Source: an uncultured Bacteroidales bacterium (GTDB taxonomy: Bacteria; Bacteroidota; Bacteroidia; Bacteroidales; WCHB1-69). Taken from it: DNA of 64,000 bases. The stretch lies in contig CAMKLG010000011.1 of the NCBI GenBank assembly GCA_946413585.1, positions 1 through 64,000 on the forward strand, read 5' to 3'. Of the stretch, positions 1 to 64,000 are shown in pieces; position 1 is the stretch's first letter, and each line of letters starts with the position of its first letter. The position numbers were made by a program, and so were the translations under genes. Under the pieces are notes generated by a model that saw only the letters and a list, made by a program, of their open reading frames with translations, was not told the origin of the DNA and ran no database searches.

Positions 1-195
1 GAGTTTCATGTCGTGGAATACGGCAAAACACAAGGGGATTTCAAAGTGGATTCGAGATACACCTTCGAAATCGGCGGTCGCAGCAAGGACTTTTCACAGA
101 TTGCTGGCATGAAGGACTCCTATGTTTTTGCCGACGACTGGGATATGCCCGACGGGGCTAAACTTCCGCTTTGGATGTTGGGATTCCTATATTAA
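1..195 (+). CDS. C-terminal fragment of a protein, probably an AAA/DUF4143-type ATPase (5' truncated by window edge)
   Basis: Frame open from base 1; ...VEYGKTQGDFKVDSRYTFEIGGRSKDFSQIAGMKDSYVFADDWDMPDGAKLPLWMLGFLY resembles the end of DUF4143 ATPases. Confidence 0.55.
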   Translation, partial: EFHVVEYGKTQGDFKVDSRYTFEIGGRSKDFSQIAGMKDSYVFADDWDMPDGAKLPLWMLGFLY

Positions 196-243
196 ACATT
201 TTACCCTTTCAAAAAAATGTACTTTCGCATTTTCTCTGTTTTT

Positions 244-906
244 ATGAGCAATCCTCTTTTCAATATACGAAACGGCCTGTTCGTCATCACCTTACTATTG
301 GTCATCAGCGTGCAAGCGCAGCAGCGCGACCGATTAGGGGAACTTGATGTGGTATGCCGCAACGAGAGCTACAGCTCCCTGCAAAGCGGGGATTTGATAT
401 TCCTGAGCAACAATCGCTCGGATATGGAGAAAGCCATCACGGCCAGCACGGGCGAATATTCGCACGTGGCACTGGTGGAACGCGACAGCGCTGACGACGT
501 GTGGGTCGTCGAAGCCTCGCCAAAGAAGGGTGTGCAGCGCATATCTTACGAACAATTTGAAAGAAATCACAACCTCGGATTCTTCCGAGGGAATCTCGAC
601 GTTTACCGTCTCTCTGTGCCTTTCGACACCGCTGCGGTCATCGCTCGCGCCAAAAGTCTCGTCGGAAAACCCTACGACGACGCTTTCCTGCCCGACAACG
701 ACGCTTACTACTGTTCAGAATTCATCCAGGTGGTCTTCGGTGGTATTTTCCCGTCGAAGCCGATGAATTGGCGCGATGCCGAAGGAAATTTGCCCGAATA
801 CTGGATCAAGCACTTCGAAGAACTTGGTGTGCCCGTTCCCGAAGGCGTTCCCGGCACCAATCCTACCGATATGAGCCGATCGCCGTTGCTGAAAATGTTG
901 AAATAA
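244..906 (+). CDS. YiiX/YebB-like NlpC/P60-type cysteine hydrolase with signal peptide
   Basis: LQSGDLIFLSN...YSHVALVE...GKPYDDAFLPDNDAYYCSEFI motif layout; ATG at 244 gives [26 protein letters not shown] signal-like N-terminus. Confidence 0.75.
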   Translation: MSNPLFNIRNGLFVITLLLVISVQAQQRDRLGELDVVCRNESYSSLQSGDLIFLSNNRSDMEKAITASTGEYSHVALVERDSADDVWVVEASPKKGVQRISYEQFERNHNLGFFRGNLDVYRLSVPFDTAAVIARAKSLVGKPYDDAFLPDNDAYYCSEFIQVVFGGIFPSKPMNWRDAEGNLPEYWIKHFEELGVPVPEGVPGTNPTDMSRSPLLKMLK

Positions 907-1032
907 CAAATTGCCTGAAGAGACCCGTGTTGCGCACAAACAACATTTTTCTGAGAAAGTGTTGCCTGCGCACAACAATTCATTCATCTTGCAACCAAAA
1001 TAAAAGAGTCAATGATCGACCAAATTATGTCA

Positions 1033-1156
1033 AACTCAGGTGCGGAAACAGCATATTTTTATATAGTTTCCGCACCTGAGTTCATTCACTTTTCATGATG
1101 TGCATAAAACTCGTATGCGAAAACACATAAAAAAACAATGTTTCCGCACTTGAGTT
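1033..1156. repeat. 17-bp motif (gtttccgcacctgagtt) as a perfect inverted pair plus a third near-identical copy, upstream of an ATPase gene
   Basis: aactcaggtgcggaaac 1033-1049; gtttccgcacctgagtt 1066-1082; gtttccgcacttgagtt at about 1140-1156. Confidence 0.85.
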
Positions 1157-1173
1157 TGATATGATATTTTTTC

Positions 1174-1181
1174 TATTTTTG
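1174..1181 (+). promoter_or_regulatory. Bacteroidota -7 element (TAttTTTG) upstream of the ATPase gene
   Basis: ctatttttgcacc, about 20 bp before ATG 1202. Confidence 0.5.
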
Positions 1182-1201
1182 CACCCGAAAAAGCAGTCGT
1201 T

Positions 1202-2635
1202 ATGGACAAGAACCTCTTTATCGGGCGTGAGTATGAAATCCGTCAGTTGGAAAAATACCGCAACTCCAAGGAATCGGAGTTCGTCATCGTCTATGGTCGC
1301 CGCCGCGTCGGGAAGACCTTCCTCGTCAAGGAGTTCTTCGACGACACGTACGATTTCAAGGTCACGGGACTTTACAAGAAACCCAAGAAGACGCAACTCA
1401 AGAACTTCTACCTCGCCCTGCAGGAATATGGCGCAGACGTGAAGAAGACGCCGGCGAACTGGTTGGAGGCTTTTGCCGAACTGAAGAAACTCCTGAAAAA
1501 CATTAACGAAGACAGGAAGAAAATCGTCTTTATCGACGAGCTTCCGTGGTTGGACACACGGCAGAGCGAGTTCTTGGCGGCATTCGAATCTTTCTGGAAC
1601 GGTTGGGGTGCCCAGCAGAACGACATCATGCTGGTGGTGTGCGGCTCCGCTACCACGTGGATCACCAAAAAAATCCTGTCCGACAAGGGTGGCTTGTTCA
1701 ACCGTGCCGCACGACGGCTCTACCTGAAACCGTTCACCCTCGAGGAAACAGAAAGGTATTTGGTCTCGCGGGGCATCCATTGGAACCGTTACGACATCGT
1801 GGAGTGCTACATGACGATGGGCGGCATCCCTTATTATCTGAAACTCCTCGACAACGAGCTCTCTTACCTCGCCAATATCGATGCTGTGTTCTTCAAGCCC
1901 AAAGGCCCGCTGTGGGATGAGTTCGACCACCTTTACGCGACCTTGTTCGGTACTTCGAAAGGATACCTGAAAATCATTGAAGCGTTGGCCACGAAGAAAT
2001 CGGGCCTCACCCGGAAAGAGATCGTCAACGAAACACATTTAGAAGACAACGGACTTCTCACGGAAATGCTGAAAAACATGTCGGACTGCCAGTTCGCAAG
2101 GACATACAGCACCTTTGGCTATAATGAGAAGAACGTGGTGTACCAGCTCTCAGACTATTTCACGCTGTTTTACCTTCGCTTTTTGAAAGGGAAGCAAAAT
2201 CCCGACGAACACTTTTGGAGCCACATTCTCGACAACCCGGCAAAAAGCAGCTGGGCGGGGCAGACCTTTGAGCAAGTATGCAAAGATCATATCAACCAAG
2301 TCAAAAAAGCCATCGGAATCAGCGCATTGTTGACGGACATTTCCACTTGGCAGGGTTCTTCGGAAAGCGGGAAGGCGCAGATTGACCTCATCATCGACCG
2401 TCGCGACCGTACGATCAACATTGGCGAAATCAAGTTCTCCGTGGATGAGTTTGCCATCGACAAGGATTATGAGGAGAGGCTCAGAAAGAAACTTCAGGTA
2501 TTCCGCGAAGCCACTCATACGCGCAAAGCCTTGCAGTTGGTCATGATCACCACTTACGGAGTCCGGCAGAACGCCCATAGCGGCATCGTGCAAACGCAGG
2601 TGAAGATGGACGACTTGTTTGTAAAAGAAGCCTGA
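1202..2635 (+). CDS. Archaeal-type AAA ATPase (PF01637-like) with C-terminal DUF234/nuclease-like region
   Basis: FIGREYEIRQLEKY, YGRRRVGKTFLVKEF Walker A, IVFIDELPWLD Walker B; C-terminal AQIDLIIDRRDRTINIGEIKFS is nuclease-like (D...E.K). Confidence 0.85.
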   Translation: MDKNLFIGREYEIRQLEKYRNSKESEFVIVYGRRRVGKTFLVKEFFDDTYDFKVTGLYKKPKKTQLKNFYLALQEYGADVKKTPANWLEAFAELKKLLKNINEDRKKIVFIDELPWLDTRQSEFLAAFESFWNGWGAQQNDIMLVVCGSATTWITKKILSDKGGLFNRAARRLYLKPFTLEETERYLVSRGIHWNRYDIVECYMTMGGIPYYLKLLDNELSYLANIDAVFFKPKGPLWDEFDHLYATLFGTSKGYLKIIEALATKKSGLTRKEIVNETHLEDNGLLTEMLKNMSDCQFARTYSTFGYNEKNVVYQLSDYFTLFYLRFLKGKQNPDEHFWSHILDNPAKSSWAGQTFEQVCKDHINQVKKAIGISALLTDISTWQGSSESGKAQIDLIIDRRDRTINIGEIKFSVDEFAIDKDYEERLRKKLQVFREATHTRKALQLVMITTYGVRQNAHSGIVQTQVKMDDLFVKEA

Positions 2636-2646
2636 TTTCGGATATC

Positions 2647-3081
2647 ATGTTGACCGTCCGCCATATCCGCCACTGGTACGAGCCGAAGCTGCCGCACGCG
2701 GTCTTCATCAACGGTTTTTTCGCCGGGATGATGAAGGACCACGACCTGCGCATTGAAGCGCCGCCTGGGAAATACAGTCTTAAAGTGCAGTTCGGAGGCC
2801 CGTTGCGTTTTGGGGAAAGCGGCAAGAGCATCGACCTGTCGCTGTCATCCACCACACAGGTGGAGATTCCGCAAAACGGCGAGGTTCTCTGCACGTTCCA
2901 CGACCGCGAACGACTCTGGAACATCCTGTTCGACATCGACCTTGTCCTCTGGATTATTTCCTGGTTCGTCACGATGCCCCCGCTCTACAAAATCCTGTCC
3001 GATGTCTTCTTCGCGATTTGGATAGTGCGAATAGTGGTGATAAGGAAGCGGTATTATAAGATATGTTGTAAAAATCCCTAA
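2647..3081 (+). CDS. Hypothetical protein with C-terminal membrane segment
   Basis: ORF of 144 aa directly after the ATPase gene; hydrophobic segment WNILFDIDLVLWIISWFVTM. Confidence 0.5.
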   Translation: MLTVRHIRHWYEPKLPHAVFINGFFAGMMKDHDLRIEAPPGKYSLKVQFGGPLRFGESGKSIDLSLSSTTQVEIPQNGEVLCTFHDRERLWNILFDIDLVLWIISWFVTMPPLYKILSDVFFAIWIVRIVVIRKRYYKICCKNP

Positions 3082-3087
3082 TAAATT

Positions 3088-3543
3088 ATGAACGCTACAG
3101 AATTTATTCAGAAACTTGGCCTTGAGCCCCATCCCGAGGGAGGCTATTACCGCCAGCTGTTCGGCAACGACGAAACAGGCGACAAAGCGGTTTCCACCAT
3201 CTATTACATGCTGACCGCCAACGACATGTCGGCGTTCCATCGACTGCACAACATGGTGGAAATCTGGTATTTCCACGCAGGCGAACCGCTCAACATCTAT
3301 GTGATTGATCCGGACGGGACGCTGAACGTCCATCAGCTTTCCGAACAAAACGAGATGCAGGTGCTCATCTATCCGGAGCAGTGGTTCGCCGCCGAGATCC
3401 CCTCCAAACGCGGTTTCTGTCTTGCCGGGTGCGCCGTCGGTCCTGCCTTCCGATTCGAAAACTTCGAGCTGGCCAAGAAGAATGAGTTGCTGAAACAGTA
3501 CCCTCAGCATAATGCGTTGATAGAACGAATGTGTAAAGAATAA
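3088..3543 (+). CDS. Cupin domain protein (DUF985 type)
   Basis: LGLEPHPEGGYYRQLF...STIYYML...HRLHNMVEIWYFHAGEPL. Confidence 0.85.
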   Translation: MNATEFIQKLGLEPHPEGGYYRQLFGNDETGDKAVSTIYYMLTANDMSAFHRLHNMVEIWYFHAGEPLNIYVIDPDGTLNVHQLSEQNEMQVLIYPEQWFAAEIPSKRGFCLAGCAVGPAFRFENFELAKKNELLKQYPQHNALIERMCKE

Positions 3544-3560
3544 CCATAAATAGACCCATT

Positions 3561-4253
3561 ATGACCTTACAAGAAGCCATCGTTGCCCGCCACAGCGTGC
3601 GGCAATACATTGAAAAGCCCATCGAGGCGGAGAAAGTACAGCAATTGCAAACCCTCATCGACGAGTGCAACCGCGAGGGTGGATTGCATATACAGTTAGT
3701 GACAGAGGAACCCAACGCCTTTGCCGGCGGGATGGCCAAGTACGGCAAGTTCCGCGGCGTGCGCAACTACATCGCCATGATCTGCAAGAAAGGCGACGAC
3801 GTGAAACTCGGCTACTACGGCGAGAAGGTGATCCTGTTGGCGCAAACGCTCGGGCTGAACACCTGCTGGGTGGGGCTCTCCTTCCGCAAACAGCCCGACC
3901 AGTACAAGGTGGACGACGGCGAGACGCTCGTCTGCGTGGTGTCGCTCGGTTACGGTGCCAACCAAGGGGTCCAGCACCCTCAGAAAAGGACTGTCGCCGA
4001 TGTGACGGACGACCGCCGCACTGCCGACCACGGCAAGCCTTTCCCTGCGTGGTTCGGGCGTGGCGTGGAGGCCGCGTTGTTGGCACCCACGGCCGTGAAC
4101 CAGCAGAAGTTCGTGTTTGTCCTGCACGATGACAACCGTGTGGAGGCCAAGGCGAAGTTCTCCCTCATAGGCTATGCCAAACTCGACCTCGGCATCGCCA
4201 AATGCCACTTCGAGATCGGCGCGGGCGGGGAAGGGAGTTTTGAGTGGGCGTAA
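3561..4253 (+). CDS. Nitroreductase family protein
   Basis: AIVARHSVRQYIEKPIEAEKVQQL start and LAPTAVNQQKFVFVL. Confidence 0.85.
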   Translation: MTLQEAIVARHSVRQYIEKPIEAEKVQQLQTLIDECNREGGLHIQLVTEEPNAFAGGMAKYGKFRGVRNYIAMICKKGDDVKLGYYGEKVILLAQTLGLNTCWVGLSFRKQPDQYKVDDGETLVCVVSLGYGANQGVQHPQKRTVADVTDDRRTADHGKPFPAWFGRGVEAALLAPTAVNQQKFVFVLHDDNRVEAKAKFSLIGYAKLDLGIAKCHFEIGAGGEGSFEWA

Positions 4254-4559
4254 TTTTCACGATGCCTTTTTCTATCTGGAAATTATTCGGATGAATGACA
4301 TAGCTAACACTAATGCGCTCATTGAATTTCTCTTTGAACCGATCCAGAGATGTGGTCGATGATTTCGTCGAAAGATTACAATCCGCAATTCAGTTTCACC
4401 CTTTCAGACGAGATGCTGACAAAGCCATTAAGCAAACAAAGCTATGTGAAAAACTAGTTGATACTGGGAGACATTGAACGCGATGTGGTGAGAAGATTCA
4501 TCATAGATTCGGAGACGGTATTACATAATTGAAGTGTCTTGATTTCATCAGGAAAATTG

Positions 4560-4567
4560 TATTTTTG
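4560..4567 (+). promoter_or_regulatory. Bacteroidota promoter -7 element TAttTTTG, with ttg at about 4539
   Basis: cttgatttcatcaggaaaattgtatttttgcac before ATG 4590. Confidence 0.55.
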
Positions 4568-4589
4568 CACTTTTAATAATTCTGTTTTT

Positions 4590-5765
4590 ATGAGTAACCC
4601 CCTTTTCAACATCCAGTACGGCCTGTTCGTCATCACCACATGTGACGGCGGCCGCGACAATGGCTGCATTAGCAATACCATCGCGCAGGTGGCCATGCAG
4701 CCCGATCGCATTTCCGTGGCTCTCAACAAGGGCAACCTGACCACCGAACTCATCCAGCATTCGCGCCGGTTTACCGCCTCCATCATCAGTGAGGCCGCCG
4801 ATTTCGAGTTGTTCAAGCACTTCGGCTTCCAGAGCGGTCGCGAAGTCGATAAGTTCGCCGACTTCAAGGACTGCCGCCGTGTCGCGAACGGCACATTAGC
4901 CGTCACCCGCGGCACCAACGCTTACATTTCCGTCGAGGTGGAGCAGGTCGTAGATCTCGGCTCTCACGTTCTCTTCATCGGGCCCGTCGCAGAAGCGGAA
5001 GTGCTCAACGAGGTGCCTTCCGCCACGTATAGCTACTACATGGAGCACATCAAGCCGAAGCCGCAACCTGTGGGGCAGACCGCCGAGGGCAAGACCATTT
5101 GGCGTTGCACCATCTGCGGTTACGAATATGTGGGCGAGGAGCTCCCTGAGGACTTCATCTGTCCCATCTGCAAGCATCCCGCCTCGGACTTCGAAAAAGT
5201 CGTTGCGGAAGCCCATGCGCCCGCAAATCCTGGCAAGTACGCCGGCACGCGCACGGAGAAGAACTTGGAGGCCGCTTTCGCCGGCGAGAGCATGGCCCGC
5301 AACAAATACACCTACTACGCCTCCGTGGCCCAGCGGAACGGCTACGAGCAGATTGCCGCCCTCTTCCTGAAAACCGCTGACAACGAGCGTGAGCACGCCA
5401 AGCTTTGGTTCAACCATCTGGGTGGAGTGGGCACGACCGCCGAGAACCTGCTGCACGCCGCCGAAGGCGAGAACTACGAGTGGACGGACATGTACGACAA
5501 GTTCGCCCGCGAGGCCGACGAGGAGGGATTCCACGAGCTGGCCGAGCAATTCCGGGCCGTCGCGGCCATCGAGAAGCACCACGAAGAGCGCTACCGCGCC
5601 CTGTTGCACAACGTGGAGGCCGCAGAGGTCTTCCGCAAGAGCGGTGTCAGCATCTGGGAGTGCCGCAACTGCGGTCACATCGTCATTGGCACCGAAGCCC
5701 CCAAGGTATGCCCCGTCTGCTTCTACTCCCAGGGCTGGTTCGAGATCAACGCGGAGAACTACTGA
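4590..5765 (+). CDS. Multidomain flavin reductase - rubredoxin - rubrerythrin fusion
   Basis: Flavin reductase N-terminus ([24 protein letters not shown]), rubredoxin ([27 protein letters not shown]), diiron rubrerythrin ([17 protein letters not shown]...EREHAKLW), C-terminal rubredoxin-like [22 protein letters not shown]. Confidence 0.9.
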
Positions 5766-5894
5766 TACTGACCGCAAGCTAATCCCTTCCCACGAACATG
5801 CTGCAGGATGGTTTTATGACGCCATAAAATTTCTGCATCTGAGTTCATAACTGTTTCAAAGAAGTTGTGTTTTGCACTTTATATACGAAGAATT

Positions 5895-7103
5895 ATGAAA
5901 AAGCCATCCTTGACAGCTCAAATCGGCATCGCCCTTGTGCTGGCGGTGATTGTCGGTGTGTTGCTTCGACATCAGGTCGATTTTGTCAATACTTATATTA
6001 AGCCCTTCGGCATCATCTTCTTGAATTTGTTGAAATTCATTGTGGTGCCGTTAGTGCTTTTCTCCATCATGGCGGGCATCTTGTCGATGAATGACATTTC
6101 GAAGGTGGGGAAGTTAGGAGTCCGCGCACTGCTTTATTTCGTGGTGACGACTCTCTTCGCGGTGACTTTGGGACTATTGGTGCCAAGTTTAGTGAAAAAC
6201 ATACTTCCGGTCATCCGAATCAACGCTGACGCATCGGCAGGGACCGTCGAGACGCCACATTTTTCCGTGATGGAACAGATCGTGAATATGTTCCCGAACA
6301 ATATTCTTGAGCCCGTTAGTTCTATGGCGATGATGCAGGTTATAGTGATAGCTCTCTTTTTCGGTGTCGCGATGGTGCATATAGGCGAGAAGGGCGAGAT
6401 GGCACGGAAGGTGACCCTCAGCTTCAACGATGTGGTGGGCAAGATTTTGGAGTACATCATGGCGTTGGCACCCATCGGCGTGTTTTGTATGCTTACTCCC
6501 GTGGTGGTGGAAAATGGTCCGGCGGTGCTCGGCTCCTACGCGGCCTTGTTGGTATTGGCCTATTTCTGTTTTGCTGTGCATGCAGGTGTGGTCTATGCTT
6601 CCGCAGTCGGTCTTTTAGGCAGAATCAACCCGCTGAGATTCTTCAAGGGAATGCAGCCGGCCATGCTGTTCGCCTTCTCCAGCGACTCGTCGGTGGCTAC
6701 CTTGCCTTACACCATGCAATGCACTGAGAAATTGGGCGTGAACAAAGAAATTGGGCGTTTTGTGCTGTCATTGGGTGCAACGATCAACATGGATGGTGTC
6801 GCCATCTATTTGGGGGTGGCCTCCGTGTTCATGGCTGTCTGTTGTGGCATTGACCTTACCATGTCTCAGTACATGGCCATCGCATTTGCCTCCACGGTGG
6901 CTTCTGTCGGCACGCCGGGCATTCCAGGTGGCAGTTTGGCGTTGATGGCGATGGTGTTCGCCTCGGCCGGAATCCCCGTGGAGTGTGTGGCCGTGGCCGC
7001 GGGCATTGACCGCATCATCGACATGGGGCGCACCGTCATGTCAATCACTGGCGATGCCTCTTGCGCCGTTGTCATGCAGCGACAGATAGGGAAAAATAGA
7101 TAG
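5895..7103 (+). CDS. Dicarboxylate/amino acid:cation symporter (DAACS)
   Basis: FSSDSSVATLPYTMQC...GATINMDGVAIY...GTPGIPGGSLALM. Confidence 0.92.
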   Translation: MKKPSLTAQIGIALVLAVIVGVLLRHQVDFVNTYIKPFGIIFLNLLKFIVVPLVLFSIMAGILSMNDISKVGKLGVRALLYFVVTTLFAVTLGLLVPSLVKNILPVIRINADASAGTVETPHFSVMEQIVNMFPNNILEPVSSMAMMQVIVIALFFGVAMVHIGEKGEMARKVTLSFNDVVGKILEYIMALAPIGVFCMLTPVVVENGPAVLGSYAALLVLAYFCFAVHAGVVYASAVGLLGRINPLRFFKGMQPAMLFAFSSDSSVATLPYTMQCTEKLGVNKEIGRFVLSLGATINMDGVAIYLGVASVFMAVCCGIDLTMSQYMAIAFASTVASVGTPGIPGGSLALMAMVFASAGIPVECVAVAAGIDRIIDMGRTVMSITGDASCAVVMQRQIGKNR

Positions 7104-7138
7104 GTCTTCAGAGTGCCTTTTGTGTAACCAATTCAAGA

Positions 7139-7330
7139 ATGCGTATGCTGACCGTGTCGTGTACTTGGTATTATCCGCAGTTCTGCGCCCGCTATGACAG
7201 GGATCCCAAGCAGGCTGTTGCCACGCGCACGCGCATCTTCAAGAGTCTGCGTGACAACGGACAATACCTTGCGGGAGCCCACTGTTACGAGCATTTCATC
7301 AACCTTCGCGACCGTAACAAGGAACGTTGA
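7139..7330 (+). pseudogene. Possible short remnant ORF
   Basis: 63-aa ORF between the symporter and helicase genes; no clear domain. Confidence 0.2.
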
Positions 7331-7341
7331 GACAGGCTCGT

Positions 7342-9174
7342 TTACCACTCCTCCTCTTCATCCGTCTTCATCTCCAATTTTGTGGCAATCTGGAAATAGC
7401 GACGGAAAACTTCCATGCCCTCGCGCAGTTGGTCTGAAATGCCGGGCTGTTGACAAATTTCATCGCAGAAAGTGAAAATCTTCTCATTGGCGATGACGAT
7501 GCATTTCACGCGGGCGCGGGTGATGGCTACGTTCAAGCGGTTCGGACTGTAGAAAAATTCCAAACGGTCTTCCACTTCCGCTGGGTTTGAATTGGACATA
7601 CTGTAAATGATGTAGTCCTTTTCCTGACCTTGCATCCGCTCTACTGTGTCTATAAATAATTGGTTTACAGATAATTGTGTTGATTTATTTTCTGATAAGG
7701 AGCGTTTGATTTCGCGGATTTGTGCGCGGTAGGGACTCATAATGCCGATTTGAGGGATTGACACGCTGTTGCGCAACAAATCCGACACGATGTCGGTGGT
7801 GAGGTTGGCCTCGTAGGGCGAACGCCCGAGCGAGTCGAACGCATGATGAATCACCAACAGTTCATTAGAGGGATGGTTGACGATTTGTGGTGCGGCAGGG
7901 CAAGTGAAACGGGTGTAGGGTTGCTCTATTTCGTGTGCGGCGGAGATACGGTCATCGTAGAATAGTTGGTTAGGAATGTGTATCAGGTTGTCATTCAGAC
8001 GATAGGATTGATCCAGCAGGGTAATGTCCTTTGGATAGAGGTCAGCCAGACGCTTGAAAATGCTGCAGTCGAAGAAACGGTTGCCTGTGTTTTGCGGCAC
8101 GATGGGGTCGAGTTGCTGGTGGTCGCCGACGAAGACAAGTTTTTTGCCGCGCATGATGGCGGGCAACGCAAGCGGGATGCTCATTTGGGCGGCTTCGTCC
8201 ATGATGATGTAGTCGAACAGCCAGCCTTCCAGTTTTTTACTGGCAGGAGAACACAGAGCAAACGGAGTCCCACCGATGACAAAGCCCTGTTGCGAGTAGG
8301 CGGGATTGTTCTCATAATCGTGCTTTTTCAGCGAGGATTTCCGGGTGATGTGCGAATTGTGCAGAATTTCTTCCGCCTGATATCGCTCACCCACCTTCAC
8401 CACTAGTGTGGCATCTTGCAACTCTTTGGCGATGGCGTTCAAGCAGTTGTTGATGGCCGTATGCGTGGGTGCGGTCACGAAAACTTTCTTGCCGCATTGC
8501 ACCAAGAAGCGCACAATCTTAGCGATGGTGAAGGTCTTTCCTGTGCCTGGAGGACCCTGAATCAAATGGAAATAGTTGCAGGTGAATGCTTTGCGGATGG
8601 CCTCGTTTTGGGAAGGATTTCCGCATGTGGGCGAAGGCGATTCGCGATATTGGTTTGGAAATTGTCCCGTCAAGAAGCGTTCGAGGTGGTCGCAGTAGTC
8701 GGGATTACCGTACAGAATATCCCAAGAAGTTTGTAAGAGTCGCTGAGTGATGTTGGTGTTAACGGCGTTGATTTCCCATCCGTTGCATGGGAAATGGCGG
8801 GCATCCATGAGGTTACGTTGGATTTCATAGCTGCCCGAACGCAACACAAAATCGTTTACACCGTCTTCCTCGATTTCCATGAGGAAAGAGAGCGGGCCGT
8901 GACTGAGTCGCACCTGTGTGCCTTCGCGGAATTTGGAGATGTTGTTCGCGCAACGGATACGCACGCGGCTAATGTAGCGCATCGGTGCGGCGGGCATGGT
9001 TATCCATCGTGAGGGTGCACCGTCATAAAACTCGAACTCTGCGTGCAGATTGGTCATCGTGTAGCCGCGATTTACGCGCTCCTGTAACGGCCGACTCATA
9101 AGTTCGTTGTACTCTTCGTCTTGACGCTGTTGCTGGATGTTGATGGCATCGGAAAGTTGCTGGAGGAAGGACAT
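7342..9174 (-). CDS. DNA2/NAM7-type superfamily I helicase
   Basis: LIQGPPGTGKTFTIAKIV; DYIIMDEAAQMSIPLALPAI; VERMQGQEKDYIIYSMSNSN; RLNVAITRAR. Confidence 0.92.
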   Translation of the reverse strand: MSFLQQLSDAINIQQQRQDEEYNELMSRPLQERVNRGYTMTNLHAEFEFYDGAPSRWITMPAAPMRYISRVRIRCANNISKFREGTQVRLSHGPLSFLMEIEEDGVNDFVLRSGSYEIQRNLMDARHFPCNGWEINAVNTNITQRLLQTSWDILYGNPDYCDHLERFLTGQFPNQYRESPSPTCGNPSQNEAIRKAFTCNYFHLIQGPPGTGKTFTIAKIVRFLVQCGKKVFVTAPTHTAINNCLNAIAKELQDATLVVKVGERYQAEEILHNSHITRKSSLKKHDYENNPAYSQQGFVIGGTPFALCSPASKKLEGWLFDYIIMDEAAQMSIPLALPAIMRGKKLVFVGDHQQLDPIVPQNTGNRFFDCSIFKRLADLYPKDITLLDQSYRLNDNLIHIPNQLFYDDRISAAHEIEQPYTRFTCPAAPQIVNHPSNELLVIHHAFDSLGRSPYEANLTTDIVSDLLRNSVSIPQIGIMSPYRAQIREIKRSLSENKSTQLSVNQLFIDTVERMQGQEKDYIIYSMSNSNPAEVEDRLEFFYSPNRLNVAITRARVKCIVIANEKIFTFCDEICQQPGISDQLREGMEVFRRYFQIATKLEMKTDEEEEW

Positions 9175-9413
9175 GTTGGTTTAGGGTTTATAGGTTTAAG
9201 GTTTATGGGTTTGTAGGTCAGGGGTTAGGGTACGTTTCGTAATTGTAAGTATGAAAATTCGCCAAATGTTACAGGTCGCAAAAATAATTTTTTTATGGAA
9301 TTGTTTTGAGAACGGGATGAGAAAAAATAGTAGAACTGTTGATGTGTTAAAAAAAATTGTAGTTTTGCAGGGTTCAATTTTTTATTATTCTTTAATCAAG
9401 GCCCAATTAGTAA

Positions 9414-10388
9414 ATGGACAACAAAAACATATCGTTCTGTCATAAGATGTCACGTTTCATCAGCGTTTTTTTACTGTTTTTGGTCGGTGTTCACCATTTG
9501 CAAGCGCAGGAAAAGTTCATATTCACCCCTCAATGGACCGCACAGGCGCAGTTCGCCGGTTACTATGTGGCGCAGGAAAAAGGATTCTACAAGGAAGCTG
9601 GGCTCAACGTGGAGATCGTCCATCCTTCGCTCACGCAACCGGCCATGAAGCGCATCCAGAACAAAGAGAGCCAAGCCACCACGCTGCAACTCAGCCAGGC
9701 ACTGGAAATCGTGGATAGCGGCATCGAATTGGTGAACATCCTGCAGACCTCCATGAACAACGCATTGACCATCGTGTCGCGCCGTGGGATGAACCCGTTG
9801 ACACAAAAGGGTGCGCGTGTGGGAATCTGGGCCTCCGGCTCCAGCCAGCTGGCCCGTTGTGTGAACATCAAAGAACATCTTGACTACGAGTGGGTTCCCT
9901 TCGCCTCGAATGTAAATCTCTTTGTGGCGGGTGCCATCGACGCGACGGTGGCCATGAGCTATAACGAATACTACCAGCTGTTGCAGACGGGCCTTCCGAT
10001 GGACGAGAAATGCGTATATCGGCTCAGCGAGCACGGCTACAATTTCCAGGAGGACGGGGTCTATGTGACACGGGATTACTACAACAAGCACCGAGACCAG
10101 ACGAAAAAGTTCGCCCAAGCCAGCCGTAAAGGTTGGGAATGGGCAGCCGCACATCCGGATGAGACCCTCGACATCGTGATGAAATATGTGCAGGAGAACC
10201 ACATCATCACCAACAGAACCCTGCAGAAGCTGATGCTGGAAGAGATTCTCCGCTTGCAAGTGGATCGCGATTCCGGGAAGCGGGAGTTCCGCCTCCGTCC
10301 CGACATGGTGAAAAAGCTCAGCCAGCTTCTAATGGAGTGTGAAATGCTGAAACGTGAGGTTACTTACGAACAACTAATCGCCCAATAG
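9414..10388 (+). CDS. NMT1/THI5-like periplasmic substrate-binding protein
   Basis: FTPQWTAQAQFAGYYVAQEKGFYKEAGLNVEIVHP; signal peptide; no cognate permease or ATPase adjacent. Confidence 0.85.
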   Translation: MDNKNISFCHKMSRFISVFLLFLVGVHHLQAQEKFIFTPQWTAQAQFAGYYVAQEKGFYKEAGLNVEIVHPSLTQPAMKRIQNKESQATTLQLSQALEIVDSGIELVNILQTSMNNALTIVSRRGMNPLTQKGARVGIWASGSSQLARCVNIKEHLDYEWVPFASNVNLFVAGAIDATVAMSYNEYYQLLQTGLPMDEKCVYRLSEHGYNFQEDGVYVTRDYYNKHRDQTKKFAQASRKGWEWAAAHPDETLDIVMKYVQENHIITNRTLQKLMLEEILRLQVDRDSGKREFRLRPDMVKKLSQLLMECEMLKREVTYEQLIAQ

Positions 10389-10390
10389 CC

Positions 10391-12316
10391 ATGAGATTCA
10401 GAATCCTGTCCTTCGTCAAACGGTCGTTGGCCACGCGCATGAGCCTTCTCACCGTCTTTTTTGCCGCCATCATCCTGATTGCCGCATTGGGTTACATGTT
10501 CAACGTGTCGCGACAGGCTATCCGTAAAGAGGCCGTTGAACGGGCCACGAACCAACTCGAGAACACGGTCTTGCGTGTGAACAACATCTTGGACCATGTG
10601 GAAGTGGCCACCAACAACACCGCCTGGCTGATCAACCGCCATCTCGACTCGCCCGACCTCATGTTTGAGTATTCGCGCCGGATTTTGGAGAACAACCCCG
10701 ACCTCAATGGTTGCTCCATCGCTTTCGAGCCATACTTCTTTCCGGAGCGCGGTCGATATTTCTCCGCGTATTCCTACAATGACGATGGTGTGATCGAGAC
10801 CACCCAGGAAGGCAATGAACATTACGAGTACTTTTACTTGGACTGGTACCAACTCTGCAAACTGCTGGATCGTCCGGTTTGGACGGAACCATTCGTCGAC
10901 TATAATCCGGATGACATCTACTCCAAGGATATGATTGCTTCTTATTGCAAGCCGCTGAAAGACAAGGACGACAAGTATATCGGCACCCTTTCCGTCGATT
11001 TGTCGCTGTCATGGCTCTCCAACACCATCTCGGCCGTGAAGCCATACCCGAACTCTTACAGTATCATGATTGGTCAGGGTGGCACCTATTTCGTGCACCC
11101 CGACTCGACAAAACTTGTATATCAGACCATTTTCACCGAATCGATGGAGCATCCCGACACGGCCATGGTGAACTTAGGGCATGCCATGCAGCGCGGCGAG
11201 GCGGGTATGCGGCAGCTGAAAGTCAACGGCGAGGACTGCTACGTCTTCTACAAACCGCTCAGCACCACAGGCTGGAGCGTGGCCATTGTCTGTCCTGAGA
11301 GCGACATCTTCGGTGGGTTCAACAAGTTGCGCAGGTCTGTGACGGGTACTGTGGTCGGGGGACTGTTGCTGCTGATGCTGGTGTGCGGTCGGTTCATCCG
11401 CAATGAAATCAAGCCCCTCACGAAACTCGCCCGCCAGGCGGAGACCATCGCGTCGGGCGACTTCAACGTGACGTTGCCCGAAGACGGGCGCACCGACGAA
11501 ATCGGGCAACTGAGCGAATCGTTCACCCACATGCAGCATTCGTTGGTTACCTACATTGACGAACTGAAAACCACCACGGCGCAGAAGGCCTCCATCGAAA
11601 ATGAATTGAAGGTGGCCAGCGACATCCAGATGAGTATGGTGCCCCGCATGTTCCCGGCATTCCCCAACCGCAACGATATCGACCTCTACGCCTCGATGAC
11701 CCCGGCCAAGGAGGTGGGCGGCGACCTCTACGACTTTTTCATCCAGGAAGAAATCCTATACTTCTGCGTGGGCGATGTCTCCGGCAAGGGCATTCCCGCC
11801 AGCCTCTTCATGGCCGTCACGCGCAACCTCTTCCGCATCGTGGCGCAGCAGGGTCTTCCGCCCGCGGAAATCGCCAGCCATATCAACAACATCCTCGCCG
11901 TTGACAACGACCGAGGCATGTTCGTCACGATGTTCATCGGCAAAGCCGACCTGCGCACCGGCCACCTTGACTATTGCAACTGCGGTCACAACGCCCCTGT
12001 CCTTGACGGTGAATTCCTGAAAATGCAGTATGAAAACCAACCGTTCGGACTCTGGGAGGACGACCCCTTCTACGGAGAAAGCATCGACAACATCAAGGGC
12101 AGACAGTTCCTGCTCTACACCGACGGTCTCAACGAAGCCGAAAACGCCGAAAAAGAGCTCCTCGGCAATGACCGGCTGATAGAGCTGATGCAGGGTGCGC
12201 AAGATATGAGCGCCCGTCAGGTGGTGGACATGCTCAAAGCAGCCGTGGAGGAACACCGCGCCGGCGCAGACCCCAACGACGACCTGACATTGTTATGCCT
12301 GACGATTAAAGGTTAA
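10391..12316 (+). CDS. Membrane sensor phosphatase: Cache-like extracellular domain, HAMP, SpoIIE (PP2C/RsbU) domain
   Basis: Two TM segments, dCache-like region, IRNEIKPLTKLARQAETIASGDFNV HAMP, ASDIQMSMVPRMFPAFP...AKEVGGDLYDFF...GDVSGKGIPASLFMA...NDDLTLLCL. Confidence 0.9.
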   Translation: MRFRILSFVKRSLATRMSLLTVFFAAIILIAALGYMFNVSRQAIRKEAVERATNQLENTVLRVNNILDHVEVATNNTAWLINRHLDSPDLMFEYSRRILENNPDLNGCSIAFEPYFFPERGRYFSAYSYNDDGVIETTQEGNEHYEYFYLDWYQLCKLLDRPVWTEPFVDYNPDDIYSKDMIASYCKPLKDKDDKYIGTLSVDLSLSWLSNTISAVKPYPNSYSIMIGQGGTYFVHPDSTKLVYQTIFTESMEHPDTAMVNLGHAMQRGEAGMRQLKVNGEDCYVFYKPLSTTGWSVAIVCPESDIFGGFNKLRRSVTGTVVGGLLLLMLVCGRFIRNEIKPLTKLARQAETIASGDFNVTLPEDGRTDEIGQLSESFTHMQHSLVTYIDELKTTTAQKASIENELKVASDIQMSMVPRMFPAFPNRNDIDLYASMTPAKEVGGDLYDFFIQEEILYFCVGDVSGKGIPASLFMAVTRNLFRIVAQQGLPPAEIASHINNILAVDNDRGMFVTMFIGKADLRTGHLDYCNCGHNAPVLDGEFLKMQYENQPFGLWEDDPFYGESIDNIKGRQFLLYTDGLNEAENAEKELLGNDRLIELMQGAQDMSARQVVDMLKAAVEEHRAGADPNDDLTLLCLTIKG

Positions 12317-12360
12317 CGGTTAAGATGACATTATTTGTAAAACCAATGAATTTAGTGATT

Positions 12361-12573
12361 ATGGAAAATTTAACAAAAGAACAAATCGAACAAAAGAAAG
12401 AGCAACTCAAAAAGCTGTTGCAGGAGGCTAATGCTTTGAAGAACGAACTTGTATCCATGGGAGAATGGCCGATTGACGATGACGACCTCGACGGTGCCGC
12501 AGGTGGTGTCGGGCCTTTAACGCCTGGTCATCATTACACTTATGATGATGGTGTCGTAGGCGGCAGACCTTAA
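12361..12573 (+). CDS. Double-glycine leader precursor peptide 1 (70 aa)
   Basis: MENLTKEQIEQKKEQLKKLLQEANALKNELVSMGEWPIDDDDLDGAAGG|VGPLTPGHHYTYDDGVVGGRP; leader shared with four other small genes; ATG at 12361 rather than 12325. Confidence 0.85.
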   Translation: MENLTKEQIEQKKEQLKKLLQEANALKNELVSMGEWPIDDDDLDGAAGGVGPLTPGHHYTYDDGVVGGRP

Positions 12574-12603
12574 GCATGACGATAGGTAAGACTTTGTTTA
12601 TGT

Positions 12604-14745
12604 ATGAGTATTAAACGTTGTTTTTGGATATTCGCCTTGGTCGCGTTAGTCTTCGCCTCCTGCCGGAACAATGAAAGCAATGAAATGCTATCTCCGGCGG
12701 AAAAAAGGCTTATGGATGCAGATTCTGTGGCCCGTCGTGCCATTTTTTCGTTCGACCGAAATATCTTCTGGCAGGGCGACCCTAAACGGGCGGATTTCAT
12801 TGTTGACAGTCTGAAGCTCATTGTCGATAGTCTGGAGAAACGTGGTGACTTGACAGAGTTGGCCGCTGACGAGTTACGAGGTGAACTCTACTTATTCACT
12901 CTCCGTTCCTCGAAGGCCGAAGAGAGCTTTAGCCATGTGTGGGAAAAAATACCTCCCACGGATATCCAACAGTGGCATTACAAAGCCGCCGGCAATTTTC
13001 TTGCCTATCAGCTGTATATGAGGCACAACTACGAGGGATTCCTGCGTGTGGCGGTGCCTTTGATTGCTTGGATGGACTCTTTGGACACCGACAGCTGGAC
13101 AAAGAAGATGAGTCAGTTGTCGCCTTATTATGAGGATGGTTCCCACAGCACTTGGGGACAGCGAATGAATCTTTACTCGCTGTTAGGGTGTAGCTATCTG
13201 AAGCTGGAGCAACGCGACAAGGCAAAGGAGGTGTTGAATCAATTTGACACCTACAGCCGGAAGGTGCTCGCCGAGGATTCCTCCCGTATCAGTCCCCTGT
13301 TTGTCAACACCTACGCCAGGGTCAAGGACGCCTACGTAAGGGTGAAAGACTGGGAGGAGGTTAGCCGATGGCTCTGTATCCTTGACACGCTGGGGTACCT
13401 CTATGGGGTGAAAGAACCGGAATCTGAGATTTTGAAGATCTACAACATTTACGGGCATTTGGATGATGCCCTGCAGTTGTGGATTCAAGGGGAAGCGGAT
13501 TCCGCCGCCGTCGAATACGCTATGTTCATCAAAGACGCATCCAACGACTTGAATGCCATCATCCAAGCCAACGACCAATACCTGATGCCGGCAGAACGCT
13601 ATGAAGAAGCCGCCGAACACTACGACTACCTCGACTATTTCATCGACAAGCCTTGGTTAGAGGAGATCAGCGCCTACTATTTCCCCAAGCTCCGTGCCAA
13701 CTACTATGCAGGGCGCAAAGACACAGCCCTCAAAGTGGCCATGCAGATTGCCGATTTGTTCGACTCGGCATACTTCTGGCAGAAGAAGAGCCAGATGGCC
13801 GAAATGGCCACCATCTACGACACGCAGGGCAAGGAGATGGAGATAGCTCGCCAGCAGGCGAAACTATCGAAACAGCGGCTCATCGGGGTGCTTGTCGCCC
13901 TGTTGCTGCTCTCGGCATTCTTCATCATCTACTCGTGGTACCGCCGCAGAGCACAGAAGAGACTCGCCACCGCGCATGAACAGCTGAAAGCCGCCTACGA
14001 CCAACTGGAGGAGACCACTGCCGCGAAGGAGCGCATCGAGAGCGAACTGCGCATCGCCCGCGACATCCAGATGTCGATGGTGCCCAGCCTCTTCCCCGAA
14101 TACGAAGGGCTGGACATGTTCGCCGCGATGACCCCCGCCAAAGAGGTGGGCGGCGACCTCTACGGTTATGTCCTGCAGGGCGACATTCTCTATTTCTGTG
14201 TCGGTGACGTGAGCGGCAAGGGTGTGCCCGCCAGCCTCTTCATGGCCCAAAGCGCAAGACTCTTCCGCACCCTTGCCTCTGAGAACATGATGCCCGCCGA
14301 CATCGCCGTGCGCATGAACAACGCCCTGGCGGAAAACAATGAAACCGGCATGTTCGTCACCATGTTCATCGGGCAGCTCAACCTGAAGACCGGTCATCTC
14401 GACTACTGCAACTGCGGCCACAACGCCCCTGTCCTTGACGGAGAGTTCCTGAAGATGCAGTATGAAAACCAACCGCTCGGTCTGTGGGAGGACGACCCCT
14501 TTTACGGCGAGAGCATCGACGACATCCGGAACAAGCAACTGCTCGTTTACTCCGATGGCTTGAACGAGGCCGAGAACCCGCAGCAGGAATTTCTGGGCAA
14601 CGCCCGCCTTTTGGAATTGATGGATAGTGCTAAGTCACTCTCTTCCCAACAAGTGATCGGAATGCTCATGAACGCCGTGGAAGAACACCGCGCAGGTGCA
14701 GACCCCAACGACGACCTGACGTTGTTGTGTCTGACGATAGTATAA
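12604..14745 (+). CDS. Lipoprotein-anchored TPR-like/TM/coiled-coil protein with C-terminal SpoIIE phosphatase domain
   Basis: Lipobox-like LVFASC; helical repeats; TM LIGVLVALLLLSAFFIIYSWY; SpoIIE motifs RDIQMSMVPSLFP...GDVSGKGVPASLFMA. Confidence 0.88.
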   Translation: MSIKRCFWIFALVALVFASCRNNESNEMLSPAEKRLMDADSVARRAIFSFDRNIFWQGDPKRADFIVDSLKLIVDSLEKRGDLTELAADELRGELYLFTLRSSKAEESFSHVWEKIPPTDIQQWHYKAAGNFLAYQLYMRHNYEGFLRVAVPLIAWMDSLDTDSWTKKMSQLSPYYEDGSHSTWGQRMNLYSLLGCSYLKLEQRDKAKEVLNQFDTYSRKVLAEDSSRISPLFVNTYARVKDAYVRVKDWEEVSRWLCILDTLGYLYGVKEPESEILKIYNIYGHLDDALQLWIQGEADSAAVEYAMFIKDASNDLNAIIQANDQYLMPAERYEEAAEHYDYLDYFIDKPWLEEISAYYFPKLRANYYAGRKDTALKVAMQIADLFDSAYFWQKKSQMAEMATIYDTQGKEMEIARQQAKLSKQRLIGVLVALLLLSAFFIIYSWYRRRAQKRLATAHEQLKAAYDQLEETTAAKERIESELRIARDIQMSMVPSLFPEYEGLDMFAAMTPAKEVGGDLYGYVLQGDILYFCVGDVSGKGVPASLFMAQSARLFRTLASENMMPADIAVRMNNALAENNETGMFVTMFIGQLNLKTGHLDYCNCGHNAPVLDGEFLKMQYENQPLGLWEDDPFYGESIDDIRNKQLLVYSDGLNEAENPQQEFLGNARLLELMDSAKSLSSQQVIGMLMNAVEEHRAGADPNDDLTLLCLTIV
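13906..14696 (+). repeat. ~791-bp direct repeat, copy 1 (SpoIIE domain)
   Basis: Appears identical by eye to 19469-20259 at constant offset 5563; the reverse-strand ORF translations also match over the block. Confidence 0.85.
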
Positions 14746-14839
14746 TAAAATGACCAAGTTGTGGTACTTGTTGATGGGTTCTAACAGTACCGCGACTTTT
14801 AAAAAGAGTGAACAGAACCCCTCAAAAAATCTTAGTAAG

Positions 14840-15337
14840 ATGAAAAAAATAGCTTTTTTGATCACGACCTTGTTCGTCATCGCCTTGGTGGGCGCAGGAT
14901 GTCAACGAGATGAACCGACTCCGACGCCAACACCCACACCCACACCGACACCTGAAACAAACTCCGTGGTTTACAAAGTTGACAATCATTCGCTGACTGA
15001 TGCTTCACCCATGTCGCCGGCTCTTAAGATGAGTGTGACTTACACGGATGCCGATGGACAACAAGTCACAGAGAACAACGTCACCTTGCCTTGGGTGAAG
15101 ACTGTTGAAGTCGAGCGTCCTTTCCATGCCAAGCTGACGGGCCAGATCACATTCAATGAAGATGAACTTCCAGACCCTGTGGTGTTTGTCAGATCTTATG
15201 GGATAGGCCTTTACGTCAACGGTTCCGGAGATTTCGATATGACATCATCAACGAAAACCATGTCAAAGGAGATGTTCCTCAAACTCATTTCGGAACATCC
15301 CGAACGGCTACAATTCACTAAAGAAGCGGACTTTTAA
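14840..15337 (+). CDS. Secreted lipoprotein with TP-repeat linker, unknown function
   Basis: MKKIAFLITTLFVIALVGAGCQRDEPTPTPTPTPTPTPETN; internal ATG preferred over 14750. Confidence 0.65.
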   Translation: MKKIAFLITTLFVIALVGAGCQRDEPTPTPTPTPTPTPETNSVVYKVDNHSLTDASPMSPALKMSVTYTDADGQQVTENNVTLPWVKTVEVERPFHAKLTGQITFNEDELPDPVVFVRSYGIGLYVNGSGDFDMTSSTKTMSKEMFLKLISEHPERLQFTKEADF

Positions 15338-15668
15338 TTCTTCGACTGCATCAAGACCAGCATCTGGAAAACTTTTGATAGGCTTGAAAAACCTCTGGGT
15401 GCTGGTCTCTGAAAGCATGTGACGGCAGGGAAGGTGTTCTTGAGGCGGATGGGGTGCATTTTGGGCGGATCTCTGCTTGTCTGAGAAAACTTCCGGAAGT
15501 TTCTCGGGCATCCTCATGAGGAGATGCTTGTCAACGGTCGATTGAGATTTCCTGTCGGTGTTTTTTCAATAGACACTCGCAATAAATAAATTGTATTTTT
15601 GCGACGTCATACTGTCGGACTGTTTCGAAGGTTAACCATAATCAATTCCAGAACAAATTGAAATAATA

Positions 15669-18095
15669 ATGAAGAAATACTCAATAACCCTGTTTCTACT
15701 CTGCCTGATGTTTGCGGGTTATTCCCAAGTGAAATTGGACTATTCGGCAACGCCCAAAGTGAAGGCATCCGGTTTTACGGTCAAAGGACTTTCTGCGGCA
15801 AGCGCATACTTTTTGCACGATCTACAGCAGATGGAGGCGACCAAGGATCCTGCCGCCCAAAAAAGGTTATATGCCAAATTGCAGGATCGATACGGCATTA
15901 TGCAGGGGAGAGTGCCTGCGCTTATTGTGTTGGCCGATGGCAGGGCACTGTCAGATTTGGCAGCCTACGATGTGACCGTAGGAAGTGCCGCAGGCGGCAT
16001 CTACACAGCGAGGATCCCCTTGCACCGTTTTGCCGACCTGGCAGCGTCCGGAATCTGCAAAACCATCGATGTGGGTGAGAAAAACGAGCCCCACCTTGAC
16101 AAGTCCCGCGAGAATTTGGGCATCGACCAGATTCACGCGGGACTGCACCTGCCGCACGGCTATGACGGCACTGGTGTCGTAGTAGGCATCATTGACAGTG
16201 GCTTTGGGTACGGCCATCCATCGTTCTATGGTACGGATGGCCATTTCCGGGTGAAACGTGTATGGGAACAAAAGAGCACGACTGGCACACCTCCTGCAGG
16301 GTACAGTTACGGAACGGAATATACGACGGAGGCCGAACTGTTGGCTGCGGGAGCAGACTACATGAACGAAAACCATGGCACCCATGTGGCTGGAATTGCC
16401 GCAGGCTCGGGTGCCCCTTCGGGCGACGGCACAGCCTACCAAGGTATAGCTCCCGGAGCAGATTTGGTGCTTGTCGCCACAAGTTTTCTCGGTTCAGATG
16501 TTTGTGATGCCATTTCCTACATTTACCATTATGCGCAGTCTGTGGGAAAGCCCTGCGTCATCAACATGAGTTTTGGATCAACCCTACAATGTCATGAGGG
16601 ATTTGAACCAGACGATTTGTTCATCACATCCTTTGTGAATCAGCACCACGACAGTTTGGTCTTGGTGGCAAGTACGGGCAATGACGGTCTTATTAACGTT
16701 CATATACAAAAGCAGTTTTCCCCTGAAGACACCCTCCTGACTACTCATTTGCAATTCACTGCTGACAGCAACTTTTGGGGAGGTGTCTATCTGTATGGGG
16801 AAAGTGTTTTCAGCATTGCATTGACGTTGGTCAACACCACCACGCAGCAACAAGAGGATTTCACGGGATTCTTCACCGTAGATGTTGACACTTGCTTTTT
16901 TCAGACACTGTTTACGAGTGATGGCACACCTCTGTCCTGTGAATTTTGTTTCGAGCCGGACGACAGACTCTCACATCCGTTTGTTGGCACTTTTGGTATT
17001 CGCATCGACGGCCCCGCACCCAGCGGTAGGGAAGTGATACTCACCGTCAAATGCAATCAAGAGTCGGAGATACATGGATGGTGTCAGACACTGCTGTTCT
17101 CCGCAAGCGAATCAGTGGAAGAAGCGGTGGCCGGCGACAGCTGGTACACGGTAAGTGGTAAGGGAACCAACACTGACGCCGTCATTTCAGTCGGATCATA
17201 CGCCACCCGTCTTCACTACATCACGTATGAGGGAATCCATAAGTCGGGACGCAGCAATACGATAGGCGACATCTCCCTGTTTTCCTCCAAAGGGCCGACG
17301 ATGGATGGACGCACAAAGCCTGATATTACTGCACCCGGTGAAGTTGTCGTTGCCTCCGTCAATCGCTTTGCTGTTAATGAGTCCTCTTCTCCAATTTATG
17401 ACACCATCGAATGGTTCGGAAACATCGAATACTATAGCGGTTTTATGGGCACCTCTATGTCCTCTCCTATGGTGACGGGCATCGTGGCTTTGTGGTTGCA
17501 ACAGAATCCGTCGTTAGGTGTGGATTCTGTGCGCGCCATCCTGCATGGTACCGCCCATAACGATCACTACACCGGCAATGCCGCAGTGGTGCCCTCCAAT
17601 ATCTGGGGACACGGCAAGGTCAACGCCTACGGCGGATTGCCCACCAATACAGAACTTTACCTGGTTACCGCATGTGCAGAAGTGGATAGTATGGGCAGCG
17701 TGGACGGCGGCGGAGTGGTGACAGCAGGTGTGCGTACCCTCACTGCCATCCCCGGAGCCGACCACACTTTTGTAGCTTGGGAAGACGGCAGTACAGATAA
17801 CCCGCGTACTGTGTATGTCATCTGCGACACCCTCTTCATAGCCACTTTCGAAGTGTCGTCAGATTCTGTTGCAGTACCCGCATACACGGAAGAGACTCAT
17901 TACTGCCTCATTGCGCAAGGAGGGCGGCAAATCAGCATCTCCAACGCCGAAGGTCATTCTTTGCGTGTTTATGATATCACAGGTCGTCTGATTGTGAGTG
18001 GTCTGGACGCTAACGGCACCTACCGGATGCCTTCTGCGGGCGTGTATATTCTCCAGGTTGAAGGGTTCAGGCCACGGAAAGTGATGGTCAATTAA
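15669..18095 (+). CDS. S8 subtilisin-like serine peptidase with T9SS type A C-terminal sorting domain
   Basis: VVGIIDSGFGYGHPSF (Asp), HGTHVAGIAAG (His), MGTSMSSPMVTGIVAL (Ser); C-terminus LRVYDITGRLIVSG...GVYILQVEG. Confidence 0.93.
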   Translation: MKKYSITLFLLCLMFAGYSQVKLDYSATPKVKASGFTVKGLSAASAYFLHDLQQMEATKDPAAQKRLYAKLQDRYGIMQGRVPALIVLADGRALSDLAAYDVTVGSAAGGIYTARIPLHRFADLAASGICKTIDVGEKNEPHLDKSRENLGIDQIHAGLHLPHGYDGTGVVVGIIDSGFGYGHPSFYGTDGHFRVKRVWEQKSTTGTPPAGYSYGTEYTTEAELLAAGADYMNENHGTHVAGIAAGSGAPSGDGTAYQGIAPGADLVLVATSFLGSDVCDAISYIYHYAQSVGKPCVINMSFGSTLQCHEGFEPDDLFITSFVNQHHDSLVLVASTGNDGLINVHIQKQFSPEDTLLTTHLQFTADSNFWGGVYLYGESVFSIALTLVNTTTQQQEDFTGFFTVDVDTCFFQTLFTSDGTPLSCEFCFEPDDRLSHPFVGTFGIRIDGPAPSGREVILTVKCNQESEIHGWCQTLLFSASESVEEAVAGDSWYTVSGKGTNTDAVISVGSYATRLHYITYEGIHKSGRSNTIGDISLFSSKGPTMDGRTKPDITAPGEVVVASVNRFAVNESSSPIYDTIEWFGNIEYYSGFMGTSMSSPMVTGIVALWLQQNPSLGVDSVRAILHGTAHNDHYTGNAAVVPSNIWGHGKVNAYGGLPTNTELYLVTACAEVDSMGSVDGGGVVTAGVRTLTAIPGADHTFVAWEDGSTDNPRTVYVICDTLFIATFEVSSDSVAVPAYTEETHYCLIAQGGRQISISNAEGHSLRVYDITGRLIVSGLDANGTYRMPSAGVYILQVEGFRPRKVMVN

Positions 18096-18171
18096 GAATT
18101 CAGAATGATAGAAGTTCTTTTAATATCCATATTTGAATTTTTTATATTTTTACACTTGTTAAACTTCTATT

Positions 18172-18261
18172 ATGGATAATTTGACAAAAGAACAGATTGA
18201 ACAAAAGAAAGAGAAGCTCAAGAAGCTGATGCAAGATTCATCATTTATTAATCACAAATGA
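18172..18261 (+). pseudogene. Truncated precursor peptide 2: leader only, lost after ~21 residues
   Basis: MDNLTKEQIEQKKEKLKKLMQDSSFINHK*; absent from supplied ORF track; stop lies 1 nt before ATG 18263. Confidence 0.8.
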
Positions 18262-18262
18262 A

Positions 18263-20311
18263 ATGAGACACTTGTCCAAAATAGATATTGTCGCCGTAAT
18301 AGCGCTGACGGTGCTGTCAGTGGCTTTCTCAAGCTGCGGCCACAAAAAGCAGGCTGTTGAAATGACCGAAGCCAAGTATGACAGCTTGTTCGATGTAGTC
18401 TGGTACACCCGTGACACCATCATATTGCTCACCATTGACAGCCTTGAAACGGCGGGAGAATTGACCGAGAACAGGGCAGATTTTCTCCGTGGTGTGGCGT
18501 ACGACAGAAGTCGGGAGATACCACTCGGAGATCACTATTACAACAAGGTCTATCAGGCCGTGGATCCGGAAAAAGAGGGCTGGGATTTTTATTTACGGGT
18601 GGCGACCCGACTTTCACAGTTGCGAATGACTACCAGCGATAATAAAGGGGCCATAAAGGTGGCGGCCGAAGCCCTTGAGAAGGCGAAAGCAGCAGGCAAA
18701 CTGACCGATAATTATGAATTGGGATTATTGTGGAGTATAGCTGGTTGCCAATCCGCGCTTCAACTTCCCGAAGCCACTCAGACGAGTATGCGTGTTTATG
18801 AACTGCTGGAGAAGCAGGCGAAAGACAGAGGGGTGGAAATGACACCCAATCTGATGGTTTACAGGATGGTATTATGCGAAAGTTACATAGGGCAAGAGAA
18901 TTACGATGAAGCGGAGGTTTGGAACCAGCGTTTCGGAAAGGCCTTGACACAGTTGGATTCCACAACTTACGACAATTTAATTCATGAAAATGCATGGCAT
19001 TATCCCATGAATGAAATCCTCATATTGAAAGGTCAGGGGAAAGACAGTCTGGCGGATGCGGTATTTAGACAATCGTATGATCAACTCATGGAATTGCCTG
19101 AGGGAATGCAGGAAGTCGCTCTGTATTTGTTGGAAAACGAGCGATATGCCGAGGCCGCTGACATATTCGCTCTCATTGATACGACCATTCCTGCAGATAA
19201 CAAATATGGTCATCTGAATCTCGAAAATATCGAGTACAGCATCATTCCGAGACTCAAGGCCAACCTTGGCGCTGGCCGCACGGACACCGTAGTCTCCATC
19301 GCCCGCAAGATAGCGGACAATTATGAGAATGCATTTGCGGAATATAAAGACAAAAATGCCGCCGAGCTGGCCACCATCTACCAGACGCAGGAGAAGGATG
19401 CTGAAATTGCCCAGCAGCAAATCAAGCTGAGTCGGCAACGGCTGATTGGCACGCTGGTCGCATTGGTACTGCTCTCGGCATTCTTCATCATCTACTCGTG
19501 GTACCGCCGCAGAGCACAGAAGAGACTCGCCACCGCGCATGAACAGCTGAAAGCCGCCTACGACCAACTGGAGGAGACCACTGCCGCGAAGGAGCGCATC
19601 GAGAGCGAACTGCGCATCGCCCGCGACATCCAGATGTCGATGGTGCCCAGCCTCTTCCCCGAATACGAAGGGCTGGACATGTTCGCCGCGATGACCCCCG
19701 CCAAAGAGGTGGGCGGCGACCTCTACGGTTATGTCCTGCAGGGCGACATTCTCTATTTCTGTGTCGGTGACGTGAGCGGCAAGGGTGTGCCCGCCAGCCT
19801 CTTCATGGCCCAAAGCGCAAGACTCTTCCGCACCCTTGCCTCTGAGAACATGATGCCCGCCGACATCGCCGTGCGCATGAACAACGCCCTGGCGGAAAAC
19901 AATGAAACCGGCATGTTCGTCACCATGTTCATCGGGCAGCTCAACCTGAAGACCGGTCATCTCGACTACTGCAACTGCGGCCACAACGCCCCTGTCCTTG
20001 ACGGAGAGTTCCTGAAGATGCAGTATGAAAACCAACCGCTCGGTCTGTGGGAGGACGACCCCTTTTACGGCGAGAGCATCGACGACATCCGGAACAAGCA
20101 ACTGCTCGTTTACTCCGATGGCTTGAACGAGGCCGAGAACCCGCAGCAGGAATTTCTGGGCAACGCCCGCCTTTTGGAATTGATGGATAGTGCTAAGTCA
20201 CTCTCTTCCCAACAAGTGATCGGAATGCTCATGAACGCCGTGGAAGAACACCGCGCAGGCGCAGACCCCAACGACGACCTGACGTTGTTGTGCTTAACGG
20301 TTAGAGGTTAA
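18263..20311 (+). CDS. TPR-like/TM/coiled-coil protein with C-terminal SpoIIE phosphatase domain (paralogue of 12604..14745)
   Basis: Divergent N-terminus, near-identical C-terminal ~280 aa to the 12604..14745 product. Confidence 0.88.
   Translation: MRHLSKIDIVAVIALTVLSVAFSSCGHKKQAVEMTEAKYDSLFDVVWYTRDTIILLTIDSLETAGELTENRADFLRGVAYDRSREIPLGDHYYNKVYQAVDPEKEGWDFYLRVATRLSQLRMTTSDNKGAIKVAAEALEKAKAAGKLTDNYELGLLWSIAGCQSALQLPEATQTSMRVYELLEKQAKDRGVEMTPNLMVYRMVLCESYIGQENYDEAEVWNQRFGKALTQLDSTTYDNLIHENAWHYPMNEILILKGQGKDSLADAVFRQSYDQLMELPEGMQEVALYLLENERYAEAADIFALIDTTIPADNKYGHLNLENIEYSIIPRLKANLGAGRTDTVVSIARKIADNYENAFAEYKDKNAAELATIYQTQEKDAEIAQQQIKLSRQRLIGTLVALVLLSAFFIIYSWYRRRAQKRLATAHEQLKAAYDQLEETTAAKERIESELRIARDIQMSMVPSLFPEYEGLDMFAAMTPAKEVGGDLYGYVLQGDILYFCVGDVSGKGVPASLFMAQSARLFRTLASENMMPADIAVRMNNALAENNETGMFVTMFIGQLNLKTGHLDYCNCGHNAPVLDGEFLKMQYENQPLGLWEDDPFYGESIDDIRNKQLLVYSDGLNEAENPQQEFLGNARLLELMDSAKSLSSQQVIGMLMNAVEEHRAGADPNDDLTLLCLTVRG
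19469..20259 (+). repeat. ~791-bp direct repeat, copy 2 (SpoIIE domain)
   Basis: Matches 13906-14696. Confidence 0.85.
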
Positions 20312-20348
20312 GACAATATTATTTGTAAAAACAATAAAATTAAAGATT

Positions 20349-20513
20349 ATGGGAAATTTAACAACAGAACAGATTGAACAAAAGAAAGAGCAGCTTAAGA
20401 AGCTGATGCAAGAGGCTAATGCCTTGAAGGATGAACTCGTGGCCGCAGGCGCATGGCCGCTCGGCGATGACGACCTCGACGGTGTGGCAGGTGGATCGAG
20501 GAGACCTCGATAA
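20349..20513 (+). CDS. Double-glycine leader precursor peptide 3 (54 aa)
   Basis: MGNLTTEQIEQKKEQLKKLMQEANALKDELVAAGAWPLGDDDLDGVAGG|SRRPR; too short for supplied ORF track. Confidence 0.82.
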   Translation: MGNLTTEQIEQKKEQLKKLMQEANALKDELVAAGAWPLGDDDLDGVAGGSRRPR

Positions 20514-20600
20514 CACTAAATGGGCTTTCGTGGAGGGATACTGCGCCGTGCCAACTAAAACAACGAATTGAATTCAGGCGAATGATATTCATTAATTTTA

Positions 20601-20608
20601 TATATTTG
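20601..20608 (+). promoter_or_regulatory. Putative -7 element TAtaTTTG for precursor 4
   Basis: attttatatatttgcacttctg, ~36 bp before ATG 20644. Confidence 0.45.
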
Positions 20609-20643
20609 CACTTCTGTTTTCTAACCCTTAAAATCAAACCATT

Positions 20644-20829
20644 ATGGAAAATTTGACAAAAGAACAGATCGAACAAAAGAAAGAGCAACTCAATAATCTG
20701 TTGCAAGAGGCAAAAGCCTTGAAGGATGAACTCGTAGCCGCAGGAGAATGGCCTATCGACGATGACGACCTCGACAATGTCGCCGGGATGGGCTTGCTCC
20801 CCATGGATATATTTGGCAAATTTCGTTAA
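20644..20829 (+). CDS. Leader precursor peptide 4 (61 aa), GG replaced by GM
   Basis: MENLTKEQIEQKKEQLNNLLQEAKALKDELVAAGEWPIDDDDLDNVAGMGLLPMDIFGKFR. Confidence 0.83.
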   Translation: MENLTKEQIEQKKEQLNNLLQEAKALKDELVAAGEWPIDDDDLDNVAGMGLLPMDIFGKFR

Positions 20830-20947
20830 CCGGGGTATCCATCTGGCCTAATGGAAGATTGTGCGACAGGCTTTGACCGCGACATCGGACACAGCTTTTC
20901 GTATCCTTGCTGCGGGTTTATTACCATCACTAATTGTCATTATTGTT

Positions 20948-21355
20948 ATGAAAAGAGAATTGATATTCAAAAATGAGGAACAGGAGTTGATGCGCGTTGC
21001 CGAATTCATGGAGAGCGTGTGCGACGAACTTCAACTCGACATGCACGTGGCTATGAAGCTTCAGGTGGCCATGGAGGAGATGGTGACCAATGTCATCTTC
21101 TATGCCTACCCCGAAGGCACCACCGCAGACATCTCCCTTACCGCGGAGAGTGACGACCATGAGGTGACTTTTGTGCTCTCTGACTCAGGGATGCCTTTCG
21201 ATCCGACGGCGAAAGAGGATGCGGACACTGAAACGAATCCAATGGATCGCGAGCAGGGTGGAATGGGAATCCTCATCGTGAAGAACATCATGAATGAGGT
21301 CTCCTACCAACGGCTAGGCGACACGAATCAGTTGACCATGAAGAAAAAATTATAA
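20948..21355 (+). CDS. RsbW/SpoIIAB-like anti-sigma-type serine kinase (GHKL ATPase)
   Basis: MKLQVAMEEMVTNVIFYAYPEG (N box), LSDSGMPFDPT (G1), EQGGMGILIVKNIMNEVSYQR (G2); ATG at 20948. Confidence 0.88.
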   Translation: MKRELIFKNEEQELMRVAEFMESVCDELQLDMHVAMKLQVAMEEMVTNVIFYAYPEGTTADISLTAESDDHEVTFVLSDSGMPFDPTAKEDADTETNPMDREQGGMGILIVKNIMNEVSYQRLGDTNQLTMKKKL

Positions 21356-21389
21356 CATTCACGCAAAAAAAATAGAACATCAAAATATT

Positions 21390-21695
21390 ATGACTGAGAT
21401 TATTAAGGAAGAAGGAAAGACTATCGTAAAAACAGGTTCGCGCATCGACACATTGAATGCCGCACAATTCGAACAAGAGATCCAGCCCGCTTTGGAGCAA
21501 GGAGTCAATTTGGAGATTGACTGCACGGAGTTGGGATATATGGCCAGTTCCGGTCTGCGCATTCTGCAGGCCACGATGCGTACCGTCGTCCGCAGTCTTG
21601 GCGGCCAGATGAAGCTGACACATGTGAACGACGATATTTTCGACATTCTGAAGATGACCGGTTTTACCCGTCATATCACCGTTGAGAGGGCATAG
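21390..21695 (+). CDS. STAS-domain anti-sigma factor antagonist (RsbV/SpoIIAA-like)
   Basis: GSRIDTLNAAQFEQEIQPAL...DCTELGYMASSGLRILQATMRTV; SSGLR with phosphoacceptor Ser. Confidence 0.9.
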   Translation: MTEIIKEEGKTIVKTGSRIDTLNAAQFEQEIQPALEQGVNLEIDCTELGYMASSGLRILQATMRTVVRSLGGQMKLTHVNDDIFDILKMTGFTRHITVERA

Positions 21696-21698
21696 TGT

Positions 21699-22535
21699 AT
21701 GTCCAGCATATTTAACCAAGAGGCCCTTGCTGCATTGGACGACCACAGCGAAGAGCGGGAGATGGCGCGTGTGACGTCACCGAAAATCCAGCTGGTGCTC
21801 GCCGCCATGGTCGCCATGATTGTGGTGGTGCTTTTTTGGTGTGTTTTTGGAACCATCAATTATAAAGTGACCGCGCAGGGGGTGGTATTTCCTTTCGGGG
21901 AAGCCTCGCCGGTGAGTGTGCCCTATGAAGGGACCGTCAGTCGTTGTCTGGTGGGGCATGGCGAGGCCGTGTCTTACGGGACCCCGGTGGTGGAAATCCG
22001 CACACCCCTCTCCACCACGGCGGTGGCTGCGCCGCGCGACGGGGTGGTCATCTCCACCCTCCAGCCTGGCACGCCGTTCAAGGCCGGGGAGCCGGTGGCC
22101 TGGCTCTTGCCCCAGGCGCAGAAGATGAGCAACCGCGAGATACTCTGCTATGTGACGTATGACGGGCTGCGCGACCTCAAAAAGGGCATGCAGGTGCAAG
22201 TCACCCCCGCCAACCGGCAACGTGAACGCTGGGGCTACGCTTACGGCACCCTGGTGGGCATCGAACAATACCCGACCAACCGTCAGGAAATCGTCAATCG
22301 TGTGAAACTCGACCCCTTGGCCGCCTTCATCGAGGACGGGCAAGCCGTTTACGAGGTTCGCGTGACCTTAGATGAGAAGGATGGGAATCTCGTGTGGAGT
22401 CGCGAGAAGAGCCAGAATATCAAAATCGGCAACGGTTCCCTCTGCAACATCCAGATCATTACCAGAAAGAAACCAGTGTGGCGTGTGCTCTTCGGAGCCA
22501 TAGACAACGCCACTGAAACAATAATGGGAAACTAA
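21699..22535 (+). CDS. HlyD-like membrane protein, NHLP/NHLM secretion protein type
   Basis: One TM, biotinyl-lipoyl-like hairpin (VSVPYEGTVSRCLVGHGEAVSYGTPVVEI); immediately precedes the C39 ABC transporter. Confidence 0.75.
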   Translation: MSSIFNQEALAALDDHSEEREMARVTSPKIQLVLAAMVAMIVVVLFWCVFGTINYKVTAQGVVFPFGEASPVSVPYEGTVSRCLVGHGEAVSYGTPVVEIRTPLSTTAVAAPRDGVVISTLQPGTPFKAGEPVAWLLPQAQKMSNREILCYVTYDGLRDLKKGMQVQVTPANRQRERWGYAYGTLVGIEQYPTNRQEIVNRVKLDPLAAFIEDGQAVYEVRVTLDEKDGNLVWSREKSQNIKIGNGSLCNIQIITRKKPVWRVLFGAIDNATETIMGN

Positions 22536-22544
22536 GCTGTCGTT

Positions 22545-24695
22545 ATGGCCAGGAACAAGGGGGCAAAAGTGGCAAAAGTGCCAATGGTGATGCAGATGGA
22601 AGCGGTGGAATGCGGAGCCGCTTCGTTGGCCATGATTCTGGCTTATTACGGGAAGTGGCTGCCCTTGGAGCAGGTGCGGGCAGATTGCGGGGTGAGTCGT
22701 GATGGGTCCACCGCGAAGAGCATTCTTCGGGCCGCACGCAACTATGGCCTCGATGCCAAAGGCTTCCGCATGCCCCCTGAAGCATTAGAGGGCAAACAGC
22801 CCGCCATCATCCATTGGAATTTCGATCACTTCGTGGTCTTCCGAGGCTTCGACCGCAAGGGCAACGCTTGTCTGAACGACCCAGGCTCCGGCCCCGTGAA
22901 GTATCCCCTCGAAGAGTTCCGCAAGCATTTCACCGGTGTCTGCCTCACCTTCTCCCCGACGGAAAAGTTCGAGAGAAGCGGCCAGCAGACGAGCATTTTG
23001 TCGTACATCCGCCGGAACATGAAAGGTTCGCGCGAAGCGTTCTGGCTCACCTTCATCTTCGCCCTGATGGCCGCATTTGTGGCTCTCATCACCCCGGTTT
23101 TCACCCGTATCTTCTTGGATGAGATTCTTACAGGCAACAAGAATGATTGGGTTTCGTACTTTTTCGTCGCCATGGGCACGGTTGCTCTTTATCAATTCTT
23201 CGTGGTGCTTCTGAAAAGCCGCTACGCCAAACGGGTGGCGGGTTCCTTGGCATTGAAGGGGAACAAGGAGTATCTCCGGCATCTGTTCCGATTGCCCATG
23301 TCGTTTTTCGCCATGCGGCACGTCGGCGACTTGCAACAACGTATGCACTTGAACCAGACCATCACCCATTCGCTGGTGGAGGTCATCGCCCCGCAAGCCA
23401 TCAACATCGTATTACTCACTCTTTACGTCATCCTGATGTTTTCCTACTCCATCGGGTTGACTATCATCGGCATTGTGGCCGCCGTCTTGAACCTGGCTTT
23501 GGTGAAATATTTCGCGGATCAACGCATCAACCTCACCCGATCCATGGAACAGAGTGTGGGAAAATACGTGTCAGCAACCGTCTCTTGCATTGACAATATG
23601 GAGAGCATCAAGGCGGCAGGCGCGGAAACGGGTTTCTTCAAATATTGGAGCGGACTCTGGGCGCACAAGTTCAATGTCAACAACAACGTCGCCAAAGAGC
23701 AGGTTTGGGTTTCCATTCTGCCGGTTGTCGTCACCGGACTGGTGAATGTGCTGGTGTTGGTGTTAGGGGCCTTCCTGATCATACAAGGCGAGATGACTGT
23801 CGGTATGCTCATGGCTTTCCAAGGATTCATGGGGGCGTTTCTCGCGCCCGTGAACGAGATTGTGAACGCCACGCAGACTATCGTGGAGATGCGCAGTCAG
23901 ATGGAACGGGTGGAGGATGTGATGAAATACCCGGAAGACCACCGCGACATGGAAGGCGAAGTGGTTCAAGGCAAGTTGGGCGGCCTTTTGGAGCTGAAAC
24001 ACGTGACGTTCGGTTATTCGCCGCTCCAGCCTCCTCTCATTGAGGATTTCAACCTGCGTGTCGAGCCCGGCCACAGTGTCGCCTTCGTCGGCACCTCCGG
24101 TTGTGGCAAATCGACCTTGGCCAAGCTCATCTCCGGACTCTACAAGCCCTGGAGCGGGGAAATCCTGTTCGACGGACGGCCCATCGAGAGCATCTCCAGC
24201 GAGGAGTTGACCAATTCAGTAGCCGTCATCGACCAGAATGTGGTGCTCTTCGACGACACGGTGGCGCAGAACATCCGTATGTGGGATCCCTCCATCGAGG
24301 ATTTCACCATGATGATCGCTTGCAACGATGCACAGATCCGCGCCGACATTGTGAGCCGTCCGGAAGGGTTCGGCACCAAGATCGTCAAGGGCGGTCAGAA
24401 CTTCAGCGGCGGACAGCGGCAGCGCATGGAGATTGCCACGGCACTCGCCAAGGAACCCGCCATCCTCATCATGGACGAGGCCACCAGCGCCCTCGACCCC
24501 AAGACCGAGGACGAGGTGATGACCCGCATCCGCCGCATGGGTCCGACGCAGATTATCGTTGCCCACCGCCTCTCCACCATCCGCGACTGCGACGAGATCA
24601 TCGTCATGGACCAAGGCAGGATCCTGCAACGCGGCCGGCATGAGGAATTGATCAATGAAGAAGGGTTTTACCGGAAGCTGATGAGGAGCGAGTGA
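22545..24695 (+). CDS. Peptidase C39 - ABC permease - ATPase (NHLM_ABC1-like peptide exporter)
   Basis: C39 domain VPMVMQMEAVECGAASLAMILAYYG with Cys, DHFVVF His, NDPG Asp; TM domain; GTSGCGKSTLAKLI and FSGGQRQRMEIATALAKEPAILIMDEATSALD. Confidence 0.93.
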   Translation: MARNKGAKVAKVPMVMQMEAVECGAASLAMILAYYGKWLPLEQVRADCGVSRDGSTAKSILRAARNYGLDAKGFRMPPEALEGKQPAIIHWNFDHFVVFRGFDRKGNACLNDPGSGPVKYPLEEFRKHFTGVCLTFSPTEKFERSGQQTSILSYIRRNMKGSREAFWLTFIFALMAAFVALITPVFTRIFLDEILTGNKNDWVSYFFVAMGTVALYQFFVVLLKSRYAKRVAGSLALKGNKEYLRHLFRLPMSFFAMRHVGDLQQRMHLNQTITHSLVEVIAPQAINIVLLTLYVILMFSYSIGLTIIGIVAAVLNLALVKYFADQRINLTRSMEQSVGKYVSATVSCIDNMESIKAAGAETGFFKYWSGLWAHKFNVNNNVAKEQVWVSILPVVVTGLVNVLVLVLGAFLIIQGEMTVGMLMAFQGFMGAFLAPVNEIVNATQTIVEMRSQMERVEDVMKYPEDHRDMEGEVVQGKLGGLLELKHVTFGYSPLQPPLIEDFNLRVEPGHSVAFVGTSGCGKSTLAKLISGLYKPWSGEILFDGRPIESISSEELTNSVAVIDQNVVLFDDTVAQNIRMWDPSIEDFTMMIACNDAQIRADIVSRPEGFGTKIVKGGQNFSGGQRQRMEIATALAKEPAILIMDEATSALDPKTEDEVMTRIRRMGPTQIIVAHRLSTIRDCDEIIVMDQGRILQRGRHEELINEEGFYRKLMRSE

Positions 24696-24730
24696 TTATG
24701 GTTTACGGTTTAGGAGTTATAGTCGGAAAT

Positions 24731-24830
24731 ACCCCAATATAATTGAATATAATTCCTTAAGCAGCCCCGTCAGGGGCAAGAGCTCGGTAGCCAGGGGCAG
24801 GCGTGAGGAACGAACGCTGCAACCCCTGGG
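24731..24830. repeat. Bacteroidota intergenic REP-like element, copy A
   Basis: accccaatat...ccttaagcagccccgtcaggggcaagagctcggtagccaggggcaggcgtgaggaacg...cccctggg; shares a core with 27919-27994. Confidence 0.8.
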
Positions 24831-24874
24831 AGAAAAAGAGGAAGAAATGAATTGTGAATTGATATTGAGTTAGA

Positions 24875-27043
24875 ATGGCAATATATTTGAACCAAATCAA
24901 CAAACGTCGTGCGGCCGAACGGGCTGCCATGGCTGAAGTGAACGAGAAGACGAGCCAACGGCTTGGACTTTTCGGCAGTAAGCGTGTGGTGCCTCAGAAC
25001 GACGAGAGTGCGTTGCGTCAGGTGCTCGAAGCCTTGGAAATCCAGGATTACGAGCTGGAGGACAACGACATGGTCACGCCGGAGGAACAGCTGACAGGCA
25101 TCCTTCGTCCGCGCGGCATTATGATGCGCGACATCCAGCTTCGGGGCGATTGGTGGAAAGAGTGCATCGGGCCGCTCTTGGGCTATACCACGGACGGACG
25201 GTTGATAGCCCTCATGCCGACCAAAACCGGCTTAGGATACCAATACCGCGAGCAGGACGGCACCATTCGCAAGGTGGGGCATCGCGAGATGGAGAAAGAA
25301 CTGAAACCCAAAGCCATCACCTTCACCAAGGCCTTGCCGCTTACCCCGCTTCGGGTCAAGGACCTCCTCGGGTTCACCTGGAGTGTCATTTCCGGGCCCA
25401 ATGCTCTGCTCTTGGTGATTTGCGCTCTTGTGGTGGTGCTGCTCGCCATGTTCACCCCCATGGCCAACAAACTCATCTTCGACACCGTGATCCCTACGGG
25501 TGACGCTTCCGGCTTGTTGCCCATCACCGGTCTCCTCATCGGAGCAACGCTCAGCACATTGCTGTTGACACTCACCCGCAATCTTTACATCATCCGAATC
25601 CGGAACATAGCGGAAATGCATGTGCAGAATGCCATCATGGCTCGCACATTCCTGCTCTCCCCGACCTTCTTCTCGAGAAACCCCAGCGGTGAACTCTCCG
25701 AGAAGCTGAATAACGTCTCCACGCTCGCCACCCTCCTCAACGAAGCGATGGTGGGTGCCCTGTTAAACGCGGTGTTGAGCGTCATCTATCTCATTCAGGT
25801 CAACATTTATGGAGGCAAGCTGTTTTGGCCGGCAGTAGCCGTGATTGTATTGCAGTATGGTGCGCTCCTCCTGAATTACCGCAGGGCTGTTTATGTGCAG
25901 AACAACTACACGGAGCGGGTAGCCAAACTCAGCGGTCTGGAGTATAACCTTTTCGCGGGTATCCAGAAATTGAAACTGACGGGCAGCGAGACTCGCGCCT
26001 TTGCCCGTTGGCTCGACCACTACAGTGAAACGGCCCGGTTCCTCTACAATCCCGCTCTCAAGAGTCGCCTTTATCCTGCCTTCACGGCCTTTTTAGGCAT
26101 AGGCGGCACCATGTTCATCTTCTGGAGCACCCTCTCCAACGGTGTCTCCACCTCCGACTATATCGCCTTCAGCTCTGCTTTCGGCATGATGACCGCTGCC
26201 ATCACCCAATTGCAGCTGGTGATACCGAACCTGTCACAAATCAAGCCTCTGCTGGAGAGCGTGAAACCCATTTTGGAGGAAGTTCCGGAGATGGAAGACA
26301 AGGCCCCCCAGGTGGAGGATCTCTTTGGCGGTATCGAGATATCCGGTCTCTCTTTCCGTTATCAGGAAGATGGGCCGATGATTCTCGATGACCTCTCCCT
26401 CAAAATCGAGCCCGGCGAGTATGTTGGCATCGTGGGGAAGTCGGGCTGCGGAAAATCTACCCTGATAAGATTGCTGCTCGGCTTTGAGCAGCCGCTTTCC
26501 GGGGGTATTTATTATGACAATTACGACTTGGCGAAGGTCGATAAGGCCTCGCTGCGCCGCAAGATCGGTTGCTGTTTGCAAAGCGGAAGCCTCTTCACGG
26601 GCGACCTCTTCCACAACATCACCGTCACCGCGCCGTGGGCCACGCACGAGGACGCTTGGGAAGCGTTGAGGATGGCCAGTTTGGAGGACGATGTGCGCAA
26701 AATGCCGATGGGACTCTTCACGTTGGTCAGCGAGGGCGGCGGCGGGTTGAGCGGCGGACAGAAACAGCGCATTCTCATCGCACGGGCCCTGATTTCCAAA
26801 CCCGACATTCTCTTCTTCGACGAGGCGACCTCGGCCCTCGACAACATTGCCCAGAAGACCGTCAGCGACAATCTCGACGAGCTGATGTGCACCCGCGTGG
26901 TCATCGCCCACCGCCTCTCCACCATCCGCCACTGTGACCGCATCATTGTACTCGACAAAGGCAAAATCGCCGAGGAGGGAACCTTCGAGGAATTGATGGA
27001 AAACAAAGGATTGTTCTACGAAATGAGCCTCAGACAAATATAG
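24875..27043 (+). CDS. ABC permease/ATPase (NHLM_ABC2-like, no C39 domain)
   Basis: N-terminal RPRGIMMRDIQLRGDWWKECIGPLLGYTTDGRLIALMP is characteristic of NHLM ABC2; GKSGCGKSTLIRLLLG; LSGGQKQRILIARALISKPDILFFDEATSALD. Confidence 0.9.
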   Translation: MAIYLNQINKRRAAERAAMAEVNEKTSQRLGLFGSKRVVPQNDESALRQVLEALEIQDYELEDNDMVTPEEQLTGILRPRGIMMRDIQLRGDWWKECIGPLLGYTTDGRLIALMPTKTGLGYQYREQDGTIRKVGHREMEKELKPKAITFTKALPLTPLRVKDLLGFTWSVISGPNALLLVICALVVVLLAMFTPMANKLIFDTVIPTGDASGLLPITGLLIGATLSTLLLTLTRNLYIIRIRNIAEMHVQNAIMARTFLLSPTFFSRNPSGELSEKLNNVSTLATLLNEAMVGALLNAVLSVIYLIQVNIYGGKLFWPAVAVIVLQYGALLLNYRRAVYVQNNYTERVAKLSGLEYNLFAGIQKLKLTGSETRAFARWLDHYSETARFLYNPALKSRLYPAFTAFLGIGGTMFIFWSTLSNGVSTSDYIAFSSAFGMMTAAITQLQLVIPNLSQIKPLLESVKPILEEVPEMEDKAPQVEDLFGGIEISGLSFRYQEDGPMILDDLSLKIEPGEYVGIVGKSGCGKSTLIRLLLGFEQPLSGGIYYDNYDLAKVDKASLRRKIGCCLQSGSLFTGDLFHNITVTAPWATHEDAWEALRMASLEDDVRKMPMGLFTLVSEGGGGLSGGQKQRILIARALISKPDILFFDEATSALDNIAQKTVSDNLDELMCTRVVIAHRLSTIRHCDRIIVLDKGKIAEEGTFEELMENKGLFYEMSLRQI

Positions 27044-27049
27044 TATAAC

Positions 27050-27934
27050 ATGTTGAATATGAACACTATAAAAAACATAATTTTCATAACGGCAGTGATG
27101 GCTTTGCTGGCGGGCTGCGGTAAGAAAGAGATGCCTGTGGATGCCACGAAGGCAGCATCCTCGCCCACAGAAAAAGCCGCCGATGCTGAAGAGGATGTGC
27201 CGGATGCAAGGCTGACCACGATAGGCAAAGTGGTGGCCACCCGATACGCCGACCTGGCCTTCGAGACGGCGTTGCCCATCGAACGTGTGCTGGTTCGCAA
27301 CGGACAGCATGTCAAGCAGGGGCAAACCCTTGCCGTGCTGGAGGTCTTCAAGCTACGCAACGCCATCGAGCAGCAGGAGCAAGCCATCGAGAAGGCGCAG
27401 TTAGAGATGGAGCAGGCCGATTTGAAAATGCAGGATGTGATTATCACGCAGGGTTATGACCCCGACAAGGCCTCCTCGGTGCCCGAAAAGGTGAGGCACA
27501 ACGCCGACGTGAAGTCCGGTTACGCCTTGTCGAAGAGTGAACTTGCGGCCGCGCACACACGACTTGCGGCCGCCCAGCATGAGCTGCGAAGCGGAACACT
27601 GACAGCCCCGTTCGACGGCGTGGTGGCCAACCTCAGTGTCCAAGCCCACCAGCTGGCACAACCCAGTCAGGTGGTCTGCCGCGTGATTGATGACAAGGAA
27701 ATGCAGGTCGAGTTCCACGTGATGGAAACCGAGCTGCCGCTTTTCAAGACAGGCACGGAGGTCACAGTGATCCCCTTGGTTGATAAAACAGCCCGTCACA
27801 AGGCCGTGGTCAACGAAATCAACCCGATGGTCGATGCCCAGGGCACCGTCACCATACGCGCCCGCCTCACCACAGCCACAGACCTGTTCGACGGGATGAA
27901 TGTGGAGGTGATTAGAATACCCCAAATTCCCTAA
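27050..27934 (+). CDS. RND/HlyD-type periplasmic adaptor lipoprotein
   Basis: Lipobox VMALLAGC; ERVLVRNGQHVKQGQTLAVLEV; SGTLTAPFDGVVANLSVQ. Confidence 0.88.
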   Translation: MLNMNTIKNIIFITAVMALLAGCGKKEMPVDATKAASSPTEKAADAEEDVPDARLTTIGKVVATRYADLAFETALPIERVLVRNGQHVKQGQTLAVLEVFKLRNAIEQQEQAIEKAQLEMEQADLKMQDVIITQGYDPDKASSVPEKVRHNADVKSGYALSKSELAAAHTRLAAAQHELRSGTLTAPFDGVVANLSVQAHQLAQPSQVVCRVIDDKEMQVEFHVMETELPLFKTGTEVTVIPLVDKTARHKAVVNEINPMVDAQGTVTIRARLTTATDLFDGMNVEVIRIPQIP

Positions 27935-27994
27935 GCAGCCCCGTTAGGGGCAAGAGTTCGGTAGCCAGGGGTCAGGCGTGAGGGACGAACTCAG
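27919..27994. repeat. Bacteroidota intergenic REP-like element, copy B (overlaps end of preceding CDS)
   Basis: accccaaattccctaagcagccccgttaggggcaagagttcggtagccaggggtcaggcgtgagggacgaac. Confidence 0.8.
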
Positions 27995-28040
27995 TATTTG
28001 GGATGAGAAGGGAATCAATGATTATGAATGATGAATTAAT

Positions 28041-29513
28041 ATGAGATATCGGATTTTTTTTGGTTTATGGGTTTTGATGGTTTTCGGGGGTGGCACGGGC
28101 TTTGCGCAGCGGAAGGTGGTGCTTGACCTGGAACGCGCCGTGCGCCTGGCCACCGACAGTTCGCTCACGGCGCAGAAACACCAGAGCGTGTACGACATCT
28201 CGCGCTATCAATACCTGTCGTGGGTTGCCACCCGAAAGCCGCAGATCTCCTTGGAAGCCACCCCTTTCCTGCATGAGCGGTACATGACTCGGCGCTATCT
28301 TTCGTTCGAGGACATCGACGAATTCCGGATGCAGCAGGACATCTATTCCCAGGCGGGCATCACTATCACGCAAGCTATGGAGCCGTGGGGTGGCGAGTTC
28401 TATGGCTCTTCACAACTCGGTTTCCTTCACACGTTCGGCGAGATCAGCCAAAACCAATTCATGACCATCCCGATTGCAGTGGGATACCGTCAGAATCTAC
28501 TTTTCTACAACCCATGGAAATGGGCAAAGAAGATCGAACCGTTGAAGCTCAGTCGCGCCGAGCAGGAGCTTTCCTACGGCATCGAGACGGCGAGTGAGCA
28601 GGCGGTGGAGAAATTCTTCAACTTGGCCATGGCTCAAGACGGTTTGCGCATGGCGGAGAAGTTTCTCGCGTCGTGCGATACCATCTACGCCATTGCCGAA
28701 CGCCGTTTCAACATTGCCAGCATTTCTAAAGCGGAACTTTCCATTCTCCAATTGGACAAGACCAACGCCCGCATCGCACTCGCCAATGCGCGTATCGCCC
28801 ACACTCGTGCCATGCAGGAGTTGGCGACTTACCTCGGGATGGACCGTTCCACATACCTAGAACTGGAAGTTCCCGACCTTATGCAGGGGTTGCGCATCGA
28901 CACTGAGGAGGCGGTACGAAATGCCCGCGAGAACAATCCCCGCTACATGGAGAGCCGTCAGACCACCGAGGAAGCACGCCGCGATGCCGCAAAAGCCCGT
29001 GTGGAAAAGAATCTCAACCTGAGTCTGGATGTCAGCATAGGCCTCAACCAGGTGGCATACCGCTTTGTGGACGCCTACATGCACCCGCTTTTGCAGGACA
29101 TGGCGATGGTGACGCTCTCCGTGCCGATCGTTGATTGGGGAAAGCGCAAAAACGCGTACATGGCCGCCATGAGCAAGGTGGAGGCCGCCGAACGTGCTGA
29201 ACAGGAGGTCGCCCGCGACACGGAACTCGACGTGATGCTGACGGTCAGCGAGTTCAACGAGCAGCAGACCATTGTGGAAGCCTCCCAAGAAGCACTGAAC
29301 ATTGCGGAAGAGGCGTACAATCAGACCCTTCTCCGTTTTATCAAGGCACAGGCGAACACCACCGACCTCTCTTTGGCGCAGACGAACTGGCTGACCGCCC
29401 AGCAGAACAAAATCGCCAGCCTGCAGAATTATTGGATCACCTACTACCGCCTGCGCCGTCTGACCCTTTATGACTATCAGCAAAGACAAGTTATCCGGTA
29501 TGTTCGCGAATAG
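28041..29513 (+). CDS. TolC-family outer membrane protein
   Basis: Signal peptide; coiled-coil repeats RYMESRQTTEEARRDAAKARVEKNLNLSLDVSIGLNQ; VPIVDWGKRKNAYMAA. Confidence 0.9.
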   Translation: MRYRIFFGLWVLMVFGGGTGFAQRKVVLDLERAVRLATDSSLTAQKHQSVYDISRYQYLSWVATRKPQISLEATPFLHERYMTRRYLSFEDIDEFRMQQDIYSQAGITITQAMEPWGGEFYGSSQLGFLHTFGEISQNQFMTIPIAVGYRQNLLFYNPWKWAKKIEPLKLSRAEQELSYGIETASEQAVEKFFNLAMAQDGLRMAEKFLASCDTIYAIAERRFNIASISKAELSILQLDKTNARIALANARIAHTRAMQELATYLGMDRSTYLELEVPDLMQGLRIDTEEAVRNARENNPRYMESRQTTEEARRDAAKARVEKNLNLSLDVSIGLNQVAYRFVDAYMHPLLQDMAMVTLSVPIVDWGKRKNAYMAAMSKVEAAERAEQEVARDTELDVMLTVSEFNEQQTIVEASQEALNIAEEAYNQTLLRFIKAQANTTDLSLAQTNWLTAQQNKIASLQNYWITYYRLRRLTLYDYQQRQVIRYVRE

Positions 29514-29578
29514 AAGTATGGGAGAAGATGCATGTCAGGAAGCAGAAAGAAATTTACAGAATCAAAGAATAAACGATT

Positions 29579-29761
29579 ATGGAAAAACTGACAAAAGAAC
29601 AAGTTGAGCAAAAGAAAGAACAGCTCGTGAAGTTATTAAAAGAAGCCCAAGTCCTGAAGGACGAGCTCATGGCCGTGGGGGAATGGCCTCTTGACGAGGA
29701 CGATCTCGACAGCGTCACCGGCGGAATATTCGTAGGCGGCCAACAAAATGATTGGATATAA
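29579..29761 (+). CDS. Double-glycine leader precursor peptide 5 (60 aa)
   Basis: MEKLTKEQVEQKKEQLVKLLKEAQVLKDELMAVGEWPLDEDDLDSVTGG|IFVGGQQNDWI. Confidence 0.85.
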   Translation: MEKLTKEQVEQKKEQLVKLLKEAQVLKDELMAVGEWPLDEDDLDSVTGGIFVGGQQNDWI

Positions 29762-29777
29762 TCCTTGTTGATTGCCG

Positions 29778-31106
29778 TTAGTTGCCCAATGCCACCTGCG
29801 CCGCCAACATCTCCTCAACTTCATCCTTGCGGTAGTCGGATAACTTGATCGTATAGTACCGGTCGTAGTCTGGATGGAGGACGCAGAGAATCATGGAAGA
29901 AATCTTCATATTGTATTGGTTCTCAAGGATGTACTTGTAGAAGCTTTGCTGGAGTTCGTAATGGTAATAGCTGGAGTTGTCAAGGTGAGAGAGGATGGAG
30001 AGGCCGCGTCCGATGCCGTACTTTTTGGGATAGCCGTCGATGATGAGGTGTTTGCTGCGCTTCCAATCAACCATCACGAAGTTGCCGTCGGGTTTGCGGA
30101 AAAGCGCATCCACAGTGCCCGCAATGCCGTATTGGGGCAGCGTGACAATCTTTTCGGCATCGTAGAATGACAGGCCGCGCTTCTGTATCTGTTCCTCATG
30201 AAATTTCAGAAACATCTGGAATTCTTTGAAGTCTTCGCGGTGTGGTTTGCCCTTCAGAAAATACTCGATTTGCTGGTGCATCTCGGTACCGCGCTCTGAT
30301 GGCTCCAGCATTTTGCGGATTACTTCTTCGCGTGTCTTCCCTGACTCTTTCATAAACTTCTCAATATAAGCCTCTTCGTCAAAATAGGGGAAGAACTTTT
30401 CGATGAGGGTGGTCACGGAAATATAGTCGGCGGTTCCAGTGGTGTTGCGCTGGTCGGCATAGGTGTGCGTCGCTTCGTTAAAGATGATTTGCGGTGCCTC
30501 GGCAGCTGTAAAATGCTTCTTTGCGATGCTTTGATGTAACGAATTCAGGTAATCTGGGCATCCAAAGGACTGTATTCCCAAATATTTTTCCCTATACAAA
30601 TTACGTTCCTGTTCCACGGCTTCCTTGAAAGTCCAACGTTTCTCGGGAACGACCCCGCTCGAGAATTCTACGGAGCTGTCTTGTAAGCAGTTGATGAGGT
30701 TCTTCAGTAATTGTACGCAGGCTTCGGGTTGTGTGCGCACTTGCCGTTCTGTGAAGCGCACCACTGTCCAGCCGCAGCGGTTGAAGTATTCGTCGCGCAC
30801 GTCATCTTTCCCTTCCACGTAATGCAGCGGCACGCGATACCACCCATCGTAAGGAACGTCAATCTCCACATCCACGAAGATGCCGTTGCGCTCGTCCACC
30901 AGCGCCATCGCGGGTTCGTAAGGGATCGCGCGACAGGGCACGGGCAGGCACACGTCATGGTGCAGCAACGGTTTGAGGTCGCTGCTTGTCAACATGTTGA
31001 AAAAATATTCGTCGGAAAAACTGCGGATGTCGGAACGGCTAAATTGTGGCGGAATGACATCCGCGTTCTCTGTGGACCATGAAATGATTGGGTAACCTGT
31101 TTTCAT
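29778..31106 (-). CDS. Protein with C-terminal PD-(D/E)XK nuclease-like domain and an N-terminal DUF559/endonuclease-like region
   Basis: C-terminal GIAGTVDALFRKPDGNFVMVDWKRSK (Cas4/AddB-like D...DWK); N-terminal IFVDVEIDVPYDG...DDVRDEYFNRCGWTVVRFTERQV. Confidence 0.65.
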   Translation of the reverse strand: MKTGYPIISWSTENADVIPPQFSRSDIRSFSDEYFFNMLTSSDLKPLLHHDVCLPVPCRAIPYEPAMALVDERNGIFVDVEIDVPYDGWYRVPLHYVEGKDDVRDEYFNRCGWTVVRFTERQVRTQPEACVQLLKNLINCLQDSSVEFSSGVVPEKRWTFKEAVEQERNLYREKYLGIQSFGCPDYLNSLHQSIAKKHFTAAEAPQIIFNEATHTYADQRNTTGTADYISVTTLIEKFFPYFDEEAYIEKFMKESGKTREEVIRKMLEPSERGTEMHQQIEYFLKGKPHREDFKEFQMFLKFHEEQIQKRGLSFYDAEKIVTLPQYGIAGTVDALFRKPDGNFVMVDWKRSKHLIIDGYPKKYGIGRGLSILSHLDNSSYYHYELQQSFYKYILENQYNMKISSMILCVLHPDYDRYYTIKLSDYRKDEVEEMLAAQVALGN

Positions 31107-31117
31107 CGTTGTGTTCT

Positions 31118-31208
31118 CGTCATTCGTTTCCGTTATTTGTTCCCGTTATTTGTTCCCGTTATTCGTTTCCGTTATTTGTTCCCGTTATTCGTTTCCGTTA
31201 TTTGTTCC
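31118..31208. repeat. 13-bp tandem repeat (cgttatttgttcc / cgttattcgtttc), about 6-7 units
   Basis: Direct reading of 31118-31208. Confidence 0.9.
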
Positions 31209-31312
31209 CAGGGCTCGCTTCGCTCACCCTGGGCTTGCATAGGTCGGACTTTCAGTCCTTTTTGGAATATGTTCAAATATTTTTTTTTGGTACGTTAATC
31301 GTTAATCATCGA

Positions 31313-31783
31313 TCATTTCTTCTCGAATTTCTCCAGCACAATACCGAAACTTTCAATGCCCTGCACTACGTCGTCGCGCATTCCTTGGGTGACCGTGAAG
31401 GTATATTCGCCTCGGTAGGGGAAACGGACTTTGGGCTGGAATAGGAATTTGTTATCTTTCAGGCGACCGTTGCCTTTGCCGGTCCATTTGCCGAATTTAT
31501 CGCATAGGATGAATCCCAATGTGTCTTGTTCGCTGTGACCGTCAGGGTATTCCGTCTTCATGAAGACGTAGAAGTTCTGCGTTTCGAAGTCGGTGGTGTT
31601 TCTCAACAAGATGTACATGTTGAAATATTGCATTGAATCTTCAATGTTGACTTTGAATTGGAGCGGGTTGTCAATCGACCACTTCTCGTTGGGGAGCATG
31701 GTCACTTCCCCGTAATACTCGTTGCGGTTGCAGCTGCAGAAGAACAGTGCAAATAAGGAGGTAATGAGTAGGAATTTTTTCAT
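31313..31783 (-). CDS. gldH: Gliding motility lipoprotein GldH
   Basis: Lipobox FALFFCSC; W.I..PL.F...I.D...YF.M.I.LRNT.DF...N.Y.F pattern; next to the PSP1 gene. Confidence 0.85.
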   Translation of the reverse strand: MKKFLLITSLFALFFCSCNRNEYYGEVTMLPNEKWSIDNPLQFKVNIEDSMQYFNMYILLRNTTDFETQNFYVFMKTEYPDGHSEQDTLGFILCDKFGKWTGKGNGRLKDNKFLFQPKVRFPYRGEYTFTVTQGMRDDVVQGIESFGIVLEKFEKK

Positions 31784-31789
31784 AATGGG

Positions 31790-33382
31790 TTAGGAATCAG
31801 CAATATGTTTCAATTCTTCGGCACTGACGTTGTTGTTCTCCTCCATCTTCTTTTGGTTGACGACGGCGAATTCCTCCAGATTGTCGGGCATCTTGCCTTG
31901 CTCGTTCATTTTGATGATGTGTTTTACTTTCTCCAAAGGGATGGAGAAGATAGTAGAGGGGTCGTTATCGTAAGAGTACCATACGATTTTTTTGAAAATG
32001 TCGATTTTATTGTAGATGCCCTTGCCTTTTTGGGTTTTGAGTACCACATTTGAGGCGGGAAATTCCTTAAGCTCGCGCTGGTAGGTTTCTTGCTCGAAGT
32101 TGAGGCAGCATTTGAGTTTGCCGCACATTCCGGCGAGCTTCTGTGGGTTGAGGGAGAGCTGTTGTGTGCGAGCGGTGTTGGTGGATACGGATTGGAAGTT
32201 GGTGAGCCACTGGGAACAGCAGAGTTCGCGGCCGCAGGAACCTATGCCGCCTAATCGCGCTGCCTCTTGACGGACACCAATCTGCCGCATCTCGATACGG
32301 ATGTGGAATTGTTCGGCTAAAATTTTGATGAGTTCGCGGAAATCGACGCGCTCTTCGGCCGAATAGTAGAATATGGCTTTCGTGCCATCCCCTTGATACT
32401 CGACGTCATTGACCTTCATCTTCAGATTGAGGTCCCAGGCGGTGTAACGGGAGGAGAGCATCGTGGCATATTCCTTATCCACAGTGGCGATCCACTCTTC
32501 GATGTCGGCGTAACGGGCGTGGCGGTAGAGTTTCTTGACCACGTCTTCGGGTTTCACGCGCTTGGCTTGCATTTGGCGCTGCACTTGCAACCCCAGCATG
32601 GAGATGATGCCGATGTCGTGGCCTGGGCTGGCTTCCACAGCCACGATGTCGCCTACGCGGAAGGTGATGTTCGGCGGGAGTAGGTAGAAATCCTTATGGC
32701 TGTTTTTGAAACGCACCTCGGCGATGGGAAACTCCAGATGTTCGAGGCTGATATCCAAGTTGTCCATCCAGTTGACGGAGGGCAGTTTGCAAGAGCTGTA
32801 TTGATATTGCTGACAATGAGCATGTTCTGGATTTGGTAAGCCTTTGAGGCCCCGGGTGTGGAAGATGTTGGCCGCAATGGAGTCTGCTTCGTAGGAAACG
32901 CCCGTGCGAATGTCCATGTCAAGGTAAGGTTCCCAATCCTCACCGGCGGGAACGTTGCTTTCCAAGTCCTGTTTATCGACTGTGGCAGTCTTTTTGCGCA
33001 TCATATTGGTCACCTCTTCCAGCTCTTCAGCTGTCATGGTGTCGAAATATTCGCGGTCTTCCTCTTCTTCGCCTTCAGCGTGCACCAAACCGGGGTCTTT
33101 CAACAGCCGTTCTCCACTCGCTTTTCCTCTCTTCCGGTTGTTGTCCTTGTCTTTACGTTCGCCGTTTTTGTTCCCATTGCCATTCTTGTTAGGATTTGGG
33201 TTGTTTCCGGCGTTATTGTTTTTACCTGGGGTCTCCTGTTTGGGATCAGCGTCTGTTTTTTGTTCTTTTTTAGAATCAACAGGCTTTTTTTCAGCTATAT
33301 CCTTAGGTTGATTGTTCTCTGTTTGAGGTTCAGAACCTTCTCTATTCTTATGATTTCTCCGTCTATTATTATCGTTTCTCAT
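31790..33382 (-). CDS. PSP1-domain protein (RicT/YaaT-like)
   Basis: FYYSAEERVDFRELIKILAEQFHIRIEMRQIGVRQEAARLGGIGSCGRELCCSQWL...SLNPQKLAGMCGKLKCCLNFE. Confidence 0.92.
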   Translation of the reverse strand: MRNDNNRRRNHKNREGSEPQTENNQPKDIAEKKPVDSKKEQKTDADPKQETPGKNNNAGNNPNPNKNGNGNKNGERKDKDNNRKRGKASGERLLKDPGLVHAEGEEEEDREYFDTMTAEELEEVTNMMRKKTATVDKQDLESNVPAGEDWEPYLDMDIRTGVSYEADSIAANIFHTRGLKGLPNPEHAHCQQYQYSSCKLPSVNWMDNLDISLEHLEFPIAEVRFKNSHKDFYLLPPNITFRVGDIVAVEASPGHDIGIISMLGLQVQRQMQAKRVKPEDVVKKLYRHARYADIEEWIATVDKEYATMLSSRYTAWDLNLKMKVNDVEYQGDGTKAIFYYSAEERVDFRELIKILAEQFHIRIEMRQIGVRQEAARLGGIGSCGRELCCSQWLTNFQSVSTNTARTQQLSLNPQKLAGMCGKLKCCLNFEQETYQRELKEFPASNVVLKTQKGKGIYNKIDIFKKIVWYSYDNDPSTIFSIPLEKVKHIIKMNEQGKMPDNLEEFAVVNQKKMEENNNVSAEELKHIADS

Positions 33383-33466
33383 TGTTTAGTTTATTGGGGT
33401 GCAAAGATAGTATTTTTTTTGTTTGGTAGGGAATAGGGAATAGGGAAGAGTCTAAGTTTAAGTCTG

Positions 33467-33520
33467 CTAATAGCTAAAAAAAAAGGCCACCTGATCGGCA
33501 GCCTTTTTTTTTGCTATTAG
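33467..33520. terminator. Bidirectional hairpin terminator
   Basis: ctaatagctaaaaaaaaaggccacctgatcggcagccttttttttgctattag. Confidence 0.85.
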
Positions 33521-33535
33521 AATAACCAAAAGTGA

Positions 33536-36500
33536 TTATTTCTTGTTGTCGTTGTTAACGGCAATCGCTTTTTTATCTTTTTTCAGTTTCAGCAAGTCGT
33601 ATGCCAACGGGTTGGACACGAAGATACCAGAGTAAGTACCGAACGCGATACCGATGAACATAGCGAAGATGAAACCGCGGATGACCTCACCACCGAAGAT
33701 GAAGATCACGAGCAATACCACGAGGGTGGTGGCTGCGGTGTTCACGTTACGACCCAACGTGCCATTGATAGCGGCATTGAAGTTGTCGTAGTTGCTGCGT
33801 TTCGGATAGAGTGCCAAGTTCTCACGCACACGGTCGAAGATGACCACCACGTTGTTGATGGAGTAACCGATGACTGTCAGGATTGCGGCGATGAAGTTCT
33901 GGTCGATCTCCATGGTGAACGGCATGATCTTGTAAAGCAGTGAGAACATACCGATGGTCAGGAAGGAGTCGTGGAACAGGGCGAAGACACCTGCCATACC
34001 GAATTGCCAGTTGCGGAAGCGGATGGCGATGTAGATGAAGATCAACACCAGGGAAGCCAGCACTGCCCAGAAGGCGTTGCGCAGCAACTCGCGTGCCACG
34101 GTAGGTTGAATCTTCGATGAAGATTGGATACCACGGACATCGTTGGTCAAGTGCGTGAAGTCGTATTCGGTGAGGTCTTGTTTTTCATAGAAGCCCTTCA
34201 AAGCGACGAACAATTTGTGTTCGCATTCAGCGTCGTCCTTAATATCGTTGCTCTCAATCTTGTAGTTGGTCACGATACGGACTTGGTTGTTGCTACCGAA
34301 GGTTTTCACCTCAGGAGAACCGCCGAATTCTTTGATGACAGCTTCACGGACATCTTTCGTCACCACATCCTTGTCGAAACGCACCACATAGCTACGGCCG
34401 CCGGTGAAGTCAACGCCGGGTTGCAAACCGATGGTGATGAAGGAGATGATAGAGACGACGATCAAAGTGCCGGAAAGAATGTAGAACACTTTTCTGGTCT
34501 TGAGGAAGTCGAAGTGAGTGTTGGTGAAGGCATTGATGGTAGCTGCGGTGCCAACGGAGAAGTCTTTACCTTTCTTCAAGCGAGCTTCGATGATCATGCG
34601 GGACACGAGGATAGCGGTGAACAGGGAGGACAAGATACCGATGATCAACGTGGTGGCGAAACCTTGAATAGGACCGGAACCGAAGATGTAAAGTACGATA
34701 GCGGTGATCAAGGTGGTGACGTTACCGTCGATGATAGCGGAGTAGGAATTCTTGAAACCTTCGTCAACGGCCACGCGGATGCCTTTGCCGGCGCGAACTT
34801 CCTCGCGCACGCGTTCATATATAATAACGTTGGCGTCAACGGCCATACCCAATGTCAGGACGATACCGGCGATACCAGGCAGGGTAAGCACAGCACCCAT
34901 AGATGCGAGGATACCGATGATGAAGAACACGTTCAACAGCAGGGCGAGGTCAGCGACGAGACCGGCGCGGCTGTAGTACAAGAACATGTAGATGATGACC
35001 AAAATGAAGGCGCCGAGGAAAGAGAGCAAACCGGAGCGGATGGATTCCTTACCTAGGGTAGGACCCACGATTTCGGATTGGACGATGTTGACGCCAGCTT
35101 CCAGGTTACCGGAGTTCAGGACAGTGGCAAGGTCCTTAGCCTCTTCGATGGTGAAGTTACCAGAAATTTCAGAGTTGCCGTTCGGGATTTCGCCGCGCAC
35201 GGAAGGTGCGGAATAGACGAATTGGTCAAGCACGATGGCGATGCAGGTGGGGTTGTCGTTTGTACCCTTGGCAGCGGCCTCGCGGGTGATTTTGCGCCAT
35301 TCGTCGGCAGCTTGGTCTTCCATGGACATGGTCACGACCACGCGGTTGTTTTGGTCAACATCCTGGCGGGCGGTGCGCACCACACGGTTGCCGTTGATGG
35401 TTTCGGAGCTCAACAGCGGTCCGATACGGTCGTTTTTCTTTTTCAAAGGATAGAGCGGGTATGCAGTACCTGCGTTGTTCAGTTTCTCAGGAGAACCCCA
35501 GTAGAAGACTACGTTCGGGTCGCCTAAAATCTTCTGAAGTTCAGGCAGCATTTGGTCAATCTTCGGCATGTCAGCCTCACGGAAGTAGGCGATGACATTG
35601 AAGCCGCCGGTGACTGCATGGCTGAGGATGGCACCCTCGCCAATTTCAGCGTCTTCCTCGTCTTCGTCTTCATCCTCATTAGCCTCCGTGTTGGCGGTGG
35701 CGAGGGTGGAGTCGATGGCGAGAGCTGCGTCCAAAGTGGAATCCGCCGTGGTGGCCGGGGTCTCTTCTTTTTGGTTCTTCAGTTGCTCAGCCAGTTTGGC
35801 ATCCGCTTCCATGAAGCGCATTTGGATGGATTTGCCGCCCACGATATCACGATAGACTTCCCAGAACTCCAGTTTAGCGGTGCTCTTCAAGAGGTCGGTG
35901 ACGCGTTCGGGTTCCTTCACGCCAGGCAACTCCACGAGGATGCGGCCGCCTTGCAGCATTTGCAGGTTGGGCTGAGCCACACCGAAACGGTCGATACGAG
36001 TGCGCAGAATCTTGAAGGTACGATCGACGATTTCAGAGCTCTCCTTGCGGATGTAGGTGATGATTTGGTCGTCGGAAGCATTCTTCAAACCGGAGCGCTC
36101 GCCGAAATAGGTGCGCAGGTTGGCGTTGTTGAGGTTCAGCGCTTTCTTTTCAGCGTTGAAATTCTTCACGAAAATATCAATAAAGTCGCCGTTTACCGTC
36201 TTGGCGTATTCGACTTGAGCTTTCTCAAAAGCGTTTTTGAACAATTGGTCGTCAGTGTTGGATGCCAGGCTCTTCACAGCATCGGGCATGGAGATCTCCA
36301 ACGTCACGTTCATACCGCCCTTCAGGTCCAAACCGAGGTTCAACTCTTTGTACTTACATTGTTTGTAAGTGTTTCCGAGATAGACGGATGAGTCGTTCAT
36401 GTTGGTCAGATACTGACGCGTACGGGCATCCACTAAGGAGTCCACCAAATGTTTCTCAAGCATAACGTCACCGTTTGCCATTTTCTTTACTTCTGCGATG

Positions 36501-36631
36501 GCTGTCGGATCGTTGGCGAACTTTTCGGCCTTCTTCTCCACTCTCCAGGAGGCAAAAGAGAAGGACAAACAGTAGATGCAGACCAGCGCAATGAGCACAG
36601 TAAAGAATAAAATCAGTCCTTTGTTTTTCAT
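33536..36631 (-). CDS. secDF: Protein translocase SecDF fusion
   Basis: LGLDLKGGMNVTLEI; RIDRFGVAQPNLQ; GMAVDANVIIYERVREE; VDFTGGRSYVVRF; YSINNVVVIFDRVREN. Confidence 0.96.
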   Translation of the reverse strand: MKNKGLILFFTVLIALVCIYCLSFSFASWRVEKKAEKFANDPTAIAEVKKMANGDVMLEKHLVDSLVDARTRQYLTNMNDSSVYLGNTYKQCKYKELNLGLDLKGGMNVTLEISMPDAVKSLASNTDDQLFKNAFEKAQVEYAKTVNGDFIDIFVKNFNAEKKALNLNNANLRTYFGERSGLKNASDDQIITYIRKESSEIVDRTFKILRTRIDRFGVAQPNLQMLQGGRILVELPGVKEPERVTDLLKSTAKLEFWEVYRDIVGGKSIQMRFMEADAKLAEQLKNQKEETPATTADSTLDAALAIDSTLATANTEANEDEDEDEEDAEIGEGAILSHAVTGGFNVIAYFREADMPKIDQMLPELQKILGDPNVVFYWGSPEKLNNAGTAYPLYPLKKKNDRIGPLLSSETINGNRVVRTARQDVDQNNRVVVTMSMEDQAADEWRKITREAAAKGTNDNPTCIAIVLDQFVYSAPSVRGEIPNGNSEISGNFTIEEAKDLATVLNSGNLEAGVNIVQSEIVGPTLGKESIRSGLLSFLGAFILVIIYMFLYYSRAGLVADLALLLNVFFIIGILASMGAVLTLPGIAGIVLTLGMAVDANVIIYERVREEVRAGKGIRVAVDEGFKNSYSAIIDGNVTTLITAIVLYIFGSGPIQGFATTLIIGILSSLFTAILVSRMIIEARLKKGKDFSVGTAATINAFTNTHFDFLKTRKVFYILSGTLIVVSIISFITIGLQPGVDFTGGRSYVVRFDKDVVTKDVREAVIKEFGGSPEVKTFGSNNQVRIVTNYKIESNDIKDDAECEHKLFVALKGFYEKQDLTEYDFTHLTNDVRGIQSSSKIQPTVARELLRNAFWAVLASLVLIFIYIAIRFRNWQFGMAGVFALFHDSFLTIGMFSLLYKIMPFTMEIDQNFIAAILTVIGYSINNVVVIFDRVRENLALYPKRSNYDNFNAAINGTLGRNVNTAATTLVVLLVIFIFGGEVIRGFIFAMFIGIAFGTYSGIFVSNPLAYDLLKLKKDKKAIAVNNDNKK

Positions 36632-36762
36632 CTTACTTTTATTAATTATTTGATTTATAAATATTTATAACTTTCTCAACCTAATTTTTTTAAGGTTGCA
36701 AATATACACTTTTTATAGTATGAAAAACGTCGGTTGAAAATTTGTTGATATTGTTTGGGTTT

Positions 36763-36842
36763 GGGGTTTTGAGTTTATGGTTTAGGGTTTATGGTTTAGG
36801 GTTTAGGGTTTAGGGTTTATGGTTTAGGGTTTATGGTTTAGG
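36763..36842. repeat. Telomere-like heptamer array (TTTAGGG / TTTATGG)
   Basis: ggtttatggtttagggtttagggtttagggtttatgg... Confidence 0.9.
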
Positions 36843-36861
36843 GCGAATAGAAAAAAAATCG

Positions 36862-36869
36862 TATTTTTG
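36862..36869 (+). promoter_or_regulatory. -7 element TAttTTTG upstream of ettA
   Basis: aaaaaatcgtatttttgcacccttc. Confidence 0.5.
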
Positions 36870-36925
36870 CACCCTTCAAAATCTAATCTAATCTTATCCT
36901 CATCCTCATCTTCTCATCTGCTCTC

Positions 36926-36980
36926 TAACCCTTAACCCTTAAACCTTCAACCTTAACCCTTAACCCTTCAACCTTCAACC
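36926..36980. repeat. Opposite-strand telomere-like array (CCCTTAA / CCTTCAA)
   Basis: ctaacccttaacccttaaaccttcaaccttaacccttaacccttcaacc. Confidence 0.9.
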
Positions 36981-36983
36981 AAA

Positions 36984-38663
36984 ATGGCAGACGACAAAAA
37001 AATCATCTTCTCCATGGTGAACGTCAGTAAGACGTATCCGCCTCAAAAACAAGTGCTTAAGAATATTTATCTCTCCTTCTTCTACGGAGCGAAGATTGGT
37101 GTGCTCGGTCTTAACGGTGCCGGCAAATCCTCGCTGTTGAAGATTATCGCCGGACTGGACAAATCCTACCAGGGCGAGGTGGTCTTTTCTCCGGGTTATT
37201 CCGTGGGCTACCTTCCGCAGGAACCGCAAATCGATGATAATCTGACGGTTAAGGAGGTGGTGATGCAGGGCGTTCAACCCATCGTCGATATACTAAAAGA
37301 ATATGAGGAGGTGAACATGAAGTTTTCGGAGCCGATGAGCGATGACGAAATGAACAAACTCATTGAGCGTCAGGGTGAACTCACCGACTTGATTGAACAG
37401 TATGATGCATGGGAGCTCGACTCGAAGCTGGAACGTGCCATGGACGCGCTGCGTTGTCCTGACGGCGATACGCCTGCCAAGAACCTCTCCGGCGGTGAAC
37501 GTCGTCGCGTGGCTCTTTGCCGTCTTTTGCTCACGGAACCCGACATCCTTCTCTTGGATGAGCCCACCAACCATTTGGACGCTGAGTCAGTGGAGTGGCT
37601 AGAGGCTCATTTGCAGCAATATAAGGGTACTGTTATCGCTGTTACCCACGATCGTTATTTCCTCGATCATGTGGCGGGTTGGATTCTGGAACTCGACCGC
37701 GGCGAGGGTATTCCCTGGCAGGGCAACTACAGCTCGTGGTTGGAACAGAAGGCCAACCGATTGGCCATGGAGCAGAAACAGGAGAGCAAGCGCATGAAGA
37801 CGCTGGAACGCGAGCTCGAGTGGGTGCGCATGGCTCCGAAGGCGCGTCACGCGAAGTCGAAAGCGCGTTTGAATGCTTACGACAAGCTGCTCAACGAGGA
37901 CGTGAAACAGAAAGAGGAGCAGTTGCAGATTTACATTCCCAACGGACCGCGTTTGGGCAACAACGTCATAGAGGCGCAACACGTGCGTAAAGCATTCGGC
38001 GACAAGCTGTTATTTGATGACTTGAACTTCAACCTGCCGCCCAATGGCATAGTGGGCGTTATCGGTCCGAACGGCGCGGGCAAGACCACCCTTTTCCGCC
38101 TCATCATGGGACTGGAACAGCCCGACAGTGGCGACTTCAGGGTGGGGGAGACTGTGAAAGTGGGCTATGTGGACCAGCAACATACGGTTATTGACCCCGA
38201 GAAAACCGTTTGGGAGGTGGTTTCTGAGGGTAACGAGCAGATGATGATGGGCGGACGACTCATCAATTCGCGCGCATATCTGTCACGGTTCAATTTCGGC
38301 GGCACTGACCAAAACAAGAAGGCTGGAGTGCTGTCGGGCGGTGAGAGAAATCGTCTGCACTTGGCCCTCACACTCAAGTCGGAAGCCAACGTGTTGTTGT
38401 TGGACGAGCCGACTAACGACATTGATGTCAATACGTTGCGTGCATTGGAAGAGGGCTTGGAGAATTTTGCGGGATGCGCGGTGGTGATCTCCCACGACCG
38501 TTGGTTCCTCGACCGCATCTGCACGCATATCCTCGCTTTCGAAGGCGACTCACAGGTCTATTTCTTCGAGGGCAGCTACACTGAGTATGAGGAGAACAAG
38601 AAGATGCGTCTCGGCAATGTGACACCGAAGAGGATTCGGTATAAGAAGATTACGGTGATTTAG
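36984..38663 (+). CDS. ettA: ABC-F energy-dependent translational throttle protein EttA
   Basis: Tandem ATPases; PAKNLSGGERRRVALCRLLLTEPDILLLDEPTNHLD; KARHAKSKARLNAYDKL linker; LLDEPTNDIDVNTLRALEEGLENF. Confidence 0.93.
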   Translation: MADDKKIIFSMVNVSKTYPPQKQVLKNIYLSFFYGAKIGVLGLNGAGKSSLLKIIAGLDKSYQGEVVFSPGYSVGYLPQEPQIDDNLTVKEVVMQGVQPIVDILKEYEEVNMKFSEPMSDDEMNKLIERQGELTDLIEQYDAWELDSKLERAMDALRCPDGDTPAKNLSGGERRRVALCRLLLTEPDILLLDEPTNHLDAESVEWLEAHLQQYKGTVIAVTHDRYFLDHVAGWILELDRGEGIPWQGNYSSWLEQKANRLAMEQKQESKRMKTLERELEWVRMAPKARHAKSKARLNAYDKLLNEDVKQKEEQLQIYIPNGPRLGNNVIEAQHVRKAFGDKLLFDDLNFNLPPNGIVGVIGPNGAGKTTLFRLIMGLEQPDSGDFRVGETVKVGYVDQQHTVIDPEKTVWEVVSEGNEQMMMGGRLINSRAYLSRFNFGGTDQNKKAGVLSGGERNRLHLALTLKSEANVLLLDEPTNDIDVNTLRALEEGLENFAGCAVVISHDRWFLDRICTHILAFEGDSQVYFFEGSYTEYEENKKMRLGNVTPKRIRYKKITVI

Positions 38664-38686
38664 TGAAGTAGGGTTGAGGGACGAGG

Positions 38687-38772
38687 GAATAGTGAATAGT
38701 GAATAGTGAATAGTGAATAGTGAATAGTGAGTAGTGAATAGGGAGTAGGGAGTAGGGAATAGAGTGTAGGGA
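38687..38772. repeat. 8-bp tandem repeat (gaatagtg) grading into gagtaggg
   Basis: ggaatagtgaatagtgaatagtgaatagtgaatagtgaatagtgagtagtgaataggg. Confidence 0.9.
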
Positions 38773-38857
38773 TTTCATATTATGGCGTGTCAATAGGGAT
38801 GATGGGTTGTATTGGAATTTTGTGTATTTTTGCCGTTTGAAATAAATTAAGAAAAAT

Positions 38858-39253
38858 ATGAAAAATCGAAGATTTTGGATTGCTCTGTTGGCGTGTGCAT
38901 GTGTGTTGTTTTACGCTTGTCAAAACAACAATAAGAAAAACACCCCGGAAGCTGTTACGGAAGCTTTTGTGAAAGCCTTTTACACTGCTGATTTCACGAA
39001 TATGTACCAATATTCCACGAAACAGTCTCAGATTGTGGTGAAAACTTTGCAGAACAGCATGAAAGACCAGTCGGCCCGACTTGAAGAGATGAACAAACGG
39101 GACGTGGAGTTTGTGGAGACCAAAATCACCACGCAGACGGATTCCACCGCTTTGTGTGATTGCTCTTTCAAGGTGGATGGGCAGGCCAAGAAGTCCCAAT
39201 GGGAGTTGCTAAAGGAAAACGAAGAGTGGAAGGTGACCATGGTGTTGCCTTAA
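38858..39253 (+). CDS. Small lipoprotein, DUF4878-like
   Basis: Lipobox CVLFYAC; TPEAVTEAFVKAFYTADF...WELLKENEEWKVTMVLP. Confidence 0.7.
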   Translation: MKNRRFWIALLACACVLFYACQNNNKKNTPEAVTEAFVKAFYTADFTNMYQYSTKQSQIVVKTLQNSMKDQSARLEEMNKRDVEFVETKITTQTDSTALCDCSFKVDGQAKKSQWELLKENEEWKVTMVLP

Positions 39254-39295
39254 ATTTTTGTAGAATAGTAAATTGTTAATTGTTAATTGAATAAC

Positions 39296-40582
39296 ATGAA
39301 TTTTGTAGAAGAATTGAGATGGCGTGGCATGTTGCATGACATCATGCCCGGAACAGAAGAGTTGTTTAACAAAGAAGTTTGTTCCGTTTATTTGGGCATT
39401 GACCCGACGGCGGATTCACTGCATATTGGTCATTTAGTGGGCATTATGATGTTGTCGCATCTGCAGCGTTGCGGTCATCGTCCCATTGCTTTGCTGGGTG
39501 GTGCCACAGGTATGATTGGTGACCCTTCCGGTAAGAGCCAAGAACGTAACTTGCTGGATGAGGATACGTTACGCCATAACCAAGAGTGCATCAAGAAGCA
39601 ACTGAGCAAGTTCCTCGACTTCGATAGCAAGGAACCCAATGCCGCCCTGCTGGTCAACAACTACGACTGGATGAGCAAGTTCTCCTTCCTGGAGTTTATC
39701 CGCGATGTGGGCAAACACCTGACCGTCAACTATATGATGGCGAAAGATTCAGTGAAGAAGCGTTTCAACGGCGAAGGCGACGGCATGTCGTTCACTGAAT
39801 TCTCATACCAGCTGGTGCAAGGTTACGACTTCCTGCATCTCTATGAGACCGAGAACTGCAAGGTGCAGATGGGCGGCTCCGACCAATGGGGCAACATCAC
39901 TACCGGTACGGAACTCATCCGCCGTATGTTGAATGGCGAGGCTTACGCGCTCACTTGCCCGCTCATCACCAAAGCTGACGGCGGCAAGTTTGGCAAAACC
40001 GAAAAAGGCAATGTCTGGCTCGATCCCGCTCGTACCTCTCCCTACGCTTTCTACCAGTTCTGGCTCAACTGCTCCGACGACGACAGCAAACGCTACATCC
40101 GCATCTTCACCCACTTCACGAAAGAGGAAATTGAAGAAATGGAACGTCAGCACGATGCTGAACCACATTTGCGCATCCTGCAAAAGGCCTTGGCGAAAGA
40201 TTTGACCGTGCGCGTACATTCGCAAGAGGATTACGACGCAGCCGTCAATGCCTCCGAAATCCTCTTCGGCAAAGGTACTGCCGAGAATCTCGCATCCCTC
40301 TCAGAAGAGATGTTCCTCTCTGTTTTTGAGGGCGTTCCGCAGTTCGAGGTGCCCGCAAGTGTCCTTGATGAAACTTGCGGCGTGGTTGATTTCCTCGCTA
40401 AGCATACCCAAGTCTTCAACTCCAACGGCGAAGCCCGCCGTATGTTGAAAGACAACGGCGTCTCCATCAACAAAACCAAAGTGAAGGAGGACAAAACCGT
40501 CACGAAAGACGACCTCCTCAATGGAAAGTACGTCTTGGTGCAGAAGGGCAAGAAGAACTATTACATCGTGAAATTTGTTTAA
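39296..40582 (+). CDS. tyrS: Tyrosyl-tRNA synthetase
   Basis: [80 protein letters not shown] 39296 preferred over TTG 39287. Confidence 0.97.
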
Positions 40583-40600
40583 CTTTGAACCGCTCAATAA

Positions 40601-40680
40601 CCTTTAACCCCTAACCCTTAACCCTTAATCCCTAACCCTTAACCCTTAATCCCTAACCCTTAACCCTTAAACCTTAAACC
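40601..40680. repeat. Telomere-like array CCCTTAA/CCCTAA between tyrS and the NfeD-like gene
   Basis: cctttaacccctaacccttaacccttaatccctaacccttaaccc... Confidence 0.9.
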
Positions 40681-40683
40681 AAA

Positions 40684-41154
40684 ATGGGCTATCTATCTTT
40701 AATCCTCCTAATCCTCCTCGGCATCGTGCTGATGATCCTGGATTTCCTCGTCATCCCCGGCGGGGTGGTGGCTATCCTCGGGGTGCTTTGCATGATCGGG
40801 GGCGTGGTCACGTCGTTTGTCCAGTTCGGCACTACCGTGGGTATCCTTACCCTGGTGTTGACGGCGGTGGTTACACTTGGCTCGTTTTGGCTGATGATGC
40901 GTACGAAGACGTGGCGGAAGCTGCAGCTTAAGACGCAGATTGACAGTAAAATGAATGAGGTTGATACAGGCAAGTTGAATGAAGGGATGGAAGGAGTGGC
41001 GGTTTCCCGTCTCGCCCCGACGGGTACGGGCTTGTTTGGAGACACTGAGGTCGAAGTGGTTTCCATGCAGGGTTTTATTGACGAAAATACACCTATTGTC
41101 ATTCATAAAATCGAAGGTAGTAAAGTTATCGTAGAAACTTCTCATCAAAATTAA
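40684..41154 (+). CDS. NfeD-like membrane protein
   Basis: TM segments plus GMEGVAVSRLAPTGTGLFGDTEVEVVSMQGFIDENTPIVIHKIEGSKVIVE. Confidence 0.85.
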   Translation: MGYLSLILLILLGIVLMILDFLVIPGGVVAILGVLCMIGGVVTSFVQFGTTVGILTLVLTAVVTLGSFWLMMRTKTWRKLQLKTQIDSKMNEVDTGKLNEGMEGVAVSRLAPTGTGLFGDTEVEVVSMQGFIDENTPIVIHKIEGSKVIVETSHQN

Positions 41155-41160
41155 TACATT

Positions 41161-42141
41161 ATGCCTCAAACAATTATCACTATCGTGATCGTATTAGCAC
41201 TGGTCATCCTCTTTTTCTGGATGGTGCCTTTGCGCTTGTGGTTCATCGCTATTCTGAATGGTGTCCACGTTTCATTAGTTCAACTGATTCTGATGCGTTG
41301 GCGTCGTGTTCCGCCAGATATGATTGTCAATTCGATGATTACGGCTTCCAAGGCGGGCATTGACATCAGCCGTGACCAACTGGAGGCGCATTATTTGGCT
41401 GGTGGCCATGTGAAACCGGTCGTGAATGCGTTGATTTCCGCTGATAAAGCTAACATCACCCTCGACTTCAAGGCGGCGACGGCCATTGACTTGGCAGGTC
41501 GTAACGTGTTGGAGGCCATCCAGACTTCCGTGAACCCGAAAGTCATCAACACGCCTCCTGTGGCGGCTGTCGCCAAGGACGGTATCCAGCTGATTGCCAA
41601 GGCGCGTGTCACCGTGCGTACGAACATCCGCCAGTTGGTGGGTGGTGCCGGCGAGGAGACCATCATCGCCCGTGTGGGTGAGGGTATTGTCTCTGCCATT
41701 GGTTCCGCCGACACACATAAGTTGGTGCTCGAGAATCCCGATTCCATTTCCAAATTGGTGTTAACCAAGGGTTTGGACTCTGGTACCGCCTTCGAGATCC
41801 TCTCCATCGACATCGCGGATGTGGATGTGGGTAAGAACATCGGTGCTATGTTGCAGATGGACCAGGCGAATGCCGACAAAAACATCGCTCAGGCGAAGGC
41901 CGAGGAGCGTCGTGCTATGGCTGTGGCTCAAGAGCAGGAGATGAAGGCTAAGGCTCAAGAGGCTCGTGCTCAGGTGATTCTCGCCGAAGCCGAAGTCCCG
42001 AGAGCGCTTGCCGATGCTTTCCGCAGTGGCAATCTTGGCGTGATGGACTACTACAAATTGGAAAACATCAAGGCCGACACCTCCATGCGCGATGGTATCA
42101 GTAAAATGGGCCAAGGTGGTCAAAACCCGCAAAAAAAGTAA
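41161..42141 (+). CDS. floA: Flotillin-like SPFH protein (FloA family)
   Basis: [43 protein letters not shown]...[31 protein letters not shown]. Confidence 0.93.
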
Positions 42142-42145
42142 TTTA

Positions 42146-42913
42146 ATGAAATTAAAATCATTGTTTTCATGTATCATTTTGAGCATAACCGCCTTTGGTT
42201 ATGCTCAAAATGTTTCTACCCCAAAGTATCATTACCAATATCAGATGATTTGTTTGGATTCTACGTATGATGCCAAAGTCGATCCAAAATTGGCGAAATA
42301 TGTGGATAAAAAACGACATCAGATGGAGAAACAGATGCAGGTGGTGGTGGGACATACGGAGATGGAGTTGGAATCTTTCGCGCCGGAAAGTCCACTCTCC
42401 AACTTCCTGACCGATTTGTTGTTAAACGAATCTTCCAAGTACATAAAGGATACGGCGTTTGACAATTTGGATATGTCCATGTTGAACTTCGGGGGCATTC
42501 GCACCTCCATGCCGGCAGGAAATGTGACGGTTGGGGACATTTACCGCATCTCCCCGTTTGATAATTACATGACCTTTGTCTTGGTGAAAGGTAGTGAATT
42601 GCGCAAAGCTTTGGAGAAATTCACCAACAAGCTCAATGCTCCCTATTCCGGTGCGACCATCACGTATAAGAATAACCGTCCGACACAGATCTTAATCCAG
42701 GGAAAGCCTATTGAGGACAATCGCATGTATAAACTGGTTACGCTGGACTTTATTTCCGATGGTGGTGATCATCTATTGGAAGGTGTTCGTTATGAGCGAG
42801 TGGAATCCACTGTCGTCACTTTTCGGGATTTCCTTATTGCAGAGTTGAAGGCGATGAATGCAAGAGGAGAAAAGATCACAGGGAAGAAGGACGGAAGAGC
42901 GGTTGGTTTCTAG
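42146..42913 (+). CDS. Secreted 5'-nucleotidase C-terminal-domain protein
   Basis: ESPLSNFLTDLLL...MSMLNFGGIRTSMPAGNVTVGDIYRISPFDNYMTFVLVKGSELRKALE. Confidence 0.88.
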   Translation: MKLKSLFSCIILSITAFGYAQNVSTPKYHYQYQMICLDSTYDAKVDPKLAKYVDKKRHQMEKQMQVVVGHTEMELESFAPESPLSNFLTDLLLNESSKYIKDTAFDNLDMSMLNFGGIRTSMPAGNVTVGDIYRISPFDNYMTFVLVKGSELRKALEKFTNKLNAPYSGATITYKNNRPTQILIQGKPIEDNRMYKLVTLDFISDGGDHLLEGVRYERVESTVVTFRDFLIAELKAMNARGEKITGKKDGRAVGF

Positions 42914-43003
42914 AGGTTAGCTATTGGCTGGCTATTTCATTTGTTACTGTGTATTCGTATTTTGTGTATATTTGCAGATTGTATTTTTAAGTTGGAAAGA
43001 ACG

Positions 43004-43837
43004 ATGAAGCATTCGATATTAAAGTGGAAAGCGGTTGCTGTGGGATTTCTAGCCATGGCGTTTTCCGGAATGGGTGGACTGTCGGCGCAGACGCAAGGCA
43101 CTGGAAACCGCGTGTTCACAGTGAATCACATCGCCTTAAAGATGGTTTTTGTGCAAGGCGGAGAAATGCAAATGGGGTGTGACAACAGTAGGGAAGATAG
43201 TTGCAATGTTACGGAAACCCCCGTGCATAAGGTAAAGTTGTCGGATTTCTATATTGGGGAAACCGAAATTACGCAAGCCCAGTGGATGGCGGTGATGGGT
43301 CACGACAATAATCCCAGTTATTGGAAAGGCAACACTCTTCCTGTGGAGCGCGTGAGTTGGACGGAATGTCAACGGTTTGTCAACCGTTTGAATAAGTTTT
43401 TAGCGAAAGAATTGCCCGAAGGTTATCGCTTCGCCTTGCCGAGTGAAGCTCAATGGGAATATGCGGCTCGCGGGGGCATGAAAAGTGCGGGCTTCCTCTA
43501 TTCTGGAGGCAACGACTTGAATAAGCTTTCTTGGTTTTACGATAATAGTGAGCAACGCACGCATGATGTGAGAGTGAAAGCTGCCAATGAATTGGGGATT
43601 TTCGACATGAGCGGTAACGTTTGGGAATGGTGTCAGGATTTCTATAGCGAGAATTACTATTCGGAAAACAAAGATTGGAATAATCCTATAAATGATGAAG
43701 AAAGTTCTTATCATGTTTTGCGGGGTGGTAGTTGGAATTATGCGGCTCCGTATCAAAGATGCGGCAGACGCGATTACGGCAGTAAACACTCCCGATACGA
43801 GGACTGCGGCTTTCGGGTCGCATTGGTTCCGAGATAA
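43004..43837 (+). CDS. Formylglycine-generating-enzyme-like (SUMF1/FGE-sulfatase) domain protein
   Basis: MVFVQGGEMQMGCDN...GETEITQAQWMAVMG...ALPSEAQWEYAARGG...MSGNVWEWCQDFY...VLRGGSWNYAA...GFRVAL. Confidence 0.92.
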   Translation: MKHSILKWKAVAVGFLAMAFSGMGGLSAQTQGTGNRVFTVNHIALKMVFVQGGEMQMGCDNSREDSCNVTETPVHKVKLSDFYIGETEITQAQWMAVMGHDNNPSYWKGNTLPVERVSWTECQRFVNRLNKFLAKELPEGYRFALPSEAQWEYAARGGMKSAGFLYSGGNDLNKLSWFYDNSEQRTHDVRVKAANELGIFDMSGNVWEWCQDFYSENYYSENKDWNNPINDEESSYHVLRGGSWNYAAPYQRCGRRDYGSKHSRYEDCGFRVALVPR

Positions 43838-43869
43838 AAAAAAGCTCCGCGATTGCGGAGCTTTTTTTT
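43836..43869. terminator. Bidirectional terminator
   Basis: aaaaaaaagctccgcgattgcggagcttttttt between convergent genes. Confidence 0.9.
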
Positions 43870-46800
43870 AGAACGCGTATTTCAAATGTACAAGTATCTG
43901 CCACGTGGATGACAAACTGTTGTAAACAGACCATGTAGATGGGATGAAGGAGTATTCTTGTCTTTCGCTATCGTAAGTCAATACCACTTCATTGTTCAAC
44001 ACTTGATAAGCTCCCCATTTGTTGCAGAGGAGATTGCCGAGATTGTTGAAATCAACGCCCATGTTCAGGGTCTGTTTATGACCGCTGGTGTTGAAGTAGA
44101 ACTCTTGTTCCACCTTGAAGTTGATGCGGTTTACCCATGGTGACTTTCCGCCGTTGCGCATGGAATACTGACCTCTGTTTTTGCTCAAGTAGGTGTCGCT
44201 GGAGATGAATTCATTAAACGCGTTGCGTTCCTCGTCAGAAGCGAACGGCATGTTGGCCAGCTCCTCTTCAGTGGGGATGTACATCAATTGCGAACTGGTC
44301 AGTCCACTGACATTCTGGATGAGATAAGAGCGGCGGGAACGGTAGTTGCCGTTATATACGCCCATATTCAGACCTTCATAGAAAAGTCCGAGTTTGGTGG
44401 CTGTGTGTTTGCCCTCCTTGATGGTGTATCCGATGGCCGCAATAACGCGGTGCGGCGCCACATAGCCGGAGAACCCTAACTCCGGACGGTTGCAGTCGTT
44501 GACATTGGCCGTGTTGGCGAAGCTGGAAACTTGGTCGCCAAAACCATCGGAAAGGGCAGTGGCATGGCTGAAGGTATAGGCTGCCATCACATCCAGTCCA
44601 AAGCGGAATTCTTTGGTGATTTGGGCGGTGAGGGAGAAGAATTGTCCGTGCAGTTTCTTTTCATTGTAAAGATAGTAGCCGCTCATACGAGAACCGGATT
44701 TGTTGGTGATGTCTTCGCTCGTATAATGGGTGCGTGCTTCGGGTTCGCCAGGCAACTGAACCGTACCATCTTCCTTATATCCTAATGTCTTGGCATACAC
44801 CTCGTTGAAGTTGAAAGAGTAGATTCCTTCAATGGTGGCTTTAATATCACCGGGAATCACAACGTCCAAGGACAAGGAAGATTTCCAACTCGTGGGCATT
44901 CGCAGGCTTTTAGACAGAATGGTGGCGTTGGTGGGTGCGGGCAGGCCAGAACGGCTGTAGTTGTTACCTTCGTGGACACTGTTGATGATGTTTTCGAGTT
45001 CTGTGTCAAAAGGCACTACGGGAGTGGTTTCATTATTCGCAATATACTGATATTGCAGACAGTTGGAGTTGCCGGCAGCACTCACTAACCAAACGTTGGG
45101 GATACGGCCGGAGAATAAGCCTGTGCCGCCGCGGAGGAAGAGTTTGCGCTTGTGGGTGATGTCCCAGTTGAAGCCTATGCGGGGAGAAATGTGGAAATCG
45201 GTGCTGGGGACGTCGGCGGTGCTGAGTCCGGCAAAGGAACTGTTAGGGTGCGCTGCCGCTACGGCATCAAAATCAGCATTTCGGTTGTCGTAGATGAAAC
45301 GTATGAAGGGCAGTTCCAAACGAAGACCCGCAGTGAGCTTGAAAAATTTGTTGAACTCCAGGTCGTCCTGCGCATATATGGAGACTTGCGATTGGAAGAA
45401 CGAAGGATATACTTGTTCAGTGGGAGTGTCGGTGTTCGCGTGTGTGATCATGAAGAGCGAGGGACCTGCACCTTCAACCCCGTTGGCATCGTCCAAGAAT
45501 GACTGCCAGGAGTCATAGACATACCATCCGGTACCACCTTGCATGAAACCGTTTCGGATGTTGTTGAATTCCACTTGGGCACCCAACAGGATGTTGTTGA
45601 TACCTGTTTTGTAGTTGAACTCATCCGTGAGGGTGTAGTTGCTCACTCGGCGCAGGTTGCCGTATGCGTAAGGATCCGGACCAAAGGTGGTGAACATGGC
45701 ATATTGCGTTCTCCCATCAGGGGCGGTGTATGGCTGAAGAATGTCCACCGTCGGGAACATGCCGCCTTTGAAAGTACGGGGTTCATTTTGCAGCGACCAA
45801 GTAAATCGGACCATGTTGTTGGCACGTCCGTTCAAGAGGTGGCTGTTGAGTTCAGCTGCCAGGGAGGAGAAATTCAGGTTCTCAAAGTAGCGGGCAGATT
45901 CGAACGGCATTGCGAACGGAGAAATTCTGCCGGCATTGTAGCGGTTCACGGTGTAGGTGGTGCCGTCGGCAACGAAGCTGATGTTGGTGCCTCCCAACGG
46001 GCTGAAAGAGCTGGACGGAGCACTGGAGGTGGAGACGTGGGTGTGTGAAAAGCGGATCTGGAGCAGGTTGTAATCGTTGATGCGCCAATCCAGACGGGCA
46101 AACGCCTTGAAGTCAGGCGTAGTCACGGTGTAGTTTTCGAAGTGCCCCGGGTCATAACCGAATTTATCAACAAGGAATTGGTGGATGGTTTCCATCTGGT
46201 ATGTGGTGGGACGGTTGAAGCCGGTGCTGCCGCCATAGGGCTGGTCTTCGTCCTTACGCGACATGACCTCTGATCCGGCCTGGTGGTCGGTGGTGTATTC
46301 GCCATTGACAAAGAAGAAGAGCTTGTCTTTGATGATGGGGCCGCCAAGGGTGAACCCAATGTTGTTGGTGAGGGTGGGGGAGGTGGTCAGCCAGTCGTTG
46401 CCAATGCGATGCCCTTGCATGTCGCTGCTGGTGAAAAAGTCGTACACCGAGCCATGCCATTCGTTGGTGCCGTGTTTGGTTACCATATTGATGGATCCGC
46501 CTTGGAAATTGCTGTGGCGCACGTTGAAGGGGGTGAGGCTTACGCTGACCTGGTCAATGGCTTCAAGCGAAATCGGGGTGCCGCCGGCAGGCAGACTGGA
46601 TCCGATGCCGAAAGAGTTGTTGAACGACGCGCCATCCACGGTGACGTAAGAGCCCCGGTAGTTGGCACCGCCGAACGATGCTCCCATCTCTGTGGTGACA
46701 CCTTGGGGTGTGAACTTCAGAATGTCATACAGACTGCGGTTTACCGTGGGTGTCAACTGTATCATGTCACTGTTGAGATGGATGCCGATGCCCGCACGGT

Positions 46801-47236
46801 TGATGTTCATGGAGGAGTTCTCCCCATCGCCAAAAATAACCACCTCTTCAATCTTCTTTGCAGATTGTTCCAGTACGGCATCCACCACTACAGTCTCTCC
46901 CAGTGGAGCCTCCACGTCGTTAATGATAATCGTTTTATAGTTGAGACGCTCAATGCGGACAGTGTATGGACCGCCTGATAAGATATTGTTAATGATGTAG
47001 TTGCCTCTTTGATTGGTGAATGCGTAATAGTGCTGTCCGGTAGGCACGTGCAGAATAGTCACCACCGCTTCGGGGATAGGTCCTTTGCCGTCGCTCACGT
47101 TACCGGAAATGGAGGTAGTGGTTATCTGTGCTGTCAGCATCAGTGTCGGCACGAGACAGAATAGCACCACCAACAGAACGTTCATTCCTATTTTCTTTCC
47201 ACCGTTGTTTTCAAAAAAACGTAAAAAATGATTCAT
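43868..47236 (-). CDS. TonB-dependent receptor with N-terminal carboxypeptidase-regulatory-like domain
   Basis: ISGNVSDGKGPIPEAVVTILHVPTGQHYYAFTNQRGNYIINNILSGGPYTVRIERLNYK; plug and barrel; likely start MNHFLRFF at 47236. Confidence 0.88.
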   Translation of the reverse strand: MNHFLRFFENNGGKKIGMNVLLVVLFCLVPTLMLTAQITTTSISGNVSDGKGPIPEAVVTILHVPTGQHYYAFTNQRGNYIINNILSGGPYTVRIERLNYKTIIINDVEAPLGETVVVDAVLEQSAKKIEEVVIFGDGENSSMNINRAGIGIHLNSDMIQLTPTVNRSLYDILKFTPQGVTTEMGASFGGANYRGSYVTVDGASFNNSFGIGSSLPAGGTPISLEAIDQVSVSLTPFNVRHSNFQGGSINMVTKHGTNEWHGSVYDFFTSSDMQGHRIGNDWLTTSPTLTNNIGFTLGGPIIKDKLFFFVNGEYTTDHQAGSEVMSRKDEDQPYGGSTGFNRPTTYQMETIHQFLVDKFGYDPGHFENYTVTTPDFKAFARLDWRINDYNLLQIRFSHTHVSTSSAPSSSFSPLGGTNISFVADGTTYTVNRYNAGRISPFAMPFESARYFENLNFSSLAAELNSHLLNGRANNMVRFTWSLQNEPRTFKGGMFPTVDILQPYTAPDGRTQYAMFTTFGPDPYAYGNLRRVSNYTLTDEFNYKTGINNILLGAQVEFNNIRNGFMQGGTGWYVYDSWQSFLDDANGVEGAGPSLFMITHANTDTPTEQVYPSFFQSQVSIYAQDDLEFNKFFKLTAGLRLELPFIRFIYDNRNADFDAVAAAHPNSSFAGLSTADVPSTDFHISPRIGFNWDITHKRKLFLRGGTGLFSGRIPNVWLVSAAGNSNCLQYQYIANNETTPVVPFDTELENIINSVHEGNNYSRSGLPAPTNATILSKSLRMPTSWKSSLSLDVVIPGDIKATIEGIYSFNFNEVYAKTLGYKEDGTVQLPGEPEARTHYTSEDITNKSGSRMSGYYLYNEKKLHGQFFSLTAQITKEFRFGLDVMAAYTFSHATALSDGFGDQVSSFANTANVNDCNRPELGFSGYVAPHRVIAAIGYTIKEGKHTATKLGLFYEGLNMGVYNGNYRSRRSYLIQNVSGLTSSQLMYIPTEEELANMPFASDEERNAFNEFISSDTYLSKNRGQYSMRNGGKSPWVNRINFKVEQEFYFNTSGHKQTLNMGVDFNNLGNLLCNKWGAYQVLNNEVVLTYDSERQEYSFIPSTWSVYNSLSSTWQILVHLKYAF

Positions 47237-47379
47237 AATCAACAATATTTCAGAACGATAAAATACTACATAACTTACTAGGTGACAATAAAATAAAGAG
47301 GCGTATGTCTCGATACCCCATTGTACAACTATCAAGTTGACAAAATTACAAAAAATAATCATCAAAAAATGCGAAAAAA

Positions 47380-47405
47380 ATGAGACGTTGCGCGCAACGT
47401 CTCAT
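47380..47405. repeat. 26-bp perfect palindrome atgagacgttgcgcgcaacgtctcat
   Basis: Direct reading between divergently placed gene ends. Confidence 0.9.
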
Positions 47406-47407
47406 TC

Positions 47408-50400
47408 CTACAGCACCGTCACGCTCCCCTTCACAAACTCCGGTTTCCCCGCAGCGTTCGTGTAGCGGATGACGTAGTTATATACCGTCTGGTATTGGAT
47501 GGTGCCGCGGTATTCGCCGTTCCAGCGGAAGTTCTTGTCGTTGGTGTAATAGACCAGCTCGCCCCAACGGTTGTAAATCCAGATCTCGAAGAGATTAATA
47601 TTCAGAAGGTTGCGCTCGGGAATGCTGAAGTAGTCGTTCAGGCCGTCGTGGTTCGACGGGGTGATGGCGTTGGGCAACAGCAGCTGGTCGTCGCAGTTCT
47701 CAATCACGAAGCGCGCTGTGTTGCTGCACTCGCCCTGCGATGCCGTCACGTAATAGCTGCCCGAGTGCGTCACCGTGATGGTAGGTGCGGTCTCGCCCGT
47801 GCTCCACACGTAGTTCGGCATGTCGGTGACCACCATCAGCTCGGCGCTGAGGTCTTCGCAGAAGTCCGGGGTCAGCGAGACGATGCGCACCGCCGTGTCG
47901 ATGACCCTCAGGCGCAAGGTTACCACGCTGTCGCAGCCCGCCGCGCTCTGCAGGGTCAACACCCGCGTCAGTTGCTGCTCGCCTACCGTCTCTATCGGCA
48001 CGACACTGAAGCCGTTGTCGTCGTAGCCCTCGCCCTCGCACACCACGTCCTCGACTTCCGTCTCGAACAGCGGGTTGACGGTCAGGATCAGCACCACCGC
48101 GCTGTCGCAGTGACCCGTCGCATGGTGCTGCTCGAAGGTGTAGTCGCCGGGCACTGCCGTCTGGTCCGCCGTAACCTCGAAGCCGAAGCCTTCGAAGGCC
48201 TCGTTCTGGCACACCGCCGCCGTGACGGTGTCCATCGTGTTGGGCCACAAGGTGATATTGACCGTGTTGCTGTATTCCGTGCCGCAGCTCTGGCTCACCC
48301 ACGCGCGGCGCAGGCTGAACGCCGTCGTCGGGATGTTGGGATAGGTGTAGCTCTGCGTATTGTTCGTGCCCGGGGCGGGAGTCCAGTCCGTGCCATTGGT
48401 GGAGACCTGCCACTGGTAAGCTCCGTTGTCGCCGCCCGAGGCCGCCGTGCCTGTGAACGGCAGCGGTTGCTCGCCCTCGCACACCACCTGGTTCTCGGCG
48501 ATTGTACCGGGTTGCAGCGCGTCGTTCAGCGTGTTCAGCGTCACCGTGGCCGTCGCCACACAGCCGATGGCATCCGTCACCGAGAAGGTGTAGTTGCCAG
48601 CCGGTTGGTTGCTGATGGAGGTCGTGGTGGAGACGCTCGCGCCCGCCGCGTCCGTCCACGCGTACGCGAAATTCGGCATACCGCCCGTCACCGTGGCCGT
48701 GGCCGCGCCGTTGCTGCCGCTGAAGCAGGTCACGTGCGTCACGTTCGGGATGGTCGCGGCAATCTCGTCCACGGACAATGTGTAGGTCACCACGCTGTCC
48801 GCGCCATGATCGGTCAGCAGCGAGTCCACGAACGTGCCTGCCGCCTCGAAGACGTGGCCGCCCCACGTGTAAGGCAGTGCGCTTGCGCAGGCCGTGGCAT
48901 ACACCTGCGCGGTGGTGTTGTTATAGACTGTCAGGTTGAGAGTCACGGTGCTGTCGCAGCCCGCCGCGTTGGTGAAGTGCTGGTAGTAGGTGCCGGTGGC
49001 GGTGTAGGAACTGTCGTTCAAGACATAAGGCAGGTTGTTTTGGACAATTTCGGCGTTGAGGGTTGTGCCGGTCACCGCATTCACCGTCAGGGTCATCGTC
49101 AGCACGCTGTCAGTACCGTTCGCCGCCTGCAAAGTAGCCGTCTGAGTACCCGCCGCCGTGAACTCCACTCCGTTCCAGATGAGCGGCAGTTCACTGGAGC
49201 ATATCGTGCTGTCCGCGCTCGCATACACCGTCGGAATCACCGCAAGAACGACCGTCAGTGTACTGTCACAGCCCGCCACGTTGGTTAAGGTCTGTGTGTA
49301 TGTTCCAGCAGAGTCGTAAGTGTCGGCGTTCAGAGCATAGGGCAGCTCTCGCTCGTAAATCGTCAAGTACAAGGTACTATCAGACGGATAGTGGACCGTC
49401 AGGTGCATCACCACCGTGCTGTCCGCACCCGTGGAAGCTGTAAGGAGAGCGGTTTGAGTGCCAGCAGTGGCGAAGGAAACGCCGTTCCATTCGATGGGAA
49501 GTTGGCTTTCGCAAATGGTGGAGTCTGCTTCGGAAGTTACGTTATGGTGAATGACTACGTTCACCACAAGGAGACTGTCGCAGTTTTGGGCGTTGGTGAG
49601 GGTTTGGGTGTAGGCACCTTCTGAGGAATAGAGGCTGTCGTTGATGAGGAGCGGTAGGGCGTTCTCCACCACCGCCGTGTCGAGGGTGCCGTAGGTGGTG
49701 AGAAGTACCGTCAAGTGCATCACTACCGTGCTGTCAGCTCCCGTGAAGGCGGTGAGGACAGCGGTTTTCGTGCCAGCGGCGGCGAAGGAAACGCCGTTCC
49801 ACTCGATGGGAAGTTGGCTTTCGCAAATGGCGGAGTCTGTTTCGGAAGTTACGTTATGGTGAACGACTACGTTCACCACAAGGAGACTGTCGCAGTTTTG
49901 GGCGTTGGTGAGGGTTTGGGTGTAGGCACCTTCTGAGGAATAGAGGCTGTCGTTGATGAGGAGCGGTAGGGCGTTCTCCACCACCGCCGTGTCGAGGGTG
50001 CCGTAGGTGGTGAGAAGTACCGTCAAGTGCATCACTACCGTGCTGTCAGCTCCCGTGAAGGCGGTGAGGACAGCGGTTTTCGTGCCAGCGGCGGCGAAGG
50101 AAACGCCGTTCCACTCGATGGGAAGTTGGCTTTCGCAAATGGCGGAGTCTGTTTCGGAAGTTACGTTATGGTGAACGACTACGTTCACCACAAGGAGACT
50201 GTCGCAGTTTTGGGCGTTGGTGAGGGTTTGGGTGTAGGCACCTTCTGAGGAATAGAGGCTGTCGTTGATGAGGAGCGGCAGGGCGTTCTCCACCACCGCC
50301 GTGTCGAGGATGCCGTAGGTGGTCGGGATTACCGTCAGATGCATCACTACCGTACTGTCCGCACCTGTATGCGCCGTCAGGACAGCACTTTGGATGCCAG

Positions 50401-53400
50401 CGGCGGCGAAGGAAACGCCGTTCCATTCGATGGGGAGCTGGCTTTCGCAGATTGTGGAGTCGGCTTCTGTGGTTACGTTATGGTGAACGACTACGTTCAC
50501 CACAAGGAGACTGTCGCAGTTTTGGGCGTTGGTGAGGGTTTGGGTGTAGGCACCTTCTGAGGAATAGAGGCTGTCGTTGATGAGGAGCGGCAGGGCGTTC
50601 TCCACCACCGCCGTGTCAAGGGTGCCGTAGGTGGTCGGGATTACCGTCACGGTCATCAGCAACACGCTGTCTGCGCCGTTCGATGAAGTAAGGATTGCCG
50701 GCAGAGTACCTGCCTCTTCAAAAATCACTCCGTTCCATTCAAATGGCAGCGAGTTTTCGCAAATGGTGGTGTCTGCACTTGCAGACACATTCTCAATCAC
50801 ATTCAGAACCACAGTCAACACGCTGTCGCAGCCTGCGGCGTTGGTGAGATGCTGGAGGTATGTTCCAGCAGAGTCGTAATAATAACCGTTGAACTCGTAG
50901 GGTAGGTCATTCTGCAAAATCGTCAACGTGGTTGCATCCTCCGTCAACTCATTCACATACAGTCTCATCACAACCAAGCTGTCACATCCGTGCGAGGTCT
51001 GCAACTGGGCTGACTGTTCACCCGCATCCGAGAACGACACATCGTTCCAAACGATCGGAAGTGCGTTGCGGCATACCGTGCTGTCCACCGAAACCGTGTC
51101 GGAATGATGCACCGTCAAATGCATGGTCACCAAGCTGTCACAGCCATAGCTATTCGCCAACATCACATCATAATCTCCTGAAATGGTGTAGGTTGAATCA
51201 TACCAGTCTTTCGCATTACAAACCGTGTCATAGATATGGGTATGATGTATCGGTTTACTTGACACCAAGAGGTTCACCAGGCTGTCGCAACCGAATTCCG
51301 AAGCGAGCATGATCCGGTAGAAGCCGGTGTCAGCCAAAAGCGTGTCGTGATAGAGGTAGGGGTATTCGTTTTCGCAAACATAAATGGTGTCCATCACCTC
51401 ATACGTGGGCATGATAACCAATCGGAGCACTGTGGTGCTGTCGCAGCCGCCGACCGCCGTGCTGTGGTTGACAAACAGGTCGTTGCTATCAGAAATATTC
51501 GTCAACGTGAACCCGTACCCGGTATATTCCGTTTCATTCACGCATATAGTGTCCGTAAGTTGTACAAAATTGTAGGGCTGAGGATAGACCATCTTGCATC
51601 CGCTTACCACTCCGCAACCACCTGTGGCAGAGATACATATAGCAAACGAATCAGCGTAGGTGTCAAACAGCATGGTGATTTCGTATGGATTTTGCTGCTG
51701 AAGTACGATAATGCTGTCTGCAACCGTCCATTGCACATGCTGCAGGCCCGCCAGAGAATCCACCCTGTAGGTGTAACTACCTCCTTGACAAGGGTATAGC
51801 TCGCCATCTATCTCAGGCGGTGTATCTGTGTTCGGGGTCACCATCAGTTGGAGAATCACCAAACTGTCACACCCGTCTGCTGCCGTTCCTGCATGGATGG
51901 TATCCGTGTATAAACCTGTTTCTATTGGCGTGAAATTAAAACCGTAATCCTGATAGGAATTGCCCAGGCATATCGTATCCTCCACCACCAGGTGGTTCTC
52001 GCGCACATCCAGCTCCAGTATAAAGGTGCTGTCGCAATATTGCCCAGGCACGCTCACCGCACGGGTATAGGTGAAATGCCCGCTTTCGGAAGTTTCCACA
52101 TCAAAGCCATGAGAAGTGTAATGATCTCCCTGGCAAACTGTATCATGGAATGTCAACGTAGGTCCTTCCACCACCTTCACCCGCGCATAGAGGTTGGAGC
52201 AGAACACCGTGCCGTTGCTGGTGATGTAGAGCGTGGCCGAAACCGTGTAGTGGCCAGCAGCAGTGTAATCGTGTACCGCCACCGACGCATTCTGCAACGG
52301 ACTGCCGTCGCCGAAGTTCCACACCACACTGTCGCACGGATAGTTGACATACGTGCTGAACTCGATCGGCTCGTAAGGACAGAACTTCGTGTCGGGCGGC
52401 AGCTCGGTATTGAGGATGCCGTTGACGAACAACTGCTCTTTGAGCGGCACCGCCTTGGAACCGGCAGCATAACCGTAAGATTCGTGGTACCCCAGACCGT
52501 AGCAGTGCGCGATGAAACCGCCGTCGCAATGCAGCGTGTGAGTGCCGTTGTTAATATGCTTACGTACGAAGGCAAAGTCCGAGCTCCCGTTCAACAGGGC
52601 GAACTGGCCGCCGATATTTACGCCGTCGAGCGTCACATCGCTAACAGCATCGGAGGGAACCACGATGTTGACGTAATGGTCGGAGATGCCCGGCGAGTTG
52701 AAAGTTGCGAAGGTGATATTCGTGAGCATCTGCTCGGTAGGTGGAATCCAGACCATTGACGGGTCACTGCGCTCCTGCGAGTTGCCCTGCACAGCGCCTG
52801 CGATGTAGAGATAGACGCCGGCAGGCTCGGAAGTTTCCAAATAGCAGGAACCGTCACCGCCTGTGAGCTGGAACTCGTGGGTTTGGTAGGCCTGCAACGT
52901 GGCAATATGCGTGCCGTTCTTCCGGATTTCGGTGTTGTTGCGCATCGCGGTCACTCGCACCACATCGAAATTCTGACTCTCGGTGGTGGTGATGGAGAAG
53001 GAGCGGCCCCAGTAGTTGGTCCCCACCGCCTGCTCCACCAGATGGTCGGTGTAGGAGTTGTTGGTGGGCACCAATGCGCAGACGTTGCCGTTGAAGACCG
53101 CCACGGGCTTGTTGCCGTGTGCGTGAATCACTGTGCCCGAAAGGTCACCCAAGACGCCGCCATACTGCGACATTCCCAAGTAGGTCTGCCCCTGCTGGAG
53201 CATCACCGAGTAGGTTTGCTGCGCGGGATGGCCGCCCTGTAATGCCCGAGAAGGCGTAATATCGACCCAAGTGCTGTCCTGGGTGGCCACAATCACGAAC
53301 TCCGCGTTCATCATCGGGGTGTAGGTCTGCAAAATGTACTCGTTGGAGAGCGCATCCACGGGAAACACGTCAGTGACATCAAAGCTGCTGGTGTTGTAGT

Positions 53401-56400
53401 TGGCGGCATAAACCGACACGGTGTCGGAGGTTTCCACCAGAAGTCCGTAATTGCCCACCACGCCTGCCTGTTGGCTATAAGCCTGCGCCAACGGCACGCT
53501 GACCGTGGTCACCGAATGGTCGGCGACGGAGAAACTCACGCTCCAGCCTGTGCGCGGGTTGCTCACGGTGCCAGTACAAGCCTCCTCCGCCGAGATGTTC
53601 AGCGTGAGGGTGGGATTATGGAAGTGGTTGCGCAAGTATGACAGCCAGAAGGTCTTGCCCATAGAGGCCGGAGCGCCCAACGAATCGGCCATCATCGAGG
53701 ACGGCACCACCATCACCGTCGCGGTATCGATACACTCGCCGCCGTTGCTGACGATGACGGCATATTCTGTGGGAATCAGTGGCGACACCTGCACGGCGTT
53801 GGTGTCTTCGTTGCTATGCGTCCAATGATAGTGCATTGCACCGGGCGTGGCCGTTAAGTCAAAATAGTAGCCCTGACAGTTGTCTGACGGAACTTCAATG
53901 GCCGACAACGTCAGCTCAAAGTCGCTGAAGGAGAACTCGTAAGCACCCTGATCGACAATGCTCTCACAGGCGATACGTGGGTCGTCCTTGAGGTCCACCG
54001 GCCAAGTTGCCCACTGGTTGTCGCCCGCATCAATGGCTGGTGAAAGTTGCCGCAACGCGTAGTTATTCTGCTCATTGACAAAGACATCGGGCGTGTCTTC
54101 CAGCATATTATGGTCGCCGGAGAAATGTCCGCCCGCACTCATCGTATGGCCGGGGTTGTTGATGATAATATTGTTGTAGAGATAGAGGGTGTGGGTGGTA
54201 TCGGTCTGATGCACCGGATAGCAGATGAAGGTGTCGGGGATGTCTTCGTACAGCTCAAACGCGCCGATTTCAATAGTGTCGGACATAATGCGCGGATGCT
54301 TGAAGAGGTCCACCGGCACTTCGCAGCAAGCATTGTTGCCCTGATTCACCGCGATGGAATTCTCCCGGGGCATATAATTCTCCCGATTGTGTTCGAACAA
54401 CGTGTCATTATCCTCCAGGATATTATGCGTGGAAAGGGCGGACACATTCGCATTCAACGCCCAATCGCAGTTGTTGATGACGATATTGTTGCACAGATAG
54501 ATTTCCGCCGTGTCGGCCGTCTGCAACACCGCGTAAACCGTATCCACTGTGAAGGTCTCGGTGTAAAACTCGAAGGCACCCACATCAATGGTGTCGTGGA
54601 TGACACGGTCTTTGTCACGAAAATCCAACGAAAGCGTGTTGCAGCTGTTGTCGCCCGCATCCACGGCGGGTGAGTGCGACCAAAGATTGAAGTTGAGGAC
54701 AGCGTCGGCGAAGACCTGCACGCTGTCGGAGAGGATGTTGCTCGCCGGCACCGATTCGGCATTCACCATTGCCTCGTGCTCAGGATTATTGACAATGATG
54801 TTGTTGCAGAGCGTCAGGTTATGGCTGCCGACAACATGCACCGCATACGCAGGACCGAATGCCGCCGCATCGGGATCGAACTGCTCAAAGGCACCAATAT
54901 CTATCGTTTCCGCGAAAATTCTGGGGCTCTTCGCCAAATCCACCGCCACCTCGTTGCAGCTGTTGTTCCCTCGGTTGACCGCCTGGGACTCGGGTCGGGG
55001 CATGTAATCATCGCGGTTGTCGGTGAATAGGCTGTCCTGATCCGTCAGAATATTGGAAGAGTCCGCTGCCACATTCGTGTTCGGGGAGAAGACGCTGTTG
55101 TTGATGATGATGTTGTTGCAGAGCGTGAGCGTGTCGGGCGTGGTCTGCACCACCGACGTGATGGCGTACCCGCCGTACCAGGTGCCGCCGCCCCCACCGG
55201 AGCCGCCTCCGCCGCCTCCGCCTCCTCCGGCACCACCACCGCCTCCGCCAGCCCAGGTCGAATCCTGAGGCTCACGCTCGGGAATCTCAAACGCACCGAT
55301 GTCTATCGTGCCGTTCGTAATACGGGTCACCGTATCGATGTCCGTGGCCCAGCTGCTGCAGCTGTTGTCGCCCGCATCCACGGCCGGGGAGTGCTCTGTC
55401 GGCTTGAAGTTGAGCACCGCGTCGCAGAAGAGCGCGATGCTGTCCGACAGGATATTGCTTTCGGGAACCTCCCCGATGTTGGTTTCCGCCTCGTGCTCGG
55501 GATTGTTCACGATGATGTTGTTGCAAAGCAGAAGTGTATGGTGCTGAACCTGATGCACCGCGTACGCCGGCCCGAACACGCCCTCTTCCTCCTCTGCCAA
55601 CTCGAAAGCACCCATCTCAATGGTGCCGCCCGAGATGCGCTCGTGTCCGTCCAAGTCCTTCTCCACAGAGTTGCACGCATTATTACCTGCGTTCACCGCC
55701 TCCGATTCGGGACGAGGCGTGTAATCATCTGTGTTGTCCGTAAACAACGTATCCACGTCTGTGACAATGTTATACGCCACATCCGCTACGTTGGTATTCT
55801 CCGAATAGACGCAATTGTTGATGATGATGTTGTTGCAGAGGCTCACCACCGCGTTGTCCTGAAACACCGTGTAAGCCTGCACGGTGACCGTATCGGTGTT
55901 GACCGTGAACTCGAACGCACCCACATCGATGGCATTGCCCTGCACACGGGTATGGACGTCAATGTCCACGGGCAACGAAAGGCATCCGTTCGAACCCGCA
56001 TCCACCGCCGGGGAGTGCGACCAAAGCCCGAAATGGATAATCGCATCCTGAAACACCTGCAGGCTGTCGGAAAGGATATTGTTGCTCGGCACAGCCGTCA
56101 GGTTCGTCATGGCCGTATGCTCGGGATTGTTGACGATGATGTTGTTGCAGAGCACCAATTGTCCCGTTCCGGTTTGGTGCACCGCGTATTGCGGGGTTCT
56201 GGCCTCCACCGGGTACTCGTAGGCACCCAAATCGACAGTCCCGTTCACCACGCGGGGATGGCCGTCCAGATCCTCCTGCCCGACAGCGCAACCGTTGTCA
56301 CCCGCATCAATCGCGGGCGAATGGGTGGGCAGCCGGAAGTCGCCCTGCGAATCCACGAAGAGACCGCCGACCGCCTGCGTGAGGTTGAAGGCCGACAACG

Positions 56401-56554
56401 AGATGTTGACCTCGCCGTCCGCGTTGTTGACCACGATATTGTTGCACACCGACACCGCCGCGCTGTCCTCAATCAGCAGCCCGAAGCCCGTCTGGGCATT
56501 CGCCGCGATCAGACCGCACAACAGAATCACTATGCTAAATATCCGTTTCATCAA
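47408..56554 (-). CDS. 3048-aa secreted repeat protein: beta-helix-type N-terminal repeats, IgGFc-binding-like region, PKD-like domain, tandem repeats, T9SS type B (gliding motility-associated) C-terminal domain
   Basis: Signal peptide MMKRIFSIVILLCGLIAANAQ; repeated LCNNIIVNNPEH...SHSPAVDAGDN; NYWGRSFSITTTESQNFDVVRVTA; C-terminus LPNAITPSNHDGLNDYFSI...FEIWIYNRWGELVYYTNDKNFRWNGEYRG. Confidence 0.9.
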   Translation of the reverse strand: MMKRIFSIVILLCGLIAANAQTGFGLLIEDSAAVSVCNNIVVNNADGEVNISLSAFNLTQAVGGLFVDSQGDFRLPTHSPAIDAGDNGCAVGQEDLDGHPRVVNGTVDLGAYEYPVEARTPQYAVHQTGTGQLVLCNNIIVNNPEHTAMTNLTAVPSNNILSDSLQVFQDAIIHFGLWSHSPAVDAGSNGCLSLPVDIDVHTRVQGNAIDVGAFEFTVNTDTVTVQAYTVFQDNAVVSLCNNIIINNCVYSENTNVADVAYNIVTDVDTLFTDNTDDYTPRPESEAVNAGNNACNSVEKDLDGHERISGGTIEMGAFELAEEEEGVFGPAYAVHQVQHHTLLLCNNIIVNNPEHEAETNIGEVPESNILSDSIALFCDAVLNFKPTEHSPAVDAGDNSCSSWATDIDTVTRITNGTIDIGAFEIPEREPQDSTWAGGGGGGAGGGGGGGGGSGGGGGTWYGGYAITSVVQTTPDTLTLCNNIIINNSVFSPNTNVAADSSNILTDQDSLFTDNRDDYMPRPESQAVNRGNNSCNEVAVDLAKSPRIFAETIDIGAFEQFDPDAAAFGPAYAVHVVGSHNLTLCNNIIVNNPEHEAMVNAESVPASNILSDSVQVFADAVLNFNLWSHSPAVDAGDNSCNTLSLDFRDKDRVIHDTIDVGAFEFYTETFTVDTVYAVLQTADTAEIYLCNNIVINNCDWALNANVSALSTHNILEDNDTLFEHNRENYMPRENSIAVNQGNNACCEVPVDLFKHPRIMSDTIEIGAFELYEDIPDTFICYPVHQTDTTHTLYLYNNIIINNPGHTMSAGGHFSGDHNMLEDTPDVFVNEQNNYALRQLSPAIDAGDNQWATWPVDLKDDPRIACESIVDQGAYEFSFSDFELTLSAIEVPSDNCQGYYFDLTATPGAMHYHWTHSNEDTNAVQVSPLIPTEYAVIVSNGGECIDTATVMVVPSSMMADSLGAPASMGKTFWLSYLRNHFHNPTLTLNISAEEACTGTVSNPRTGWSVSFSVADHSVTTVSVPLAQAYSQQAGVVGNYGLLVETSDTVSVYAANYNTSSFDVTDVFPVDALSNEYILQTYTPMMNAEFVIVATQDSTWVDITPSRALQGGHPAQQTYSVMLQQGQTYLGMSQYGGVLGDLSGTVIHAHGNKPVAVFNGNVCALVPTNNSYTDHLVEQAVGTNYWGRSFSITTTESQNFDVVRVTAMRNNTEIRKNGTHIATLQAYQTHEFQLTGGDGSCYLETSEPAGVYLYIAGAVQGNSQERSDPSMVWIPPTEQMLTNITFATFNSPGISDHYVNIVVPSDAVSDVTLDGVNIGGQFALLNGSSDFAFVRKHINNGTHTLHCDGGFIAHCYGLGYHESYGYAAGSKAVPLKEQLFVNGILNTELPPDTKFCPYEPIEFSTYVNYPCDSVVWNFGDGSPLQNASVAVHDYTAAGHYTVSATLYITSNGTVFCSNLYARVKVVEGPTLTFHDTVCQGDHYTSHGFDVETSESGHFTYTRAVSVPGQYCDSTFILELDVRENHLVVEDTICLGNSYQDYGFNFTPIETGLYTDTIHAGTAADGCDSLVILQLMVTPNTDTPPEIDGELYPCQGGSYTYRVDSLAGLQHVQWTVADSIIVLQQQNPYEITMLFDTYADSFAICISATGGCGVVSGCKMVYPQPYNFVQLTDTICVNETEYTGYGFTLTNISDSNDLFVNHSTAVGGCDSTTVLRLVIMPTYEVMDTIYVCENEYPYLYHDTLLADTGFYRIMLASEFGCDSLVNLLVSSKPIHHTHIYDTVCNAKDWYDSTYTISGDYDVMLANSYGCDSLVTMHLTVHHSDTVSVDSTVCRNALPIVWNDVSFSDAGEQSAQLQTSHGCDSLVVMRLYVNELTEDATTLTILQNDLPYEFNGYYYDSAGTYLQHLTNAAGCDSVLTVVLNVIENVSASADTTICENSLPFEWNGVIFEEAGTLPAILTSSNGADSVLLMTVTVIPTTYGTLDTAVVENALPLLINDSLYSSEGAYTQTLTNAQNCDSLLVVNVVVHHNVTTEADSTICESQLPIEWNGVSFAAAGIQSAVLTAHTGADSTVVMHLTVIPTTYGILDTAVVENALPLLINDSLYSSEGAYTQTLTNAQNCDSLLVVNVVVHHNVTSETDSAICESQLPIEWNGVSFAAAGTKTAVLTAFTGADSTVVMHLTVLLTTYGTLDTAVVENALPLLINDSLYSSEGAYTQTLTNAQNCDSLLVVNVVVHHNVTSETDSAICESQLPIEWNGVSFAAAGTKTAVLTAFTGADSTVVMHLTVLLTTYGTLDTAVVENALPLLINDSLYSSEGAYTQTLTNAQNCDSLLVVNVVIHHNVTSEADSTICESQLPIEWNGVSFATAGTQTALLTASTGADSTVVMHLTVHYPSDSTLYLTIYERELPYALNADTYDSAGTYTQTLTNVAGCDSTLTVVLAVIPTVYASADSTICSSELPLIWNGVEFTAAGTQTATLQAANGTDSVLTMTLTVNAVTGTTLNAEIVQNNLPYVLNDSSYTATGTYYQHFTNAAGCDSTVTLNLTVYNNTTAQVYATACASALPYTWGGHVFEAAGTFVDSLLTDHGADSVVTYTLSVDEIAATIPNVTHVTCFSGSNGAATATVTGGMPNFAYAWTDAAGASVSTTTSISNQPAGNYTFSVTDAIGCVATATVTLNTLNDALQPGTIAENQVVCEGEQPLPFTGTAASGGDNGAYQWQVSTNGTDWTPAPGTNNTQSYTYPNIPTTAFSLRRAWVSQSCGTEYSNTVNITLWPNTMDTVTAAVCQNEAFEGFGFEVTADQTAVPGDYTFEQHHATGHCDSAVVLILTVNPLFETEVEDVVCEGEGYDDNGFSVVPIETVGEQQLTRVLTLQSAAGCDSVVTLRLRVIDTAVRIVSLTPDFCEDLSAELMVVTDMPNYVWSTGETAPTITVTHSGSYYVTASQGECSNTARFVIENCDDQLLLPNAITPSNHDGLNDYFSIPERNLLNINLFEIWIYNRWGELVYYTNDKNFRWNGEYRGTIQYQTVYNYVIRYTNAAGKPEFVKGSVTVL
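49404..50650 (-). repeat. 312-bp in-frame tandem repeats (about 4 units) within the giant surface protein gene
   Basis: Repeat starts near 49404, 49716, 50028, 50340; reverse-frame ORFs 49715..49936 and 50027..50248 give identical 73-aa strings. Confidence 0.92.
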
Positions 56555-56561
56555 CTTTGTC

Positions 56562-58043
56562 CTAATTTTTCACACACCTGACAGAAAACCCTTTGTCGGA
56601 AGTCGTATAATTGCTGGAAAAGGCTGCATTGTCGTACGAGAGCGTCCAATAGACGCAATCGCTGTTGGAAGAGCCGTTCCGGGAGGTGGTCCAGAAGAAG
56701 CCCTGCGTGTAGAGCCCGTTGAAGGAGCCGTTATAGGAACCGGCGGGGCGGGCATCAAACAGGGTGATATTGTTGGCAGACAGGTCGTTACCCACCGCGC
56801 AGTTCACGTCGGAAGTCTGCCAGTACTCGTTGGCGGCAAGGGCCTTGGCCAAGTTGCTCGCCGACTGTCCGCAATAGTAGGCGTTGTCGGCTGCCAGCCA
56901 AGAGGCCAACTGCGAAAATTCCGTGGTCGAGGGAAGATGCCAGCCGTTGGGGCAGACCCCCTGCATCCCGCTGGGGGCATTGTCGGTGTAGTTGCTCTGG
57001 GTGCCGTGCCGCGCTGCCGCCACGTTGTAGAGCAGCCCGAAGGTCTCAGTCTCGGCGGCGGAGGTACCCGCGTTGTAGTAGCGAGGTTCCGAGGTAGAGA
57101 TGGTCAGAGCGTTGGAAATAGCCGTCCCGTCGGCGAAGTGCGTCACGCGCAGGTTCTCGCGCATCCAGCACTGCTCGCCAATGAGCACGGTGGCATACAC
57201 GTTGTTGTCGTAGTCGGTCACGGTGCCGCAGTTGAAACCGTAATTGCGGGTGATGGTGTTGTTGGTCACACTGCCGGAAGCCGCCGCGGCCCCATAGCCG
57301 TTGTCGGCGCGGTTGAAACAGACCACGCTGTTGAGCAGGATACCGTTGTTCTGCACATAGACTCCTCCACCCTTGGCCGGTTGGTCGTCCGCGATGCCGT
57401 GGGCCATGCAGAGGGTGATGACGCAGTGCGTCACCGTGCCGCCATCGACCAAAACCCCGCCGCCATGGACGGAGGACTTGCCGTGCCGCACGACACAGCC
57501 CTCCAGCCTTCCGCCTGTCTGCACTGTAGCCACGCGATGGGTCATCCCACCGTCGAGCACTGTGCAGCGCGACAGATTCGTCCACTGGCTGTTTGCGCCG
57601 GGAAGCTGCCGTTGCGTGGTGTCCATGCCCGTGCTGGTGGTCGCATACCCGCCCGTGACGGTCACGCCCTCAGGGATCACCAGCTCCGCAGCCTCCTCAT
57701 ACAGCCCCGCCATGACATAGACATGTGTACCTGCATTGGCAATGGCCAATGCCCCTGACACCGTACGCTTCGCCGTTTCCCACGAGAGCCCGTTGCCGCT
57801 GTCGTCCGTTGCAGCCGCCGACACAAAGACCTGTGCGTGAGCATGTGCGCAGAGGCACAGGAGGAGGACTGCAAGGACACGCAGGCTCCTACCCCATACT
57901 GCGTTTCGCTTGTATGGGGTTATTTGCACTCCGTGCGCCCCACACTGCGCCCCACACTGCGGCTTCGCCTTGTGTGGGGTTAATTGCACTCCGTGCGTAT
58001 TGCCTCTTCGAGGCTGCTCAAGGTATATTGTTAGATTTAACAT
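56562..58043 (-). CDS. FISUMP-domain (Fibrobacter succinogenes major paralogous domain) secreted protein with beta-helix-like N-terminus, copy 1
   Basis: VTDYDNNVYATVLIGEQCWMRENLRVTHFADGT...GVCPNGWHLPSTTEFSQL...GFSVRCVKN. Confidence 0.85.
   Translation of the reverse strand: MLNLTIYLEQPRRGNTHGVQLTPHKAKPQCGAQCGAHGVQITPYKRNAVWGRSLRVLAVLLLCLCAHAHAQVFVSAAATDDSGNGLSWETAKRTVSGALAIANAGTHVYVMAGLYEEAAELVIPEGVTVTGGYATTSTGMDTTQRQLPGANSQWTNLSRCTVLDGGMTHRVATVQTGGRLEGCVVRHGKSSVHGGGVLVDGGTVTHCVITLCMAHGIADDQPAKGGGVYVQNNGILLNSVVCFNRADNGYGAAAASGSVTNNTITRNYGFNCGTVTDYDNNVYATVLIGEQCWMRENLRVTHFADGTAISNALTISTSEPRYYNAGTSAAETETFGLLYNVAAARHGTQSNYTDNAPSGMQGVCPNGWHLPSTTEFSQLASWLAADNAYYCGQSASNLAKALAANEYWQTSDVNCAVGNDLSANNITLFDARPAGSYNGSFNGLYTQGFFWTTSRNGSSNSDCVYWTLSYDNAAFSSNYTTSDKGFSVRCVKN
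57892..57988. repeat. Two hairpin-containing repeats (ccccatac...gtatgggg and ccccacac...gtgtgggg, each followed by ttnnttgcactccgtgcg-like sequence)
   Basis: 57892-57899/57912-57919 and 57950-57957/57972-57979 with a paired base change. Confidence 0.85.
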
Positions 58044-58090
58044 TCTTTATTTTTCATTCTGCATTCATATTTAGTTTTGTTTCTCCTTGT

Positions 58091-58108
58091 GACGCAAAAT
58101 TTTGCGTC
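58091..58108. repeat. Palindrome gacgcaaaattttgcgtc
   Basis: Direct reading; related to 60771-60798. Confidence 0.85.
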
Positions 58109-58121
58109 TCTACCCCTCCTC

Positions 58122-60731
58122 TCATTCGTCTCGGAGGCAGCGGACAGAATAACCCTCTGATGGATTTTGTGTGTCACGTATAACAGTTGGACTATCATAA
58201 GTTAATTTTCTACGCCAAGCAGTTGTTCCTGAAAGCGTAGAACTCCAATAATACGCGCCCTCTCCATATTTCCAATATTCACCGTTATAAGCACCTGCCG
58301 GAAGTATTCCAAAGTCGAGCAAATTATTGTCTGATGGAGCATTTCCGACGGCACATTCTACAGAAGAACTGTTCCAGCCTGAATTCGAAGCTATGGATTT
58401 TGCAATATTTTCAGTATTGCCACCACATAAATTCACGTGATGATCAGAAAGATAATCAGTCAACTGAGTCCATTCGGCATCACTGGGTATATGCCAGCCT
58501 GCAGGACATAGCTTTTGGATTGACTGTATAGAACTTGAAACCGCTAACGAAAAACCAGAATTAGTAACACTACCATCTGAGGTAAATCTTAAAGTCAATG
58601 GTCCAGATTGAGAAGTGACATTTAAAGAACCTGATCCCTGATAACTTCCTATTTGCTGTGACGTACCTATTCCATCATAAACATAAATATGGTCGCAACA
58701 ATTCTCTGTATTATAATCACCTGCAATGGTAAGTCGAGCACCTTCAACTGCTGGAACCAATACTACCGTAGCATTACGACTATTTGCATAATTGCCATCT
58801 GGTCCACCATTATCATAAATCATCATCAGAGAATTAACAGTAAGCGTTACTTCTCCTGACTCTGGCATACTATAGCTTGACATATTCGTTGAAGCAATCC
58901 ATTTGTAAAGATAACCATATTCCTGTACAATTGTCGAATCGTTATTGGGATAGTATCTTAGAGCCACCGTTGGAGAAATAGAATTACCCAACGCTATTCC
59001 CGCTCCGTCAGTATAATGAGTAACACGCAAGTTCTCTTTCATCCAGCATTGCGAACCAATTTGCACCGTGTTATACTGGTTCCCGTCATAGTCAGTGAGG
59101 GTCGTCACCCCACAACCTCCAGACATTATCGTCCGCTCCTCCCCATAGCTAACCCCTGCATGATTGACTGCGTATGCCCGTACATAATAGGTAACTTCTC
59201 CCGACAGTCCGGAAATGATTGCCGAGAATTGAGCCACACCAACCCCTTGAATATGATTGTCCTCTATTGTAGGATTATGAGAGGTGCTCCAACAGAAACC
59301 GTAATTCGTTATCTCTGAACCTGCATCTTGACAGAATCCTTTTGCCATAGCTTGAGTCGATGTGTTCCGGGTAGCCTCCGTAGTATGAACTACAGAAAGT
59401 TCATCCAACTGTTTCACGCAACGGACGGAATAGGCATTGGACTTAGTTCCTGTATTGCGAATCATTCTGTTGTCATCATAATTCATGTACCGATTCCACC
59501 CACTGGTTGAACTATTTTCTCTGGTACTCCAAAAACTAGCGTTTGTGCTGAAAGCATAGTAGTTGTCTGTACGGTAGCCAGCAGGATATGACGCATATCC
59601 CGTAACATTATTGTTCTCTTGGCTATTTCCGACATAACACCCCGTACTAGATGAACTCCATCCAGATCTCGAAGCCAAAGCCTTTGCTATCTGTCCGTCA
59701 TAGCCACTGCAACGATAACGGGAAATGCCATTCACAAAGCTTGTCAATTCCGTCCATTCGGCATCGCTCGGCACATGCCAACCCTGAGGGCATATACCTG
59801 TCACACCTGAGGGGTTGTCATTGGAAGAAGGGGCTCCGTGCATCACCGCCGGCCAATTGTACAAGTATCCATAATTCACAAGATTAGTGGCAGTGAGCGC
59901 ATTGTAGTTGATATAATAGTAAGGTGATGTGCTCGAGGTTGGCTGGTTGTTTCCCAACGGAATAGCCGTTCCGTCGTTGTAATGCGTGGTACGGAGGTTC
60001 TCGTGGGTCCAGCACTGCTGGCCGATCACCACCGTATTATAGACATTGCCGTCGTAGTCGGCCACCTTACCGCAGTGGGTGGGCCAGTTGCGGGTGATGG
60101 TGTTGTTCACGAGAGAACCAGGGCCGCCTGCCACAGCTGGGCCATTGTCGCCACGGCACTCGGTAATCACACAGTTGGTGAGGACACCGTTGTTGCGAAT
60201 GTAAGCGCCACCGCCTTCGGCCGTGCGGGCACTTTCTTGGATGGCATCGCACTCACGGATCACGCAGTAGCGCACCATGCCACCGTCAATCAACACACCG
60301 CCGCCCTGTCCCGTGGTAACCCCTCTACGCATCACGCAGCCCTCCAAAAGCCCGTTCACCACGGCGATACGGTTCGAACCGCCACCGGTAAGTATCGTGC
60401 AGACTGCTGCGTTCTCCCACCGGCTGTTGGTGCCAGGAAGTTCCCGACCTGCGGTGTCCGTGCCCGACAGTGTGAGACGATAGCCGCCCTTCACAGAAAC
60501 GCCTGCAGGAATGTTCAGTTGCGACCCCACGCTATAGCTACCGGCCTTCACATACACCGTGCCGTTGTTACCCGCCGCCGCAATGCCCGCCGCTATGGTC
60601 TGCTTTGCCGTCCCCCACGTCTGGCCATTGTTACTATCATTCCCTGAGGAAGAGACAAAGACCTGCGTCTGCGCGTACGCCATTGACACCGCACAGCACA
60701 TTATTGCCATTATGATTGTTCGTATATTCAT
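58122..60731 (-). CDS. FISUMP-domain secreted protein with two or more FISUMP units, copy 2 (869 aa)
   Basis: Three occurrences of the DYDGN.YNTV.IG.QCW..ENLR.THY.DG-type start region or its paired C-terminus; ...SVRCVKQ and ...SVRCLRDE. Confidence 0.85.
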   Translation of the reverse strand: MNIRTIIMAIMCCAVSMAYAQTQVFVSSSGNDSNNGQTWGTAKQTIAAGIAAAGNNGTVYVKAGSYSVGSQLNIPAGVSVKGGYRLTLSGTDTAGRELPGTNSRWENAAVCTILTGGGSNRIAVVNGLLEGCVMRRGVTTGQGGGVLIDGGMVRYCVIRECDAIQESARTAEGGGAYIRNNGVLTNCVITECRGDNGPAVAGGPGSLVNNTITRNWPTHCGKVADYDGNVYNTVVIGQQCWTHENLRTTHYNDGTAIPLGNNQPTSSTSPYYYINYNALTATNLVNYGYLYNWPAVMHGAPSSNDNPSGVTGICPQGWHVPSDAEWTELTSFVNGISRYRCSGYDGQIAKALASRSGWSSSSTGCYVGNSQENNNVTGYASYPAGYRTDNYYAFSTNASFWSTRENSSTSGWNRYMNYDDNRMIRNTGTKSNAYSVRCVKQLDELSVVHTTEATRNTSTQAMAKGFCQDAGSEITNYGFCWSTSHNPTIEDNHIQGVGVAQFSAIISGLSGEVTYYVRAYAVNHAGVSYGEERTIMSGGCGVTTLTDYDGNQYNTVQIGSQCWMKENLRVTHYTDGAGIALGNSISPTVALRYYPNNDSTIVQEYGYLYKWIASTNMSSYSMPESGEVTLTVNSLMMIYDNGGPDGNYANSRNATVVLVPAVEGARLTIAGDYNTENCCDHIYVYDGIGTSQQIGSYQGSGSLNVTSQSGPLTLRFTSDGSVTNSGFSLAVSSSIQSIQKLCPAGWHIPSDAEWTQLTDYLSDHHVNLCGGNTENIAKSIASNSGWNSSSVECAVGNAPSDNNLLDFGILPAGAYNGEYWKYGEGAYYWSSTLSGTTAWRRKLTYDSPTVIRDTQNPSEGYSVRCLRDE

Positions 60732-60770
60732 TGTTTTGTCGTATATTCGTTTATGTTATTATTTCGCGGT

Positions 60771-60798
60771 GTAGAGACGCAAAATATTGCGTCTCTAC
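60771..60798. repeat. Palindromic element gtagagacgcaaaatattgcgtctctac
   Basis: 12-bp arms, 4-nt loop; intergenic. Confidence 0.88.
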
Positions 60799-60818
60799 AG
60801 TTCTCTTTATTCGTCGTT

Positions 60819-62138
60819 TTATTCCGAATCTTTGAGACAGCGAAGGGAACGTCCTTCAGACGTTTCACCATAATAAATTCTTACATAACTCTGTCCGTAA
60901 TCGAGAAAAAGGTAGTAAACGTAGCTACCTGTCACAGTAGTACTCCACAAATAGGCATATCCAGCGAAATGATAAGCATAAGAAGAAGAGCGAAAACCCG
61001 CAGGCATAACACCAAAACGCGTGGCATTATTATTGGCAGGAGTATTACCTATAGCACAGTTGTTACTATATAAGTCCCATCCTGTTTTAGAAGCCAACGC
61101 TTTGGATATGTTGGCGGAATTTCCACCACACCACCAAGCACTTCGAGAGGAAACAAAATTTATTAATTGATTCCATTCAGCATAGCTCGGCACATGCCAA
61201 CCCTCAGGGCAAACACCCTGCACGCCGCTGGGGTTGGCATTGGAAGTAGCTGATCCATGCATCACAGCCGCCCAATTGTAAAGCAGACCGTATGCAACTA
61301 CATTACTGGCACTATTATTGGGGTAATACCAATATGCAACCGTTGAACTTGTAGAAGAATTGGTCGGTATCGCCGTGCCATCTGAATAGTGCGTTGTTCG
61401 CAAGTTCTCCTTCATCCAGCATTGGGAGCCAATCTGCACAGTGTGGTAAGTATTGCCGTCGTAGTCGGTAACGGTACCGCACTGGGAAGGCCAGTTGCGG
61501 GTGATGGTGTTGTTGATGAGGCTGCCGTCCTCGCCGGAAACGCCCGCACCGTTGTCGCCCCGGCACTCGGTTACCACGCTGTTGAGCAACATGCCGTTGT
61601 TCTTCACGTAGGCGCCGCCGCCCTCGGCCGTGCCGTCGTCATCGTGGATGGCATCGTTCCAAATCAGCACACAGTAGCGCGCCGTGCCCCCGTCAATCAG
61701 CAAGCCGCCACCCATGGTGTTGGTAAAGCCATAACGGGCCACGCAGCCGTCCAAAGTGCCGTTCACCGTGGCAATGCGGTGGTTGCCCGCGCCGGAGATA
61801 ATGGTGCACCACGAGGTGTTGCCCCAATTGCTGTTGATGCCGGGGAGTCGCCGCAGGGAGGTGTCGGTGCCGGCAGAAGACTGCTGGTAGCCGCCCATCA
61901 CCGTCACGCCGGCGGGAATGGTGAGCTCGGCGGTGGTGGCGTAATTGCCGGCCTTCACAAACACCGTGCCGTTGCCGCCCGCCGCAGCGATGCCCGCCGC
62001 AATGGTCTTCTTAGCCGTCTCCCACGTGGTGCCGTCGCCGTTGTCGTTGGAGGCGGAAGCGGAAACAAAAACCGTGTTTTGCGCCTGTAAGCCTGCCAGA
62101 AGGAGGACACAAAAAGCAAATAAAAGATATCTTTTCAT
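60819..62138 (-). CDS. FISUMP-domain secreted protein, copy 3
   Basis: MKRYLLFAFCVLLLAGLQAQ signal peptide; TDYDGNTYHTVQIGSQCWMKENLRTTHYSDGTAI; GVCPEGWHVPSYAEWNQL; RSLRCLKDSE. Confidence 0.87.
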   Translation of the reverse strand: MKRYLLFAFCVLLLAGLQAQNTVFVSASASNDNGDGTTWETAKKTIAAGIAAAGGNGTVFVKAGNYATTAELTIPAGVTVMGGYQQSSAGTDTSLRRLPGINSNWGNTSWCTIISGAGNHRIATVNGTLDGCVARYGFTNTMGGGLLIDGGTARYCVLIWNDAIHDDDGTAEGGGAYVKNNGMLLNSVVTECRGDNGAGVSGEDGSLINNTITRNWPSQCGTVTDYDGNTYHTVQIGSQCWMKENLRTTHYSDGTAIPTNSSTSSTVAYWYYPNNSASNVVAYGLLYNWAAVMHGSATSNANPSGVQGVCPEGWHVPSYAEWNQLINFVSSRSAWWCGGNSANISKALASKTGWDLYSNNCAIGNTPANNNATRFGVMPAGFRSSSYAYHFAGYAYLWSTTVTGSYVYYLFLDYGQSYVRIYYGETSEGRSLRCLKDSE

Positions 62139-62301
62139 TGGAAACATTTTTTCAACTTTTACCATATACATTTCATCTTGCAAAGATGCAACTGTTTTTA
62201 ATTAATACAATATAATGTGGAGAAAAATTGTGTGGAGACAGACTTCAGGTTTCAGGTTCCAGGTTTCAAGTTTCAGAGAACACCTGACACCTGATATGGA
62301 G

Positions 62302-62323
62302 GCGACTGCGTCCCCGCAGTCGC
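62302..62323. terminator. GC-rich hairpin after the CDS at 62337..63992 (possible terminator, no T-tract)
   Basis: gcgactgcgtccccgcagtcgc. Confidence 0.4.
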
Positions 62324-62336
62324 AAGCAGAATCCGC

Positions 62337-63992
62337 CTACAGCGTGCGGATGAGCCGCACGGACTGCCCCCAGTAGCACTCTACGCCCTGATAGGGGAAT
62401 ACACGGCCCGAGGATCCGAAGAAAGCCATGCGATAGGCGTACCGTTGCTCCACATAACTGCCTGCCGCATAATAAGGATAGCCCCATGAGGACCAGTAGG
62501 CGCCAGCATTTCCAACCTGCGTCACTGTGAAAGAGTTCAGACTAGTGCTTGTCCTGCAGCGAAAACCAGCTGCGGGAAGGAATACAGCCCCTGCATCCTC
62601 CAAGATTGCCCAAGAAGCCGTATCATAAACATTCACCGTATAATCATGGATATTCGGAATGTAATCAACGCTGTCGGGCATCTGCCAGTTGTCAGGCAGA
62701 AGAATCATGCCCGGCACATCCACCACGGTGGCGAACGTGTGGAGTAAATCTGCGTTCGGACGACCGGTCATGAGATAATTCCATTCGGCAAACTCAGGGG
62801 TGCGCCATAGGCCGGCCACGCTGTCTCCATTTGAGATGGGATTACGTCCCCAGTCATAAAAGACATTGCCTCCCCCATTGTTATAATACGTGTTGTTATT
62901 TGGGACGTATGTCGGATCGTTACCGGTTCCCCAAGAGAAGAGGTCTATCCAATCAGTGTAAGTATGGTCACCGCTGGTAAGGTTCAGGTTATCCATACCT
63001 ATCATGTCATACTGTTGCTCAGCAAACCGCCACGTGTTCGTGGAAGGCTGGTATTGGAGATTTCCTTTCGAGAAGGTGGCGTATGTGTTGATTTTCACAC
63101 GGAAACTGTCAATACGATGAGTATAGGCAATAAGTTGAAGGGAATCGCCCAACAAGGTCGAGAAATCATCTTGCGGTGTAAGCCAAGCGACAGCGCGTTG
63201 AGGCAAAGAATCAGGTCCCAAACGCCATCTGGTTGTTCTCTCCACAGAAGGGTCAATAGTAGAATAGGTAGTAACGAGAAATAATGTATCTTCCAACTCA
63301 CCGTCACCTTCCTTTATTTTGATGTGCAGTGCCATAGGACGCTTGTGCGCCACCGGAATATGATCAAAGGCTGTCACCCGTAACTTGATGGGATTTTGCA
63401 ACAAACTGTCAGGCTTCCCTACCTGTCCGTTTCCCGAAGGACATGTAACAACAGGGGTAGTGCAATAGTGCGCATCCTCCCCCACATTGTTAAACCATTC
63501 CATGCAAAACGAAATGTCATCTGGAGCATTAGCGTATGCTAAACAGCGGGTAACAGAGTTTAAAATTTCTTCGGCAGCCGTGACAATCTTATTCATCTTA
63601 CCAATGGTCTTCAAAACATTTTGCAACTTCATGTGTTTTATATCCATACAATGTGAAGCAGTGCTAAAAGGGTTGGCAGAATGTTCAGCACTATTAATCA
63701 GGGAACCGGTTCCCGCTTGCCTCACATTATCAAAAATCGTACCGACCATCTTTTTCCTTTGATCCGTATTAAGAGAAGAAAAACCACTCGTCAAAAGATT
63801 GTCTGTAATTCCATTTACCACACTAGAAAAAGCGTCATAAACGGCATTATAAAGACAGGATCCCATATCAACCTGTAATCCTGCAAGAGAAAGCAACGGG
63901 AGCACAAACGTTTTCAAGCCGAATTCAGCTTTGGCTTGATTACTCCTACAAGTAAGATTAAAGAAAATCTGATCACGATGAAGTGAACTCAT
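62337..63992 (-). CDS. Secreted/surface protein with FISUMP-like C-terminal lectin-fold region; probably extends past the window edge
   Basis: LWRTPEFAEWNYLMTGRPNAD...AAGFRCRTSTSLNSFTVTQVGNAGAYWSSWG...AYRMAFFGSSGRVFPYQGVECYWGQSVRLIRTL; no clear signal peptide at the ORF start. Confidence 0.6.
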   Translation of the reverse strand: MSSLHRDQIFFNLTCRSNQAKAEFGLKTFVLPLLSLAGLQVDMGSCLYNAVYDAFSSVVNGITDNLLTSGFSSLNTDQRKKMVGTIFDNVRQAGTGSLINSAEHSANPFSTASHCMDIKHMKLQNVLKTIGKMNKIVTAAEEILNSVTRCLAYANAPDDISFCMEWFNNVGEDAHYCTTPVVTCPSGNGQVGKPDSLLQNPIKLRVTAFDHIPVAHKRPMALHIKIKEGDGELEDTLFLVTTYSTIDPSVERTTRWRLGPDSLPQRAVAWLTPQDDFSTLLGDSLQLIAYTHRIDSFRVKINTYATFSKGNLQYQPSTNTWRFAEQQYDMIGMDNLNLTSGDHTYTDWIDLFSWGTGNDPTYVPNNNTYYNNGGGNVFYDWGRNPISNGDSVAGLWRTPEFAEWNYLMTGRPNADLLHTFATVVDVPGMILLPDNWQMPDSVDYIPNIHDYTVNVYDTASWAILEDAGAVFLPAAGFRCRTSTSLNSFTVTQVGNAGAYWSSWGYPYYAAGSYVEQRYAYRMAFFGSSGRVFPYQGVECYWGQSVRLIRTL

Positions 63993-64000
63993 GTCAATGG

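Follow-up and report, generated by a model that had tools for sequence, protein, structure and literature searches.

Introduction

The closest described relatives of the locus analysed here are the NHLM/NHLP export systems (TIGR03794, TIGR03796 and TIGR03797), in which the same HlyD-ABC1(C39)-ABC2 set serves several precursors with double-glycine (GG) leaders. Our locus differs from them in its leader, which is of neither the Nif11 nor the nitrile-hydratase type, in cores that, across the family, have 5-39 residues and in that no modifying enzyme was recognised. Within Bacteroidales, GG leaders also occur with C39 transporters in the bacteroidetocins and in PCAT-linked RiPPs; unlike the precursors described here, the bacteroidetocins are class IIa-like killers, and the surveyed RiPP loci carry modifying enzymes (PMC6671954, PMC10352776). 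LahT of the Lachnospiraceae lah cluster has the closest solved C39 domain (6mpz), its leader residues at -4, -7 and -12 agree with ours, and one protease there likewise serves many precursors with diverse cores (PMC6363468). Cleavage by LahT150 depends on these three residues, and in vitro the enzyme cleaved a 13-residue leader followed by merely AASL (PMC6363468). The lah precursors differ from ours in having Nif11 leaders and much longer cores (LahA4 and LahA7 exceed 2 kDa).

A second system invites comparison. Rap proteins of Bacillus are cytosolic, their Phr peptides are exported by Sec and re-imported, and the Rap phosphatase is not of the SpoIIE type. Phr pentapeptides bind the TPR domains of Rap, and their second residue is consistently a positive one (PMC3601957). 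SRRPR, the predicted product of the gene studied here, and LRGPR, its counterpart in one relative, are both pentapeptides with Arg at position 2; moreover, the gene adjoins a phosphatase with a TPR-like domain, and Rap was among the weak fold matches. In contrast to Rap, the proposed sensor here would be periplasmic and its phosphatase is of the SpoIIE type, and we describe the likeness to Rap-Phr (RRNPP) as a resemblance, with no claim of membership.

A precursor gene with a five-residue core

The window, that is, the whole 64,000-nucleotide stretch of rumen Bacteroidales DNA that was analysed, encodes four intact precursors (p1 to p4) and one decayed remnant of a single family, beside an NHLM/NHLP-type exporter (Table 1). 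Re-reading and translation bore out the 54-codon ORF of the initial annotation, now p2, which starts with ATG and ends VAGGSRRPR-TAA; it reads MGNLTTEQIEQKKEQLKKLMQEANALKDELVAAGAWPLGDDDLDGVAGG followed by SRRPR, and a second in-frame TAA lies two codons past the first (20517-20519). The family leader claimed for it was also upheld, with 61-77% identity to the leaders of the other three intact precursors and E = 8.6e-24 against the family consensus leader. Judged by this homology and by its orthologues, p2 is a real, cross-species-conserved precursor gene of the GG-leader family. Structure prediction gave a helix at residues 6-32, a short helix at 40-46 and then an extended GG-SRRPR tail.

Table 1. 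Precursors, exporter and regulatory genes, with positions in the window.
Feature	Coordinates	Strand	Basis or remarks
PP2Ca, dCache/HAMP/SpoIIE phosphatase	10391..12316	+	upstream of p1
Precursor p1	12361..12573	+	core VGPLTPGHHYTYDDGVVGGRP (21 residues)
PP2Cb, SpoIIE phosphatase	12604..14745	+	lipoprotein-type N-terminus, helical TPR-like domain, TM; PF07228 2e-40, model, fold search
Decayed leader remnant	18172..18261	+	MDNLTKEQIEQKKEKLKKLMQDSSFINHK; broken within leader
PP2Cc, diverged sensor	18263..20311	+	same SpoIIE phosphatase half as PP2Cb
Precursor p2, 54 aa	20349..20513	+	49-aa leader and SRRPR core; translation, leader homology, orthologues in five species
p2 leader	20349..20495	+	ends DDDLDGVAGG; A at -3, V at -4, L at -7, L at -12
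p2 predicted core SRRPR	20496..20510	+	same DNA in four species, LRGPR in RUG140
p2 double in-frame stop, TAA-CAC-TAA	20511..20519	+	kept in 5/5 orthologues (alignment)
Precursor p3	20644..20829	+	core (G)MGLLPMDIFGKFR; GG pair short of one Gly codon in the window
HATPase_c_2, anti-sigma-factor-kinase type	20948..21355	+	PF13581 9e-26
STAS protein, antagonist type	21390..21695	+	PF01740 8e-14
NHLM-type HlyD adaptor	21699..22535	+	TIGR03794 3e-32, below curated cut-off
ABC1 with C39 peptidase, predicted GG cutter and exporter	22545..24695	+	TIGR03796; LahT150 6mpz 8e-59
ABC2 of NHLM exporter	24875..27043	+	TIGR03797 683 bits, cut-off 709
Membrane-fusion protein (MFP)	27050..27934	+	TIGR01730 5e-32
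TolC-family outer-membrane protein	28041..29513	+	TIGR01844 1e-12; conserved synteny
Precursor p4	29579..29761	+	core IFVGGQQNDWI (11 residues)

The initial annotation had called the core unlike the others. SRRPR is indeed the shortest and most basic that we saw, but the sibling cores are short too: 21 residues in p1, 13 in p3 (12 if it is cleaved at its altered site), 11 in p4 and 7 in one relative (LILPRLS). Cores of the whole family span 5-39 residues, and those of its Prevotella members 11 to 39. An apparent four-residue core in RUG10713, FPRT, was artefactual and due to the end of the locus; complete, this core reads FPRTSPVLPPL. A second GG site within p1 and p4, which would free smaller peptides, was rejected because Asp or Gly at -7 breaks the LahT rule (PMC6363468).

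At the p3 cut site, RUG140, RUG13515 and the window read VAG-M, and VAGGM is kept in RUG182 and RUG312; the loss of Gly may impair the site. Decayed leaders ahead of PP2Cc were seen in the window and in RUG182 (L056, G030:C95:1938-1991), and the two match.

Beyond the window set, the whole genome contained no further convincing family member. Pfam and NCBIfam models gave no above-cut-off match for the leader family, and the Nif11 and nitrile-hydratase leader models of NCBIfam matched none of the four window precursors. The GG-leader family is thus absent from Pfam and NCBIfam. With five residues, the core of p2 is extreme. The Bacteroidetes -33/-7 promoter pattern matched at two other places in the window, which does not exceed the chance expectation.

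The exporter and its C39 peptidase

A complete exporter (21699-29513) consists of HlyD, ABC1, ABC2, MFP and TolC, with precursors on both flanks. We class it as an NHLM/NHLP export system: ABC1 scored 901 bits to TIGR03796 (cut-off 853), and HlyD and ABC2, which scored below their cut-offs, are adjacent and in order. The C39 domain of ABC1 (PF03412, 3e-32) had LahT150 as its best match. Neither the scanned proteins nor the ORF list included a recognisable peptide-modifying enzyme, so the locus is not classed as a RiPP cluster.

We class p2 as a putative C39/double-glycine precursor: its leader ends in GG and fits at -4, -7 and -12, and the locus encodes a cognate C39-ABC protein. Because the C39 domain is nearest to LahT150 and the p2 leader fits the LahT rule at all three positions, cutting and export of SRRPR by the ABC1 system are mechanistically plausible. 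In such a scheme, the helical p2 leader would dock onto the C39 domain, which would cut after GG and free SRRPR; the peptide would exit by the conduit that HlyD/ABC1/ABC2 and MFP/TolC form, and it might act outside as a small unmodified peptide, as a signal more likely than as a killer.

Distribution and orthologues of p2

The leader was found in 5 of 41 genomes of the same genus, a count upheld at a stricter cut-off, and exactly these five carry both the PP2Cb sensor and an NHLM ABC1 at cut-off level. A GTDB scan extended the set to one more closely related species (RUG13515) and to several Prevotella genomes from the rumen; in the latter, the order precursor-HlyD-ABC1-ABC2-MFP-TolC recurs with 56-80% protein identity. 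Among 393 genomes sampled across the order, the leader matched only in the window's own genome, and no relatives were found among viral contigs. In the searches made, the family was seen in rumen Bacteroidales and Prevotella genomes only.

The window, RUG182, RUG13515 and RUG538 encode SRRPR with identical core DNA; in RUG140 the core is LRGPR, with the stop at the same codon. In all five orthologues the core is followed by TAA-NAC-TAA, and the starts of p2 and p3 lie exactly 295 bp apart. The initial annotation had proposed an extreme signal peptide or a degraded core; orthologues with a longer core would have revealed the latter. None of these five species-level orthologues (the window included) has a longer core, and all stop at the same codon; a nonsense or frameshift truncation confined to one strain is therefore rejected, and the signal version is compatible with the data. 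No outgroup orthologue of p2 was found.

In RUG312, the p2 upstream region leads directly into the p3 core. This p2/p3 chimera indicates that RUG312 lost p2 through recombination between the p2 and p3 leaders, and p2 is therefore dispensable there. The window is also identical to RUG140 over the 130 bp past the p2 stop (20514-20643); since ABC1 dS between the two is 0.94, this identity suggests cross-species exchange of the segment.

Selection on leader and core

Variable sites in the p2 leader fell at codon position 3 in 10 of 16 cases (p=0.016), and nonsynonymous changes were fewer than under random placement (p about 0.03). The p2 leader is under constraint, unlike the relic at 18172, which is broken inside its leader. 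In the core and stop, 2 of 18 sites vary, about the same rate as in the downstream non-coding DNA (15/130); both core changes are in RUG140 and both are nonsynonymous. With 15 nt being too few, selection on SRRPR was not detectable. Purifying selection acts on the cores of p1 and p4, with pN/pS of 0.38 and 0.07, respectively. When the downstream DNA was shuffled, 33% of the shuffles gave a core of five residues or fewer, and variable sites past the p2 stop showed no codon periodicity (4, 3, 3).

Interpretation of p2

We tentatively favour the reading that p2 is a working double-glycine precursor and SRRPR its small, unmodified and secreted product, which most likely serves as a signal and not as a killer. 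It draws on the five-codon core and double stop kept in five species, the constrained leader, the co-occurrence of leader, PP2Cb sensor and ABC1 in the same 5 of 41 genomes, the gene order recurring in Prevotella, the C39 domain nearest to LahT150, the constrained p1 and p4 cores and the lack of a recognised modifying enzyme. The sequence itself shows the gene and its leader family, a core and stop that are conserved, the exporter and, in synteny, the SpoIIE, HATPase and STAS genes; from these we infer that p2 would be expressed, cleaved and exported and would signal. Against a working p2 we counted the undetectable selection on its core, the frequency of such short cores among shuffles, the loss of p2 in RUG312 and a length of five residues, far below that of typical GG-peptide cores.

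The main rival, of appreciable though smaller probability, is an ancient core loss, in which frameshift or recombination shortened the core to five residues before the five species diverged. On this view p2 would now encode little more than a leader, as a passive relic kept by recombination with neighbouring leaders or as a decoy or regulator that occupies the C39 site. Short stops are common by chance, as the shuffles indicated, leaders recombine at this locus, as in the RUG312 chimera, and the window and RUG140 are identical past the stop despite 12 differences between their p2 leaders and the divergence of ABC1. In addition, a 26-codon +1 frame (VDRGDLDNTKWAFVEGYCAVPTKTTN) is open after GG in four of the five orthologues. 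However, RUG140 has a TGA in this frame and codon periodicity is lacking past the stop; it is therefore unlike a recent reading frame, and a hidden +1-frame core that is still read is unsupported. No relative was found with VDRGDLDNTKWAFVEGYCAVPTKTTN as its core, and the p2 leader is still constrained, which also argues against this loss.

An antimicrobial role, with p1 to p4 as an NHLM-type multi-peptide bacteriocin and SRRPR as one small cationic member, is improbable. In annotation, NHLM/NHLP exporters count as exporters of bacteriocins, and basic residues generally suit membrane or intracellular targets; however, the unmodified cores of 5-21 residues are neither as long nor as hydrophobic as class II bacteriocins, the neighbourhood contains no recognised immunity gene or modifying enzyme, and the linked regulators are of the SpoIIE/HATPase/STAS kind. 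Programmed or unnoticed frameshifting into a longer +1-frame product is very improbable: the frame is open in four species, but the TGA in RUG140, the missing codon-position signal and the GG codons, at which no slippery site was recognisable by eye, all speak against it.

If p2 yields SRRPR, the peptide would rank with the smallest that a C39/ABC exporter releases. It would also suggest that short peptides serve as signals in rumen Bacteroidales, from which, to our knowledge, few peptide signals are known. Even with a relic core, the locus exhibits leader-to-leader recombination that swaps and deletes cores between species.

Linked phosphatases and flanking genes

Three SpoIIE-type phosphatases, a HATPase_c_2 protein and a STAS protein lie upstream of the exporter, and PP2Cc ends 37 bp upstream of p2. 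The linked SpoIIE-HATPase-STAS module is a direct place to seek a receptor. The PP2Cb model had a mean pLDDT of 63, and its fold matches were TPR proteins including Bacillus Rap; these matches were weak, with E of 0.003 or higher and TM of about 0.2, and TPR profile matches were sub-threshold. In the phosphatase half, PP2Cb and PP2Cc are 96% identical in DNA over 935 bp, apparently through a domain swap or gene conversion; the two N-terminal halves resemble each other only remotely.

In a further-reaching view, p2 could belong to a Gram-negative counterpart of Rap-Phr, in which SRRPR and its siblings would be exported under guidance of their leaders and sensed periplasmically by the TPR-like domain of the adjacent SpoIIE phosphatase, which would then reset a STAS/HATPase partner-switch; we consider this unlikely. 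In this view, the constant phosphatase half with its diverging receptor domains would parallel the constant leader with its varying cores. Of six genomes tested, two carried PP2Cc, that of the window and RUG182. Because SRRPR follows PP2Cc in the window and PP2Cb in RUG538, where no PP2Cc was found, a strict one-to-one pairing of SRRPR with PP2Cc is rejected.

A subtilase (15669-18095) lies between the two phosphatase copies, and its C-terminal tail resembles, by eye, a T9SS sorting domain. On the minus strand, 47408-56554 encodes a 3048-aa repetitive secreted protein, followed at 56562-62183 by Fib_succ_major-type domain proteins, one of which was confirmed by Pfam.
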